From a virus: a DNA stretch of 39,628 nt. The notes under the pieces are model-generated. The model did not search any database. It was not told the origin of the DNA and saw only the letters and a program-made list of their open reading frames with translations. Positions 1 to 39,628 of this stretch are shown here, piece by piece; position 1 is the stretch's first letter; every line of letters begins with the position of its first letter. The position numbers were made by a program, and so were the translations under genes. The stretch is from IMG/VR virus record IMGVR_UViG_3300020213_000055, positions 1 through 39,628 of that record. The stretch is one strand, 5' to 3'.

Positions 1-60
1 CTCTTTGATGCAATTTTTTTAAGCCTATCCTGTAACTCTTCTTTTGATATAATTTTCATA
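1..60. other. Terminal overlap identical to 39569-39628
   Basis: The first 60 bases are identical to the last 60. The minus-strand structural operon continues logically across this join, so the window is best read as a circular or circularly permuted genome opened inside a tandem repeat. Allowing one mismatch (C at 128 against T in the other copies) the overlap could be stretched to 205 bases, which would remove one repeat copy. A true linear genome with short direct terminal repeats cannot be excluded. Confidence 0.85.
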
Positions 61-84
61 GTTTTATTTACCCCATCCTAATTT

Positions 85-204
85 TTATAAACAAGAAATA
101 CGCAATAGCAATCTGCGAATTCTAACCATTCTAAAAATAACAAATCTCTTTGATGCAATTTTTTTAAGCCTATCCTGTAACTCTTCTTTTGATATAATTT
201 TCAT
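85..204 (-). CDS. 39-aa micro-ORF, copy 1 of a tandem array
   Basis: This ORF begins MKIISKEELQDRLKKIASKR and ends with a basic, hydrophobic stretch (RIRRLLLRISCL). It starts 4 bp after the stop of the gene at 209-595, so translational coupling is possible; the only Shine-Dalgarno-like sequence is a G-rich stretch about 11 bases upstream. Near-identical copies lie at 39508-39627 (its start also visible at 1-59) and 39363-39482; those read Ile where this copy reads Met. The family is not recognised. It may be a real small protein or just the content of a duplicated intergenic unit. Confidence 0.4.
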   Translation of the reverse strand: MKIISKEELQDRLKKIASKRFVIFRMVRIRRLLLRISCL

Positions 205-208
205 AGTT

Positions 209-595
209 TTATTTACCCCATCCTATAGCTTGAAACGCGCCGGAACTAGGAAGTGCTGAAACACTTCTAAACCAGCATTTATAACCTATCGGCGATTGAT
301 ACATTAAATTCCAAGGCGTCTCAACGGTTGAATTAGATAGAATCTGAAAGCTTCCTTTTTCCGCAGGAGAAGGCTTCGTAATCGAATTGCAATTAGCCTC
401 AATTGGAACCGAAGAACTATTTACTAATTGTACTATCGTCATCGGTCCTGAAACCGTCGTTAGCTCTAATTGTGGTTGGTTATTATATGTAGCGGCCATC
501 ACTTGGGGCGCAGAGGTAAAGTCTGCGTTATAAGAATATGGAGTCGCATTAGCTAGAACGCATATAAAAACAGTAACCAGTAAAATAAATTTCAT
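209..595 (-). CDS. Small secreted protein of the tail-fibre region
   Basis: This 128-aa protein begins with a clear signal peptide (MKFILLVTVFICVLANA) and then a Ser/Thr/Gln-rich, beta-looking segment containing two cysteines in the mature part. The start at 595 is chosen because AAAGGAG lies 8 bases upstream; a longer reading from 631 lacks this. It follows the fibre gene at 622-1956 in the same direction. A signal peptide on a gene in a tail operon is odd, since tail proteins assemble in the cytoplasm; it may act on the host envelope or block superinfection. The family is not recognised. Confidence 0.65.
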   Translation of the reverse strand: MKFILLVTVFICVLANATPYSYNADFTSAPQVMAATYNNQPQLELTTVSGPMTIVQLVNSSSVPIEANCNSITKPSPAEKGSFQILSNSTVETPWNLMYQSPIGYKCWFRSVSALPSSGAFQAIGWGK

Positions 596-621
596 TTTTT
601 TCTCCTTTAAAAAGTTTATCA

Positions 622-1956
622 TCAATCGCAAATCCTTGTAACCCTGAAGTAAGCATAGTCATTGCCAGCACTACAATTAGACGATCCGTTTGACTGCCCC
701 CTTAAAATATCACCGGGGTACAATCTTTTAACCGCGTTTACCGCAAGGCAAGTATCTATCCCTGAAGAATATGGTACAGCGGATACCTTTGCTAATACCT
801 GATTACCCGGAAGGGAATTTATATCTGTCGCCGTGCCCGATGAATTCATTGTAATCCCAAACGCAGGGGTTGAAGCTGTTATAGTATTATCCGCAACCGC
901 CGACACAAAATAAATTCCCGGAGTATTTATTGTAAAACTATCACCCTCTGTAGCACTTTGAGTAATGGTAATATCTGAGCCTATATTTTCACTTGGCGCC
1001 GCCCATCTAAATGTAGTTGCGGCTATAGAAGGGTAACCGCCACCTCCTTGACAATAAACAGTAGAGTCAGCGCCGAAAGTGGAATTATTTATATTGGAAA
1101 TGACAGTTGGCGCAGTTGCCCATGTGCCAGCGGTGGCTTCCGAAATAGTAATTCTCCCAATGAGTTTTATTGGAACGCCTGTTCTTGCGACAGTAGAATA
1201 AAGTGTTGTACTAGAAGAGCCTCCGGAAATAGCCGTTGTAGTTTGTACAATGTTTTCATCCCAAACCCTAGATCGGGAAACCGCAATCTCTAATGTCCCT
1301 GCATTATCTAATAAGTAAACCCATAAGTATTCAGTAGACCCGGCTTTAGTTCCTATTGTAGTTCCAGAAGGGATAACTAAAGACAGAGATTCCGTGGCAC
1401 TGCGAACGTTAAATGTTCCAGTAGCGAGAACTGAACTCCTAAAAGAAACCGAAGCGGGGCTTGAAGCTACAGGATCATTACCCTGTTGATTTTTCAATGA
1501 AATAGTTAGTGCATTATCGGCGACGCTTGCACTTAAGGAAACGTTTAATATGTCTGAAGAACTAGAATTTAATACTATCCATTTTGTATTGTCGGTTACT
1601 GCGTTATTTAAATTTGTATCTATAGTGGAGCGGTAAACATTCCCGTTACCATCATTTACAATAGAACCGATATAGTACGTAGTCTGCGCCTCCCACTCAG
1701 AAATTCCCTCTTGCATCAAATATGCAAGCTGATATGTAGGAACTAAAAAAAGTGAATTCAGATCCTCTATTGCCGGGCTATTACTCCCAAGAACTACCGC
1801 CGACATGCCGCCTAAATATTCCGGTAATGATTGAAGTGTTTCAATGTCGGCAGAAGTAGTTGGCGCGCCTGCCGCGAATGATCCAATCACTCCCTTTTGA
1901 TTTAAATTTGAATCCACTCCGAATATTCGAGCTAGTTTTCTTACAATTTTAGCCAT
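622..1956 (-). CDS. Tail fibre / receptor-binding protein
   Basis: This 444-aa protein has an N-terminal part (residues 1-90) typical of attachment to a baseplate, then a segment around 88-128 (WEAQTTYYIGSIV ... DNTKWIVL) resembling a carbohydrate-binding module of the CBM5/12 type found in many fibres. Long Ser/Thr/Gly-rich beta sequence follows, and the C-terminal third resembles a C1q/TNF-like beta-sandwich head. The start is preceded by AAGGAA. It lies directly behind the DUF2612 and baseplate J genes, the usual place for a fibre. Domain names are family recognition only. Confidence 0.75.
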   Translation of the reverse strand: MAKIVRKLARIFGVDSNLNQKGVIGSFAAGAPTTSADIETLQSLPEYLGGMSAVVLGSNSPAIEDLNSLFLVPTYQLAYLMQEGISEWEAQTTYYIGSIVNDGNGNVYRSTIDTNLNNAVTDNTKWIVLNSSSSDILNVSLSASVADNALTISLKNQQGNDPVASSPASVSFRSSVLATGTFNVRSATESLSLVIPSGTTIGTKAGSTEYLWVYLLDNAGTLEIAVSRSRVWDENIVQTTTAISGGSSSTTLYSTVARTGVPIKLIGRITISEATAGTWATAPTVISNINNSTFGADSTVYCQGGGGYPSIAATTFRWAAPSENIGSDITITQSATEGDSFTINTPGIYFVSAVADNTITASTPAFGITMNSSGTATDINSLPGNQVLAKVSAVPYSSGIDTCLAVNAVKRLYPGDILRGQSNGSSNCSAGNDYAYFRVTRICD

Positions 1957-1966
1957 TTATAATTCC

Positions 1967-2587
1967 TTACGATAAGATATATGCATATATATAAGACAGC
2001 ATAGGATAATTCATTTTGTAGTCACTGTAACTATTTAGCGGGAAATTATTAGGCGTATCATACCCATAAGTCCTAAATCCAAAAAAACTAGTAGTTGGGG
2101 CATATACTGCCGCCAAGCGCACGCCCATCGGTTTAGGCAATTTACGCTCAGTGATAAACATTTGAATTAAATCCTGACTACCTACAGAGTAGTTTATAAA
2201 ATAATTCATGTGCATGTTCTGATAATCAAAAACTAAAATATTCAAACCGAAAAATCCATTTATTAGCGATTGTATTGCATGCAAAGAACTTTCGTTATGA
2301 TTGCTTACTATGCATATTCTAATAAATTGTCGGTAATCGTCGTCACTTAAAGTAATAGGAGCGGTGAATCCATTTCCGCTTCGGTTTGATCCCGTATATT
2401 TACCTATGATATCTAACTGGTCCCCCACGCAATCATCAAGATTGAACGCATCCTGTACTTGCGTTGGGATTTGGTCCATCACAACGGGGTTAACCAATGC
2501 TTTTATAGTCGCATAAGCTTTCGCTTTGCCTATGTATTGCATTATTAATAAATCAGCGTAATACCTGATTATTTCTTCATTCGTCAT
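1967..2587 (-). CDS. DUF2612-type baseplate/tail protein
   Basis: This 206-aa protein opens with an Asp/Gln-rich helical segment (MQYIGKAKAYATIKAL) followed by LDDCVGDQLDIIGKYTG, the signature of the DUF2612 phage family. Members sit between baseplate J and the fibre and probably take the place of P2 gpI in joining fibre to baseplate. The C-terminal 60 residues are aromatic-rich (FFGFRTYGYD). Start and upstream stop overlap as ATGA (2584-2587), so it is translationally coupled to baseplate J. Confidence 0.8.
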   Translation of the reverse strand: MTNEEIIRYYADLLIMQYIGKAKAYATIKALVNPVVMDQIPTQVQDAFNLDDCVGDQLDIIGKYTGSNRSGNGFTAPITLSDDDYRQFIRICIVSNHNESSLHAIQSLINGFFGLNILVFDYQNMHMNYFINYSVGSQDLIQMFITERKLPKPMGVRLAAVYAPTTSFFGFRTYGYDTPNNFPLNSYSDYKMNYPMLSYIYAYILS

Positions 2588-3990
2588 GAAATTACACTCA
2601 CATTCGCTAATGCGATAACCCCGTCTGCATCCACTACCTTAACAACGTCAGTTACAGAAGGCACCGCGCCCGCAGTGTAAAGACCGGAAGCGTTTATTGA
2701 TCCTCCGCTAGGGGCTGAATTCATCGAGTAAGTGTAAGCGCCGTAACCGCCAAGCCCTATAAATTGTTGTGTTTCGGTTACTGCAACAGTTGCTGAAGAA
2801 GGCGATAATTGAACTGGAATGATAATTATATTGGCAGAAGAAACTGCGAACTGTTTATTTTTTAAAGAAGGCGTAAGAGTATTTGTATATGCGCCACCGT
2901 GAGTAAGACTAAATCCTGAAAGAGTTACAAGAGTATTTGGATCAATCGCCTGAACCGCTGTTGCTAATGCATTTATATTTACTTCGTCAGCCACGCCGGG
3001 AATAAATGAAGTTACAAGACCGGATCGGATAGCGGCGATATTTGGCGCATTAACCCCATCAAGTGAAGTTACAGTAAATTTAATAAATAAATTTTCTGAT
3101 TCTACTACGTCCCAATAGATTGTAAAAATAGATCCGTCGACTTGAGTTACGTCATAAGATATAGATCCATACATTCCACAACCAGCATTTCTTTTTCTAT
3201 AGATTGCCTGTGCAACGTCTGCATCAGCGGGCGTGCCCGCAACAATTACCCAAATAGAATGCCCCGGTACCCCGTCACCATTTGTAGCCCCTGAATCATT
3301 TTCCTCAATGAAGGCGAAGGACATTCCAGAAATATTTTCTAAGTCTGCTAAAAGTCCGGCGTAGTAACCTTGACTCGCAAGAGAAACAGATTTTTGTCTG
3401 CGTATTTTAAGCGCGGCATCGCTTTCTTCATTTATTCCTAACGTTAAATAAGTTGTAGGGTTATTAACCGAAACAACTCCTAAAACTACAGTTACAGGAA
3501 TGATAATAGTATTGGGAATAGTTAAGGTGGCCCCTGGCAACTCAGCTCGGAACTGATAAACATTAGTTCCCGCTCCTGAAATTGAAACGCTATTGACTAG
3601 GAACCATTTATTACCGGCATTATCTGAAATTGTATAAGGGATTTGCTCTGTCTGGTCTAAACCGATTAGGTTAAGTGCTTGAGAGGTAACCAAAGTTATT
3701 TCGGTTACAGTGTAAGTCCCGGCTTGCCTTTGAATTCCGTTGATCGCAACACGTTGATCAAGAACTTTTCCTATAGCTAAGTCAGGGTCAAACTGATTAT
3801 AAATTTGAGTTAGTAAATCTAAATTATCAAGAACCGATTGAATAAAAATATTGATCATCTGCCCATCGGGGGTACTTGATTCTATATTTATATCGGCCCC
3901 GTAAATGTCTTGAAATGCAAGCGTGTACTGAGCTAACAGCTCCGCTCTGGTAGCTGTTTGTAAACCGTTAATTCCAATTTCGTTAGGCAT
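2584..3990 (-). CDS. Baseplate J-like protein with C-terminal Ig-like domain
   Basis: This 468-aa protein matches the baseplate J (P2 gpJ / Mu gp47) family: N-terminal helical region with YGADINIESSTPDGQMINI, then DPDLAIGKVLDQRVAINGI, then alternating beta domains. It forms the baseplate wedge periphery. From about residue 388 there is an added Ig-like module (LSPSSATVAVTETQQF ... GGSINASGLYTAG), absent from the minimal family and clearly similar to the N-terminus of the gene at 11265-11975. It lies upstream of and coupled to the DUF2612 gene. Confidence 0.88.
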   Translation of the reverse strand: MPNEIGINGLQTATRAELLAQYTLAFQDIYGADINIESSTPDGQMINIFIQSVLDNLDLLTQIYNQFDPDLAIGKVLDQRVAINGIQRQAGTYTVTEITLVTSQALNLIGLDQTEQIPYTISDNAGNKWFLVNSVSISGAGTNVYQFRAELPGATLTIPNTIIIPVTVVLGVVSVNNPTTYLTLGINEESDAALKIRRQKSVSLASQGYYAGLLADLENISGMSFAFIEENDSGATNGDGVPGHSIWVIVAGTPADADVAQAIYRKRNAGCGMYGSISYDVTQVDGSIFTIYWDVVESENLFIKFTVTSLDGVNAPNIAAIRSGLVTSFIPGVADEVNINALATAVQAIDPNTLVTLSGFSLTHGGAYTNTLTPSLKNKQFAVSSANIIIIPVQLSPSSATVAVTETQQFIGLGGYGAYTYSMNSAPSGGSINASGLYTAGAVPSVTDVVKVVDADGVIALANVSVIS

Positions 3991-4004
3991 TTTTTATTTC
4001 CTTT

Positions 4005-4307
4005 TTACGGCGCTAACCAGGCGGGAATAATCATTGTATCCCCGTTAAATTGTACCTTTATCCATCTATAGGGGTTGCCCGATGTTGGAGCTAATAAAAG
4101 CGTTGCTGTCTGCGCCCCGCTAGGTTGAACGTTGCATGTCATCGGAGTCTGCAAAATCTCACTTATTTTCATTTTATAAGTAGTGCTACTATTCACCATT
4201 GGGAATACGGCACTAGCTGTAACTTGCGGGGGAGAAACCGCGGATAAGTTTGAAATCTTTACATCCGCAAAAAGATTTAGTGATAAAAACATTATTAGAT
4301 ATTTCAT
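4005..4307 (-). CDS. Small secreted protein embedded in the baseplate operon
   Basis: About 100 aa. A signal peptide (MKYLIMFLSLNLFAD) is followed by a short beta-rich domain ending PYRWIKVQFNGDTMIIPAWLAP. The start at 4307 gives the cleaner signal peptide; a start at 4319 would overlap the upstream stop as ATGA. Its first eight residues are identical to those of the exported protein at 32653-32907. The mature part begins KISNLSAVSPPQVTASAVFPMVNSSTTYKMKI-like, reminiscent of short fibre-head segments. No family recognised; export from a baseplate operon is unexpected. Confidence 0.6.
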   Translation of the reverse strand: MKYLIMFLSLNLFADVKISNLSAVSPPQVTASAVFPMVNSSTTYKMKISEILQTPMTCNVQPSGAQTATLLLAPTSGNPYRWIKVQFNGDTMIIPAWLAP

Positions 4308-4315
4308 AAGTCCTC

Positions 4316-4732
4316 TCATACTGATATTTCGTTACCTTCTTCAGTGACTATTGTGTCACCGCCCTCTGTTAATAGGAATTCGTCTGGAATAAAATTACTT
4401 TCCGCAGATACAGCCCCAAAGCTTGTGTCTACTTCGTATTGAATAGTTAACTCTCTTACAGAGGATAGAACTATAGATAATTGTTTTATACCTGTCACAT
4501 AGAGAGTATTTAAAATTGTCGCAGAAACTGACAGCTCAATTGTAATCTTATTTTTTCCACCTAAAAGATTGAACCAATCAATCCCGTCATTCGCCGCAAA
4601 AAAACAATCTCCTAAAAAAGAATATAACCGAGTTTGAATGTTTTGAGCCACCGCCTCACGGTTTTTCTTGTAGTCGTTACGGCCCTTTCCGAATTCCCAG
4701 TCGTGCCCCGCGTCTAGTGCTCTTACAATCAT
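4316..4732 (-). CDS. Baseplate wedge protein, gp25/GPW-like
   Basis: This 138-aa protein has the sequence ALDAGHDWEFGKGRNDYKKN and DGIDWFNLLGGKN, typical of the short gp25/GPW-like or DUF2634-like wedge subunits that nucleate sheath polymerisation. The last residues (TEGGDTIVTEEGNEISV) form a repeat tag resembling the C-terminus of the neck protein at 11972-12427. It lies between the spike gene and baseplate J, as in other contractile tails. Its stop overlaps the next ATG. Confidence 0.72.
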   Translation of the reverse strand: MIVRALDAGHDWEFGKGRNDYKKNREAVAQNIQTRLYSFLGDCFFAANDGIDWFNLLGGKNKITIELSVSATILNTLYVTGIKQLSIVLSSVRELTIQYEVDTSFGAVSAESNFIPDEFLLTEGGDTIVTEEGNEISV

Positions 4733-5436
4733 TCTAGTAGCCCCGCCACGAGAATTTGAATAGCTGCAATTTGCGCTGTCGCTGCGGTAGCCCCCGCCGA
4801 AACCGCTAACTCATAGGGAGTTATGGGCACGCTGCTTGGACCCATTGTCGCTAAAAGCGTTGTTAAAGTAGTATTTAAATTATTCAAAATTACCCCTAAA
4901 CTAGTAGTCGAATTCGCTATTTTTGCTTTCGTGGCGCTTACCCCTACCATCGCGCCGGTATCGCCGTATCTTAACACGGCCCTAGTAGTGTCGTAGACCC
5001 CTACTTTATTGAATCCTATTAGGGCCATCGCGTCAGAAAAAGAGTGTAACCGTGAAGTTTTTACCTCGCTAACCGCGCCCGATTTTCCTGATTTAATATA
5101 ATTATCAATGTCTCTGTCATTGAATAGGACGAGGCATTGATCACCTTTTACGATTGGAAAAGTAAGATGAAATTGACCTCCGCCGAGAATGATTACCGGA
5201 CAATCTAAAAGAATAGGATATTCCACTTGATAAGCTACCTGAACACCAATTTCGGTTTGCCTGTAATAAGTCTGTGAATAATTTAAAGTTGCCGAAATAG
5301 TTTGTTTTGATGAATCGAATTCTTGAACGGTAGCGATTGCATGGCAATTCACTTCTAAAAGAATCTCTCTTTTTAGAACATTAAAAGCATCCCTTAGACT
5401 AGGCTGAGATGTTATTTTTTTCGGAGGAATTGACAT
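4729..5436 (-). CDS. Baseplate spike protein (Gp138 N-terminal domain)
   Basis: This 235-aa protein has an OB-fold-like N-terminal domain with YPILLDCPVIILGGGQFHLTFP followed by KGDQCLVLFNDRDIDNYIKSG, the signature of the Gp138 N-terminal domain found in membrane-piercing spikes (gpV/gp45 type). The C-terminal 50 residues are Ala/Thr-rich and predicted helical or coiled. It is coupled to the hub gene (overlap at 5436) and to the wedge gene downstream. Confidence 0.82.
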   Translation of the reverse strand: MSIPPKKITSQPSLRDAFNVLKREILLEVNCHAIATVQEFDSSKQTISATLNYSQTYYRQTEIGVQVAYQVEYPILLDCPVIILGGGQFHLTFPIVKGDQCLVLFNDRDIDNYIKSGKSGAVSEVKTSRLHSFSDAMALIGFNKVGVYDTTRAVLRYGDTGAMVGVSATKAKIANSTTSLGVILNNLNTTLTTLLATMGPSSVPITPYELAVSAGATAATAQIAAIQILVAGLLE

Positions 5437-6386
5437 TATCTAATAACCCTTATTCCTTCTACGGATTCTAGCTGACCTAAACCGTAAAGCCCTAGTGAGG
5501 TGGTAGCACTGCCGCATACTACCTCTGAAATCATGCCCTTATGCTGAACCGAAACTATTTTATATGATCCATTTAACTTTTTAAATGTTTGAGTATCTAA
5601 ATTAACTTGCTGTAACATGTTTGCGCTTGGCTCAAAAATCATTTCTAAGGTAATTTTTGTTTGTTGTTTTATAGGTGTTCCAATAAGGCCGCTCTCGCTT
5701 GTTATATTTAAAACAGGGAGTGTTTTAGTTCCTAGTTGTTCTGTATCCTTGAGGCAGTATGATTTTTGTTGATCTATAAAAAAGCAATTCCCAGTCATTT
5801 CATTTATATTACCTATAATGCTTCCATTATAAGAAACTCCCTTTGAAATATTTCCCAATGAAGAAAAATCACCGATAGCGCCAAAAGCTATTCCATAAGG
5901 TTCAAGCGAGCGCATTAGTTGTTCAATTATTTCTTGGCATGAAGTCCCTGACTTGAATTGAATATTTTTTTGAATATTTTCTTTATCTGAAACCTGAGTA
6001 TATCCCTGCCCACCGTCGTAAGATTCTACCTGAGTTATAAAATCAACTCCCTCGCGTACGGACCATGCTCTATCCATTATTCCTTTAAAAATAACAGGTA
6101 ATCCCAATCGGTTTATATCTACCTGTTGAACAAGGCTTGTATCCTTACCATATCCTGCTGCAAAAATTATAAGTCTAGGCCCGCTATAATTCCATTGATC
6201 TTTAAAAATATTGTCTCTTCTTTTTTCACTTAAATTGTAAATCCTAAAAGAGGCAACATTGACCGAACTTAGATCATTCCTCTGTATATCAAACTCTAAA
6301 CTAAATGGCGGGCGTATATTTATATAGGTCCCGCTCTTTGAAGCTTCCTCAATGAGTAGGTAATAATTTCTGTTAAACTTGTCCAC
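5436..6386 (-). CDS. Baseplate hub protein (gpD/gp27-like)
   Basis: This 316-aa protein fits the family of hub proteins that form the ring on which the spike sits: SFRIYNLSEKRRDNIFKDQ near residue 45-65, then LIIFAAGYGKD and VIFKGIMDRAWSVREG, and a C-terminal beta region ending in KLNGSYKIVSVQHKG. These match phage proteins annotated as hub or 'phage protein D-like'. It precedes the Gp138-type spike gene with a one-base overlap, consistent with hub followed by spike. Confidence 0.75.
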   Translation of the reverse strand: MDKFNRNYYLLIEEASKSGTYINIRPPFSLEFDIQRNDLSSVNVASFRIYNLSEKRRDNIFKDQWNYSGPRLIIFAAGYGKDTSLVQQVDINRLGLPVIFKGIMDRAWSVREGVDFITQVESYDGGQGYTQVSDKENIQKNIQFKSGTSCQEIIEQLMRSLEPYGIAFGAIGDFSSLGNISKGVSYNGSIIGNINEMTGNCFFIDQQKSYCLKDTEQLGTKTLPVLNITSESGLIGTPIKQQTKITLEMIFEPSANMLQQVNLDTQTFKKLNGSYKIVSVQHKGMISEVVCGSATTSLGLYGLGQLESVEGIRVIR

Positions 6387-6720
6387 TTAACAGCCCCGCG
6401 TAAGCGTCAACTTCCGACTCAGTCAGAATGAATATTTCGGCATTCTGAGATGAGAAATCATATTGCTGAGATGGCTCTCGGCTCGCCTTAGAAAAACAGG
6501 CCAAACCGAAAGGTATTTGATTTCTGTATTGATATAGCATATTGGGGCTGATGCAAATTCTAAGTCCGTATAGTAAAAAATCCTGATACTGTATTGAATC
6601 AAAGAACCATCCGTACTGCATCGGAACAAATTTCATCGTTATAATTAACGAAGTCCCGTTAGGTAGTATTAGAGTTTGCCTCTGTAATGGGTCATTTGTA
6701 ATTTGAGAAATTTGATTCAT
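6373..6720 (-). CDS. Small baseplate-associated protein
   Basis: This 115-aa protein is rich in aromatic residues (GWFFDSIQYQDFLLYGLRICISPNMLY). It is of the size and place of the short conserved proteins found between Dit-like and hub genes in DUF3383-type contractile tails; those often read as a beta-sandwich with the pattern 'W..D..Y'. It overlaps both neighbours by a few bases, so it is part of one translational unit. No precise function can be stated. Confidence 0.65.
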   Translation of the reverse strand: MNQISQITNDPLQRQTLILPNGTSLIITMKFVPMQYGWFFDSIQYQDFLLYGLRICISPNMLYQYRNQIPFGLACFSKASREPSQQYDFSSQNAEIFILTESEVDAYAGLLSGQV

Positions 6721-7532
6721 GCTATACCGCCAACATTACCCAAGAAACTTTGAGACGATACCGGCGGCGTGCTGATACCTAAATCATTTAACAGTGCGCC
6801 TTGAGCTGATGCCCTGCCCTGTAAGAAAGCAGAATTCGCACGAAGTGTTAGATAGGTATTTGCGTACTGAATTTGTTTAAAAGTTATTTCAAAATCCGTA
6901 ACCATTCTAGTTTCGGCGTCTTGAATAGCTCTTAAAGTTTTAATTGCCATGTTATCAAACTTAGCCCATGGAGTTTGAACGGTAAAAAGAGTACGTTTAC
7001 TAAAATATCCCTTGAACAAAGAAAAATATTTTTGCTGCTTAGTTTGTTGCGATCCACCCGTAACGGTATTCCATATTGAAACGGCAGAATCAATAGCTGT
7101 CCCCGCAATATCGTATAATAGCTTTGCTTCGTTATATGCGATGAGTGCAGTAGTTGAAAGTTGCGGAACGAATGCGCTAACCGTAATAAGTTTATCTGCA
7201 ATAAATTTAATAGGAGCTAATATAGAAGGTACCACGTCATTTAGTTCCCCTATAAATCCTTGGGTAGTTACTAGGATTGGTTTTAGTGCTATTTGATCCT
7301 GTACAGCTGAATTATCCTCAACGTAGTGGTCCGTTATATCACTTTCCAATGTTACGGTTTGCTCGCCTTCATAGTTAAATAAAATAGTAGCGGGTTGGCG
7401 TGACTGCGTGCCGTTGTTAGTTGGGGCATTCTGAGGTTGATAGCCAGAATCCTCATTGGGACTAACTAAAATAAGATTGGAAAGAGACAGCGCAGTAGTA
7501 GTGAAATTTGAAAGCTGAGATAAATAAGGCAT
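6717..7532 (-). CDS. Baseplate protein with Dit-like N-terminal domain
   Basis: This 271-aa protein has the Dit-like beta motif NYEGEQTVTLESDITDHYVEDNSAVQDQ followed by KPILVTTQGFIGEL (written here in two pieces, about residues 52-97). This is typical of the hub-proximal protein encoded after the tape measure in DUF3383-type tails. The middle is helical (coil-like, residues 100-170), and a second beta element with PWAKFDNMAIKTLRA near residue 190 resembles the LysM-less end of this family. It directly follows the tape-measure gene. Confidence 0.75.
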   Translation of the reverse strand: MPYLSQLSNFTTTALSLSNLILVSPNEDSGYQPQNAPTNNGTQSRQPATILFNYEGEQTVTLESDITDHYVEDNSAVQDQIALKPILVTTQGFIGELNDVVPSILAPIKFIADKLITVSAFVPQLSTTALIAYNEAKLLYDIAGTAIDSAVSIWNTVTGGSQQTKQQKYFSLFKGYFSKRTLFTVQTPWAKFDNMAIKTLRAIQDAETRMVTDFEITFKQIQYANTYLTLRANSAFLQGRASAQGALLNDLGISTPPVSSQSFLGNVGGIA

Positions 7533-8770
7533 TAGTTATCCCTCGCTGCCGTGGGTGAAGTATTAACCGCGTCTGATGTTTGCTTTTTTAATTCGCTAAG
7601 CGCATCGTTAGCGCCCGGCACACCGTAAATCATATTGGTTTGGTTAACCGTATTATTCGAAGTGTTGCCTTGATTTCTTGGAACGCGAGCAGGGAATGGG
7701 ATTACGTTATTAGATTCTTTAGTAAATAAATCAGTAGGATTTTTAGTTACTCTATTAGATTCTTTAATAAACATATCTGGATTTGGAGTTCCTACTAACC
7801 CGCGCACAATTTTTTCAAGCCAGTTATCCTCTTTTTTCTCTTGTGGCCCATACCATTTACCTTTTTCTTGTTCGGTTGGGGCAAGTTGCTCTCTTAGCTG
7901 TTGAATTTTATTCAATGCTGCCGCCGCTAATAATATTCCAGCAAGCCATGGTGCCCATGCTGCAGTAATAACAATACCTGCCGCCGCAAGAACCGAGCCC
8001 AAAATAGGAGCATCTTTTATTAGTCGTGATATGTTTTTAACAACGTCTTTTAAAAATAAAAAACCTTCTCTAAGTTTTTTAACTCCGGTCATACCGAATT
8101 CTGATACAAGCGCGTCTCTTGTCATTTCTAGCGCCTTGTAAAATTTTAACCATTCTTCTTTTATCTTAGTAAGATTTTGAATCTGACCACCGGATAAAAT
8201 ATTTGATTTGCTTATTTTTTCTAATTCAATTCTAGATGATACAAGCGTGGCGATAGTCTCCGGACCAATCCCAAATGTAGCGAGCATCTCATTTCGTTTG
8301 CCTATATTTTTTTCCTTACGGGCATACTCACGAAGTTTACCCATCATATAGAACGTGTCTTTTAATTTCGTCTCATCAATCGCGCCTGTAACGCGTGCAA
8401 CTTCGGCAAGGCCACCTGGCGCGCCCATGCCTAAACTCATTTTTGCCATTGCACCTTGAACCGACTTTATAGATCCGCTCATTGAATCCGCAGATTCGCC
8501 CGCCATCTCGGCCATGTAGGTCCAACGCTGAAGTGAATCTAGCGAGAGTCCAGTCAAGTCTGAGAATCTTTTTAGGCCCATTCCTTTATCAGCTGATGCA
8601 ATAGTCATTCGTTCTAGCGCATACATAACGCCAAGAACCGCAGCTTTGGCGGCTAGACTCGTCGACTTAACGCCCTCCATAGAGGTACTTACGGCGCTTA
8701 CTTTTTTAGAAGTATCGTCAGCGCCTTTTATTCCAAGCGTGATAAATAATTCGGCAATAGCACCCGTCAT
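7532..8770 (-). CDS. Tape-measure protein
   Basis: This 412-aa protein has an Ala/Ser-rich helical N-terminus, the region LKRFSDLTGLSLDSLQRWTYMAEMAG typical of phage tape measures, and a hydrophobic stretch (about residues 253-290, AAAGIVITAAWAPWLAGILLAAAAL) likely to enter the host membrane. It sets tail length; at about 1.5 angstrom per helical residue the tail tube would be only about 60 nm, short for a myovirus. It starts within the stop of the chaperone extension (AAATGA), the usual arrangement for frameshifted tail chaperones. Confidence 0.88.
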   Translation of the reverse strand: MTGAIAELFITLGIKGADDTSKKVSAVSTSMEGVKSTSLAAKAAVLGVMYALERMTIASADKGMGLKRFSDLTGLSLDSLQRWTYMAEMAGESADSMSGSIKSVQGAMAKMSLGMGAPGGLAEVARVTGAIDETKLKDTFYMMGKLREYARKEKNIGKRNEMLATFGIGPETIATLVSSRIELEKISKSNILSGGQIQNLTKIKEEWLKFYKALEMTRDALVSEFGMTGVKKLREGFLFLKDVVKNISRLIKDAPILGSVLAAAGIVITAAWAPWLAGILLAAAALNKIQQLREQLAPTEQEKGKWYGPQEKKEDNWLEKIVRGLVGTPNPDMFIKESNRVTKNPTDLFTKESNNVIPFPARVPRNQGNTSNNTVNQTNMIYGVPGANDALSELKKQTSDAVNTSPTAARDN

Positions 8771-9021
8771 TTATTCACCTCGAAATAGGCTCTTTCAAAT
8801 TTAGATAGGAAGTTTTCGTAGTTTAAAGCTTGAATTACTGTCCGTGCGTCCATTTCTCTAACCTCGTTTAATGATCCGTAACCAGCTTTTACTAAACGAA
8901 AATGAACCAGTAAAACTTTGTCCTCTACCCTTACTTTAGGGAACTTTTCATCATCGCGAGTATTTGTGAGTACTTCTGCGTAAGGGATTTCGTAAAAGGC
9001 AGAATGTTTTCCCTCGCGACT
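8767..9021 (-). CDS. Frameshift (-1) extension of the tail assembly chaperone
   Basis: This 84-codon frame is open from just after a stop at 9022-9024 to a TGA at 8767-8769 that overlaps the tape-measure ATG. It lacks a good early start codon; the first ATG is 57 codons in. The sequence is protein-like: FYEIPYAEVLTNTRDDEKF, then VLLVHFRLVKAGYGSLNEV and ARTVIQALNYENFLSKFERAY. It is in the -1 frame relative to the chaperone at 8931-9320, with which it overlaps for 90 bases. The pattern fits a G/GT-type chaperone. A run of four U in CCU UUU ACG (8993-8999) is the best slip site seen; it is not a textbook heptamer. Confidence 0.72.
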   Translation of the reverse strand, partial: SREGKHSAFYEIPYAEVLTNTRDDEKFPKVRVEDKVLLVHFRLVKAGYGSLNEVREMDARTVIQALNYENFLSKFERAYFEVNK

Positions 9022-9320
9022 TCAAAGCAAACAATGGCGTAATCTTGTCTTGCATCCACGGGTTCAAATGTTTCTCTGTCAATTTTCATTGAGTTATAAG
9101 TTGAACGCTCAATGCATTTCCAAAGCATGGCCTCTATTTTTTTAGAGGATAACCCCATGCAGAAAATATCTTTTAATAGAGTTAAGTCTTCCATCGGATC
9201 ATTTGAGTTTATTTTTAAAGTCTTGGCCTCTTCTAATAAAGCCTGCCAAAGATTTTTGGAATCCTCAAAAGGAGCGATCTTGGTATCAAGTTTAGCTCCG
9301 CTTGGTAAATCAATGATCAT
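8931..9320 (-). CDS. Tail assembly chaperone (G-like product)
   Basis: This 129-aa protein begins MIIDLPSGAKLDTKIAPFED and continues with a helical region containing FCMGLSSKKIEAMLWKCIERSTYN and a C-terminus ARENILPFTKSLTQKYSQIL, matching tail assembly chaperones of DUF3383-type myoviruses. It should coat the tape measure before tube polymerisation. It lies between the tube and tape-measure genes, with a second frame (8767-9021) overlapping its end, so two products are expected. The start overlaps the tube gene's end by 4 bases. Confidence 0.82.
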   Translation of the reverse strand: MIIDLPSGAKLDTKIAPFEDSKNLWQALLEEAKTLKINSNDPMEDLTLLKDIFCMGLSSKKIEAMLWKCIERSTYNSMKIDRETFEPVDARQDYAIVCFEVARENILPFTKSLTQKYSQILAMMKSSLK

Positions 9321-9772
9321 GTGATCACGCGCGGCCCATTGCTAAATTTAATAGTATACACGGAAACACTCTGATCTGTGTCACCCTCTACATTCATTTT
9401 AGCTTCGACCTGCTTAGTGAAAACTCCGCCGCTCGTAATGTAAGTATCGCTTGCAACATTACCGGCCCCGTCACCTAATTTTTTAATAAATTCCCCAATC
9501 ATCAAAACAAAACCTGAAAAGTTTGATTGTTGTTGAGCTAATAAACTATTTAAAAACTTATCATCAGAAGAGCCCCTAATAAGTCTTAATTTTATTTCGC
9601 ATTGCTTACCGCTTTCATTTAAACCGTAAATAGAATTTCCATTTTTTCCGGTTTTAACATTAGCGATATCGTTCGGGAAAGTTAGAACTACCGCGTCCCC
9701 ATCCGCCAAATCAGTAAATACTCGGTTATTTAAATTTATTGTATCTGCCCCTGACATTGCCACTGTTGACAT
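9317..9772 (-). CDS. Tail tube protein
   Basis: This 151-aa protein has the pattern SGADTINLNNRVFTDLADGD, DIANVKTGKNGNSIYGLNES and DDKFLNSLLAQQQSNF, ending with VEGDTDQSVSVYTIKFSNGPR. This is the conserved tube protein always found next to a DUF3383 sheath. It polymerises around the tape measure to form the inner tube. It is 24 bp downstream of the sheath gene and is preceded by an AGGGAGG-like ribosome binding site. Confidence 0.87.
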   Translation of the reverse strand: MSTVAMSGADTINLNNRVFTDLADGDAVVLTFPNDIANVKTGKNGNSIYGLNESGKQCEIKLRLIRGSSDDKFLNSLLAQQQSNFSGFVLMIGEFIKKLGDGAGNVASDTYITSGGVFTKQVEAKMNVEGDTDQSVSVYTIKFSNGPRVIT

Positions 9773-9796
9773 ATTTATATCCTCCCTAAAAGTTTA

Positions 9797-11224
9797 TTAC
9801 GCGTTGATGTAGATTATAATATTTGCACTTTGAATAGCACCGGCTTCCTTAGCTGCAATCTGGCAAAGAGGAGCTATTCTTGCCTCTCTCTGAGTTTGAG
9901 ATTGCTTTGCGATAGGAGCAGAATAGATGTAATAACCTACCTGTTTAATATTCGCTAGGAAGTCAGATTGATTGCCAAAAGTAGTGGAACTATTCCATAC
10001 GCCGGGCGCGAGGTATTGATTCGAAACGTACTGCTCGCACACTTTACGTTGAGAACCTTTAAATCCATCCATACCGTTTTCGGTTTGAGGTACTTTCGTG
10101 GAACTCTGCGCGAGATAGTTAAACGCTGCAATCTGCAGGTCTCCTAAGTAAGCAATTAAATTATATACCTGGTCGAAGAAAGAATTTTCCCCGCTTGTAA
10201 AAACTTTGCTTACGCCCTGAAAGCTTGCGTATACGTCAGCTCCTGCATCTTGACATAGATTTAAAAGAGTTTCTGTCATGGATGGATCGGGCTGAACCCC
10301 AATTAAATCTTTTAAATGCATCGTGGACGTTGTGTTGCTACCCTCAAAATTTGTAGACAGCGCGCGCCCTGCGTAAGATGCTTGCATAACGAGTGCTTCC
10401 TGATCGGTATCCTCGCCGTAGTAAAGCCCACGACTACGAGAGAATCCGCCGGTTGTAAGGAGATCTAAAATTCCACCTGAATTAACCGATGCAGAATTTC
10501 TCTGAACTAAAAAAACAATTTTAAGTAACGCTTGAACTACTGCCGCAACGGCAAGTGTTGCCGTTTGATCTAAAACGCTCGTTGTCATCAGACCGAAATA
10601 CTGTACAAGTCCCACCGTTCTAGTAACTGCAGCGGCAAAAGTTTCCCCTGCCGTCAATTGAGCAGGCGTAACAGTAACCGCCGTTAAACCAACCGTCTGA
10701 AGGCTATTCGCGCTAATTGTAGTGATTGCAGCATTCCCGGAATAACCGTTGAACGTAATAGTTACTAGTAGAGATGCGATACTCCCAGTAACAACCGCGT
10801 CTTCTAGTCCCGCTAGTGTTCTAACCTTAACTTGAATTTGAGAGGCTGTATCATCCCAGTTAATTGCCGCTGTTGCGTCGCCGTCAAAATTTATTACGAA
10901 CGTACCGCTTGCCGCTACACCCAAAAATGATAAAGTTTGCACTTCAACAATTAACGGAATAACTACTAAATACCCGTTGCCTGCAAGAATATTTGGTTGC
11001 TGAGAAAATACGCCGTTAGCCATCGCGTAACAATCGCTAGTACTTCCAAAATCGGTTGCTACTTCAGTGGGGCCTAAATAAATTTTATATCCTAACGCTC
11101 CGAAACCCGCGCCGTAAGGCTCGGCGGTAAATACTGCCAAGTTACTTGTGTTATATTCACCCGCGCCGCCCTGTGCTGCACTGACAGACACATTGATAAT
11201 ATTATCTAAAGATAGTTCAGCCAT
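9797..11224 (-). CDS. Contractile tail sheath protein (DUF3383)
   Basis: This 475-aa protein has the DUF3383 sheath features: an N-terminal beta region with SLDNIINVSVS, a variable mid domain (about 105-200) with beta repeats, then the conserved core YYGEDTDQEALVMQASYAGRA-type segment (about 265-290), DPSMTETLLNLCQDAGADVYASF and the C-terminal EARIAPLCQIAAKEAGAIQ. It forms the outer contracting sheath and is the evidence that the phage is a myovirus. It is followed directly by the tube gene. Confidence 0.92.
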   Translation of the reverse strand: MAELSLDNIINVSVSAAQGGAGEYNTSNLAVFTAEPYGAGFGALGYKIYLGPTEVATDFGSTSDCYAMANGVFSQQPNILAGNGYLVVIPLIVEVQTLSFLGVAASGTFVINFDGDATAAINWDDTASQIQVKVRTLAGLEDAVVTGSIASLLVTITFNGYSGNAAITTISANSLQTVGLTAVTVTPAQLTAGETFAAAVTRTVGLVQYFGLMTTSVLDQTATLAVAAVVQALLKIVFLVQRNSASVNSGGILDLLTTGGFSRSRGLYYGEDTDQEALVMQASYAGRALSTNFEGSNTTSTMHLKDLIGVQPDPSMTETLLNLCQDAGADVYASFQGVSKVFTSGENSFFDQVYNLIAYLGDLQIAAFNYLAQSSTKVPQTENGMDGFKGSQRKVCEQYVSNQYLAPGVWNSSTTFGNQSDFLANIKQVGYYIYSAPIAKQSQTQREARIAPLCQIAAKEAGAIQSANIIIYINA

Positions 11225-11264
11225 TTTTAAAACTCCTATTGGTTATTTTTATTGTAACAAAATT

Positions 11265-11975
11265 TCAAGGGCCTGTCGTTACCTCTGAGTTTTGGAAGTT
11301 CTCATAATAACGTACCGCCTTAGTATTTGTAACGAAATATTGAATAGCTACAGAAATGTTAAACCGATACGGAATAGCCGCGCCGTCCACTTGGGAAAGG
11401 TTAACGAAAATACCGGAAAGAGGAGCTATATAAAAGGAATTTATTTCTTGTTGGCTCTCTGAATAATCGCTCATAAGCGCCAAAATAATCTCTTCTTTAC
11501 GGTCTCTCGCCGCGGGGCCCCTGCTATAAATATCGACGCTTAGTGTCGCGTGCATATTTACCGATTGAACTGATTCGCCAAAGCTATTCATCTTATTTGA
11601 GCTGCCAAACGGTTTGCACGTTAGATTTGAAACAGCTATGTATAAATCATAATCCGTTGGGATAGGAAATTTCTGGTCCCACAACAAAACCCTGCCTCTG
11701 GATAATTCCATTTCTCGACGTATTACATCGCAAAATAATTGCATCGAGTTTCCTACGGTCATCACCTCAGAGATTTCATCTCCCAATGAATCGGTAGCAA
11801 TTACTACGTCCTCACCCGTGATTTCCGGCGCCACGTATGCACCGCTAGAAGAATCAATAGTACCACCTGCGCCTCCGGGCAAAACCGAATAAACATACGG
11901 TGGCGTCCCGTTGGACGCAAGAAACTGTGTTTGATTATTCGGTGATAAAGCAAATGTGCCCGCAATTAAATTCAT
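11265..11975 (-). CDS. Neck/tail terminator-like protein with N-terminal Ig-like domain
   Basis: This 236-aa protein has two parts. Residues 1-75 form an Ig-like module (ALSPNNQTQFLASNGTPPYVYSVLP, GGTIDSSSGAYVAP, written in pieces) very similar to the C-terminus of baseplate J at 2584-3990. Residues 76-236 (LFCDVIRREMELSRGRVLLWDQ, then FPIPTDYDLYIAVSNL) match the neck-terminator-like proteins placed just before the sheath in this phage type. It should cap the tail tube for head joining. The Ig part is not needed for that and may decorate the neck surface. Confidence 0.72.
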   Translation of the reverse strand: MNLIAGTFALSPNNQTQFLASNGTPPYVYSVLPGGAGGTIDSSSGAYVAPEITGEDVVIATDSLGDEISEVMTVGNSMQLFCDVIRREMELSRGRVLLWDQKFPIPTDYDLYIAVSNLTCKPFGSSNKMNSFGESVQSVNMHATLSVDIYSRGPAARDRKEEIILALMSDYSESQQEINSFYIAPLSGIFVNLSQVDGAAIPYRFNISVAIQYFVTNTKAVRYYENFQNSEVTTGP

Positions 11976-12427
11976 GTTGTAATTGGGTCTCCGCCTTCAG
12001 TGATAATGCCGAATCCATTCTCTGTAGAAAGTTGCTGATTGTCCATATAGTCCTGAACTAGTTGATACTCTACATACCCGTAAAGACTGTAATCGGTTTG
12101 GCCCATCACTCTATAATTTTGACTTCTGTACTGGACAATTTCATCAGGAAAAAGCTTTAAATTAATATTTGAATGAAGTGTAAAATGACTCCATTGCCTT
12201 TGGCCTATATCCTTCATCTCTAAATTTTTAGGGCCTGCGGGTTGCCACACACCCAAGAATGCCGTGTCTATTTTAGTCTCAACTACCTGAAAATTTACAA
12301 CCGACTTTGCTATTTGAGTAAATGTCATCGGCTGAAACCAATTCAAAAGCGCATCACTCATATCTGGTACCGTTCCAGAATTATGAGTTAGTAAAACGTC
12401 TTTGGCGTTTTGAATAGGAATACTCAT
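11972..12427 (-). CDS. Conserved neck/tail-completion protein
   Basis: This 151-aa protein carries the pattern LLNWFQPMTFTQIAKSVVNFQVVE, GVWQPAGPKNLEMKDIGQRQW, YRSQNYRVMGQTDYSLYGYVEY, shared by short conserved proteins found between DUF4054 and sheath genes in this phage type. Probable role: tail completion or neck. It ends with TENGFGIITEGGDPITT, a tag-like repeat resembling the C-terminus of the wedge protein at 4316-4732. It overlaps its neighbours by 4 bases on both sides. Confidence 0.72.
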   Translation of the reverse strand: MSIPIQNAKDVLLTHNSGTVPDMSDALLNWFQPMTFTQIAKSVVNFQVVETKIDTAFLGVWQPAGPKNLEMKDIGQRQWSHFTLHSNINLKLFPDEIVQYRSQNYRVMGQTDYSLYGYVEYQLVQDYMDNQQLSTENGFGIITEGGDPITT

Positions 12428-12879
12428 TTAACCTCACTCGAAATTGAATTGCGTAATTGCTGAGTTTCAACCAAGGTCTGTTTTACCTTTTTGAATGACA
12501 TATTAGACTTTTTCCACTTTCCAAACCCTGTACTATGAAACGCTTCCGCTACTACATTTTCTCCCACGTGGCCCATTTTTATAACCCATTCAGTAAGGGA
12601 TTTCTCGTCGATAACTTTTAATAGCACCTCTTCCGTAAAGGCATTTGATTTATTTAAAAACTTTTGAAGGTTATCTACAAGCGGAACTCTCAAAAAAGAA
12701 CGTTGAGGCATTCCATCTTTTCCGAATTCGTGTTTGTAACCGATAGATGCATTTGTTCCGTCGTCTTTTCTATTGTTTTTACCTGCAAGCACGCCTACCT
12801 TTGCGACAGGTATTTTATTCTTAAGCGCGGCTATTAAATTCTTTAGTCCGTGGTCTTTATATTCAATAGTGTCACTCAT
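12424..12879 (-). CDS. Head-tail joining / virion morphogenesis protein
   Basis: This 151-aa protein has VAKVGVLAGKNNRKDDGTNA, YKHEFGKDGMPQRSFLRVPL and EAFHSTGFGKWKK, features of the gpG-like (Mu) or HK97 gp10-like tail completion proteins ('I.A.IHEFG....PpRsFlR'). The start at 12879 is preferred because it overlaps the upstream stop as ATGA; a reading from 12918 is longer but uncoupled. It lies between DUF4054 and the other neck genes. Confidence 0.78.
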   Translation of the reverse strand: MSDTIEYKDHGLKNLIAALKNKIPVAKVGVLAGKNNRKDDGTNASIGYKHEFGKDGMPQRSFLRVPLVDNLQKFLNKSNAFTEEVLLKVIDEKSLTEWVIKMGHVGENVVAEAFHSTGFGKWKKSNMSFKKVKQTLVETQQLRNSISSEVK

Positions 12880-13307
12880 GGATTTGTATAGGATGATAAA
12901 ACCATCACTTGCCCGCATAGCATGGGCATGATCATGAATAAAAATTCCGCTCCATAATTTGTTTTTGAAATCATTGCAAACTGGGGATTCTGCATTATAC
13001 GGTCTGGAATGCTAAGCCCTTCAGAAACGGAACCAACCGATTTGCTAGATTGAAGCCAAGAATATTGACCGTTAATTCCTTGGGACGATGCCCTTAAATT
13101 CATTACCATGAAGTGGGCGGTCAAATACTCAAAACCTAAAGTGTAGGCTTCCTGCGTGCAGAATAATTCTTCGTTAATAAAAGCTGATGACTGTAACTGC
13201 GCTCTATCAATGTCTGAATCCATAACCGATGCATCAGTACTACCGAAAGGAAAGTCTCGACTAAAGAATGTTTTAAACTCTGAGACTGTAGGATTTATAT
13301 ATGCCAT
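12876..13307 (-). CDS. DUF4054-type head-tail connector protein
   Basis: This 143-aa protein matches DUF4054: N-terminal FKTFFSRDFPFGS, then AYTLGFEYLTAHFMVMNLRAS and QSSKSVGSVSEGLSIPDRIMQNP, then FAMISKTNYGAEFLFMIMPML. It belongs to the first connector proteins bound to the portal. It is the first gene after the capsid gene and its terminator, so it probably depends on read-through or an internal promoter. Confidence 0.88.
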   Translation of the reverse strand: MAYINPTVSEFKTFFSRDFPFGSTDASVMDSDIDRAQLQSSAFINEELFCTQEAYTLGFEYLTAHFMVMNLRASSQGINGQYSWLQSSKSVGSVSEGLSIPDRIMQNPQFAMISKTNYGAEFLFMIMPMLCGQVMVLSSYTNP

Positions 13308-13318
13308 CTATCGCCTCT

Positions 13319-13352
13319 AAAAAAATGGGCTTGGAGATATTCCCCAAGCCCA
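13319..13352 (-). terminator. Rho-independent terminator behind the capsid gene
   Basis: A 9-bp G+C-rich stem (TGGGCTTGG at 13326-13334 pairing with CCAAGCCCA at 13344-13352, loop 9 bases) is followed on the minus strand by seven T (13325 down to 13319). It begins 28 bp past the stop of the capsid gene and ends 12 bp before the DUF4054 gene. Partial termination here would give more capsid mRNA than neck and tail mRNA. Confidence 0.85.
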
Positions 13353-13379
13353 CCTAATCACTAGCTTACCCCAAAAATA

Positions 13380-14402
13380 TTAATACTGAAAATACAGTAA
13401 TTCAGCGGGACGTTGAGCAAGAACCCCGGTAAATTGACCGTAAGCAGCATTTTGGAAACTAAAATTATCCAAGCTGTTTGCTAAAGTATTCGTGTATTGA
13501 ACCGGGATATTCATTACGAGAGATTCTGGATCATAGTTTAAAAGAGTGTAGGTTTGCTTACTTAAAACTCCCGAGCTGCTTGCGAAATCAGCATAGCGCA
13601 GCGGAAGGATTTTAAAGTTTGCATTACCCGTCATGACTTGGAATGTTTCAAGCATTAGCTGCATGATTGATTTCAAAGGGAATGATGGACTAGAAGGAGT
13701 AGCCATTCCCAAGAAATCAGATTCAGGCATAATGAAATGCGTTGGCCACGCGGTGAACTGGCAGTTAGCGCGGTAGGTAGTCAACAACCCTTTAATTACA
13801 GCGCTTAAGTCAGCCGGGGTATCAACTAAATTACTGATTGGTTCAGTAATTAAAGATGTGTTAGCTGTAACGCCCGATTGATTCAAGAGTCCTTTTACAT
13901 CAGAACTTCCCGGAAGTCCCAAGAAAGCAGTCCTTTGAATTCCCAAATCCCAGTTTTTCTTTCTGGTACGCTCTTTCGCGGTAACAATATCCCAGTTTCC
14001 TGAGCGTGCGGCGAATTCTAAATCAAACAACGTCCACCCAGTAGATTTAGTCCAGTTTTTTACGTTGATATTCAGAGCGTCAACTCCGGCGTCTGCTGTT
14101 GCAAGGCGGGCATTGTTAGCTCCGGTACTGATAACGCCTGTTGCGAAATCATCAGCTTCGTTAAAAGAGCGGTAAAAAGTAATTTGTTGTGACCATGCGC
14201 CCTCTCCAACTTTTACAGGGAGGTAATCGGCGGGTGCAATTTCAAAAAATTTCTGCTCAGAAATCATTTTTGAAATAGTTGTAAGCGACGTAATGGGAAT
14301 ATCATACCCAAGAGCGTTGCAATGACGTTGATTGAACTCCGCAACTTTTTTCTCGCGCTCAGTTAGTACAACTTCTTTACCCGCTGCATTTAAAATTTTC
14401 AT
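13380..14402 (-). CDS. Major capsid protein (DUF2184 type)
   Basis: This 340-aa protein has DYLPVKVGEGAWSQQITFYRSF, then VKNWTKSTGWTLFDLEFAARSGNWD and WDLGIQRTAFLGLPGSSDVKGLLNQ, the signature of the DUF2184 family of HK97-fold capsids. It forms the head shell. A good ribosome binding site (TAGGAGAAAAAC) precedes the ATG, and a strong terminator follows, as expected for the most expressed gene. No N-terminal delta domain is evident. Confidence 0.9.
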   Translation of the reverse strand: MKILNAAGKEVVLTEREKKVAEFNQRHCNALGYDIPITSLTTISKMISEQKFFEIAPADYLPVKVGEGAWSQQITFYRSFNEADDFATGVISTGANNARLATADAGVDALNINVKNWTKSTGWTLFDLEFAARSGNWDIVTAKERTRKKNWDLGIQRTAFLGLPGSSDVKGLLNQSGVTANTSLITEPISNLVDTPADLSAVIKGLLTTYRANCQFTAWPTHFIMPESDFLGMATPSSPSFPLKSIMQLMLETFQVMTGNANFKILPLRYADFASSSGVLSKQTYTLLNYDPESLVMNIPVQYTNTLANSLDNFSFQNAAYGQFTGVLAQRPAELLYFQY

Positions 14403-14432
14403 TTTAGTTTTTCTCCTAGTTAAGTTTTAAAA

Positions 14433-15206
14433 TTAAGAATCAAGTCTGTAAGATGGCGTCTGCACAAAGACTCTCATTAGAGAACCGATGACTGCACTGT
14501 CAAGCGCCCATCCTACGATTGGTAGGCCAGAACTTCCGGTTACGGGAATAACTCCACCTACTGTACCACCGGAAACTCCCGATGGCAGAGAGGTTAGTTG
14601 CTGTCCTCTGCTTACTGCAAGTGCAGCGTATGCGTAAATTACATTTCCACTCATGGAGATTTGCAGTTGATCACCTGCAACATACGATGCATTTTTGATA
14701 TTGTAGTTTACAAAACCTGCGCAGACATCCGAAGTAGCCGTCGAAGGAACTACTTTAGGAACTCCGCCTGAAACCGTAGACCATTTCACGGCTTGACCGG
14801 CAACAAGAGTACCCGAACCGGCAGGGTCAAATTGGCATTCAAGAGTATTCCCGTTAAATCTCAAATCATTTTGACCTAAGATTGGGGACATTCCAAAAGT
14901 GTTCTGAGAACTAACCGCAGCAACGGTACTCACGGCGAGCTGAGAAGAGGTTCCAGCTACTGAACCGTCATCGGTCGCGATTACTTTATAAAAATAATTC
15001 GTACCGGGTGTAAGTCCACTATCGCTTAAAGAAAGAGATGTAGCTCCTGAAACAAGATTACCAGCACCCGCTGCAAACCCTGTTGTTGTGGAACGATACC
15101 ATTGATACGTATAAGGGGCCGTTCCGCCCGTTGCTACTGCACTCAATACACTAGACACGGTATCGGAAACTGAAACTTGGGATAAAGCACCTGCTGTTGT
15201 TGCCAT
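14433..15206 (-). CDS. Capsid decoration-like protein with N-terminal Ig/FN3-like domain
   Basis: This 257-aa protein has an N-terminal Ig or fibronectin-type-III-like module (residues 1-100, GGTAPYTYQWYRSTT, GLTPGTNYFYKVIATDD) and a C-terminal domain (105-257) with DLRFNGNTLECQFD, GQAVKWSTVSGGVPKV and AAMLAVSRGQ-like segments resembling capsid cement or decoration proteins. It lies between the DUF2213 gene and the capsid gene, the usual place for such a protein. The Ig part probably displays on the capsid surface. It has an AGGAG ribosome binding site. Confidence 0.75.
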   Translation of the reverse strand: MATTAGALSQVSVSDTVSSVLSAVATGGTAPYTYQWYRSTTTGFAAGAGNLVSGATSLSLSDSGLTPGTNYFYKVIATDDGSVAGTSSQLAVSTVAAVSSQNTFGMSPILGQNDLRFNGNTLECQFDPAGSGTLVAGQAVKWSTVSGGVPKVVPSTATSDVCAGFVNYNIKNASYVAGDQLQISMSGNVIYAYAALAVSRGQQLTSLPSGVSGGTVGGVIPVTGSSGLPIVGWALDSAVIGSLMRVFVQTPSYRLDS

Positions 15207-15230
15207 TTTTATATTCTCCTTTGAATTAAA

Positions 15231-16274
15231 TTATTTTCCTGAACCGTAAAGATTTTTGCCTTTAGCGGTTTCGTCGACGTAAATGTATTGCTCATCTTTT
15301 TTAATTGCCTTGAGCGGGGCATTTCTCAACTTATCAAAATGAGAATTCTTTACTTCTTTTTTATCTTCTTCTTCGTTTTCTTTTTTCTCTTCGTCTTTTT
15401 CATTCTCTGTTTTGTCGGCTGATTCTTTTTCTTTTTTCTCTTTTTCGTCTGCGTCTGCCGCAACGTCAGCATTCTTCTTTTTTTCTTCCTCATCAGCCAT
15501 GTTTTTGCACATGCCCATATGTTTAGAAACTAAATCATTTACAGACATTTCTTCTTCGCCAACTTTTACCATATGATCGCCATTTGCATAGCCATTCATG
15601 TTGATAACTTTGTCTGCTAAACTAATACATTCAGAAATCGTCATATCCTTTTTAGAGGATGGAAGAGTGACGCTCATGGCTTCTAAGTCGGCAGAATTTT
15701 CTACTTTTTCTTTTTTAAATATTTTAAACATTGATTTTTCTCCATTGGAATTTGCAATTCTCAACAATTCTGTTTCTTTTTGCAAGTTATATTCTTTAAA
15801 TTTTTCAGGGGTAAGGATTATTGATTCATCATATCTGGGATTTGGAACTAGTGCAAGATGCTCGTACTCACCATCCATTACTTCTTTCTGATATTCAACC
15901 CCATTCCATAAGCCGCCCTGTGCAAAGGAAGTTGGAATGTATGCGTTGGAAAGTCTCCACCCATTTTTAATTGCCTTATGGGCATCGTCAGAAATTACAA
16001 TAAATTTTGCCCAGTGCTTACCGTCCGACTTATTATAAAAACTTTCAATTACAAAACCGTCCGCATCTTGCAGCTTGTCTAAATTAACTTCGTCTACATG
16101 ATGCACGTATAAAGGTTTGCCCTGAAAAGTTTTATCCATCTTTTTGATGGTCGATTCATTTAAAAATATTTTGTATGATTCTTTTCCCGGCTCATCATAT
16201 TGAGCCACGCCGGGGCAAAAATGCAAACCGTAGAATATCTGTGCGGGCTGAGATGAGGCGTTTTTAATTTTCAT
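15231..16274 (-). CDS. DUF2213 head maturation protease / scaffold
   Basis: This 347-aa protein has FYGLHFCPGVAQYDEPGKES, FLNESTIKKMDKTFQGKPLYVHHVDEV and WRLSNAYIPTSF, typical of the DUF2213 phage family. From about residue 185 the sequence becomes charged and repetitive (KEKKEKESADKTENEKDEEKK as one example, 285-325), as in a scaffold or coiled domain. The family sits before the capsid gene and probably works as protease-scaffold fusion in prohead assembly. The charged tract is encoded by an A/G-rich repeat on the coding strand. Confidence 0.82.
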   Translation of the reverse strand: MKIKNASSQPAQIFYGLHFCPGVAQYDEPGKESYKIFLNESTIKKMDKTFQGKPLYVHHVDEVNLDKLQDADGFVIESFYNKSDGKHWAKFIVISDDAHKAIKNGWRLSNAYIPTSFAQGGLWNGVEYQKEVMDGEYEHLALVPNPRYDESIILTPEKFKEYNLQKETELLRIANSNGEKSMFKIFKKEKVENSADLEAMSVTLPSSKKDMTISECISLADKVINMNGYANGDHMVKVGEEEMSVNDLVSKHMGMCKNMADEEEKKKNADVAADADEKEKKEKESADKTENEKDEEKKENEEEDKKEVKNSHFDKLRNAPLKAIKKDEQYIYVDETAKGKNLYGSGK

Positions 16275-16300
16275 TGGAATAACTGATAGTGTATCATATT

Positions 16301-17284
16301 TTAAAATTTTACAAGTGGTCTAGCTACGCATCTGCACTCATAGTCCATTCCAGGATTCTTTCTCTCCCCTTTTTTATTAATTATCGGGGGACTATCCCAC
16401 CTAAAAATTTTCCCGTCGTTTAATCCATGGTAGTAACGGACATTGCCGAGAACGTGCTTGTCAGGGCTAGCGTCTTTGGGATTCCTAACGCACTGCCATC
16501 TATACTCATCGCTACCCGATTCACGGTACCTAGTTTCTTTAAAAGTGCTCATAAGAATTGAGGTCTCTTGCCGTGCAAGGAACTTTGCTTTGCGTTGACT
16601 TACCCCATAGCTTTTTTGAATCTCCTTAGCTATGCCTTCGTATCGATCACCGTTAAAAACCCTTTTTTCGATGTTTTTTCTCAGCTCAACGGTCTGCTTT
16701 TTAGTGAAATTTTTTATATATAGCTGCGTGGTATTCGTATACTCTTCGGCAATCTTAAGCCGTCCCTTATCGCTTAGCTGCGCCTGAACGGTCATTGATT
16801 TAAGCGTTTCGTTTATATTTTTTTGAGTTTTAAATAGTGCTTTGTCGAAAAAAGAGGTCATTCTCAACTTTTCGATAAGCTTATCGGGGATGACTTTTTC
16901 AATTTTCCGTAATATTTTTTCCAATACTTGTTCAAACGCAGAACTACTCATTGAGATTGCATTTCTTAGCTCTACAGGTAAAGAACCGAGCGGGATACGA
17001 AACGACAATTGCTTTCGATCCCACTCGGCACCGAGCTTTCTCAACTCTTTACTTATAATGGAATTGAATCGGCCTCTGAATTGTCCCTTATTAAAGGTAA
17101 CGCGTCCACAACGGATTGCCTCCGCTAAATAGTCACTAGAATTCTTAAGAGTTTTTTTAGGTAAACTAAGCTCGACTATAAGCGGCAAATAAATCTCATC
17201 CCTAAAATATTCTGAGATGATTTTCTCTAATTCATCGTAATCGCTTGGGCGCTCTGGGATAGGTTTTATTTCTCGTGTTCGCAT
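16301..17284 (-). CDS. Mu gpF / SPP1 gp7-like head morphogenesis protein
   Basis: This 327-aa basic protein ends with the typical C-terminal domain: AKFLARQETSILMSTFKETRYRESG, EYRWQCVRNPKDASPDKHVLG and NPGMDYECRCVARPLV, a Cys-containing motif of the minor head protein family (Mu gpF, SPP1 gp7). It is found behind the portal gene and helps capsid assembly or DNA entry. The N-terminal 60 residues are helical without a recognised domain. It overlaps the next upstream gene by 19 bp. Confidence 0.85.
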   Translation of the reverse strand: MRTREIKPIPERPSDYDELEKIISEYFRDEIYLPLIVELSLPKKTLKNSSDYLAEAIRCGRVTFNKGQFRGRFNSIISKELRKLGAEWDRKQLSFRIPLGSLPVELRNAISMSSSAFEQVLEKILRKIEKVIPDKLIEKLRMTSFFDKALFKTQKNINETLKSMTVQAQLSDKGRLKIAEEYTNTTQLYIKNFTKKQTVELRKNIEKRVFNGDRYEGIAKEIQKSYGVSQRKAKFLARQETSILMSTFKETRYRESGSDEYRWQCVRNPKDASPDKHVLGNVRYYHGLNDGKIFRWDSPPIINKKGERKNPGMDYECRCVARPLVKF

Positions 17285-17505
17285 GGCTTCGTATATTCAT
17301 CTAATGATATCCATTGCTCGCTAACGTGGGAATGGTCCCCAAGGCCGTCGTCAATGTATAAGCCTAAACCGAATCTTGTTTCGAATATTTTTAACGGGTA
17401 TAAATTCCCGCCCTCGGCAGGAAAAATGCCTTCCATACCCGCTGTAAAGATGCACGTATCAGGAGGAAGGAGACTTAGTTGGTTAATTAAATCAACTACC
17501 CTCAT
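17266..17505 (-). CDS. Small hypothetical protein
   Basis: This 79-aa acidic protein begins MRVVDLINQLSLLPPDTCIF and contains EGIFPAEGGNLYPLKIFE and LYIDDGLGDHSH. It resembles short phage proteins with the opening 'V.dLI..L..lppdt.V', which usually are of unknown function. It overlaps the head morphogenesis gene downstream (19 bp) and the HTH gene upstream (4 bp), so it is part of the packaging operon. Confidence 0.65.
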   Translation of the reverse strand: MRVVDLINQLSLLPPDTCIFTAGMEGIFPAEGGNLYPLKIFETRFGLGLYIDDGLGDHSHVSEQWISLDEYTKPCEHEK

Positions 17506-17792
17506 CTATTCTTACCCTTGGCAACGTGCTTTTGAGGCGCCTCTTGAACTTCTTTTGATTCACGCAAAGGCACAATTATTTCACCTTCTTTGCCGGTTTC
17601 TTTGCCGTGCTCTTTGCCGTGTCCTCTGTCGTTTCCTTCGATTTCGTAAATCTTAAGTTTGGCCGCTAGTTCGAAGTCACTAATTCCAAGACTACTTGCA
17701 CATTTTGAACGATCTCCGTCGTAAAATCTAATTGCATATTTAATTATTTCTTTTTCAATTTCTCTTAAAGTTACGCCAATAGTCCATTTCAT
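17502..17792 (-). CDS. Small Fis/NtrC-type helix-turn-helix protein
   Basis: This 96-aa protein begins MKWTIGVTLREIEKEIIKYA and has IRFYDGDRSKCASSLGIS, which closely matches the Fis-like helix-turn-helix at the C-terminus of NtrC-type activators (residues about 8-48). A His/Gly/Lys-rich repeat (GHGKEHGKETGKEG) and a basic end follow. The start at 17792 has AGGGGAAATAAA upstream and overlaps the stop of the 59-aa gene as ATGA. It probably binds DNA; a role in regulating or aiding packaging is inferred only from position. A longer reading from 17843 overlaps the upstream gene and is not preferred. Confidence 0.72.
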   Translation of the reverse strand: MKWTIGVTLREIEKEIIKYAIRFYDGDRSKCASSLGISDFELAAKLKIYEIEGNDRGHGKEHGKETGKEGEIIVPLRESKEVQEAPQKHVAKGKNR

Positions 17793-17968
17793 TTTATTTC
17801 CCCTTTTAAACAAAGCTCGGCCATTCTTGCAGCTGCTAACCATCTCTTTTTGAATTCAGGAGCGCAGTCCTTCCAAGTGTAAATATACTTAGATTTTACG
17901 CCACCTTCATTTTCATCATGAAACGCCCTGAATAATCTTATCGCAATTTTTTCCTGCTCACTCATCAT
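17789..17968 (-). CDS. 59-aa hypothetical protein in the packaging operon
   Basis: This short gene fills the gap between the portal and the HTH gene. It begins MMSEQEKIAIRLFRAFHDEN and contains TWKDCAPEFKKRWLAAARMA, typical of small phage proteins with a 'W..L....R..W...A' pattern. The start ATGATG overlaps the portal stop TGA and its own stop overlaps the HTH start as ATGA, so it is tightly coupled. No function is known. Confidence 0.72.
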   Translation of the reverse strand: MMSEQEKIAIRLFRAFHDENEGGVKSKYIYTWKDCAPEFKKRWLAAARMAELCLKGEIK

Positions 17969-19419
17969 ACGTCTGCGTCTTTCGGTTTGGGAGATTCACT
18001 TTTTGAAAGTGGGATCTCTTTAGTATCCGGCTCATTCGCGCCTATATCGCTTCCGATTTCATTTATATCAGTATTAAGCGTTTCAATAGAACTGTCTAGC
18101 TGAATAGGTAGCAAGCTTGCCTTGTTGCAGGCGTCTTTGAATTCTTTAACCGAAATTAGTCCTGCCGTGAATGCCTGAAAGGTTCTACCGAATTGAGATG
18201 TCTTTACATTTTCTTCTTGTTCAGCGGATAGCACGCGCAACGGTTTGAATTCTATTTTTATGTCTTCAGGAATAAATCCAAACATTTGTTGGCATCTAAG
18301 CTGAACCATTTGCAATATATCGAATTTAGATTTTTGCCTAACCTGCGACTCAACCATTGAGTTATAGTTCTCAATGTCATCTTGACCGCTAGAAAAGCCC
18401 GCAGCACTAATGCCAAATACTTTAGTAAGAGGCATTCTTAAATCAGAGGCAATCTGCATTCTGATACTCGTCATAGTTTCAGAGATCCCGGCGAAGGATA
18501 ATTCTTTTTGGATGAAATCATCCTCACTATCTAAAACAATTGCATGCTGATAGTTTTTTTGCTGATTAGCTAATTGAATGCGCTCATGAATTTTTCGTGC
18601 GCCCGCTTGACCGCCCATCAACGTATTAACTAAATTTTTCAGCTTATAAGTATCGACCTTGAATTCGTCCAAGACTTCAAAAACTAAATTATTAGTTTTA
18701 AGATATTGATTGATTGAATTGATCATGACTTCTACAACGGAAGTACCCCAACCGCGAAGGCGTGGGCGAATGAAACTTGGCGCTTCAATGCCTACCATTT
18801 TCATTACCCTTGATTTGTGTACCTTCGTTCCGTAGTAGGAATAAAATTCATATGTTTCTTGCTGTACTTCCGCGTTGTAGCCTTGGGTATTTTGAGCGTC
18901 CCAAAATAGTTCCCACAGATCGACCGATCTAAATTCAAGCGGCGTTTTTTCATTTATAGCGGTTATGTCTAGTGGAGTTTCCGAATCCTGATCCGTCATT
19001 ATCAGAACGCCTGCCCCGCCAAATAATCTATTCCATTTTAGGGCTTGCGAGCATTTTGTAAGGTCCGCCTCACGCTCCATTTTATTTTTTAGTTCTTCAA
19101 TTTCTTCTGGATCTAATTCCTTTGTAACAATGTCAATGCCGCCCCTAAAACCGTCATCTACGGGGACATCGACTACGGTCTGAATCAAACCGTGTTCAAC
19201 GTAACTCTCCGATAAGAGCTGCCGCATGTTGGAAACTAGGTACCACCTGTTATTTATCCAAAGTGTTGACGTTTGATTTAGTGATGTGCCAACAGATCCA
19301 TTACTTCCGAGCGGGTTAAAACCGAATAACGCTTCAGATAGAGTATTCGAAACAAATTCTTTTGAATTTTCTACTGCGGGTTTTTTTCTTGTAGATTTTA
19401 CAGGTATTTTTTTCTTCAT
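17965..19419 (-). CDS. Portal protein (DUF1073 type)
   Basis: This 484-aa protein has the portal features of DUF1073: LSESYVEHGLIQTVVDVPVDDGFRGG, KWNRLFGGAGVLIMTDQD, FEVLDEFKVDTYKLKNL and RMPLTKVFGISAAGFSSGQDDIENY (each written under 26 residues and in separate pieces). It forms the dodecameric ring at one capsid vertex. The C-terminus is acidic and proline-rich (ANEPDTKEIPLSKSESPKPKDADV). It follows the large terminase with a 27-bp gap and is coupled to the 59-aa gene. Confidence 0.9.
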   Translation of the reverse strand: MKKKIPVKSTRKKPAVENSKEFVSNTLSEALFGFNPLGSNGSVGTSLNQTSTLWINNRWYLVSNMRQLLSESYVEHGLIQTVVDVPVDDGFRGGIDIVTKELDPEEIEELKNKMEREADLTKCSQALKWNRLFGGAGVLIMTDQDSETPLDITAINEKTPLEFRSVDLWELFWDAQNTQGYNAEVQQETYEFYSYYGTKVHKSRVMKMVGIEAPSFIRPRLRGWGTSVVEVMINSINQYLKTNNLVFEVLDEFKVDTYKLKNLVNTLMGGQAGARKIHERIQLANQQKNYQHAIVLDSEDDFIQKELSFAGISETMTSIRMQIASDLRMPLTKVFGISAAGFSSGQDDIENYNSMVESQVRQKSKFDILQMVQLRCQQMFGFIPEDIKIEFKPLRVLSAEQEENVKTSQFGRTFQAFTAGLISVKEFKDACNKASLLPIQLDSSIETLNTDINEIGSDIGANEPDTKEIPLSKSESPKPKDADV

Positions 19420-19446
19420 AGTTTGGTTTATATTACATTTTATTTT

Positions 19447-20796
19447 TTATAAGACATCAAAAATACTTACCGATCCGCATAATTCGTTAAAGCTGCCCGA
19501 TAATGCATCAACTTGATCATCATGTCCGCCTTCTGGAAAATTTTCAATTTCGTTAAAAAAAGAATCATTCCATATGCACCTTAAAACTTTTACATTTCCG
19601 ACTTCGCACTGCGCCGAAACGGGCCGCGCCCTAGTTTCTTTGTCTTTAGTTGGAACTTTTACCCTGATATCATATCCGGCAAGCAATCTAACATAATTTT
19701 CAGCGTCAGCTTTTCCGCTGCTACCCGGATCTTGTTCTATCCCAATCGTAGTTGAATAACTGTCAAAGCTAGCCGTATTTTTTACCATTCTTTCAACTTC
19801 CAAGGGCGAGCCCTGCATGCGTCTAATGTCGCCAACTACATACGTACCATCGGTCATTTTATAAAGTAGTAGTCCTACTGTCCAATCCGGATCGGGGTTA
19901 GCATCACTTCTCTGCGTTGCCGCCCTATCCCAATATCTAATTTTAGAAAGGACATTTGCGGGAAGCGCGTCAATTACTTGAAACCATTCTCTCTTAAAAT
20001 ACATTCCGGACGACGGCCTAACATTCCAATTACCCTCTAATAGTCTCATTCTATCAACGCGAGAAAGCGCCATTAGATTCGATAGGTAGGCGGGGTCTTT
20101 TTCCATTAGAATTTTATTATCGTGAACTGAAGAGGGAATGAAGGTCAATGATTTAGGTTTTTGAATCTCGCCGTATTTATCTATTAATTCTTGCCTGCTA
20201 TCGGCCCATATTAACTCGTCATTATTTCTGATGAACCATCTCAATATTCCGGACCTACTTTTAATAGGGAAACCGTCTTGATCTATCCACCAATCTATTA
20301 ATTTTCTAACCCAACTATCGGAGTCAGGATTACACGTGGCCCTAATGTATCCCGGTACCCCGGACAAAGAGCGGTTACGAGAAATCATATACCAGAATTG
20401 TTTTTCGGTGAAATGCGTTAATTCATCAAAACCGATAAATGGTATTTGCGAGCCCTGCCAATCGTAAACGGTTTTTTCATTTTCTAAATGGGCAAACTTC
20501 ATTCTCATTCCGCTTGGGAATTCCCACTCTAAATATGCCTCTCTTGGATGCCCTTTTATTTGAGAATATAAATTAAGGGATTCGTCCCACAAGCCGCCTT
20601 CATTTCTGACTTGAACGCTATTTCTTCTAAAAATTACCCCGCCAAACTTTGCGTTGCGATAATGTCTAAGAGGCTCAAGAAGTAATGCGTAAGATTTGCC
20701 GCCGCCTGCAGCTCCACCGTAAAAAGCTATGTCACTTCTAGATTCAAGGAAATCAGTTTGGGGCCCCGATTGTGCTTTGATTTCTATTTTTAGCAT
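19447..20796 (-). CDS. terL: Large terminase subunit
   Basis: This 449-aa protein has a Walker A motif GGAAGGGKS (27-35), a Walker B motif FIGFDE (120-125), coupling motif ATCNP (153-157), and a C-terminal RNase H-like nuclease with YWDRA (288-292), GIEQDPGSSGK (352-362) and GHDDQVDAL (424-432). It packages DNA into the prohead and cuts it. All ATPase and nuclease residues are present. It lies 6 bp behind the small subunit gene. Confidence 0.95.
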   Translation of the reverse strand: MLKIEIKAQSGPQTDFLESRSDIAFYGGAAGGGKSYALLLEPLRHYRNAKFGGVIFRRNSVQVRNEGGLWDESLNLYSQIKGHPREAYLEWEFPSGMRMKFAHLENEKTVYDWQGSQIPFIGFDELTHFTEKQFWYMISRNRSLSGVPGYIRATCNPDSDSWVRKLIDWWIDQDGFPIKSRSGILRWFIRNNDELIWADSRQELIDKYGEIQKPKSLTFIPSSVHDNKILMEKDPAYLSNLMALSRVDRMRLLEGNWNVRPSSGMYFKREWFQVIDALPANVLSKIRYWDRAATQRSDANPDPDWTVGLLLYKMTDGTYVVGDIRRMQGSPLEVERMVKNTASFDSYSTTIGIEQDPGSSGKADAENYVRLLAGYDIRVKVPTKDKETRARPVSAQCEVGNVKVLRCIWNDSFFNEIENFPEGGHDDQVDALSGSFNELCGSVSIFDVL

Positions 20797-20802
20797 TATT
20801 AA

Positions 20803-21324
20803 TTAGCTATCATTTTTTATTTGTTTACCATTGTCCGGGATTATCACAACAACCTGAGTACTAGTCGACTCTCCGCTATGCTCAACTTTTTCCGTGGCGC
20901 TCCAATTCTTAGGATGCCTTCGAGATAAACGCCATGCACTAGCAGACCAATCTCTCGGAGAACCGGGTTTTAATACTATTGGATTCCCTTTTTCATTGAA
21001 AACTAGTCCACCTGTTTTGTCGCGCATGTATTCGACCTCGTTTCCCATGGCGCATTTATCAATATTGTGTAAATCACGGACAACGGCTTCCTCTTGTGCT
21101 TTTTCCACCGCGTGTCGCAGCGTGGCATAAATAGGTTTATAGTGAAAATGATCTTCATGAGAGTAAGTCATCCAATTATAAAAAGTTTTTTTAGTTATTC
21201 CCGCTATGGCTACGGCAGTTTCAATATATGATCCGAGACGTAAAGTATTTACGATTGAATCAATAACATCTTGGTTACATTTAGTAACTTGCATCCCTTT
21301 TTTAACTTTTTTGAATGACGGCAT
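20803..21324 (-). CDS. terS: Small terminase subunit
   Basis: This 173-aa protein has an N-terminal helix-turn-helix (LGSYIETAVAIAGITKKTFYNWM, in pieces, about 29-52), a helical oligomerisation segment (HAVEKAQEEAVVRDLHNID) and the typical WSASAWRLSRRHPKNWS motif. It recognises the packaging site. It is the first gene of the structural operon. The start at 21324 is the longest; a start at residue 11 (MQVTKC) is possible. Weak ribosome binding site for either. Confidence 0.88.
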   Translation of the reverse strand: MPSFKKVKKGMQVTKCNQDVIDSIVNTLRLGSYIETAVAIAGITKKTFYNWMTYSHEDHFHYKPIYATLRHAVEKAQEEAVVRDLHNIDKCAMGNEVEYMRDKTGGLVFNEKGNPIVLKPGSPRDWSASAWRLSRRHPKNWSATEKVEHSGESTSTQVVVIIPDNGKQIKNDS

Positions 21325-21369
21325 AAATCCATAATAGCATTTGCGGTAGCTATCCCCTATATTTGTCTT
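21325..21369. promoter_or_regulatory. Divergent intergenic region between terS and the ParB-like gene
   Basis: Only 45 bp separate the two divergent starts. A TATATT hexamer at 21357-21362 lies just before the plus-strand ATG, which has no visible Shine-Dalgarno, so that message could be leaderless; no good -35 is seen. The minus-strand promoter of the structural operon must lie inside the ParB-like gene or be of a type not recognised here. Confidence 0.35.
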
Positions 21370-21909
21370 ATGAAAATTAAAGATCTAAATCCAAATCCAA
21401 GAAACCCTAGAAAAATAACAGAAGAAAAATTAATGTCACTAAAAGCCTCGCTTTTAAAATACGGCGACTTATCGGGCTTTGTATTTAACCGAACGACTAA
21501 AAGGCTAATCGGCGGCCATCAGCGATCTAAAGTATTGCCCGGAGATGCAGAAATAAAAATAGATAGGTCATTTAATATTACGCCCTGTAAAACGGTGGCA
21601 GAAGGTCACGTACTAATAGAAGGTGAAAGATTTAAATACCGCGAAGTTGAAGCTGATGAGCTATGGGAAACAGAAGCTCTTATTGCTGCAAATAAACACG
21701 GAGGAGAATGGGATAACCTAAGTAATTTTATAAAAAGTGTCCCAGAATTAAATTTAGAGTTAATAGGTTTCAATCTCCCGGAGATTGCGGCTTTGAATAT
21801 AACTATAGATCCTGATTTTATAGATGAACCAGCACCAAGATCTGATCCAAAAGAAAAAGACTCTCAACTAATAAAATGTCCAAACTGCGGAGTGCTAGTA
21901 AATGCCTAG
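21370..21909 (+). CDS. ParB/Srx-fold protein (phage ParB-like nuclease domain)
   Basis: This 179-aa protein begins with the ParB N-terminal-like domain: MKIKDLNPNPRNPRKITEEK, then the loop IGGHQRSKV (47-55), which corresponds to the nucleotide-binding GGHQR box. Residues 80-140 contain WETEALIAANKHGGEWD, found in phage ParB-like proteins often joined to methyltransferases. The C-terminus has one CPNC pair, half a zinc ribbon. It overlaps the first methyltransferase by 8 bp. Phage members of this family are usually annotated ParB-like nuclease or methylase partner and are not partition proteins. Confidence 0.82.
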   Translation: MKIKDLNPNPRNPRKITEEKLMSLKASLLKYGDLSGFVFNRTTKRLIGGHQRSKVLPGDAEIKIDRSFNITPCKTVAEGHVLIEGERFKYREVEADELWETEALIAANKHGGEWDNLSNFIKSVPELNLELIGFNLPEIAALNITIDPDFIDEPAPRSDPKEKDSQLIKCPNCGVLVNA

Positions 21910-22798
21910 TGTTAATTACGGCATTCCATACATGGGATCTAAAGGTTATGTAGCCCACAAAATATGCAGCATTTTTCCGAAGGCGGATAATTTCTACGAC
22001 CTATTCGGTGGTGGATTTTCAATCACTCACTTCATGCTTTTACATAGAGGAAATAACTACAAGCATTTTCATTTTAACGAGATCAAAGCTGGGAATATTG
22101 AATTAATAAAAGCCGCCATAGATGGTAAGTATAATTACAATGTTTTTAAGCCTTCGTTCATTACAAAAGAAGAGTTTTTAAGAGATAAAGATACCTGTCC
22201 GTACACGAGAATTATTTGGAGTTTTGGGAATAATCAGAAGGACTATTTATTCGGGAAAAATATAGAGTCTTATAAGGAGTCTATGCATAACGCTGTCGTT
22301 TTTAATATTTTTGACGACGTCTCTATACAAGCATTGGGAATACCTACTTTCCCAAAAAACTACTCAATAAAAGCAAGACGATTATTCATGAGACAAACCG
22401 TTGATAAAAAATCTGGCCGCGTGCTTCAGCTGATGCATTTGCAGCAACTTATTCAATTGGAGAGGTTGCAGCAATTGCAGAATTTGCAGAATTTGGAGCA
22501 GTTAAATTTTTCGGCTTTGAGTTACGAGAAAGTAAAAATAAAACCTAACTCGGTAATTTATTGTGATCCGCCCTACAGAGGTGCGACAGGATATTTAAAT
22601 GTTTTTGATCACGATAAGTTTTGGGAGTGGGTGATGGATCAAAAAGATCCTGTTTACGTTTCAGAATATATAGCGCCTAAAACTGCTCACGTAATTATGG
22701 CTATAAATAAAAAAGCGAATTTAGCGGCTACCGGACACACCGATAGTGTGGAAAAAATGTTTGCAAATGATGCGGGTAAAAAGGCGATGAATGGCTAA
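21902..22798 (+). CDS. Dam-like DNA adenine N6-methyltransferase, copy 1
   Basis: This 298-aa protein has class alpha (D12) motifs in order: motif X PYMGSK (9-14), motif I DLFGGG (33-38), motif IV DPPY (222-225). It should transfer methyl from SAM to adenine, probably for protection against restriction. Between I and IV, in the target recognition part (175-201), lies a Leu/Gln repeat tract (LQQLIQLERLQQLQNLQNLEQL, partly quoted). It is followed, with an 8-bp overlap, by a second copy. It shares with it long identical stretches on both sides of the variable part. Confidence 0.87.
   Translation: MPSVNYGIPYMGSKGYVAHKICSIFPKADNFYDLFGGGFSITHFMLLHRGNNYKHFHFNEIKAGNIELIKAAIDGKYNYNVFKPSFITKEEFLRDKDTCPYTRIIWSFGNNQKDYLFGKNIESYKESMHNAVVFNIFDDVSIQALGIPTFPKNYSIKARRLFMRQTVDKKSGRVLQLMHLQQLIQLERLQQLQNLQNLEQLNFSALSYEKVKIKPNSVIYCDPPYRGATGYLNVFDHDKFWEWVMDQKDPVYVSEYIAPKTAHVIMAINKKANLAATGHTDSVEKMFANDAGKKAMNG
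22464..22502 (+). repeat. Leu-Gln/Glu codon repeat in methyltransferase copy 1
   Basis: Units of the type TTGCAG / AATTTG repeat in frame, encoding L-x-x-L and L-Q-N steps at about residues 188-201. The tract is shorter than the matching one in copy 2 (23329-23412). Repeat units are multiples of 3 bp, so gain or loss keeps the frame. Confidence 0.8.
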
Positions 22799-23732
22799 TT
22801 ACGGCATTCCATACATGGGATCTAAAGGTTCCATAGCCCACGAAATATGCAGCATTTTCCCGAAGGCGGATAATTTCTATGATTTATTCGGTGGTGGATT
22901 TTCAATCACTCATTTCATGCTTTTACATAGAAGAAATAACTACAAGCATTTTCATTTTAACGAGCTACAATCTGGGAATATTGAGTTAATAAAAGCCGCA
23001 ATTGACGGTAAGTATAATTACAATGTTTTTAAGCCTAATTTTATTACGAGACAAGAGTTTTTCAGAGACAGGGATAATTGTGCATACACTAAACTTATTT
23101 GGAGTTTTGGGAATTGTCAGAGGACATATATCTTTGGGAAGCACATAGAATCCTATAAACATTCTCTGCATAACGCTGTCGTTTTTAATATTTTTGACGA
23201 AGTATCTATACAAGCATTAGGAATATCTACTTTCCCAAAAAACTCCTCAATAAAAGCGAGACGATTCTTCATGAGACAAGCCGTTAGGAAAAAAGTAGGG
23301 GAGGTACGGCAATTGGAGGGCTTGCAGAGCTTGCAGCAATTAGAGAGGTTGCAGAGGTTGCAGAATTTGGAGAATTTGGAGAATTTGGAGAATTTGCAGA
23401 ATTTGGAGCAGTTAAATTTTTCGGCTTTGAGTTACGAGAAAGTAAAAATAAAACCTAACTCGGTAATTTATTGTGATCCGCCATATAAAGGAACTGCTAA
23501 GTACCTCAGTGATTTTGATCACGATAAGTTTTGGGAGTGGGTGATGGATCAAAAAGATCCTGTTTTTGTTTCAGAATATGCAGCGCCTAAAACTGCACAC
23601 GTAATTATAGCTATCAATAAACAAGCAAGGTTAGCGGGTACCGGACCCACCGATAGCGTAGAAAAAATGTTTGCAAATGATGCGGGTAAAAAGGCGATTT
23701 TAAGCCCCTCCACAATCAATTCAAAGGGCTAA
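22791..23732 (+). CDS. Dam-like DNA adenine N6-methyltransferase, copy 2
   Basis: This 313-aa protein duplicates the previous gene. Motif X PYMGSK (7-12), motif I DLFGGG (31-36), motif IV DPPY (229-232) are all intact. The Leu/Gln/Glu repeat (174-207) is longer than in copy 1 and includes three LEN triplets in a row. Much of the rest is identical or conservatively changed, including the DNA from about 23398 to 23482. Different recognition regions may give a second specificity. The C-terminus differs from copy 1 in its last dozen residues. Confidence 0.87.
   Translation: MANYGIPYMGSKGSIAHEICSIFPKADNFYDLFGGGFSITHFMLLHRRNNYKHFHFNELQSGNIELIKAAIDGKYNYNVFKPNFITRQEFFRDRDNCAYTKLIWSFGNCQRTYIFGKHIESYKHSLHNAVVFNIFDEVSIQALGISTFPKNSSIKARRFFMRQAVRKKVGEVRQLEGLQSLQQLERLQRLQNLENLENLENLQNLEQLNFSALSYEKVKIKPNSVIYCDPPYKGTAKYLSDFDHDKFWEWVMDQKDPVFVSEYAAPKTAHVIIAINKQARLAGTGPTDSVEKMFANDAGKKAILSPSTINSKG
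23329..23412 (+). repeat. Expanded Leu-Glu/Gln-Asn codon repeat in methyltransferase copy 2
   Basis: The tract contains the 9-base unit TTGGAGAAT three times in a row (about 23369-23395), flanked by TTGCAGAAT and TTGGAGCAG. It encodes LENLENLENLQNLEQL. The perfect short units are typical of slippage-prone DNA, and changes of 9 bp keep the reading frame. Confidence 0.85.
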
Positions 23733-23819
23733 CCCTGCAGGCTCAAAAACTCTAAATAAACGGCTAGTTACGGCGCAGATTTGACTTATGAGGCACGTTT
23801 AAGCAGCGTGTTATTTCCC

Positions 23820-23848
23820 TTGACTTATGTAATACACCGTGTTATAGT
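23820..23848 (+). promoter_or_regulatory. Sigma-70-type promoter with overlapping dyad
   Basis: TTGACT (23820-23825), a 17-bp spacer, and TATAGT (23843-23848) give a near-consensus promoter for the membrane protein and RHH gene. A dyad TAATACAC/GTGTTATA covers the spacer and -10. The words TTGACTTATG (23781 and 23820) and CRCCGTGTTAT-like (23804 and 23835) are each repeated, suggesting an operator pair. The RHH protein encoded downstream is a candidate for autoregulation. Confidence 0.75.
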
Positions 23849-23888
23849 GTAATACAGGTAGACGAAACTAACAAAAGGAAAAAAACAA

Positions 23889-24140
23889 ATGAAAAAAATA
23901 ATTGTACTTGTCGTGTTAATTGCATCTTTAACTAGCACTAATTTGTATGCTGACGAGGTAAAAAACTATTTTCAAATCTCGCCTAGTACAGATATTGAGA
24001 GGAGAATTTCTGCGATTGAATCAAACCAATTAAAAAACGAAGAGGGACGTACAAGCGCCCCTTTGGCGTGGTTTTTTATCGGCATCGTAGCCGGTGGAGC
24101 TGCGGGATATTTTGGCGCAAAGGGTGGATGGATCAAATGA
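23889..24140 (+). CDS. Small exported/membrane protein
   Basis: This 83-aa protein has a signal peptide (MKKIIVLVVLIASLTSTNLYAD), a short soluble segment with IERRISAIESNQLKNEE that could be a coiled coil, and a C-terminal glycine-rich membrane helix (WFFIGIVAGGAAGYFGAKGG). The ribosome binding site AAAGGAAAAAAAC precedes it. Its stop overlaps the RHH start as ATGA. The topology suits an inner-membrane protein; superinfection exclusion is one guess. No family recognised. Confidence 0.7.
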   Translation: MKKIIVLVVLIASLTSTNLYADEVKNYFQISPSTDIERRISAIESNQLKNEEGRTSAPLAWFFIGIVAGGAAGYFGAKGGWIK

Positions 24141-24289
24141 AAACCACAATAAATATTCGTTTGGACGAAAAATTAAAAAAAGAACTCCAAGCAGAAACCG
24201 AAAAAATGGAAAAGAAAATCGGCATCAAACTAACGCTGTCCGAATACATTCGATTGTTAATTTCAAAGCGCCTAAAAGCGCCGCGTTAA
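24137..24289 (+). CDS. Ribbon-helix-helix DNA-binding protein
   Basis: This 50-aa protein begins MKTTINIRLDEKLKKELQAE, a beta strand with alternating residues followed by a helix, and contains LTLSEYIRLLISKRLK as the second helix: the MetJ/Arc/CopG fold. Such dimers bind short repeated operators. It is coupled to the membrane protein gene by ATGA, and the iteron array starts 34 bp past its stop, so it is the best candidate to bind either that array or its own promoter at 23820. Confidence 0.8.
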   Translation: MKTTINIRLDEKLKKELQAETEKMEKKIGIKLTLSEYIRLLISKRLKAPR

Positions 24290-24292
24290 CCG
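24274..24292. repeat. 19-bp direct repeat, left copy
   Basis: The 19 bases AAAAGCGCCGCGTTAACCG occur here, across the RHH stop codon, and again at 24976-24994. The two copies bracket the gene-free iteron and A+T region. A shorter relative (CAGCGCGTTAA) lies at 24901-24911. Confidence 0.8.
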
Positions 24293-24322
24293 TGCCTTCC
24301 GGGGAGGGGGAAACCGAATGAT

Positions 24323-24572
24323 TCAACCTTGACTCTCGGGGTCAATTCAAACTAATGCTTCGCGCTGAATACCACGCGTCAACCTTGACTCTCGGGGTCA
24401 ATTCAAACTAATGCTTCGCGCTGAATACCACGCGTCAACCTTGACTCTCGGGGTCAATTCAAACTAATGCTTCGCGCTGAATACCACGCGTCAACCTTGA
24501 CTCTCGGGGTCAATTCAAACTAATGCTTCGCGCTGAATACCACGCGTCAACCTTGACTCTCGGGGTCAATTC
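24323..24572. repeat. 56-bp iteron array (4.5 copies)
   Basis: Four identical 56-bp units start at 24323, 24379, 24435 and 24491; a 26-base partial fifth starts at 24547. Each carries the inverted repeat TTGAC-N7-GTCAA (first at 24329-24345) and a second, wider pair ATTCA/TGAAT. There are no spacers, so this is not a CRISPR array. The arrangement, next to a small DNA-binding protein and an A+T-rich tract, is that of plasmid or phage replication iterons or a centromere-like site. Confidence 0.9.
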
Positions 24573-24660
24573 CTCAAAAATCAATTTTTCGTGCCTAAAC
24601 TAGGACTAGGACCGGGACTAGGTAGTGGTGTAGCCCTACTTTTACTATAATATAACTATA

Positions 24661-24712
24661 TATATATTATTAATATATTTATTACTCTTAATAAATATAT
24701 TAATAATATATA
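24661..24712. repeat. Perfect 24-bp-arm palindrome with 4-base loop
   Basis: The 24 bases at 24661-24684 are the exact reverse complement of 24689-24712, separated by CTCT. The arms hold only A and T. A smaller dyad, TTAATAA-TAT-TTATTAA, follows at 24716-24732. It could form a cruciform at an origin. It is between two converging genes, so a terminator role is possible, but there is no G+C stem. Confidence 0.88.
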
Positions 24713-24975
24713 CACTTAATAATATTTATTAAGGTTTAACGAATTGAAATCATTGAAAAATTTTAAGTGGGTGTGGCACAGATTTTGTATGCACTCTAAA
24801 ACACTGCCTCACCATGCGGCGAGTCAATTCTGATGTGCTTGATTTTTTTAATTTAAAGCTGAGATTTTAAATTTGCTAAAAACTTCATAACGTGCATAAG
24901 CAGCGCGTTAAAAAAATAACCCTTGTCCACGTATCAGATTTCTTCGCGCGCAGATTCTACCGGCCTTAAAACCAG

Positions 24976-24994
24976 AAAAGCGCCGCGTTAACCG
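24976..24994. repeat. 19-bp direct repeat, right copy
   Basis: Exact match to 24274-24292, 39 bp before the stop codon of the primase-helicase gene. In the left copy the bases are partly coding (RHH C-terminus); here they are not. They may be binding sites or the edges of an acquired origin segment. Confidence 0.8.
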
Positions 24995-25033
24995 ATACCG
25001 CACAAACCGCTAAACGGAAAACGGAATTAAATT

Positions 25034-27154
25034 TTAAATAATTGAATTTTTGCGAGGAACGAAAAACTGCCTGTATCCGTTTCGCATTCTTTCTTTTTCC
25101 CAAGACTGTTTTCTTAGGGTTCTACAGGCTATTTTAAAGTCTCTGCTTGATGGTAAGTCTATTCCTATCTCCGCGCATACCTCACCTGAGGTCTTCCATT
25201 GTCCAAGGGGCGAAGTCCAGTCAAATGTCAGCAATATTTTCTCGGCGACGTGATCGGCCTCTTCAAAATTTAAATTGTGCGCATCGAGTTGTTCTTTTTC
25301 TTCCAAGGTCAAAACCCATTTTTCCCCCGCGTGGTATAGACTAAGAACTTCCGCCCATAGTTGCTGCATGTTTATATTATGGGCATAGTCAATGCTAAGA
25401 CATTCGATAGTCCAAAACCGTCTATTGCCAGTAGGATCACGTAAAAAATCTTTGTCGTTTACCGAGCCGTAAAAAACTGTGCGTCTCGGGTACCTAGATT
25501 CCAAAGCAGAAAATGGACGACGAATCACGTCCTCGCTTTTAGTTGCGAATGCTTTTAATTGCGAAATTTCCGCCTTTTTAAACGTCGCATCAATCTCGCC
25601 TAATTCCACAATCCAATTGCAAATAGCTTGGTAAACGCTATCTTTGTCGTCGGGGCGCAGAAATAAACCGTCTTTAATTACTTTTAAATGCGGGGGTACC
25701 AAACGCTTAAACCACGCGGTTTTCCCGCCGTATTGCGCGCCCTGAAATACTAGTATTCCGTGGGCTGAAACGCCATCGTGTTCATATGCCGCCGCTATAG
25801 CTGAAATGAGCCAACGTTTCATGAGAATTTCTTTCAACGGATCATCCGTAGATTTAACCGTGTCGAATAATTCCCGAAGCCGTGAATGCCCGTCCCATGG
25901 CTCGGATTCAATCCATGTCGCGACGGGATTATAAAGATTTGAATCACAAATGGCCGTAAGATAAGTTTTTAAATTTCCTATGGGAATTCGCACGCGCTCG
26001 CACCAATCGATAACATGTGCGAGAGATGCATTAGCTTCATTGTCCATTGAGAAAACAAGATTAGGGATTAGAATTTCTTCTTTTTTCTTTATAACGTTGT
26101 AGCGAACGATGATTTTAATTCTTCGGAGTAGTTCGGTTACATTATCGAGCGTGCCGTGACGCTTAAATGATTTAATATCCTCATCAGGGTATGGGTGATG
26201 AATTACGTACTGCCTGTCGAATGTCTCTACTAACTCGTTTGGAGAAATTGACTCAATTTGTTTTTGAACTCCTTCGGGTCCATCTTGCTTAAACAAATCA
26301 TAAAAATCAGTTGGTCTTTTCTCAAGGTCTCTAAACGACGGTACAACAAATTTACCTCCGCAAACTTGAGCCGCCTCTTCTGCTTTTTCTCTTCCTGTAT
26401 TTTTTTCGCTGAACTGGTCATTGTCGCCACAAATCACGATCCTTTTATTCGGGTATTTTACAGATATTAATTTCGCGACATGAGGGAGGTTTCCTGAATT
26501 AAAACAGCATAAGACTGATTCTTCCATCGCGATATGAATAGAAACGGAAGTTGAAAATCCTTCCGCGAGATATATAACATCTTTGACGGTTCCAATCTGA
26601 TGATACAGTCCCACTCTTTCCCCACCGTACAAACCTTTTTTTTCTGCGCCTTGACCGTATACGGTTTCCAAATTCTTAATATTCCCATCACAATCACGCA
26701 TAGGGATGACAATATTAAAACCATCAATTCTAGATCCGTAGAGTTCATTGAAACCTTTTCTTTCTAGGTATTCATTTCTTCCAAAGTTATCGGTTAATAA
26801 ATTCCACTTATCGTTAGCTTTAATTGCCGCTGCGCTTTGTAGCTCTTGTTTTTCTAAGAGGTTTTTTCTTTTAGCTTTTCTAATTTGTTCTTCGGCTCTT
26901 TGTTTGTCTTGTTTATCAAGTTTGACATTTGACTGAGCTTTAAAACTTTCTCCGCTGCGGTGAGAACCATAGAGGAAAATAAACCAATCAACTCCAACGT
27001 TATTAGTGTTTCTAAAGCCAGTATACCACCCGCTATTTTTAGAATCTTTTTCATCAATTTTAAATCTATGTATTTTTTCGTCTGGGATAAGTGGGAGAGA
27101 CGGGTTAATACCGTCGTTCATCATTTGGTTTATTATCGATCCTAAATCAATCAT
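25034..27154 (-). CDS. Bifunctional primase-helicase (Toprim + VirE-like P-loop)
   Basis: This 706-aa protein has a Toprim region (about 190-260) with the acidic residues E198 in VIYLAEGFSTS and D244/D246 in VICGDNDQ, and a C-terminal virulence-associated-E/SF3-like ATPase: Walker A GAQYGGKT (472-479), Walker B WIVELGEID (514-522) and the arginine-bearing DPTGNRRFW (573-581). The order is that of phage replicative primase-helicases. A start at 27154 has AAGGATAGGAAA upstream. It ends next to the candidate origin. Confidence 0.88.
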   Translation of the reverse strand: MIDLGSIINQMMNDGINPSLPLIPDEKIHRFKIDEKDSKNSGWYTGFRNTNNVGVDWFIFLYGSHRSGESFKAQSNVKLDKQDKQRAEEQIRKAKRKNLLEKQELQSAAAIKANDKWNLLTDNFGRNEYLERKGFNELYGSRIDGFNIVIPMRDCDGNIKNLETVYGQGAEKKGLYGGERVGLYHQIGTVKDVIYLAEGFSTSVSIHIAMEESVLCCFNSGNLPHVAKLISVKYPNKRIVICGDNDQFSEKNTGREKAEEAAQVCGGKFVVPSFRDLEKRPTDFYDLFKQDGPEGVQKQIESISPNELVETFDRQYVIHHPYPDEDIKSFKRHGTLDNVTELLRRIKIIVRYNVIKKKEEILIPNLVFSMDNEANASLAHVIDWCERVRIPIGNLKTYLTAICDSNLYNPVATWIESEPWDGHSRLRELFDTVKSTDDPLKEILMKRWLISAIAAAYEHDGVSAHGILVFQGAQYGGKTAWFKRLVPPHLKVIKDGLFLRPDDKDSVYQAICNWIVELGEIDATFKKAEISQLKAFATKSEDVIRRPFSALESRYPRRTVFYGSVNDKDFLRDPTGNRRFWTIECLSIDYAHNINMQQLWAEVLSLYHAGEKWVLTLEEKEQLDAHNLNFEEADHVAEKILLTFDWTSPLGQWKTSGEVCAEIGIDLPSSRDFKIACRTLRKQSWEKERMRNGYRQFFVPRKNSII

Positions 27155-27244
27155 TTTCCTATCCTTCGATGTGCAAGGTTGATGTTTTTTTTAAAAAAAT
27201 GTCCGAGTCCAAGCATCACCGAGGAAGAGCGCGCGCCGCTCATG

Positions 27245-27580
27245 TCACGGACACAGGGCAGTTTTAACTATTTGAATAGCATCGTCAAGATTTCTTATTT
27301 CCTCTGCGATACCGCCCATGCCGCGAATCATTTTTTGAAATGTTATTTGATCTTTCGACAACTTAGATTTGCCGGTTTTTATTTCTAACTCTAAGCGTCT
27401 ACCTGATTTTAAAATTCCCGTTAAATCGAATGAGCCGGGCAATCCGACACGAATAATTCGGTTCGAGTATAGATCACGAAAAACGCCGTTGATTTGTTTC
27501 CATAACCGAACCCCAGTCATGGAACCAATTTTTAAATGAATCTCATTCACTAATTGTTGATGCTCTTCAGTAGATCCCAT
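27245..27580 (-). CDS. VRR-NUC domain nuclease
   Basis: This 111-aa protein begins MGSTEEHQQLVNEIHLKIGS and has GLPGSFDLTGILKSGRRLELEIKTGKSKLSKDQ (in pieces), with the D...ExK catalytic set of the PD-(D/E)xK VRR-NUC family that cuts branched DNA. A longer reading to 27631 uses a TTG and a repeated Asn-Thr stretch and is not preferred. It lies 90 bp before the primase gene in the same direction, as in many phage replication modules. Confidence 0.8.
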   Translation of the reverse strand: MGSTEEHQQLVNEIHLKIGSMTGVRLWKQINGVFRDLYSNRIIRVGLPGSFDLTGILKSGRRLELEIKTGKSKLSKDQITFQKMIRGMGGIAEEIRNLDDAIQIVKTALCP

Positions 27581-27691
27581 ACTCTGATTCAATTTTGCTG
27601 TATTCGTATTCGTATTCGTCCCACCAATCAATGACGCGAATCAAAAAAATAAATCCAATTAAAATTAAAATTAATTTAAAAAAAATTAATT

Positions 27692-27955
27692 TCAATCGCT
27701 TTCGCTCCTGCTCCAACTCCAAATCCCGCTCCAACTCCAACTTAAGTTACGGCTACCGCTCCGACTCCATCCGCCGCTGCCGCTACCGCTACCGCTCAAG
27801 CCCCCTCTCCAGCTCCAACTTCCGCCCCAACTCCTGCCACCGCTACGGCACCCGCTATTGATCCACAACCCGCGCCTGCTCCAACTCCAAATCCCGCCCC
27901 TGTTTCCGCTTTTGATTCGGCACCAACTAGGTTTTCGATTTTGTGTTATTTGCAT
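27692..27955 (-). CDS. Gly/Ser/Trp/Arg-repeat protein, cassette 1, module 3
   Basis: This 87-aa ORF opens MQITQNRKPSW and continues as low-complexity dipeptides (GS, WS, RS). It ends SWSRSESD, much like module 3 of the second cassette. The ATG overlaps the stop of module 2 (ATGCAAATAA). Codon units are mostly six bases, such as GGGAGC and TGGAGC. The opposite strand reads as Ala/Pro/Thr repeats; the start codons, overlaps and direction of neighbours favour the minus strand. No known family. Confidence 0.6.
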   Translation of the reverse strand: MQITQNRKPSWCRIKSGNRGGIWSWSRRGLWINSGCRSGGRSWGGSWSWRGGLSGSGSGSGGWSRSGSRNLSWSWSGIWSWSRSESD

Positions 27956-28119
27956 TTGCTCACGCTACCGATCCCGCTCCTACTCCAAATCCAACTCCCG
28001 CCACCGCTACAGCTCCAACTCCAAATCCCGCTACTGCTCCCGCTCCCGCTCCCGCTACTGCTCACGCTCCCGCTCCAACTCCTTCTCCACTTCGGTTTTC
28101 GATATTGTGTTATTTGCAT
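27946..28119 (-). CDS. Gly/Ser/Trp/Arg-repeat protein, cassette 1, module 2
   Basis: This 57-aa ORF begins MQITQYRKPKWRRSWSGSVS and ends GIGSVSKCK. It is almost the same as module 2 of cassette 2 (29761-29940), with about 90 bp of nearly identical DNA. Its ATG overlaps the stop of module 1 and its stop overlaps the ATG of module 3, both through ATGCAAATAA. It has no Shine-Dalgarno of its own and probably depends on re-initiation. Confidence 0.6.
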   Translation of the reverse strand: MQITQYRKPKWRRSWSGSVSSSGSGSGSSSGIWSWSCSGGGSWIWSRSGIGSVSKCK

Positions 28120-28337
28120 TTGCTTACGCTACCGCTCCAACTACTGCTCCCGCACCCGCTCCCGCTCCAACTCAAACTCCAATCTAAGCTATCGCCCAAA
28201 CCCCAACTCACGCTTAAGCTAGCCCCCCAGATACAGCCCCCGCTTCGGCTACCGCTCCTGATTCGGCTCCCGCTCCCGCTACCGCTCACGCTTCGGCGCC
28301 CGCTCCATTTCGGTTTTCGATATTGAATTATTTGCAC
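28110..28337 (-). CDS. Gly/Ser/Trp/Arg-repeat protein, cassette 1, module 1
   Basis: This 75-aa ORF starts at a GTG within the last codons of the upstream gene (28328-28585) and begins MQIIQYRKPKWSGRRSVSGS. It ends SGSVSKCK. The middle is less regular (SGGCIWGASLSVSWGLGDSLD). It is the first member of a chain of three overlapping ORFs. Confidence 0.55.
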   Translation of the reverse strand: MQIIQYRKPKWSGRRSVSGSGSGSRIRSGSRSGGCIWGASLSVSWGLGDSLDWSLSWSGSGCGSSSWSGSVSKCK

Positions 28338-28585
28338 CCGAAACTCTCAATCGCCGAAAGTCTCACATACCAAAATTTGCAATTTAATTTCTGCTCATCT
28401 TTATATGATTTCAGAGTCCATTCGCCGGTCTCATAAACAATCGCTGGATCTTCAAGTTTTACACACGTTTTATCGACGCCTATTAATTTTCCTGTATAAA
28501 AATAATTAGCGCACATCAGCGTCACCTGTTGTCCTAATAAACTTGTTAGACCTTGTTTTTCTTCACTCGTTACTATCATTTGCAT
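28328..28585 (-). CDS. Small conserved phage protein
   Basis: This 85-aa protein contains LLGQQVTLMCANYFYTGKLIG, VKLEDPAIVYETGEW and VRLSAIESFGCK. It looks like a small beta-barrel and matches a group of short phage proteins with the pattern 'V.l.ca.Y.YtG.L.gv...cv.L.dp.iVYetG' that have no assigned function. It has a good ribosome binding site (AAGGAAAAAAACAA). The first repeat module starts inside its last codons. Confidence 0.75.
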   Translation of the reverse strand: MQMIVTSEEKQGLTSLLGQQVTLMCANYFYTGKLIGVDKTCVKLEDPAIVYETGEWTLKSYKDEQKLNCKFWYVRLSAIESFGCK

Positions 28586-28623
28586 TTGTTTTTTTCCTTT
28601 TCGTTATTTAAATCGATATCTTT

Positions 28624-28857
28624 TTATTTCCTGTGCTTATACGCAAGTGACAAAAGTTTATGAATCTCGCTGGCGCACGCACATGCCGCGTGAACAGTTT
28701 TAGGATTAATATTATCCTTCACTACACTTTTGCTTAATTCGAATAAGTGCTCTGCCAAGTTTATCGAGATAGGTGTTAGCGTCTTTCTCTCCTTTTCTAA
28801 CAAGGGAGAGTTCTCGTTTAAGTCCATGGAGCGGGTTTTTTCTGACACTTGATTCAT
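28624..28857 (-). CDS. Small hypothetical protein
   Basis: This 77-aa protein contains LTPISINLAEHLFELSKSVV and TVHAACACASEIHKLLSLAY, a helical pattern with 'naacncaseI.kll.l' seen in other small phage proteins of unknown function. It starts after GAGGAAATGTT. Its first 146 bases overlap the end of the basic ORF at 28712-29197 in another frame. Confidence 0.68.
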   Translation of the reverse strand: MNQVSEKTRSMDLNENSPLLEKERKTLTPISINLAEHLFELSKSVVKDNINPKTVHAACACASEIHKLLSLAYKHRK

Positions 28858-29197
28858 AACATTTCCTCAATTTCTTGATTCTGTTTTTCTTATACCAGCG
28901 TCTATGCAAACCATTCAGGGAAGCCCGTTTCATTATAGCCTCCCACTTCAATGGGTTTTTGGAGCGCCACGCGTTCACTCTCATAGTTTGATATTTGGGG
29001 TCTACCTCTTTTTTCCTGAGTGCCCATTCTCTCCACTGTCGCCTCCTCGATTCCCTGTACGCCGGGTTCTCTTGTCTCTGCGCCGCCGCGTATTTTCTCT
29101 TGTATATTCTTTTGTATTTTTTTGAGCCTTTGGCTAATCCGAGACTCGCTAACTCCGAAGCAATCGCCAACCTCTTTGTTTTTGAAACCCCATACAT
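28712..29197 (-). CDS. Basic protein overlapping the sigma-like gene
   Basis: The ORF is 161 aa. From about residue 27 it reads KKYKRIYKRKYAAAQRQENP and AYRESRRRQWREWALRKKEVDP, typical of basic phage proteins with repeated 'Y....R....W...N' units. It overlaps the sigma-like gene by 296 bp in the +1 frame. A run of seven A (T7 at 29117-29123 on the plus strand) at the point where the two frames both read well suggests a fusion by frameshift or slippage, or else a one-base assembly error. The true start is unknown. Confidence 0.5.
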   Translation of the reverse strand: MYGVSKTKRLAIASELASLGLAKGSKKYKRIYKRKYAAAQRQENPAYRESRRRQWREWALRKKEVDPKYQTMRVNAWRSKNPLKWEAIMKRASLNGLHRRWYKKNRIKKLRKCYESSVRKNPLHGLKRELSLVRKGEKDANTYLDKLGRALIRIKQKCSEG

Positions 29198-29549
29198 ATA
29201 TTAAAAAGAAAATTACTCTTTCTTCTCCCTGTAAGACTTCAACAGCTCGTTTAAAATCATACCCATTGATTCTAGCCTCCTCGCTTGATCCCGTAGAAGA
29301 AAGTTGTATTTCTTCCTCGTATTCGTCGTCCAATCGATTGAGCAATGGATCACGGCAGACGCCTCCAACAGTTCGTCCATAAATACCTCGAATAGCCTCG
29401 ATAACTCTTTGCCTTGCGGTTTGTTTCCAGTGTGGGTTTTTGAGGCCTCCCAAATAAGCCTCCTGAGCGATATCTTCACAGTCTCTCTGAAATCCAAGCC
29501 CTCTAGCAATGCTTCGATATCGGCGCAGCAATTTTTCATGATCTTGCAT
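28902..29549 (-). CDS. Sigma-70-like RNA polymerase sigma factor
   Basis: This 215-aa ORF has a region 2-like segment (LGFQRDCEDIAQEAYLGGL, about 18-36), then QTARQRVIEAIRGIYGRT, shared by phage sigma-like proteins, and a region 4 helix-turn-helix (EERVIFFLIYVWGFKNKEVGDCFGVSESRISQ in pieces, 108-140). After residue 150 it no longer looks like a sigma factor. It may redirect host polymerase to late phage promoters. Ribosome binding site is poor: AAGG directly touches the ATG. Confidence 0.75.
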   Translation of the reverse strand: MQDHEKLLRRYRSIARGLGFQRDCEDIAQEAYLGGLKNPHWKQTARQRVIEAIRGIYGRTVGGVCRDPLLNRLDDEYEEEIQLSSTGSSEEARINGYDFKRAVEVLQGEERVIFFLIYVWGFKNKEVGDCFGVSESRISQRLKKIQKNIQEKIRGGAETREPGVQGIEEATVERMGTQEKRGRPQISNYESERVALQKPIEVGGYNETGFPEWFA

Positions 29550-29569
29550 CCTTTTTGTTATTTAAAATT

Positions 29570-29770
29570 TCATTCGCTCCCGCTCCGACTCCAACTTCGC
29601 ATTCCGCCACCGCTCCAACTCACGCTCCAACTTCTTCTTCCGCTCCCGCTCCAGCTACTGCTCCCGCTCCGACTCCAACTCCAACTCCAACTCCCGCTCG
29701 TGCTCCAACTCCAACTCCCGCTCCTGCTCTTCCTACCGGCCTGCGGTTTTCGATTTTGTGTTATTTGCAT
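29570..29770 (-). CDS. Gly/Ser/Trp/Arg-repeat protein, cassette 2, module 3
   Basis: This 66-aa ORF begins MQITQNRKPQAGRKSRSGSW and ends SWSRSGSE. It parallels module 3 of cassette 1: same N-terminus (MQITQNRKP), same type of ending without SKCK. Its ATG overlaps the stop of module 2 through ATGCAAATAA. The sigma-like gene follows 20 bp later. Confidence 0.6.
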   Translation of the reverse strand: MQITQNRKPQAGRKSRSGSWSWSTSGSWSWSWSRSGSSSWSGSGRRSWSVSWSGGGMRSWSRSGSE

Positions 29771-29940
29771 TTGCTCACGCTACCGATCCCGCTCCTACTC
29801 CAAATCCAACTCCCGCCACCGCTACCGCTCCAACTCCAAATCCCGCTACTGCTCACGCTCCCGCTCCCGCTCCCGCTCACGCTCACGCTCCCGCTCCAAC
29901 TCCTTCTCCACTTCGGTTTTCGATATTGTGTTATTTGCAT
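29761..29940 (-). CDS. Gly/Ser/Trp/Arg-repeat protein, cassette 2, module 2
   Basis: This 59-aa ORF begins MQITQYRKPKWRRSWSGSVS and ends GIGSVSKCK, differing from cassette 1 module 2 only by a few substitutions and two extra residues. It is linked to both neighbours by ATGCAAATAA overlaps. A longer reading from a TTG at 29955 is possible but less likely. Confidence 0.6.
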   Translation of the reverse strand: MQITQYRKPKWRRSWSGSVSVSGSGSGSVSSSGIWSWSGSGGGSWIWSRSGIGSVSKCK

Positions 29941-30068
29941 TTGCTCCTGCTCCAACTCCTGCCACCGCTACCGCTCCAACTCCCGCTCACGCTACGGCTC
30001 CCGCTCCCGCTCACGCTACGGCTCCCGCTCCTGTTCCACTTCGGTTTTCGATTTTGTGTTATTTTCAT
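29931..30068 (-). CDS. Gly/Ser/Trp/Arg-repeat protein, cassette 2, module 1
   Basis: This 45-aa ORF begins MKITQNRKPKWNRSGSRSVS and ends SWSRSKCK. Its ATG overlaps the stop of the exonuclease gene as ATGA (30065-30068), so it is coupled to that gene. It is too short for most gene finders but continues the chain pattern exactly. Confidence 0.58.
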   Translation of the reverse strand: MKITQNRKPKWNRSGSRSVSGSGSRSVSGSWSGSGGRSWSRSKCK

Positions 30069-30946
30069 TTTGGATTTGTGACCTTCCAAAACTTTGTACT
30101 CGGCTTTCTGTATTGTTCTAAATCTAACCCACTCAGTACTTCTATTTTAGAATAATCAACATTCCCAATTCTGCTCTCGTGAGTAATTTTAATTCCAGCG
30201 CACAACAATCTAACGTAACCGCTTTTTCTGGCGTGCTCTAATAAGGTTTCCTTAAGGTGATCCCTCTCAATTTCCATCGCCTCTATTTGTTTGCACAATC
30301 TTTTATAGGCGGAGGATTCGAGAGACAAGCCTGTCAACGGCACAAAATCTTTATCGGATAGTTTAGGCGGCACCCGTTTTAAAACATTCTCATTCCAGAA
30401 AATATTCTCCAAATTAAAAAGATTTATTTGATATTCTGGATCGGGCATTACCTTGATGTGCGCGAGTTTTTTAGGATCTAAAATTTTATCGTGTCTGCCA
30501 TCGTACGGATACGAAAGGTAATGACACACAACCGCATTGGTAGCCATCAAACAGTGTTGTAACTGCGCTACATATTTATCAGGAACAAAACCCATTTTTG
30601 TACCCTCCCAATCTGCCTTGCCTGAAAATTTAATCTCAATGATTTCGGTTTTACACTCCGAATAACCGTCTAAAGATGCTCCTAGCCATGGGAAATCCTC
30701 TCTGACTACCATAGCGGGTTGATATGATTTGCCCGTTAGCATCTCGAATAGCGCACGGATTCTAGGTTCTAAGTCTATACCGACTTGCATAGCGTAATTT
30801 GTTTCGCTGATTGTAGGCTCTGCTAAAATTTTTTCCTCGTATAGTTGTAATATAGTTTTATACGGGCTGTTACCCATTATTATAGGAGCTTCCGAACCGC
30901 CGATCCTATTGTGCCGTTTTTTTAAAAATTCTAAATTATCTGACAT
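30065..30946 (-). CDS. YqaJ-type recombination exonuclease
   Basis: This 293-aa protein has the lambda-exonuclease-like YqaJ features: NRIGGSEAPIIMGNSPYKT (13-31), LEPRIRALFE, then WLGASLDGYSE (D93) and EIIEIKFSG (E104, K106), the PD-(D/E)xK active site. It would resect DNA ends for annealing with the Sak4-like ATPase and SSB encoded at 31230-32640. The start at 30946 has GAGGTGGGG upstream; a reading to 31000 lacks it. It is the first gene of the minus-strand early operon. Confidence 0.87.
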   Translation of the reverse strand: MSDNLEFLKKRHNRIGGSEAPIIMGNSPYKTILQLYEEKILAEPTISETNYAMQVGIDLEPRIRALFEMLTGKSYQPAMVVREDFPWLGASLDGYSECKTEIIEIKFSGKADWEGTKMGFVPDKYVAQLQHCLMATNAVVCHYLSYPYDGRHDKILDPKKLAHIKVMPDPEYQINLFNLENIFWNENVLKRVPPKLSDKDFVPLTGLSLESSAYKRLCKQIEAMEIERDHLKETLLEHARKSGYVRLLCAGIKITHESRIGNVDYSKIEVLSGLDLEQYRKPSTKFWKVTNPK

Positions 30947-30972
30947 TGTCCCCACCTCGCCCGATTTCGAAT

Positions 30973-31000
30973 AAAATATTTCATTTGAAATTAAAGTCAA
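30973..31000 (-). promoter_or_regulatory. Early minus-strand promoter
   Basis: Read on the minus strand, TTGACT (31000-30995), a 16-bp spacer and TATTTT (30978-30973) form a good promoter 27 bp upstream of the exonuclease start. Its -35 is part of the inverted repeat at 30996-31013. Confidence 0.6.
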
Positions 31001-31013
31001 TTAAATATTTGAC
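30996..31013. promoter_or_regulatory. Operator-like inverted repeat between divergent early genes
   Basis: GTCAA-N8-TTGAC lies between the two divergent operons and includes both -35 boxes. The Cro-like protein at 31060 is the obvious candidate to bind it. The half-site TTGAC is also the half-site of the inverted repeats in the iteron array, there in the opposite order. Confidence 0.55.
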
Positions 31014-31037
31014 ATATTCTCGAATCAAAATTAAAAG
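31009..31037 (+). promoter_or_regulatory. Candidate early plus-strand promoter
   Basis: TTGACA (31009-31014) is a perfect -35; 17 bp on, TAAAAG (31032-31037) is a weak -10. This would transcribe the Cro-like gene and the recombination genes that follow. Confidence 0.5.
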
Positions 31038-31059
31038 CTGTTTCATGGAAGAAATAAAA

Positions 31060-31233
31060 ATGCTTAAAAAGTGGATGAAACAACCCGGAAACACTGCCGT
31101 TAAAATGGCTATGGAATTGGAATACACATCGTCCACTACTATTAATAAATGGATAGAGAGAAATTGCATCCCGGCCCATCAGAGAACCAGGGTTTTAGAG
31201 CTGATCACAAGAAAAGGAGCATCACAAAAATGA
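31060..31233 (+). CDS. Cro/CI-like helix-turn-helix repressor
   Basis: This 57-aa protein reads MLKKWMKQPGNTAVKMAMEL then STTINKWIERNCIPAHQRTRV, the pattern of a small Cro-type helix-turn-helix (turn near MELEYTSSTTINKW). The start at 31060 is preceded by GGAAGA; a start at 31045 would add five residues. It sits in the divergent control region and overlaps the Sak4-like gene as ATGA. It may regulate both early operons. No CI-like partner was found. Confidence 0.75.
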   Translation: MLKKWMKQPGNTAVKMAMELEYTSSTTINKWIERNCIPAHQRTRVLELITRKGASQK

Positions 31234-32150
31234 GTGTATTATTACGTCTGGTTTCTAATGGAAGAATAAAAAAACCGTTTTTTATTACGTTATACGGGCC
31301 TCCGGGGGTTGGAAAAAGCTCATTTGCTGCGGGGGCCCCAAAAACTATTTTTTGCGGACCTGAGGAAGGCACCTTTAACATGGATGTTTCTAGGTTTCCG
31401 CGCTCTAAAAATTTTGATGAAATAATGAATTGTATTTCTGAATTAAGAAATGAAAAACATGATTTTCAAACTTTAGCTTTGGACACATTAGATGCTATCG
31501 AGCCGCTTATTTGGGACACGGTTTGCGGTTTGGATGGATCTGAAACGATTGATGAGGCACAGGGCTCTTATGGAAAAGGGTATGTGATGGCTAATAAATA
31601 TTGGGCGCGCATGATAGAGGCATTGCACGACTTAAGAGATTATAGCGGTATGAATATTATCGCGCTCGCGCATTCCCAAGTGAAATCATTTAATGATCCA
31701 TCATTATTACAACCCTATGACAGGTATCAATTAAAATTGAATGAAAAGGCGTCTGCATTGTGGAGAGAGACTTGTGATCTTATGGGATTTGCCGACTTTC
31801 AAACTTTTTTAAAAGAAGGCGACACGGAAAAGAAGAACCGAGCACTTGGCGAGGGAAAACGTATTTTGTATACCGAGCGACGCCCTGCATTTGACGCTAA
31901 AAATAGATTGGGATTGCCTTCTGAAATCCCGTTATCGTTTCAGGCATTTGAACAAGCCGTTTTGGTTTCGACGCCATTATATAAAGATCCGCTAGCGTTA
32001 AAGTCTAAAATCCTAAAACTAAAAGAAATTTTAACCGATGAGAAAATCAAAAAAGCGGTTAGAGAATCTCTCGATAAAGCGGGCGATGAAACAGAAAAAC
32101 TAATTCCAATTCTAAACAGACTCGAAGAAATAACAAAAGGAGCAACATAA
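31230..32150 (+). CDS. Sak4-like recombination ATPase
   Basis: This 306-aa protein is a RecA-like ATPase with Walker A GPPGVGKSS (23-31) and a Walker B-like LALDTLDAI (82-90), followed by MANKYWARMIEALHDLRDYSG and IIALAHSQVKSF, typical of the Sak4/AAA_24 phage annealing proteins. It would work with the SSB-like protein directly downstream and with the YqaJ exonuclease. AAAGGAG precedes the start, which overlaps the repressor stop. A longer reading from 31149 is out of context. Confidence 0.85.
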   Translation: MSVLLRLVSNGRIKKPFFITLYGPPGVGKSSFAAGAPKTIFCGPEEGTFNMDVSRFPRSKNFDEIMNCISELRNEKHDFQTLALDTLDAIEPLIWDTVCGLDGSETIDEAQGSYGKGYVMANKYWARMIEALHDLRDYSGMNIIALAHSQVKSFNDPSLLQPYDRYQLKLNEKASALWRETCDLMGFADFQTFLKEGDTEKKNRALGEGKRILYTERRPAFDAKNRLGLPSEIPLSFQAFEQAVLVSTPLYKDPLALKSKILKLKEILTDEKIKKAVRESLDKAGDETEKLIPILNRLEEITKGAT

Positions 32151-32151
32151 C

Positions 32152-32640
32152 ATGTCGTATAAAGAAATTACTCAAGGTGAAAAATTAGCATTACCAGTTG
32201 GCGCTAGATTCATTGAATCTAAAGCAGGCACAATGGGTATGGAGGTAGCATTTGAGTTTGAAGAGATTGCTACCGGCGCTCGCGAGCGCCTTAACTGGGT
32301 TGGATGGCTATCTGAAAAAGCGATTGAAAATACAATGGCAACATTGGTTGATGTCCTTGGTTTCACGGGCGATGATTCGGTAGATCAGAATGGACATCTC
32401 GCCAACCCTAACGCAATCAACATGCTTACTCAGGTAAGGATTACAGTAGAACTCGAAGCTTACGCAGGTAAAACCTATCCTAAAATAAAATGGATTAACC
32501 GTGTAGGCGGCAGTTCATTTGCAGAATGTAAACCACAAACTATTAAGTCTAAGTTAGGAGAGGCAAATTTTGCTGCGCACTATTTGGCTCAGAAGCAAAA
32601 AAGTGGTATTACGTTGGAAAAAGTTGAACTACCATTTTAA
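32152..32640 (+). CDS. Single-stranded DNA-binding protein-like
   Basis: This 162-aa protein has an OB-fold-like beta pattern (GARFIESKAGTMGMEVAFEFEE, in pieces; RITVELEAYAGKTYPKIKWINRVGG) and a flexible acidic end (LEKVELPF). Such proteins of the DUF669/SSB type regularly follow Sak4-like genes. It starts 1 bp after the upstream stop, so it is coupled. The exact Pfam family is uncertain. Confidence 0.75.
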   Translation: MSYKEITQGEKLALPVGARFIESKAGTMGMEVAFEFEEIATGARERLNWVGWLSEKAIENTMATLVDVLGFTGDDSVDQNGHLANPNAINMLTQVRITVELEAYAGKTYPKIKWINRVGGSSFAECKPQTIKSKLGEANFAAHYLAQKQKSGITLEKVELPF

Positions 32641-32652
32641 AAAAAGGAAAAT

Positions 32653-32907
32653 ATGAAATACTTAATTATGTTTTTAATAGGTGCGGTTTTACATGGTGCC
32701 GAAATTCCTAGACAAGAGACCGTAAAAATTAGTAAGCAGACTCAAATTGTTAGTTATGATCCTAAAACAGATAAATTAAATTTAATTAGCCCTTGGTCTT
32801 GGGAGGATGCATCTTACGCAATTTTGGAACTGGTTAAACAATGCGAATCTCGGGTTGCATCTATGAATAAAACAGCTCCTGAAATTAAGAGAGAATTAAA
32901 AAAATGA
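32653..32907 (+). CDS. Small exported protein upstream of the papain-like protease
   Basis: This 84-aa protein has a signal peptide (MKYLIMFLIGAVLHGAE) and a short charged mature part ending in a helix with ILELVKQCESRVASM. AAAAGGAAAAT precedes it. Its stop overlaps the protease start as ATGA. It could be a partner, chaperone or inhibitor of the protease; only the position suggests this. The first eight residues match the secreted protein at 4005-4307. Confidence 0.68.
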   Translation: MKYLIMFLIGAVLHGAEIPRQETVKISKQTQIVSYDPKTDKLNLISPWSWEDASYAILELVKQCESRVASMNKTAPEIKRELKK

Positions 32908-33944
32908 AATACTTTTTATTATTAATATTATCCGTTCCATTGTTTGCGGCGCAGGAACCAATGCGGTTTGACACGGTACCTGATGTCCCGTCGTCTGAGT
33001 TCACATTTGAAACCGCTCCAATGCGTGGCGAGCCATACTCTTTAGGGCTTGTAAAAAAAGAAAGCGTCAGAGGTTTTATATCCGTTTCCCCCAGTAAAGA
33101 ATTTTTAGGTAAGGAATTGGTGATACCAAATAAATTTTCTTTAAGTCAATTCGCTGAACTGGCACCTGTAAAAAACCAAGGGAATTGCGGATCATGTGTT
33201 TCATTTGCCGTGTCCGCTGCGGTAGAAGATCAATACCGCATATTAGGAAAAATTCTACCCACCCTTTCCAATCAATATCAAATGTCATGCGGAAAAAGGG
33301 AATGGATTTGCAACGGGTCTTTTTTTGAAAAAACAGCCAGCGACTATACTTTGTTAAACGGAAATATTACGCAAGATAAATACCCGTACACGGCTAGCAA
33401 TTCCTCATGCAAAGGCAAAGTATCGGATACTATCGCGCAAATTAAAAACCCACGTGTGATCGACAACTCGCCTAAGTCAATTATCACGGCTCTTCTTACA
33501 TACCATGCGGTACCCGTTACCGTAGGAGCTGATAATTATTTTTTAAGCTATAAAGGCGGAATTTATAACGCATGCACCAATGCCGGAACAAATCATCAAG
33601 TCGAATTAGTTGGGTATGATTTAGAAGGCGCTCAATTTGATGCAAACGGAAAACTTCCGGCAGGTAAGGGAACGTGGCTAATTAAAAATTCGTGGGGCAC
33701 AAGATACGGTGAGGCAGGTTATATCACTATGAAAATGACCTCATCATCGGGAAGGCTTTGTAATAATATTGCTGAAGAGGCAGGGGTTTTTGACGTTGAT
33801 TTACCGACTCCTACACCGACTCATACACCGACTCCTACGCCCGCTCCGCCGACTCCAAGTAATTTAGATTGGAAATGGCTAGGCATCGGATTCGCTATAT
33901 TATTAAGTATTGCAGGATCTCTTTTTGCAATATTTAAAAAATAA
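32904..33944 (+). CDS. Secreted, membrane-anchored papain-like cysteine protease
   Basis: This 346-aa protein has a signal peptide (1-16), a pro-like region, and a C1A peptidase domain: oxyanion Gln92 and catalytic Cys98 in NQGNCGSCVSF, His231 in NHQVELVGYD, Asn262 in WLIKNSWGTRYGEAGY. A Pro/Thr linker (301-318) and a single membrane helix (about 323-343) with a short basic end follow. All catalytic residues are present. A papain-family enzyme with export signal and anchor is very unusual in a phage; it may act in the periplasm on host or rival-phage proteins. Confidence 0.85.
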   Translation: MKYFLLLILSVPLFAAQEPMRFDTVPDVPSSEFTFETAPMRGEPYSLGLVKKESVRGFISVSPSKEFLGKELVIPNKFSLSQFAELAPVKNQGNCGSCVSFAVSAAVEDQYRILGKILPTLSNQYQMSCGKREWICNGSFFEKTASDYTLLNGNITQDKYPYTASNSSCKGKVSDTIAQIKNPRVIDNSPKSIITALLTYHAVPVTVGADNYFLSYKGGIYNACTNAGTNHQVELVGYDLEGAQFDANGKLPAGKGTWLIKNSWGTRYGEAGYITMKMTSSSGRLCNNIAEEAGVFDVDLPTPTPTHTPTPTPAPPTPSNLDWKWLGIGFAILLSIAGSLFAIFKK

Positions 33945-33952
33945 TCTATCTG

Positions 33953-35166
33953 TGTGTTGGCTTTATATTTGGGCCAGCACACTCTCTCTTTTAAAAAAAA
34001 TTAAGCCTCATTGGATAATACTATTTACAGTAGTTTTGTTACCTCTAATCGTTCGGGTTGAACAAGTTGCAGCTCCATTAGATTTAAATGTATGGCCAGT
34101 ACAAAACGAATTATTTACCTATTGGAAATGCGCACTTCTTTTTACGGTCTCACCAACACTATTTTTTTTTAGTTTTAAAAAAGTAATATTAGCTCCGTAT
34201 GTCTACATTTTTTTTATTTGCATTTCTGGAATATTAACTAGGCATACAGAAATTGTATGGTATGGGCTCTATAACTACAGAGAAGGAATGCTTACTTTAA
34301 TTTGTTATATGGCCCTATTCATATCATCGGCGCATTTAATAAATACCGATGAAAAAAGGAAACAACTAGTCTATGCAGTAGCCCTATCTTTTTTACTTGT
34401 CGGTTTAGTCGCTATTTTACAGTTTTTAAAAATAGACGTGTTTAATTTGCGTGGAATAAACCGAATCATTAGAAACGGATACGAAGGCCAATTAAAAACC
34501 TCTCTAACGCCATCTTTTTCAACGCTAATGAATTCAAATCACTTAGGGTTATATTGCGCAATGATTTTTCCGTTCGTCGCTATTGAGTTTAAAAAATGGT
34601 TTATTCCTTTTATATTATTCGTGTCTATGACCTGTTACTCAAGGGGGGCATGGGCTAGTATTTTAATAACTGCATGCTTGGTATTTTACTATTTGTATAA
34701 TGAAATAGATTCAAAGCATCTTATTATTTTATCGTTTTGTGTTTACGCTATTGCTCCAAAGATTAGCAAAGTAAATTTTGATTTTAATAATAATGATAGG
34801 TTTTATTTTTGGGAAAATACCATTCCGCTACTAAGTGTTTTTGGTAATGGCCCGCAAACTTTAATTTATACTTTCCCGAATTGGAATTCATCTAAAAAAG
34901 CTGATAATGGAATAAATAAGGATGTGATGATAGACAGACCGCATAATATTTTCTTGCAAGTGTGGCACGATACAGGTTTTTTTTCATTGTTATGTTTTTT
35001 ATTTTTCCCTATTTATTTTTTACTGAAACAAAAAAAAGATAGGTACTCTATTGCAGTTTCATTTTCAGTTATCGGGTATTTAATAGCCGCATGTTTTACC
35101 GATAGTACTGTTTGCGTGGCCCCGCTGTATTGGATAATACTAGGTAGCGGATACGCGAAACTATGA
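33953..35166 (+). CDS. O-antigen ligase/polymerase-like membrane protein
   Basis: This is a polytopic membrane protein of about 404 aa with about ten helices. It has the conserved features of the Wzy/WaaL family: NSNHLGLYCAMIFPF, SRGAWASILITA (periplasmic-side Arg) and DRPHNIFLQVWHDTGFF with the characteristic His-Asn and a following acidic residue. Such enzymes join or polymerise O-antigen. The start is uncertain: a GTG at 33953 follows the protease stop; a TTG at 33910 would overlap the protease gene. It could change the host surface after infection or in a carrier state. Confidence 0.78.
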
Positions 35167-36590
35167 GTGAGAGAGAGTATCAAACTAAAAGTATTGAACT
35201 AGTTAGAAACGAATTCTTATCTGGTAAAAAGAAAGTCCTGTTGTGGCTTGCTACCGGATCGGGAAAAACGCATGTATTCTGCAAGATGATCAAAGATACT
35301 GCAGCGAAGGGTAAATATTGCATTATAGTTGTGCGCGGCAGGAAATTAGTCGACCAGGCTTCGCAAAGACTTACGAGAGAAAATGTAGATCATGGTGTAC
35401 TCATGAATAATCACTGGAACTATAGACCGTCACTACCAGTGCAGGTAATTAGCATTGATACGGCCATTTCAAGAAGGCTAAGGCCAAAGGCCGATTTAAT
35501 AATAGTCGACGAATGCCATCTTTCGAATAGTAAGCGATACATCGAATTTTTAAAACAGTACGATTGTCACCTAGTTTCGGTTACCGCCTCCCCATACGTT
35601 GACGGCGGGTTGCGGCACGTCGCAGAATCCATAGTTCATCCAATAAGTATGTTGCAGTTAATAGAACAAAATTACTTATGCAATTTTAGATATTTCGCCC
35701 CCTCTCAACCGGATTTAACAGGAGTTCAGGTATCTAGTTCGACTAAGGACTACGTGAATGATCAACTTGAAACCGCAATGGTAAAAGGATCTTTGACAGG
35801 AAAAGTAATTGATAATTGGATAAAAATTGCTAAAGATAGGCCAACACTTTTATTCGCAGTGAATATTCATCACAGTAAAATACTTATACAAAAATTTATA
35901 GATGCGGGAATAAGTGCTGAGCATATAGATGCGAATTCAACCGATAGAGAAAGAGAAAATGTTATTAACCGATTACAGATCGGCGAAACAAAAATTGTGT
36001 CTAATGTCGGAATATTTTGTACTGGCATTGATATTCCTTGTGTTAGCGCGGTTATCATGGCAAGACCGACAAAAAGCAGAAATTTATTTATTCAACAGGC
36101 AGGAAGAGGCACGAGGATATATGAAGGAAAATCAAACTGTATTTTACTTGACCACTCAGGAAACTTACAGAGACACGGATACCCCACCGATGAACCAGAA
36201 GTAGACTTAGATGGTAAGATAAAAACTGAATCCACTAAAAGAGAATCTAAAACCTGCAAAGAATGTTTTTGTGTTTATATCGGGGATAAATGCCCGGAGT
36301 GTGGCCACAAGGTTACTAAAACAGAGGCTAAAGTATTAACAGAAACTGATGAAAATTTAGTGGAAGTAATACCAAATTATGATCCAGTTAAAAATTATAT
36401 GCACCTGTTAAACATTGAAAAGAAACGAACTAATAAAAAGCAAGCATGGGTTTATCACAAACTAGTAGACAGATTCGGTTTAGACGTATGCAAAAATCTT
36501 TTACCCGATTGGTTTAAAAATAAGTATGGGAAAGATTCGCTGTTTCGTAATTCCCCTTACGAGCAATTTAAAAAAAATGTGATAGAATAA
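35163..36590 (+). CDS. Superfamily 2 helicase with C-terminal zinc ribbon
   Basis: This 475-aa protein has helicase motifs I ATGSGKT (30-36), II DECH (116-119), III VTASPY (140-145) and VI QQAGRGTR (311-318), and a four-Cys zinc ribbon (C365, C368, C377, C380). The C-terminal 80 residues are basic. The set resembles phage DEAD/DEAH helicases of the SSL2/UvsW type, which work in recombination or origin unwinding. The start overlaps the upstream gene's stop as ATGA. Confidence 0.88.
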   Translation: MSEREYQTKSIELVRNEFLSGKKKVLLWLATGSGKTHVFCKMIKDTAAKGKYCIIVVRGRKLVDQASQRLTRENVDHGVLMNNHWNYRPSLPVQVISIDTAISRRLRPKADLIIVDECHLSNSKRYIEFLKQYDCHLVSVTASPYVDGGLRHVAESIVHPISMLQLIEQNYLCNFRYFAPSQPDLTGVQVSSSTKDYVNDQLETAMVKGSLTGKVIDNWIKIAKDRPTLLFAVNIHHSKILIQKFIDAGISAEHIDANSTDRERENVINRLQIGETKIVSNVGIFCTGIDIPCVSAVIMARPTKSRNLFIQQAGRGTRIYEGKSNCILLDHSGNLQRHGYPTDEPEVDLDGKIKTESTKRESKTCKECFCVYIGDKCPECGHKVTKTEAKVLTETDENLVEVIPNYDPVKNYMHLLNIEKKRTNKKQAWVYHKLVDRFGLDVCKNLLPDWFKNKYGKDSLFRNSPYEQFKKNVIE

Positions 36591-36597
36591 TTCTACT

Positions 36598-36804
36598 ATG
36601 ACAGGCGAATGGCACGAATGGTCAAATCACGTTTTGGCCGACCTAAAAAGGTTAGAGCAATCTAGCAATCAAATTAGCATTCAATTGCAAAAAATAGAAA
36701 TAGAGATAGCCACACTTAAAGTAAAGTCGGGGATATTTGGAGCTGTGGGCGCGTCAATTCCTGTAGTTGCTATGATTTTATACGACATGATAATTAAAAA
36801 ATAA
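36598..36804 (+). CDS. Small coiled-coil/membrane protein, lysis-associated
   Basis: This 68-aa protein has a helical amphipathic N-terminus (LADLKRLEQSSNQISIQLQK), then a single C-terminal membrane helix (GIFGAVGASIPVVAMILYDMI) and a Lys-Lys end. The build resembles XhlA-type haemolysin proteins that help holin-endolysin release. It is two genes upstream of the M15 peptidase. Confidence 0.65.
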   Translation: MTGEWHEWSNHVLADLKRLEQSSNQISIQLQKIEIEIATLKVKSGIFGAVGASIPVVAMILYDMIIKK

Positions 36805-36813
36805 GAGGTATAT

Positions 36814-37017
36814 ATGCTAGACACATTACTACTTGCCCTGCCCTATGGAATAGGTCCGTGGGCCTATTTGGTAGTGCAGCTCGCTAAGTTGCTGCCGGCG
36901 GTAATCACTGCTATTAAATCAGATCCAAACCCTAATAATAAATCAGCTCCAATTGTAGTTGATAAAATTAAAAAGATCATAACCGTAGGGGAACCAACGG
37001 AATTGAAAAATATATGA
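36814..37017 (+). CDS. Putative holin-like small membrane protein
   Basis: This 67-aa protein has one hydrophobic segment (LLLALPYGIGPWAYLVVQLAKLLPAVITAI, quoted in parts, about 4-33) and a short polar tail. AGAGG lies upstream. Its position between the XhlA-like protein and the endolysin makes holin likely. No characteristic motif. Confidence 0.55.
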   Translation: MLDTLLLALPYGIGPWAYLVVQLAKLLPAVITAIKSDPNPNNKSAPIVVDKIKKIITVGEPTELKNI

Positions 37018-37376
37018 TAGTAAAAGATTTAAACCCAAAACTTAGAATACTTACAAAAGAACAAACCGAAAACTTATCTGAGTTATTCCGTAGAATAACT
37101 TTACTTGAAGAATTAATTGAAATGGAATTTACCGTTATTTCCGGTTTTAGAACTCCGATGGATCAATTAAGAACTAATCCTAAGAATCCAAAGAGCGCCC
37201 ATTGCGAAGGAATGGCAGTTGACCTCAAAGATAAAGAAGGGGTTATCTATGATTTTCTCATAAACAACCCCGATATGGTAATTAAGCTTGATTTTTATAT
37301 TGAGCAAAAAACCTACACTCCGGGTTGGATACATTTACAAACAAGAGCAACCCACAATCGGTTTTTTAAGCCTTAA
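37014..37376 (+). CDS. M15-family peptidoglycan endopeptidase (endolysin)
   Basis: This 120-aa protein has SGFRTPMDQ (43-51), SAHCEGMAVDL (61-71, zinc ligands His63 and Asp70) and GWIHLQT (104-110, zinc ligand His107), the active-site set of M15 DD-carboxypeptidase/L-Ala-D-Glu endopeptidases. It would break the cell wall at lysis. There is no signal peptide, so it needs the holin. It overlaps the putative holin gene by 4 bp and ends 6 bp from a converging gene. Confidence 0.88.
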   Translation: MIVKDLNPKLRILTKEQTENLSELFRRITLLEELIEMEFTVISGFRTPMDQLRTNPKNPKSAHCEGMAVDLKDKEGVIYDFLINNPDMVIKLDFYIEQKTYTPGWIHLQTRATHNRFFKP

Positions 37377-37382
37377 AACTTC

Positions 37383-37604
37383 TTATTCTTTTTCGGCGTC
37401 TTGCTGCAATGCCAAATGAACCGAAGTAAGAAGTGATTTCACGGCCTCTTTATCGCCCTTTTCTATAACTCCTGAAATCATAGATTTTAATTCTCTTCTT
37501 TGTGAAAATGGCAAATTACTCAATATTTTAATTATGGCTTCAATTATAGAAATGAAGTCCGGTATGTGCATTACTATCCAAATTACAATTGTAATCCATG
37601 TCAT
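37383..37604 (-). CDS. Small membrane protein at the end of the fibre operon
   Basis: This 73-aa protein has an N-terminal hydrophobic stretch (TIVIWIVMHIPDFISIIEAII) and an amphipathic helix after it (ISGVIEKGDKEAVKSLLTSV). It might be a second holin or an accessory protein. It is 2 bp behind the next gene in the same direction and converges on the endolysin gene with no visible terminator between them. Confidence 0.6.
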   Translation of the reverse strand: MTWITIVIWIVMHIPDFISIIEAIIKILSNLPFSQRRELKSMISGVIEKGDKEAVKSLLTSVHLALQQDAEKE

Positions 37605-37606
37605 AA

Positions 37607-37891
37607 TTAAACTCCCTGTTTTTTTAAAAGCTCAAACGCAAGGCTTTTTACTGGTAATAAAAATGCAGTGACAAACGCCTCTAAATTTTCTTTTTCTTCT
37701 TCTGGAATTTTATCAATTCCGTTAATAGCGGGAACCAAATCAAGTATTACCGCCTGAAGAAGTACCGGCAAATCAGATCCAGGTTGCCATCCGTCAGAAA
37801 GTGACTGTTTAATACTAACTACAAATTTTTTCAAACCCAAAGCTAACTCGTAGGCCTCTTTAGATACTTTTTCATTTACTTCAATTAACAT
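37607..37891 (-). CDS. Small conserved phage protein
   Basis: This 94-aa protein begins MLIEVNEKVSKEAYELALGL and has DLPVLLQAVILDLVPAINGI, predicted all-helical. Short proteins with this pattern occur in other phages near lysis or fibre genes, with no known role. The start at 37891 has GGAGAAAAAC upstream; the longer reading from 37942 overlaps the fibre gene. Confidence 0.7.
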   Translation of the reverse strand: MLIEVNEKVSKEAYELALGLKKFVVSIKQSLSDGWQPGSDLPVLLQAVILDLVPAINGIDKIPEEEKENLEAFVTAFLLPVKSLAFELLKKQGV

Positions 37892-37935
37892 GTTTTTCTC
37901 CTTTTTTTTTATTGTTAAGCAATAGTACTTAAATT

Positions 37936-39345
37936 TTACCAAAATGGAATGTAACGATCAGTTCCGTTGATTGTAATTTTAACGTAACCAACGGCATTTC
38001 CGGCGGTTCCAGTTGGACCATTTGCAAGAGTCAAAGCGTCCGCGCCCGTTGTGCCCGTGTCGGTATTTAAAATATGCTTTGGGTTTTCTGATGTCGCGCC
38101 TAAAGTAATAATCCCACCGTCAGCAATTTTCATTACTACCGTTGAATCATCTGCAAATCTTGCGATGTCTTGGGCTTGGGCATTGTTTGTAACATAGAGC
38201 GCAGAAATAATTCCACTAGGCGGGAATACAGTATAATTATTGCTTGGCGCTAATTCAAAAAATCCGCCAATAGCCGTTGATGGTGTTCCGCCCGTTCCCG
38301 CCGATCCTTGAGTTCCTATTAGTCGTGGATTGCTACCAACCCCCTCACTAGCAATGCCTACCGCTCCGTAAACATAATTTGCCTTCGAGCCAAGAAATGC
38401 CCCTCCTCCGTGCGTGGCACCCGCCGCTGTACTGTTTTCTGCAGAATACCCGCTAGATCTGACGCCCCAATTTCCTCCGCTGCCATCGGCATACCCTACT
38501 TGGGTATTCCCGCCCGTATTATTTAGAATAGTCATTCCCACCACATCGGTAGTTATGGTTCCGCTTAGGGTGCTTGAGTACGATCCGGCATCGGATAATG
38601 TAACGCTAGAATTTTGTAACGTAGATCCTCCGGTGCCATCAGCGCGAAGTAGTGCGTTATCAGTTGCCCCGGTAGATCCGCTAATGCTACCGCCCGAAAC
38701 AAAAGTAAGATTGCCTACGCCGTCTGTAGACAGAAACTGTCCATTAGTTCCATCGGTTAACGGATAAATAATGCCCGATACAGTTATTCCAGCAAAACTA
38801 GGACTATCGGGAATATTCAAATTCTGATTGAATGGATTGGGAGGATCAACAAAAGTAAGATTATTAGCCCCGTCTGTAGATAGAACTTGTCCATTAGTTC
38901 CATCGGCTACCGGATAAATAAGGCCCGCTACAGTTATTCCAGCAAAACTAGGACTATCGGTAGTACTTAAATTCTGATCGAACGGATTGGGAGGATCAAC
39001 AAAAGTAAGATTATTAGCCCCGTCTGTAGATAGAACTTGCCAAGCAGTTCCATCGGCTACCGGATAAATAAGGCCCGCTACAGTTATTCCAGCAAAACTA
39101 GGAGTATCGGTAGTATTCAAATCCTGATTGAATGGATTTCCACCGCCATTTTCCCAAGAATTACCGTCCCACCCGTAAACTAACCCACTATCTTGAGCTA
39201 CGCGAGCATCCCCCACGCTATTTCCAGAAGAAGGTAACGCGGCAATGTTAGCTACGGAAGGCTTCCATGTAGGAGCACCGCCCATCAGAGAAACATTTCC
39301 TAATGCGCACGCAGTAAAAAATAATAGTATAAAAAATGATTTCAT
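37936..39345 (-). CDS. Fibre-like protein with signal peptide and 50-aa repeats
   Basis: This 469-aa protein has an N-terminal signal peptide-like stretch (MKSFFILLFFTACALG), then three 50-aa repeats (DTPSFAGITVAGLIYPVADG, GQVLSTDGANNLTFVDPPNP), then Ser/Thr/Gly-rich beta sequence and a C-terminus with NGPTGTAGNAVGYVKITING. The repeat motif 'VLSTDGANNLTFV' is common in fibre shafts. The start at 39345 has GGAG 6 bases upstream. A signal peptide on a fibre is unexpected and its cleavage would put it outside the cytoplasm; alternatively it is an attached adhesin. Confidence 0.72.
   Translation of the reverse strand: MKSFFILLFFTACALGNVSLMGGAPTWKPSVANIAALPSSGNSVGDARVAQDSGLVYGWDGNSWENGGGNPFNQDLNTTDTPSFAGITVAGLIYPVADGTAWQVLSTDGANNLTFVDPPNPFDQNLSTTDSPSFAGITVAGLIYPVADGTNGQVLSTDGANNLTFVDPPNPFNQNLNIPDSPSFAGITVSGIIYPLTDGTNGQFLSTDGVGNLTFVSGGSISGSTGATDNALLRADGTGGSTLQNSSVTLSDAGSYSSTLSGTITTDVVGMTILNNTGGNTQVGYADGSGGNWGVRSSGYSAENSTAAGATHGGGAFLGSKANYVYGAVGIASEGVGSNPRLIGTQGSAGTGGTPSTAIGGFFELAPSNNYTVFPPSGIISALYVTNNAQAQDIARFADDSTVVMKIADGGIITLGATSENPKHILNTDTGTTGADALTLANGPTGTAGNAVGYVKITINGTDRYIPFW
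38687..39136 (-). repeat. Three 150-bp tandem repeats in the fibre gene
   Basis: Units of exactly 150 bp (50 codons), with the word GGATT[GT] recurring at 38835, 38985 and 39135. The inner two are nearly identical; the C-terminal one has diverged (SGIIYPLTDG). In-frame copy number changes would change shaft length. Confidence 0.8.
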
Positions 39346-39362
39346 TTTAAACTCCATAATTT

Positions 39363-39482
39363 TTATAAACAAGAAATACGCAATAGCAATCTGCGAATTC
39401 TAACTATTCTAAAAATAACAAATCTCTTTGATGCAATTTTTTTAAGCCTATCCTGTAACTCTTCTTTTGATATAATTTTCAT
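39363..39482 (-). CDS. 39-aa micro-ORF, copy 3 of the tandem array
   Basis: Identical in protein to the copy at 39508-39627 and differing from 85-204 by one residue (Ile for Met). It ends 18 bp before the fibre start at 39345. The protein begins MKIISKEELQDRLKKIASKR; its C-terminal third is basic and hydrophobic. It may be a decayed or very small gene multiplied by tandem duplication. Confidence 0.4.
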   Translation of the reverse strand: MKIISKEELQDRLKKIASKRFVIFRIVRIRRLLLRISCL

Positions 39483-39507
39483 AGTTTTATTTACCCCATC
39501 CTAATTT

Positions 39508-39627
39508 TTATAAACAAGAAATACGCAATAGCAATCTGCGAATTCTAACTATTCTAAAAATAACAAATCTCTTTGATGCAATTTTTTTAAGCCTATCCTG
39601 TAACTCTTCTTTTGATATAATTTTCAT
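39508..39627 (-). CDS. 39-aa micro-ORF, copy 2 of the tandem array
   Basis: Its start region lies in the 60-base overlap, so it is also seen, truncated, at 1-59. It is the middle copy in the circle. See the copies at 85-204 and 39363-39482; all three keep an intact frame, start and stop. Confidence 0.4.
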   Translation of the reverse strand: MKIISKEELQDRLKKIASKRFVIFRIVRIRRLLLRISCL

Positions 39628-39628
39628 A

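Follow-up and report, generated by a model that had tools for sequence, protein, structure and literature searches.

Dipeptide-Repeat Micro-ORFs Adjoin Genes for Predicted Sm-like Proteins in Phages and Are Probably Selected at the Protein Level

The minus strand of the window, the 39,628-nucleotide stretch of viral DNA analyzed here (IMGVR_UViG_3300020213_000055, positions 1 to 39,628), holds six micro-ORFs in two three-module cassettes, A and B. We regard them as genuine genes; their translation is inferred from selection, without profiling or proteomic data. Three results are, taken jointly, very likely to be correct: repeat ORFs of this kind are placed for coupling behind a family of 85-aa proteins, their amino acid grammar is under selection, and the same arrangement occurs in two other phage families. 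As an explanation we propose a split Sm system, in which a folded Sm-type subunit and a coupled, multivalent low-complexity chain are encoded by adjacent genes. We assign this reading a probability of roughly 0.5, the pairing being shown and the assembly inferred.

Positions of the micro-ORFs and neighboring genes within the window
Feature	Positions	Strand	Description or evidence
Module A1	28110..28337	-	75-aa Ser-X repeat ORF beginning with GTG; shares its first 10 bases with the 85-aa gene
Module A2	27946..28119	-	57-aa Ser-X repeat ORF; ATGCAAATAA overlap with A1
Module A3	27692..27955	-	87-aa Ser-X repeat ORF; ATGCAAATAA overlap with A2; C-terminal WSRSESD
Module B1	29931..30068	-	45-aa Ser-X repeat ORF; ATGA overlap with exonuclease stop
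Module B2	29761..29940	-	59-aa Ser-X repeat ORF; nearly a copy of A2
Module B3	29570..29770	-	66-aa Ser-X repeat ORF; C-terminal WSRSGSE
85-aa gene, predicted Sm-like (IVYETGEW family), constant partner	28328..28585	-	Relatives, AF2 model, PDB matches
RecE/YqaJ-type exonuclease	30065..30946	-	PF09588 9.5e-19; phrog_434 3.3e-43; stop overlaps cassette B
Sigma-70 region-4-like gene, between cassettes	28902..29549	-	PF04545 1.3e-5, barely over cut-off; context only

An earlier note, made from the sequence alone, had placed six ORFs on the minus strand and described their N-termini, dipeptide units, module order, and endings. All of this held, with the correction that the start codon region of A1 is GTGCAAATAA, a GTG and not an ATG. 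Its claim that both chains begin on the last codons of the preceding gene also held, for cassette A within the final 10 bases of the 85-aa gene and for cassette B by an ATGA on the exonuclease stop. The SKCK endings it had called conserved are present. However, AGCAAATGCAAATAA encodes S-K-C-K-stop in one frame and includes ATG-CAA-ATA in the other; the ending and the start/stop overlap are therefore a single fact, and SKCK is not independent evidence. B2 differs from A2 by two changed codons, both nonsynonymous, and one 6-base indel. Because the two modules are nearly identical, conservation within the window alone is weak evidence. The hexamers of the window are rich in GGAG, and an Rfam search of the window gave no RNA family match. 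The exonuclease gene encodes 293 aa from its ATG, and its reading frame is open to a TTG at 31000.

The earlier note overlooked that the 85-aa neighbor of cassette A is the constant partner of the repeat. At least 44 distinct relatives of this protein were found, and among 44 with readable downstream DNA, 41 are followed by a (Ser-X)n ORF, mostly through an ATGA overlap. The X residues are Gly, Trp, or Arg, and the start of the protein is basic. Under a strict distance rule, the repeat ORF lay beside the 85-aa relative in 35 of 41 cases, compared with 5/267 control ORFs at the same loci; at least three of these five are further real arrays. Control ORFs across the comparisons scored 5/267 and 2/332. 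A pair of an Sm-like gene and a dipeptide-repeat ORF was defined by a stop that either overlaps the (small-X)n ORF or borders it directly, and the 10 bases shared by the 85-aa gene and A1 meet this definition. The stop normally lies on or directly beside the start of the repeat ORF, a placement suited to translational coupling. The genes after the arrays vary between phages. In two of them (L056/L128) the repeat ORF is followed by a 15-aa ORF and then by a ribbon-helix-helix-like gene. Nearby genes in some phages include an exonuclease, erf, recE, or exodeoxyribonuclease.

The exonuclease was rejected as a constant partner, as a search with it gave no relatives and a YqaJ domain was present in just 4/38 records. 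Cassette B nevertheless sits after the exonuclease and not after an Sm gene, which counts against the main reading. A blastn match in Vibrio phage 1.185.O proved to be an unrelated Ala-Pro repeat within a larger gene. Scanning IMG/VR with a 15-base pattern proved too unspecific.

The 85-aa protein probably adopts an Sm/Lsm fold, as predicted by model and without a solved structure. The AF2 model (pLDDT 82, pTM 0.72) has a helix followed by strands, in the order of the Sm fold, which is defined by an N-terminal helix and a five-stranded bent sheet. All of the best PDB matches listed were Sm/Lsm or spliceosomal snRNP chains with TM scores of about 0.7 (Lsm/Sm, E 2.6e-4, TM 0.71). A Pfam search with the protein gave no Sm hit, and a PDB sequence search gave no hit. 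The family motif GxLxGVD/NxxxVxL resembles Sm1, with mostly Val or Ile at the position of the canonical Asn. Because this Asn, an RNA contact, is not conserved, the family may bind RNA differently or not at all. As the protein does not satisfy the Sm1/Sm2 sequence motifs, we use the label Sm-like fold and not Sm protein.

Selection was assessed from the codons in which the repeat is written. The window and its nearest kin write every serine of the repeat as AGY; most relatives, among them the closest one outside this group (L162), use TCN. No single-base change links the two sets. The tree requires at least seven AGY/TCN switches, four of them forced by well-supported branches. Because the same repeat is written in AGY or TCN serines, selection acts at the protein level, and the data strongly support that it keeps the amino acid grammar even as the underlying DNA is rebuilt. 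The arrays clearly expand and contract, and most X codons are NGG. Inspection ruled out that the switch arose by inversion of an array, since AGC-NGG inverted reads CCN-GCT and not TCN. In Ser arrays, one-step neighbors of Gly, Trp, and Arg (such as Glu, Gln, and Ala) are rare; likewise, Gly arrays use Ser, Tyr, Asp, and Asn, and their one-step neighbors (such as Ala, Thr, and His) are rare. In most of 54 repeat ORFs the other two sense frames are closed (1/54 and 14/54 remain open), and 374 Trp codons, 341 of them beyond the first 12 codons, occur without an in-frame TGA or TAG. The latter count is only supportive, because the ORFs were chosen by their repeat frame.

The earlier proposal of selection on translation is thus supported: related phages carry the same repeat in the same place, with its serines written in two codon sets that cannot be reached from each other by one base change. 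The note had stated that broken frames or overlaps in related genomes would refute it; both are kept, with a module number varying from 1 to 4. It also knew of no family of this build, and the repeat proteins of the window and its relatives fall outside all models of Pfam, PHROGs, and NCBIfam; no match exceeded the cut-off, and only weak low-complexity matches were seen.

The rule extends to other Sm-like phage families. DUF6948 (Pfam PF22253) has an overlapping downstream Gly-X ORF in 56/56 distinct genes, and a third family, KIDEVEYVRKDS/WGTTKGLGE, has a partner in 18/19, likewise a Gly-based repeat with Tyr, Asp, Ser, or Asn. The DUF6948 model (pLDDT 90) likewise gave Sm/Lsm or snRNP chains as its best listed matches. 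DUF6948 pairs share with the 85-aa pairs the predicted Sm-like fold, the overlapping downstream dipeptide-repeat ORF, and a mix of aromatic, charged, and small X residues, but their repeat, (Gly-Tyr/Asp/Ser/Asn)n, is Gly-based and mostly acidic, whereas that of the 85-aa family is Ser-based and basic. Aromatic content was 13.7% in the Ser type and 12.5% in the Gly type, with median net charges of +10.5 and -6. Gly-type codons are mainly GGC plus TAC/TCC/GAC/AAC-like codons. Both kinds of pair lie within 1.3 kb in one phage (L203), and the pairing is present in cultured phages of Pectobacterium, Iodobacter, Rheinheimera, and Rhodobacter. Examples are gp020/gp019 of the Rheinheimera phage Barba8S and a pair in RcapNL, a phage of Rhodobacter capsulatus. 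PF22253 matched neither the 85-aa protein nor any other part of the window (positive control run), and DUF6948 and the 85-aa family did not occur together in any phage tested (0/38 and 0/35, with positive controls). Homology of the two by sequence was not established (hhalign profile-profile probability 6-8%), so any relation rests on the predicted fold alone.

In the proposed split Sm system, the micro-ORFs would encode real, probably disordered dipeptide-repeat proteins that form the coupled second half of an Sm-like gene pair. The folded subunit would form a ring that binds RNA or ssDNA; this is inferred, without multimer prediction or binding data. The repeat chain, with aromatic and charged residues between small spacers, would act as a detached low-complexity tail. 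Its many weak contacts to ring and nucleic acid would, in the infected cell, build up a larger assembly of protein with RNA or DNA. In the window, multiplication of the chain genes into two three-module cassettes may provide a higher dose or more variants. The assembly role is inferred without expression, binding, or localization data, and we put the odds slightly against it. The acidic Gly type should not by itself bind nucleic acid, and no natural fusions of an Sm domain and a repeat chain were seen; both points count against the split Sm system. Among the roles guessed at earlier (surface, gelling, or nucleic acid binding), the last is still the likeliest, but without binding data it is not shown.

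Four other explanations were considered. The first is a silk-like or gelling structural microprotein, in which alternating Ser or Gly lets the chain pack as beta sheet and serve as scaffold or coat without the Sm protein. The strict small-residue alternation is the silk pattern, composition is strongly constrained, and depositors annotated one Gly-type ORF as "lamprin." However, the constant neighbor is a predicted Sm-like protein and not a virion gene, the exonuclease, erf, or recE genes mentioned above lie near in some phages, and many members are highly charged with opposite sign in the two types; we consider this explanation unlikely. Less likely still is that coupled translation is itself the function, with the repeat ORFs as regulatory leaders or spacers tuning the Sm-like or next gene and the peptide as a by-product. 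The stop-start overlaps, the chains of 2-4 modules, and the modules leading into an ordinary gene (L056/L128) favor it. Against it, amino acids are kept across different codons, the Ser and Gly types have no common codon grammar, and downstream genes differ among phages. An Arg/Trp-rich membrane-active peptide for killing, lysis, or superinfection exclusion is very unlikely. Arg and Trp make up ~26% of Ser-type residues, and R/W-rich antimicrobial peptides have a similar composition, but the Gly type, which occupies the same position, is for the most part acidic and carries Tyr where the Ser type is basic and carries Trp. Nor would such a peptide explain why the partner has a predicted Sm fold. 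Repetitive DNA or RNA that is not translated, such as a GGAG sponge resembling Shine-Dalgarno sites or the debris of replication slippage, fits the GGAG richness, the changing array lengths, and the NGG codons but is all but excluded as a complete explanation: the TCN hexamers of most relatives lack GGAG, which rules out the sponge, the serine codon switch rules out plain repeat DNA, neither inversion nor any common DNA motif links these hexamers to the other types, including the GGC-based Gly type, and what is common is frame, place, and amino acid grammar.

For the preferred reading of a split Sm system, a bolder version is no more than possible: a widespread, undescribed tailed-phage system in which an Sm-type ring protein and a separate, translationally coupled sticker-spacer polymer form an RNA- or DNA-protein condensate in the course of infection. 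The polymer would exist in basic (Ser-Trp/Arg/Gly) and acidic (Gly-Tyr/Asp/Ser) versions. No paper describing DUF6948 or the repeat strings was found in the open-access literature searched, and within that literature the pairing appears to be undescribed; an earlier account elsewhere is not excluded. Low-complexity ORFs are usually discarded as repeat noise; for one class of them, the evidence now shows selection on the protein and a tie to predicted Sm-like genes in phages of very different kinds, cultured ones included. The pairs form a small system in which the cellular role of simple dipeptide polymers can be tested. They raise the question of whether Sm-type proteins and condensates belong to the phage repertoire, and they allow one to ask how a protein grammar persists while its DNA is repeatedly rebuilt.

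Sm, Lsm, and Hfq proteins with low-complexity tails include Lsm4, SmD1/D3/B with their RG tails, and Hfq with its C-terminal tail. The phage pair resembles them in combining a predicted Sm-type core with a charged, repetitive, probably disordered chain, in basic RG-like and acidic Hfq-like versions. It differs in that the chain is a separate, overlapping gene of strict dipeptides with Trp or Tyr, and in that the 85-aa family, for which RNA-binding data are lacking, does not conserve the Sm1 Asn. In the bolder reading, the pair would be a viral counterpart of these tailed proteins in which a fast-evolving gene of its own encodes the tail. In archaeal Borgs, fast-evolving tandem DNA repeats create disordered protein regions (PMC9879509), and the phage arrays likewise are fast-evolving repeats that give probably disordered protein segments. 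The Borg repeats are regions within many genes, whereas the phage arrays are free-standing microproteins tied to particular gene families, and their grammar is conserved while the DNA unit changes.

Two chains of three short ORFs lie on the minus strand of the window, as the earlier note had claimed, and the hexamer frame of every micro-ORF is uninterrupted. Cassette A (modules A1 to A3, with GTG as the A1 start codon) shares its first 10 bases with the end of the 85-aa gene; cassette B (B1 to B3) starts on the TGA of the exonuclease gene. Handover from B1, B2, A1 and A2 to the next module occurs via AGCAAATGCAAATAA, which reads Ser-Lys-Cys-Lys-stop in one frame and contains ATG-CAA-ATA in the next. 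The same DNA thus yields both the SKCK ending and the conserved start; they count as one fact, and the ending is no separate evidence of conservation. A2 and B2 differ by two nonsynonymous codon changes and one 6-base indel, with no synonymous changes. They are recent copies of each other, so the two cassettes by themselves are weak proof. The exonuclease C terminus, EQYRKPSTKFWKV, resembles the micro-ORF start QYRKPKW; judged from sequence alone, either coincidence or a shared docking motif is possible.

A search of IMG/VR using the 85-aa protein, followed by one using its alignment (also named A1), gave relatives to ∼35% identity and 45 distinct proteins, counting L132 and one deposited phage, L150. 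A Ser-X repeat ORF, (Ser-Gly/Trp/Arg)n, is next downstream in 41 of the 44 distinct relatives with readable downstream DNA, most commonly at a spacing of −4 (ATGA). Under a strict distance rule it was present in 35/41, and control ORFs from the same loci were positive in 5/267 cases, at least three of which are further real arrays (L161, L194, L203). Three relatives depart from this: L193 has a 15-aa remnant, L194 carries its arrays upstream rather than downstream of the 85-aa gene, and L212 is the third. Two modules were counted in L163, L211 and L150, three in L200 and four at the L145/L195 locus. The sister contig (L056, identical to L128 and L160) encodes the same 85-aa protein as the window, followed with the same overlap by repeat ORFs of 75 and 15 aa and a ribbon-helix-helix-like gene, every junction being an overlap. 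Ser-X ORFs mostly start with a basic and aromatic stretch, MRGxKQK[YW]R or MQITQYRKPKW (median charge +4 across 12 residues; loose motif in 37/53). In the sister phage L161, a truncated version of the basic 161-aa gene is joined in frame to a Ser-X array tail, which suggests that arrays drive rearrangement. The contig of another relative, L159, was binned with a Thaumarchaeota genome; it is probably phage DNA, or else was misbinned.

The earlier claim of selection on translation held, with support from serine codon switches in related phages. L160, L161 and a few more share AGC/AGT serine codons with the window, most relatives use TCN, and no single-base route from AGC/AGT to TCN stays serine. 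The codon state switches at least seven times on the tree of 85-aa proteins, which was built on few columns; four switches are forced by strongly supported branches. In the nearest outside relative (L162, 76% identity) all serines are already TCN. The X residues are chiefly Gly, Trp and Arg, and within arrays the X codons vary most at their first base (∼1.5 bits, third positions 0.3–0.9 bits), as expected if slippage homogenizes the DNA while mixed X residues stay. The 54 repeat ORFs hold 341 TGG codons beyond codon 12 and neither TGA nor TAG, which is supportive only, since ORFs are stop-free by definition. Selection very likely acts on the repeat protein.

The 85-aa protein model (pLDDT 82) had only Sm/Lsm or spliceosomal snRNP chains as best PDB matches, and its matches in a viral structure library included models of DUF6948 (PF22253). 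The listed best matches of the DUF6948 model (pLDDT 90) were independently Sm/Lsm or snRNP chains; query-normalized TM was low (0.38–0.45) because the DUF6948 protein is longer. Sequence comparison did not join the two families, and a PDB sequence search with both proteins matched no chain. The 85-aa family has an Sm1-like stretch, GxLxGVD/NxxxVxL, from which the canonical RNA-contacting Asn is missing.

In Pectobacterium phage Ymer, a blastn match, a DUF6948 gene (6.5e-31) is overlapped by a Gly-Tyr/Asp/Ser repeat ORF. A scan of IMG/VR gave 57 distinct DUF6948 proteins, and a Gly-X ORF, many starting M(S/P)KLNKP, overlaps or closely follows the gene in all 56 with downstream DNA. The pair also occurs in Vibrio phage IKEMa6-1, Iodobacter PhiPLPE, Chlorobiaceae phage CV-1-33 and others; L153 breaks the rule, having no repeat ORF. 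L265 has a DUF6948 gene with the overlapping Gly-X ORF, and the DUF6948 protein it encodes has a 100% identity match in a Neisseria gonorrhoeae sequence. The pair is therefore inferred as likely in gonococcal prophages; the gonococcal flank was not read separately. An unannotated DUF6948 gene is found at three places in L294, a 2.17-Mb gonococcal record filed as a plasmid that is evidently the chromosome. In the gut phage L155, the DUF6948 gene precedes a short run of Gly-X that is fused to what looks like a folded domain, its family unknown. A third family, with a KIDEVEYVRKDS start and a WGTTKGLGE core, counts as Sm-like on the strength of a DUF6948-like core in some members, without a fold prediction. 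A Gly-X ORF follows it in 18/19 distinct cases, Rheinheimera Barba phages and Rhodobacter RcapNL among them, and in L203 this pair and an 85-aa/Ser-X pair fit into 1.3 kb. No record held both DUF6948 and the 85-aa family (0/38 and 0/35, with positive controls for both searches; records may be fragments).

Coordinates of features in the window and in compared records
Record	Feature	Positions	Strand
Window	Identical ends	1-60, 39569-39628	
Window	Repeat inserts, methyltransferase-like genes	22454-22503, 23313-23408	
Window	56-base tandem repeat	24323-24572	
Window	Two three-ORF chains	27692-30068	minus
Window	85-aa gene	28328-28585	minus
Window	Basic 161-aa ORF overlapping sigma-like gene end	28712-29197	minus
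Window	Sigma-like gene	28902-29549	minus
Window	108-aa ORF inside sigma-like gene, other frame	29213-29539	minus
Window	Exonuclease	30065-30946	
Window	150-base tandem repeat	38698-39138	
L155	DUF6948 gene and Gly-X fusion	2282-2803	
L161	161-aa gene/Ser-X fusion	2189-2470	
L294	DUF6948 gene	3001-3276	

The 108-aa and sigma-like frames both remain open in L056 and L161, and the region is a tentative dual-coding candidate, inferred from sequence alone. Two adjoining methyltransferase-like genes carry short Leu-Gln/Leu-Glu/Leu-Asn inserts of 9-base units, which are variable, as the repeat differs in the L056 homologue. The 56-base repeat (4.5 exact copies), close to where genes change from one strand to the other, might represent replication or regulatory iterons. 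The 150-base repeat (2.9 copies, 90%) lies within a long tail-fibre-like ORF, and a 145-base tandem repeat was seen at the end of the record. Because the record has the same sequence at both ends, for 60 bases or more, it probably represents a complete phage genome closed into a circle.

The 85-aa and repeat proteins matched nothing over the cut-off in Pfam, PHROGs or NCBIfam, and the pairing of Sm-like genes with repeat ORFs was not found in the open-access literature searched (subscription papers and preprints lay outside that search). Because single Gly-X ORFs are already deposited as hypothetical proteins, one labelled "lamprin," novelty lies in three points: the pairing rule, an Sm fold predicted on both sides, and selection at the protein level.

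The constant features are a predicted Sm-type protein, a repeat ORF whose start overlaps the stop of that protein's gene, and a chain of ∼25–130 residues that alternates small residues with a mixture of aromatic, charged and small ones. Median charge is +10.5 for the Ser type (13.7% aromatic) and −6 for the Gly type (12.5%). Multivalent low-complexity chains have this composition. For this reason, and because known Sm proteins and Hfq bear such tails, we favor a split system (probability ∼0.5), in which coupled translation would deliver folded subunit and repeat chain together and the two would co-assemble with RNA or ssDNA. Every step past coupled translation is inference. Genes close to the pair in some phages are an exonuclease together with erf, or recE, or an exodeoxyribonuclease, and Ymer has a block with SSB, Erf and exonuclease VIII near it. 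Such context supports the split system only mildly, and a YqaJ nuclease occurs in just 4/38 records bearing the 85-aa gene. In known Sm proteins and Hfq the low-complexity tail is covalently attached, whereas in the phage pairs the chain is encoded by a separate, overlapping gene.

What the first reader, a model, noticed from the sequence alone, without database searches (positions are those of the whole stretch)
32653..33944. Phage-encoded exported papain-family protease with small exported partner
A full Gln-Cys-His-Asn active site, signal peptide, Pro/Thr linker and C-terminal membrane anchor are all present. C1A proteases are rare in phages and not part of any known virion or lysis scheme. 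The coupled 84-aa exported protein could be its inhibitor or propeptide in trans. Possible roles: superinfection exclusion, degrading envelope receptors, aid in lysis, or defence against predators of the host.
Basis: partly seen in the sequence, partly recalled or inferred. Interest (0 to 1): 0.75.

Follow-up and report, generated by a model that had tools for sequence, protein, structure and literature searches.

The report
Phage-carried exported papain-type protease
A phage, probably one that infects predatory Bdellovibrio-like bacteria, carries a gene for a secreted, membrane-anchored papain-type protease that belongs to a group found only in phages in our sampling; it probably cuts proteins of the cell envelope during infection, but its actual task is not shown.

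Summary
Window 32904-33944 (+) encodes a 346-aa C1A (papain) protease with signal peptide, full Q92-C98-H231-N262 active site, Pro/Thr linker and C-terminal membrane helix. Upstream, translationally coupled, lies an 84-aa exported ORF without detectable relatives.

New results: (1) The contig is an IMG/VR phage collinear with lytic Bdellovibrio phage phi1422 (portal 54% identical, next phage 25%), so a Bdellovibrio-like host is likely but not shown. (2) The protease is absent from phi1422 and sits in a variable slot of the recombination operon, closed by a strong terminator-like hairpin. (3) With 17 other IMG/VR phage proteases it forms a strongly supported all-viral clade (100/99). All look exported, all keep the active site, and a third disulphide is gained or lost as a pair. 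(4) In these phages the gene behaves like a mobile cargo ("moron") unit, often beside an amidase, an exported trypsin, a thioredoxin or a putative metalloprotease.

Best reading: an envelope-attacking cargo protease, most likely aiding host dismantling and release (about 0.4); superinfection exclusion and prey digestion remain open. The "inhibitor/propeptide partner" idea is not supported. New variant of a known kind.

The parts
32904..33944 (+). C1A (papain-family) protease, 346 aa, exported and membrane-anchored
   Evidence: Pfam Peptidase_C1 141 bits; PDB matches; AF2 fold; 17 viral relatives
32904..32951 (+). putative Sec signal peptide of the protease (residues 1-16)
   Evidence: sequence reading; 17 of 17 viral relatives have a signal-like or lipobox N-terminus
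33195..33197 (+). catalytic Cys98 codon; Gln92 at 33177-33179, His231 at 33594-33596, Asn262 at 33687-33689
   Evidence: alignment A4, invariant in 18 sequences
33801..33860 (+). Pro/Thr-rich linker (12-bp tandem repeat in the DNA)
33876..33941 (+). C-terminal transmembrane helix plus KK (residues 325-346)
   Evidence: AF2 helix 325-345; hydrophobicity read from sequence
32653..32907 (+). 84-aa small exported ORF (P0001), overlaps the protease start by 4 bases; no relatives found
   Evidence: low-confidence AF2 (pLDDT 59)
33952..33992 (+). intrinsic-terminator-like hairpin (12 pairs) with T-rich tail, 7 bp after the protease stop
   Evidence: not matched by any of 300 random windows
31149..32150 (+). 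Sak4-like recombinase (AAA_24) at the head of the operon; true start may be downstream of this ORF start
   Evidence: 34% to phi1422 gp10
32152..32640 (+). 162-aa gene of the recombination module, homologue of phi1422 gp09 (39%): left border of the variable slot
33910..35166 (+). Wzy_C (O-antigen ligase/polymerase-like) membrane protein in the same variable slot; true start uncertain, the ORF overlaps the hairpin
   Evidence: only in this phage among 31 records
35163..36590 (+). helicase, homologue of phi1422 gp02 (51%): right border of the variable slot
36598..37376 (+). probable lysis genes: two small ORFs with a hydrophobic segment (36598-36804, 36814-37017) and an endolysin-like ORF (37014-37376)
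   Evidence: (phrog_894 endolysin); small ORFs have no family match

Best explanation
A Sec-exported C1A endopeptidase carried as a mobile cargo (moron-type) gene by phages, here by a phi1422-like myovirus that probably infects a Bdellovibrio-like bacterium. It is made in the infected cell with the recombination operon, exported, folded with disulphides outside the cytoplasm, and held by its C-terminal helix to the inner membrane (relatives use a lipid anchor or none). There it cuts envelope or periplasmic proteins. Most likely net effect: weakening the protein part of the host (or bdelloplast) envelope so that endolysin-driven lysis and phage release go further, much as viral cathepsin works with chitinase in baculoviruses. 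Shown: C1A family and fold, complete active site, conserved export signals, cargo-type placement, viral clade. Inferred: proteolytic activity, time of expression, substrate, the lysis role.
For: Export and oxidative folding are conserved: all 18 have signal-like N-termini, five cysteines are invariant, and the pair C224/C286 is present together in 12 and absent together in 6 with no half case. Active site kept in all 18. Links to lysis: Amidase_2 endolysin directly upstream in L173/L177/L178/L180, tail-lysozyme/endolysin-like gene adjacent in L175, GH108 endolysin near the more distant L199, exported trypsin between DUF5675 and a small membrane ORF in G065, a portal relative of the window, and a C1 domain fused to glycoside hydrolase-like and peptidoglycan-binding domains in an annotated Alicyclobacillus phage endolysin. 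In the window, probable lysis genes follow on the same strand. Cargo placement: slot content differs from phi1422; own terminator-like hairpin in the window, L173, L178, L179, L180; lone opposite-strand gene in L181, L182, L190.
Against: In the window a terminator-like hairpin separates the protease from the lysis genes, and it is grouped with recombination genes, which are usually early or middle. Most clade members (e.g. L179, L181, L182, L190, L196) are not next to a recognised endolysin; the four Amidase_2 cases are one sub-lineage, i.e. one event. No activity or expression data.
Confidence: 0.4

Rival explanations
1. Surface remodelling or superinfection exclusion: the anchored protease cuts an envelope receptor or incoming phage proteins, and the neighbouring Wzy_C protein changes the O-chain, together closing the cell to other phages.
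For: Wzy_C gene in the same variable slot; grouped with early/middle-type recombination genes, own terminator-like hairpin; cargo position in related phages. Phage-borne Wzy that converts O-antigen is known (PMC4815439, listed).
Against: Wzy_C is present only in this phage, not in the other carriers of the protease, so the two are not a conserved pair; a terminator-like hairpin lies between them; no tyrosine integrase in the window or in all but one carrier, which weakens lysogenic conversion but not exclusion in a lytic cycle.
Confidence: 0.25
2. Prey-digestion gene: the host is a predator; the phage supplies an extra exported hydrolase that speeds digestion of the prey and so feeds phage production or helps progeny leave the prey ghost.
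For: Collinearity with Bdellovibrio phage phi1422; carriers of this protease also carry an exported trypsin, thioredoxin-like protein, nuclease and putative HExxH metalloprotease, a set like the predator's own secretome (trypsin-like and other secreted proteases, PMC7174725).
Against: The host of the window and of the other carriers is not shown; the membrane anchor here argues against a freely secreted digestive enzyme; Bdellovibrionota genomes could not be addressed with the tools.
Confidence: 0.2
3. One reading: the 84-aa exported ORF is the protease's inhibitor or trans propeptide.
For: Translational coupling (ATGA overlap) and a signal-like N-terminus.
Against: No relatives beside the other 17 proteases or anywhere in 44 records; no inhibitor family match; the protease has its own conserved leader; AF2 of the ORF is low-confidence.
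Confidence: 0.08

Closest known systems
Family C1A cysteine proteases (papain, cathepsin L, bromelain; Pfam PF00112)
   Same: Fold, Gln-Cys-His-Asn site, NSWG motif, papain-type cysteines
   Different: No Inhibitor_I29 prodomain found; short leader with a TGL-type motif; Val after the catalytic Cys; C-terminal Pro/Thr linker and membrane helix; phage-borne
Bacterial secreted C1A proteases (e.g. L002 Firmicutes UBA3943, L003 Acidobacteria)
   Same: Secreted, 31-37% identical in the aligned domain
   Different: Mostly longer multidomain proteins of about 400-1700 aa; outside the viral clade
Baculovirus viral cathepsin V-CATH with chitinase ChiA
   Same: Works-like comparison: virus-encoded papain-family enzyme that aids host break-up together with a polymer hydrolase (abstract of PMC9965964)
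   Different: Eukaryotic virus, different export route and target; not close in sequence; analogy only
Alicyclobacillus phage MMB025 endolysin XXN61434 (C1 domain plus glycoside hydrolase-like and peptidoglycan-binding domains)
   Same: C1-family domain in a phage lysis protein
   Different: Fused, weak C1 match (28 bits), Alicyclobacillus (Gram-positive) host, integrase nearby
Bdellovibrio phage phi1422 (phiPLPE group dwarf myovirus)
   Same: Collinear virion and recombination genes
   Different: Different terminase; slot between gp09 and gp02 holds exonuclease and pyrophosphatase instead of protease and Wzy_C

Membership tests
Peptidase family C1A | Significant match to the PF00112 domain over its length | tested here: met
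   141 bits against cut-off 20.7, profile positions 2-208 of 220
Peptidase family C1A | Ordered Gln, Cys, His, Asn active site | tested here: met
   Q92, C98, H231, N262
Peptidase family C1A | Papain fold | tested here: met
   AF2 domain pLDDT mostly 76-94, Foldseek E to 3e-18 against C1A structures
Peptidase family C1A | Proteolytic activity | not testable with these tools
   needs enzyme assay
Cathepsin-L-like with I29 propeptide | N-terminal Inhibitor_I29 prodomain | tested here: not met
   only Peptidase_C1 found at E 0.001; residues 15-68 of low confidence in the model
Moron (autonomous phage cargo gene) | Present in one phage, absent at the same place in a relative | tested here: met
   slot differs from phi1422; no C1A in phi1422
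Moron (autonomous phage cargo gene) | Own terminator | tested here: met
   terminator-like hairpin at 33952-33982; consensus match, not an experiment
Moron (autonomous phage cargo gene) | Own promoter | tested here: inconclusive
   promoter-like sites no more frequent than in shuffles; gene is coupled to the upstream ORF
Two-component spanin | Small coiled-coil inner-membrane protein with overlapping lipoprotein gene | tested here: not met
   P0002 is a catalytic C1A; P0001 lacks a lipobox cysteine

The most novel reading that the evidence does not exclude
Phages of predatory bacteria carry interchangeable exported proteases (papain, trypsin and metalloprotease types) that attack envelope proteins: a protein-degrading arm of phage release comparable to viral cathepsin, possibly needed to break out through the predator and its prey ghost.
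Probability: 0.2. Interest if true: 0.8.

Novelty: new variant of a known kind. Interest (0 to 1): 0.55.

Why it matters
Phage lysis in Gram-negative hosts is described in terms of holins, peptidoglycan hydrolases and spanins. A recurrent group of exported phage proteases would add an envelope-protein-degrading step, or a new exclusion or predation aid. It gives a testable entry into the biology of phages of predatory bacteria, of which very few are known, and a protease family with little precedent in isolated phages.

Tried and rejected
Single-protein pattern searches of viral contigs with P0002 and with Sak4 found nothing; an alignment was needed. Terminase relatives proved poor guides: the terminase is not shared with phi1422, and only 1 of 49 relatives had a C1 domain, a different 247-aa protein without a signal peptide. 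A conserved P0001-protease or Wzy-protease pair was rejected. Lysogenic conversion as main role was weakened: a tyrosine integrase in only 1 of the 17 protease-clade records searched, some of them fragments. P0001 structure was uninformative. Plasmids: one Deinococcus hit only. Paper searches found no description of exported phage C1A proteases, but the library is open-access only. Searches were input errors.

Full report
Observation. Two + strand ORFs are present as described: 32653-32907 (84 aa, P0001) and 32904-33944 (346 aa, P0002), sharing an ATGA stop/start. P0002 matches Pfam Peptidase_C1 with 141 bits, many C1A structures by sequence and by fold. The active-site residues are Q92, C98, H231 and N262. 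A signal-like N-terminus, a Pro/Thr linker and a C-terminal helix ending in KK are read from the sequence and the model.

What the contig is. The window is an IMG/VR virus record, 39,628 bases, linear. Of 42 window ORFs tested, 29 match Bdellovibrio phage phi1422 at 33-55% identity, in the same order across head, tail and baseplate, and in the recombination module. Portal and helicase have phi1422 as by far their best isolated relative (54% against 25%; 51% against 36%). phi1422 is a lytic dwarf myovirus of the phiPLPE group (PMC3391216). A Bdellovibrio-like host is therefore likely, but this is an inference from relatedness; the terminase has other affinities.

Where the gene sits. In phi1422 the block between the 162-aa homologue (gp09) and the helicase (gp02) holds small genes, an exonuclease and a pyrophosphatase. 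In the window the same block holds P0001, the protease and a Wzy_C protein. phi1422 and 30 portal-relative records have no C1A (many of these records are fragments). A terminator-like hairpin of 12 pairs starts 7 bp after the protease stop; none of 300 random windows of the contig scored as high. Codon usage of the protease equals that of the phage genes. This is the picture of a settled cargo gene in a variable slot, not of a recent host capture.

The family. An alignment with cellular C1A proteins brought up 34 IMG/VR loci. A maximum-likelihood tree puts the window protein and 17 of these in one all-viral clade, support 100/99, against 23 cellular proteins and again after adding the 12 best matches from 297 genomes of the phylum around G109. 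The window protein has a long branch, and Bdellovibrionota genomes could not be searched by name, so 'phage-only' is provisional. The contigs are phages: terminase large subunits lie in six of them. In alignment A4 the catalytic residues and five cysteines are invariant, a TGL-type motif lies in the leader, and every N-terminus is signal-like, many with a lipobox. Cysteines 224 and 286 are both present in 12 and both absent in 6 sequences, as expected of a disulphide kept or lost as a unit in an exported protein (the sequences are related, so the p-value of 5e-5 is only a guide).

Neighbours. The gene is a lone opposite-strand gene in L181, L182 and L190, and has its own terminator-like hairpin in L173, L178, L179, L180 and the window. 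Neighbours are repeatedly exported hydrolases or helpers: Amidase_2 upstream and an exported HExxH protein (no Pfam match) downstream in L173/L177/L178/L180, with a thermonuclease gene in three; exported trypsin directly upstream in L179; exported thioredoxin-like protein in L176; a tail-lysozyme-like gene in L175. L191/G092 shares the window's YqaJ, Sak4, 162-aa gene and helicase and carries its protease on the other side of YqaJ: within this module type the protease was gained or moved more than once. G065, a portal relative, has an exported trypsin instead, between DUF5675 and a small membrane ORF, in what looks like a lysis cassette. The annotated endolysin of Alicyclobacillus phage MMB025 contains a C1 domain.

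Mechanism. Shown: family, fold, active-site conservation, conserved export features, cargo placement. Inferred from these: an active envelope-side endopeptidase. For the task, the links to endolysins and lysis cassettes favour help in dismantling the host at release (about 0.4). The position of the window gene with recombination genes, before a terminator-like hairpin and beside Wzy_C, leaves superinfection exclusion or surface change (about 0.25). The likely predator host and the wider hydrolase cargo leave prey digestion (about 0.2).

The 84-aa ORF. It is coupled to the protease but has no relatives in 44 records, which include all other carriers except redundant copies, no family match and no confident model. 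A role as inhibitor or propeptide is not excluded for this one phage but is not supported. Wzy_C is equally private to this phage.

Novelty. C1A proteases are well known, and single phage C1 domains are in databases (BFVD hits; phrog_16701). The exported, cargo-type phage clade and its link to a phi1422-like lineage were not found in the open literature searched. I call it a new variant of a known kind.

Noticed in passing
window 4005-4319, 209-631, 37936-39372 (-); also G061, G062, G077 (loci L217-L221, L227, L228): Several tail/fibre-region proteins of this phage and its portal relatives begin with Sec-type signal peptides (e.g. MKYILLILLASTCLAADVKIGDLP in G061, homologue of window 4005-4319). 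Exported tail-region proteins are unusual and unexplained.
   Followed up: partly
L208 (G065 about 31.4-32.8 kb): Exported trypsin-like protease encoded between DUF5675 and a 140-aa membrane ORF, behind a small membrane ORF, apparently in a lysis cassette of a phi1422-like phage.
   Followed up: partly
L173, L177, L178, L180: Conserved run amidase - C1A lipoprotein - exported HExxH protein without Pfam match, with a thermonuclease gene behind it in three.
   Followed up: partly
L176 8125-8808, L179 8766-9581, L184, L190, L195 6861-7556: An uncharacterised exported protein of about 230-270 aa recurs in five phages that carry the C1A protease; no Pfam or PHROG match for the L176 copy.
   Followed up: partly
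window 24323-24572: Perfect tandem repeat, 56 bp x 4.5 copies, in an intergenic stretch; possible origin or regulatory array.
   Followed up: no
window 27700-30100: Long low-complexity C-rich stretch (GC skew to -0.4) of GCTCCC/GCTCCA hexamer-based repeats between YqaJ and the primase.
   Followed up: no
window 21902-23732; L025 1-963: Two tandem, similar proteins (probably DNA adenine methyltransferases by motif) with an LQ-rich repeat; L025 is 99% identical elsewhere but 87% here, so this spot looks hypervariable.
   Followed up: no
window 39357-39628: Contig ends in a 145-bp, 1.9-copy perfect repeat, perhaps an assembly effect at the end.
   Followed up: no
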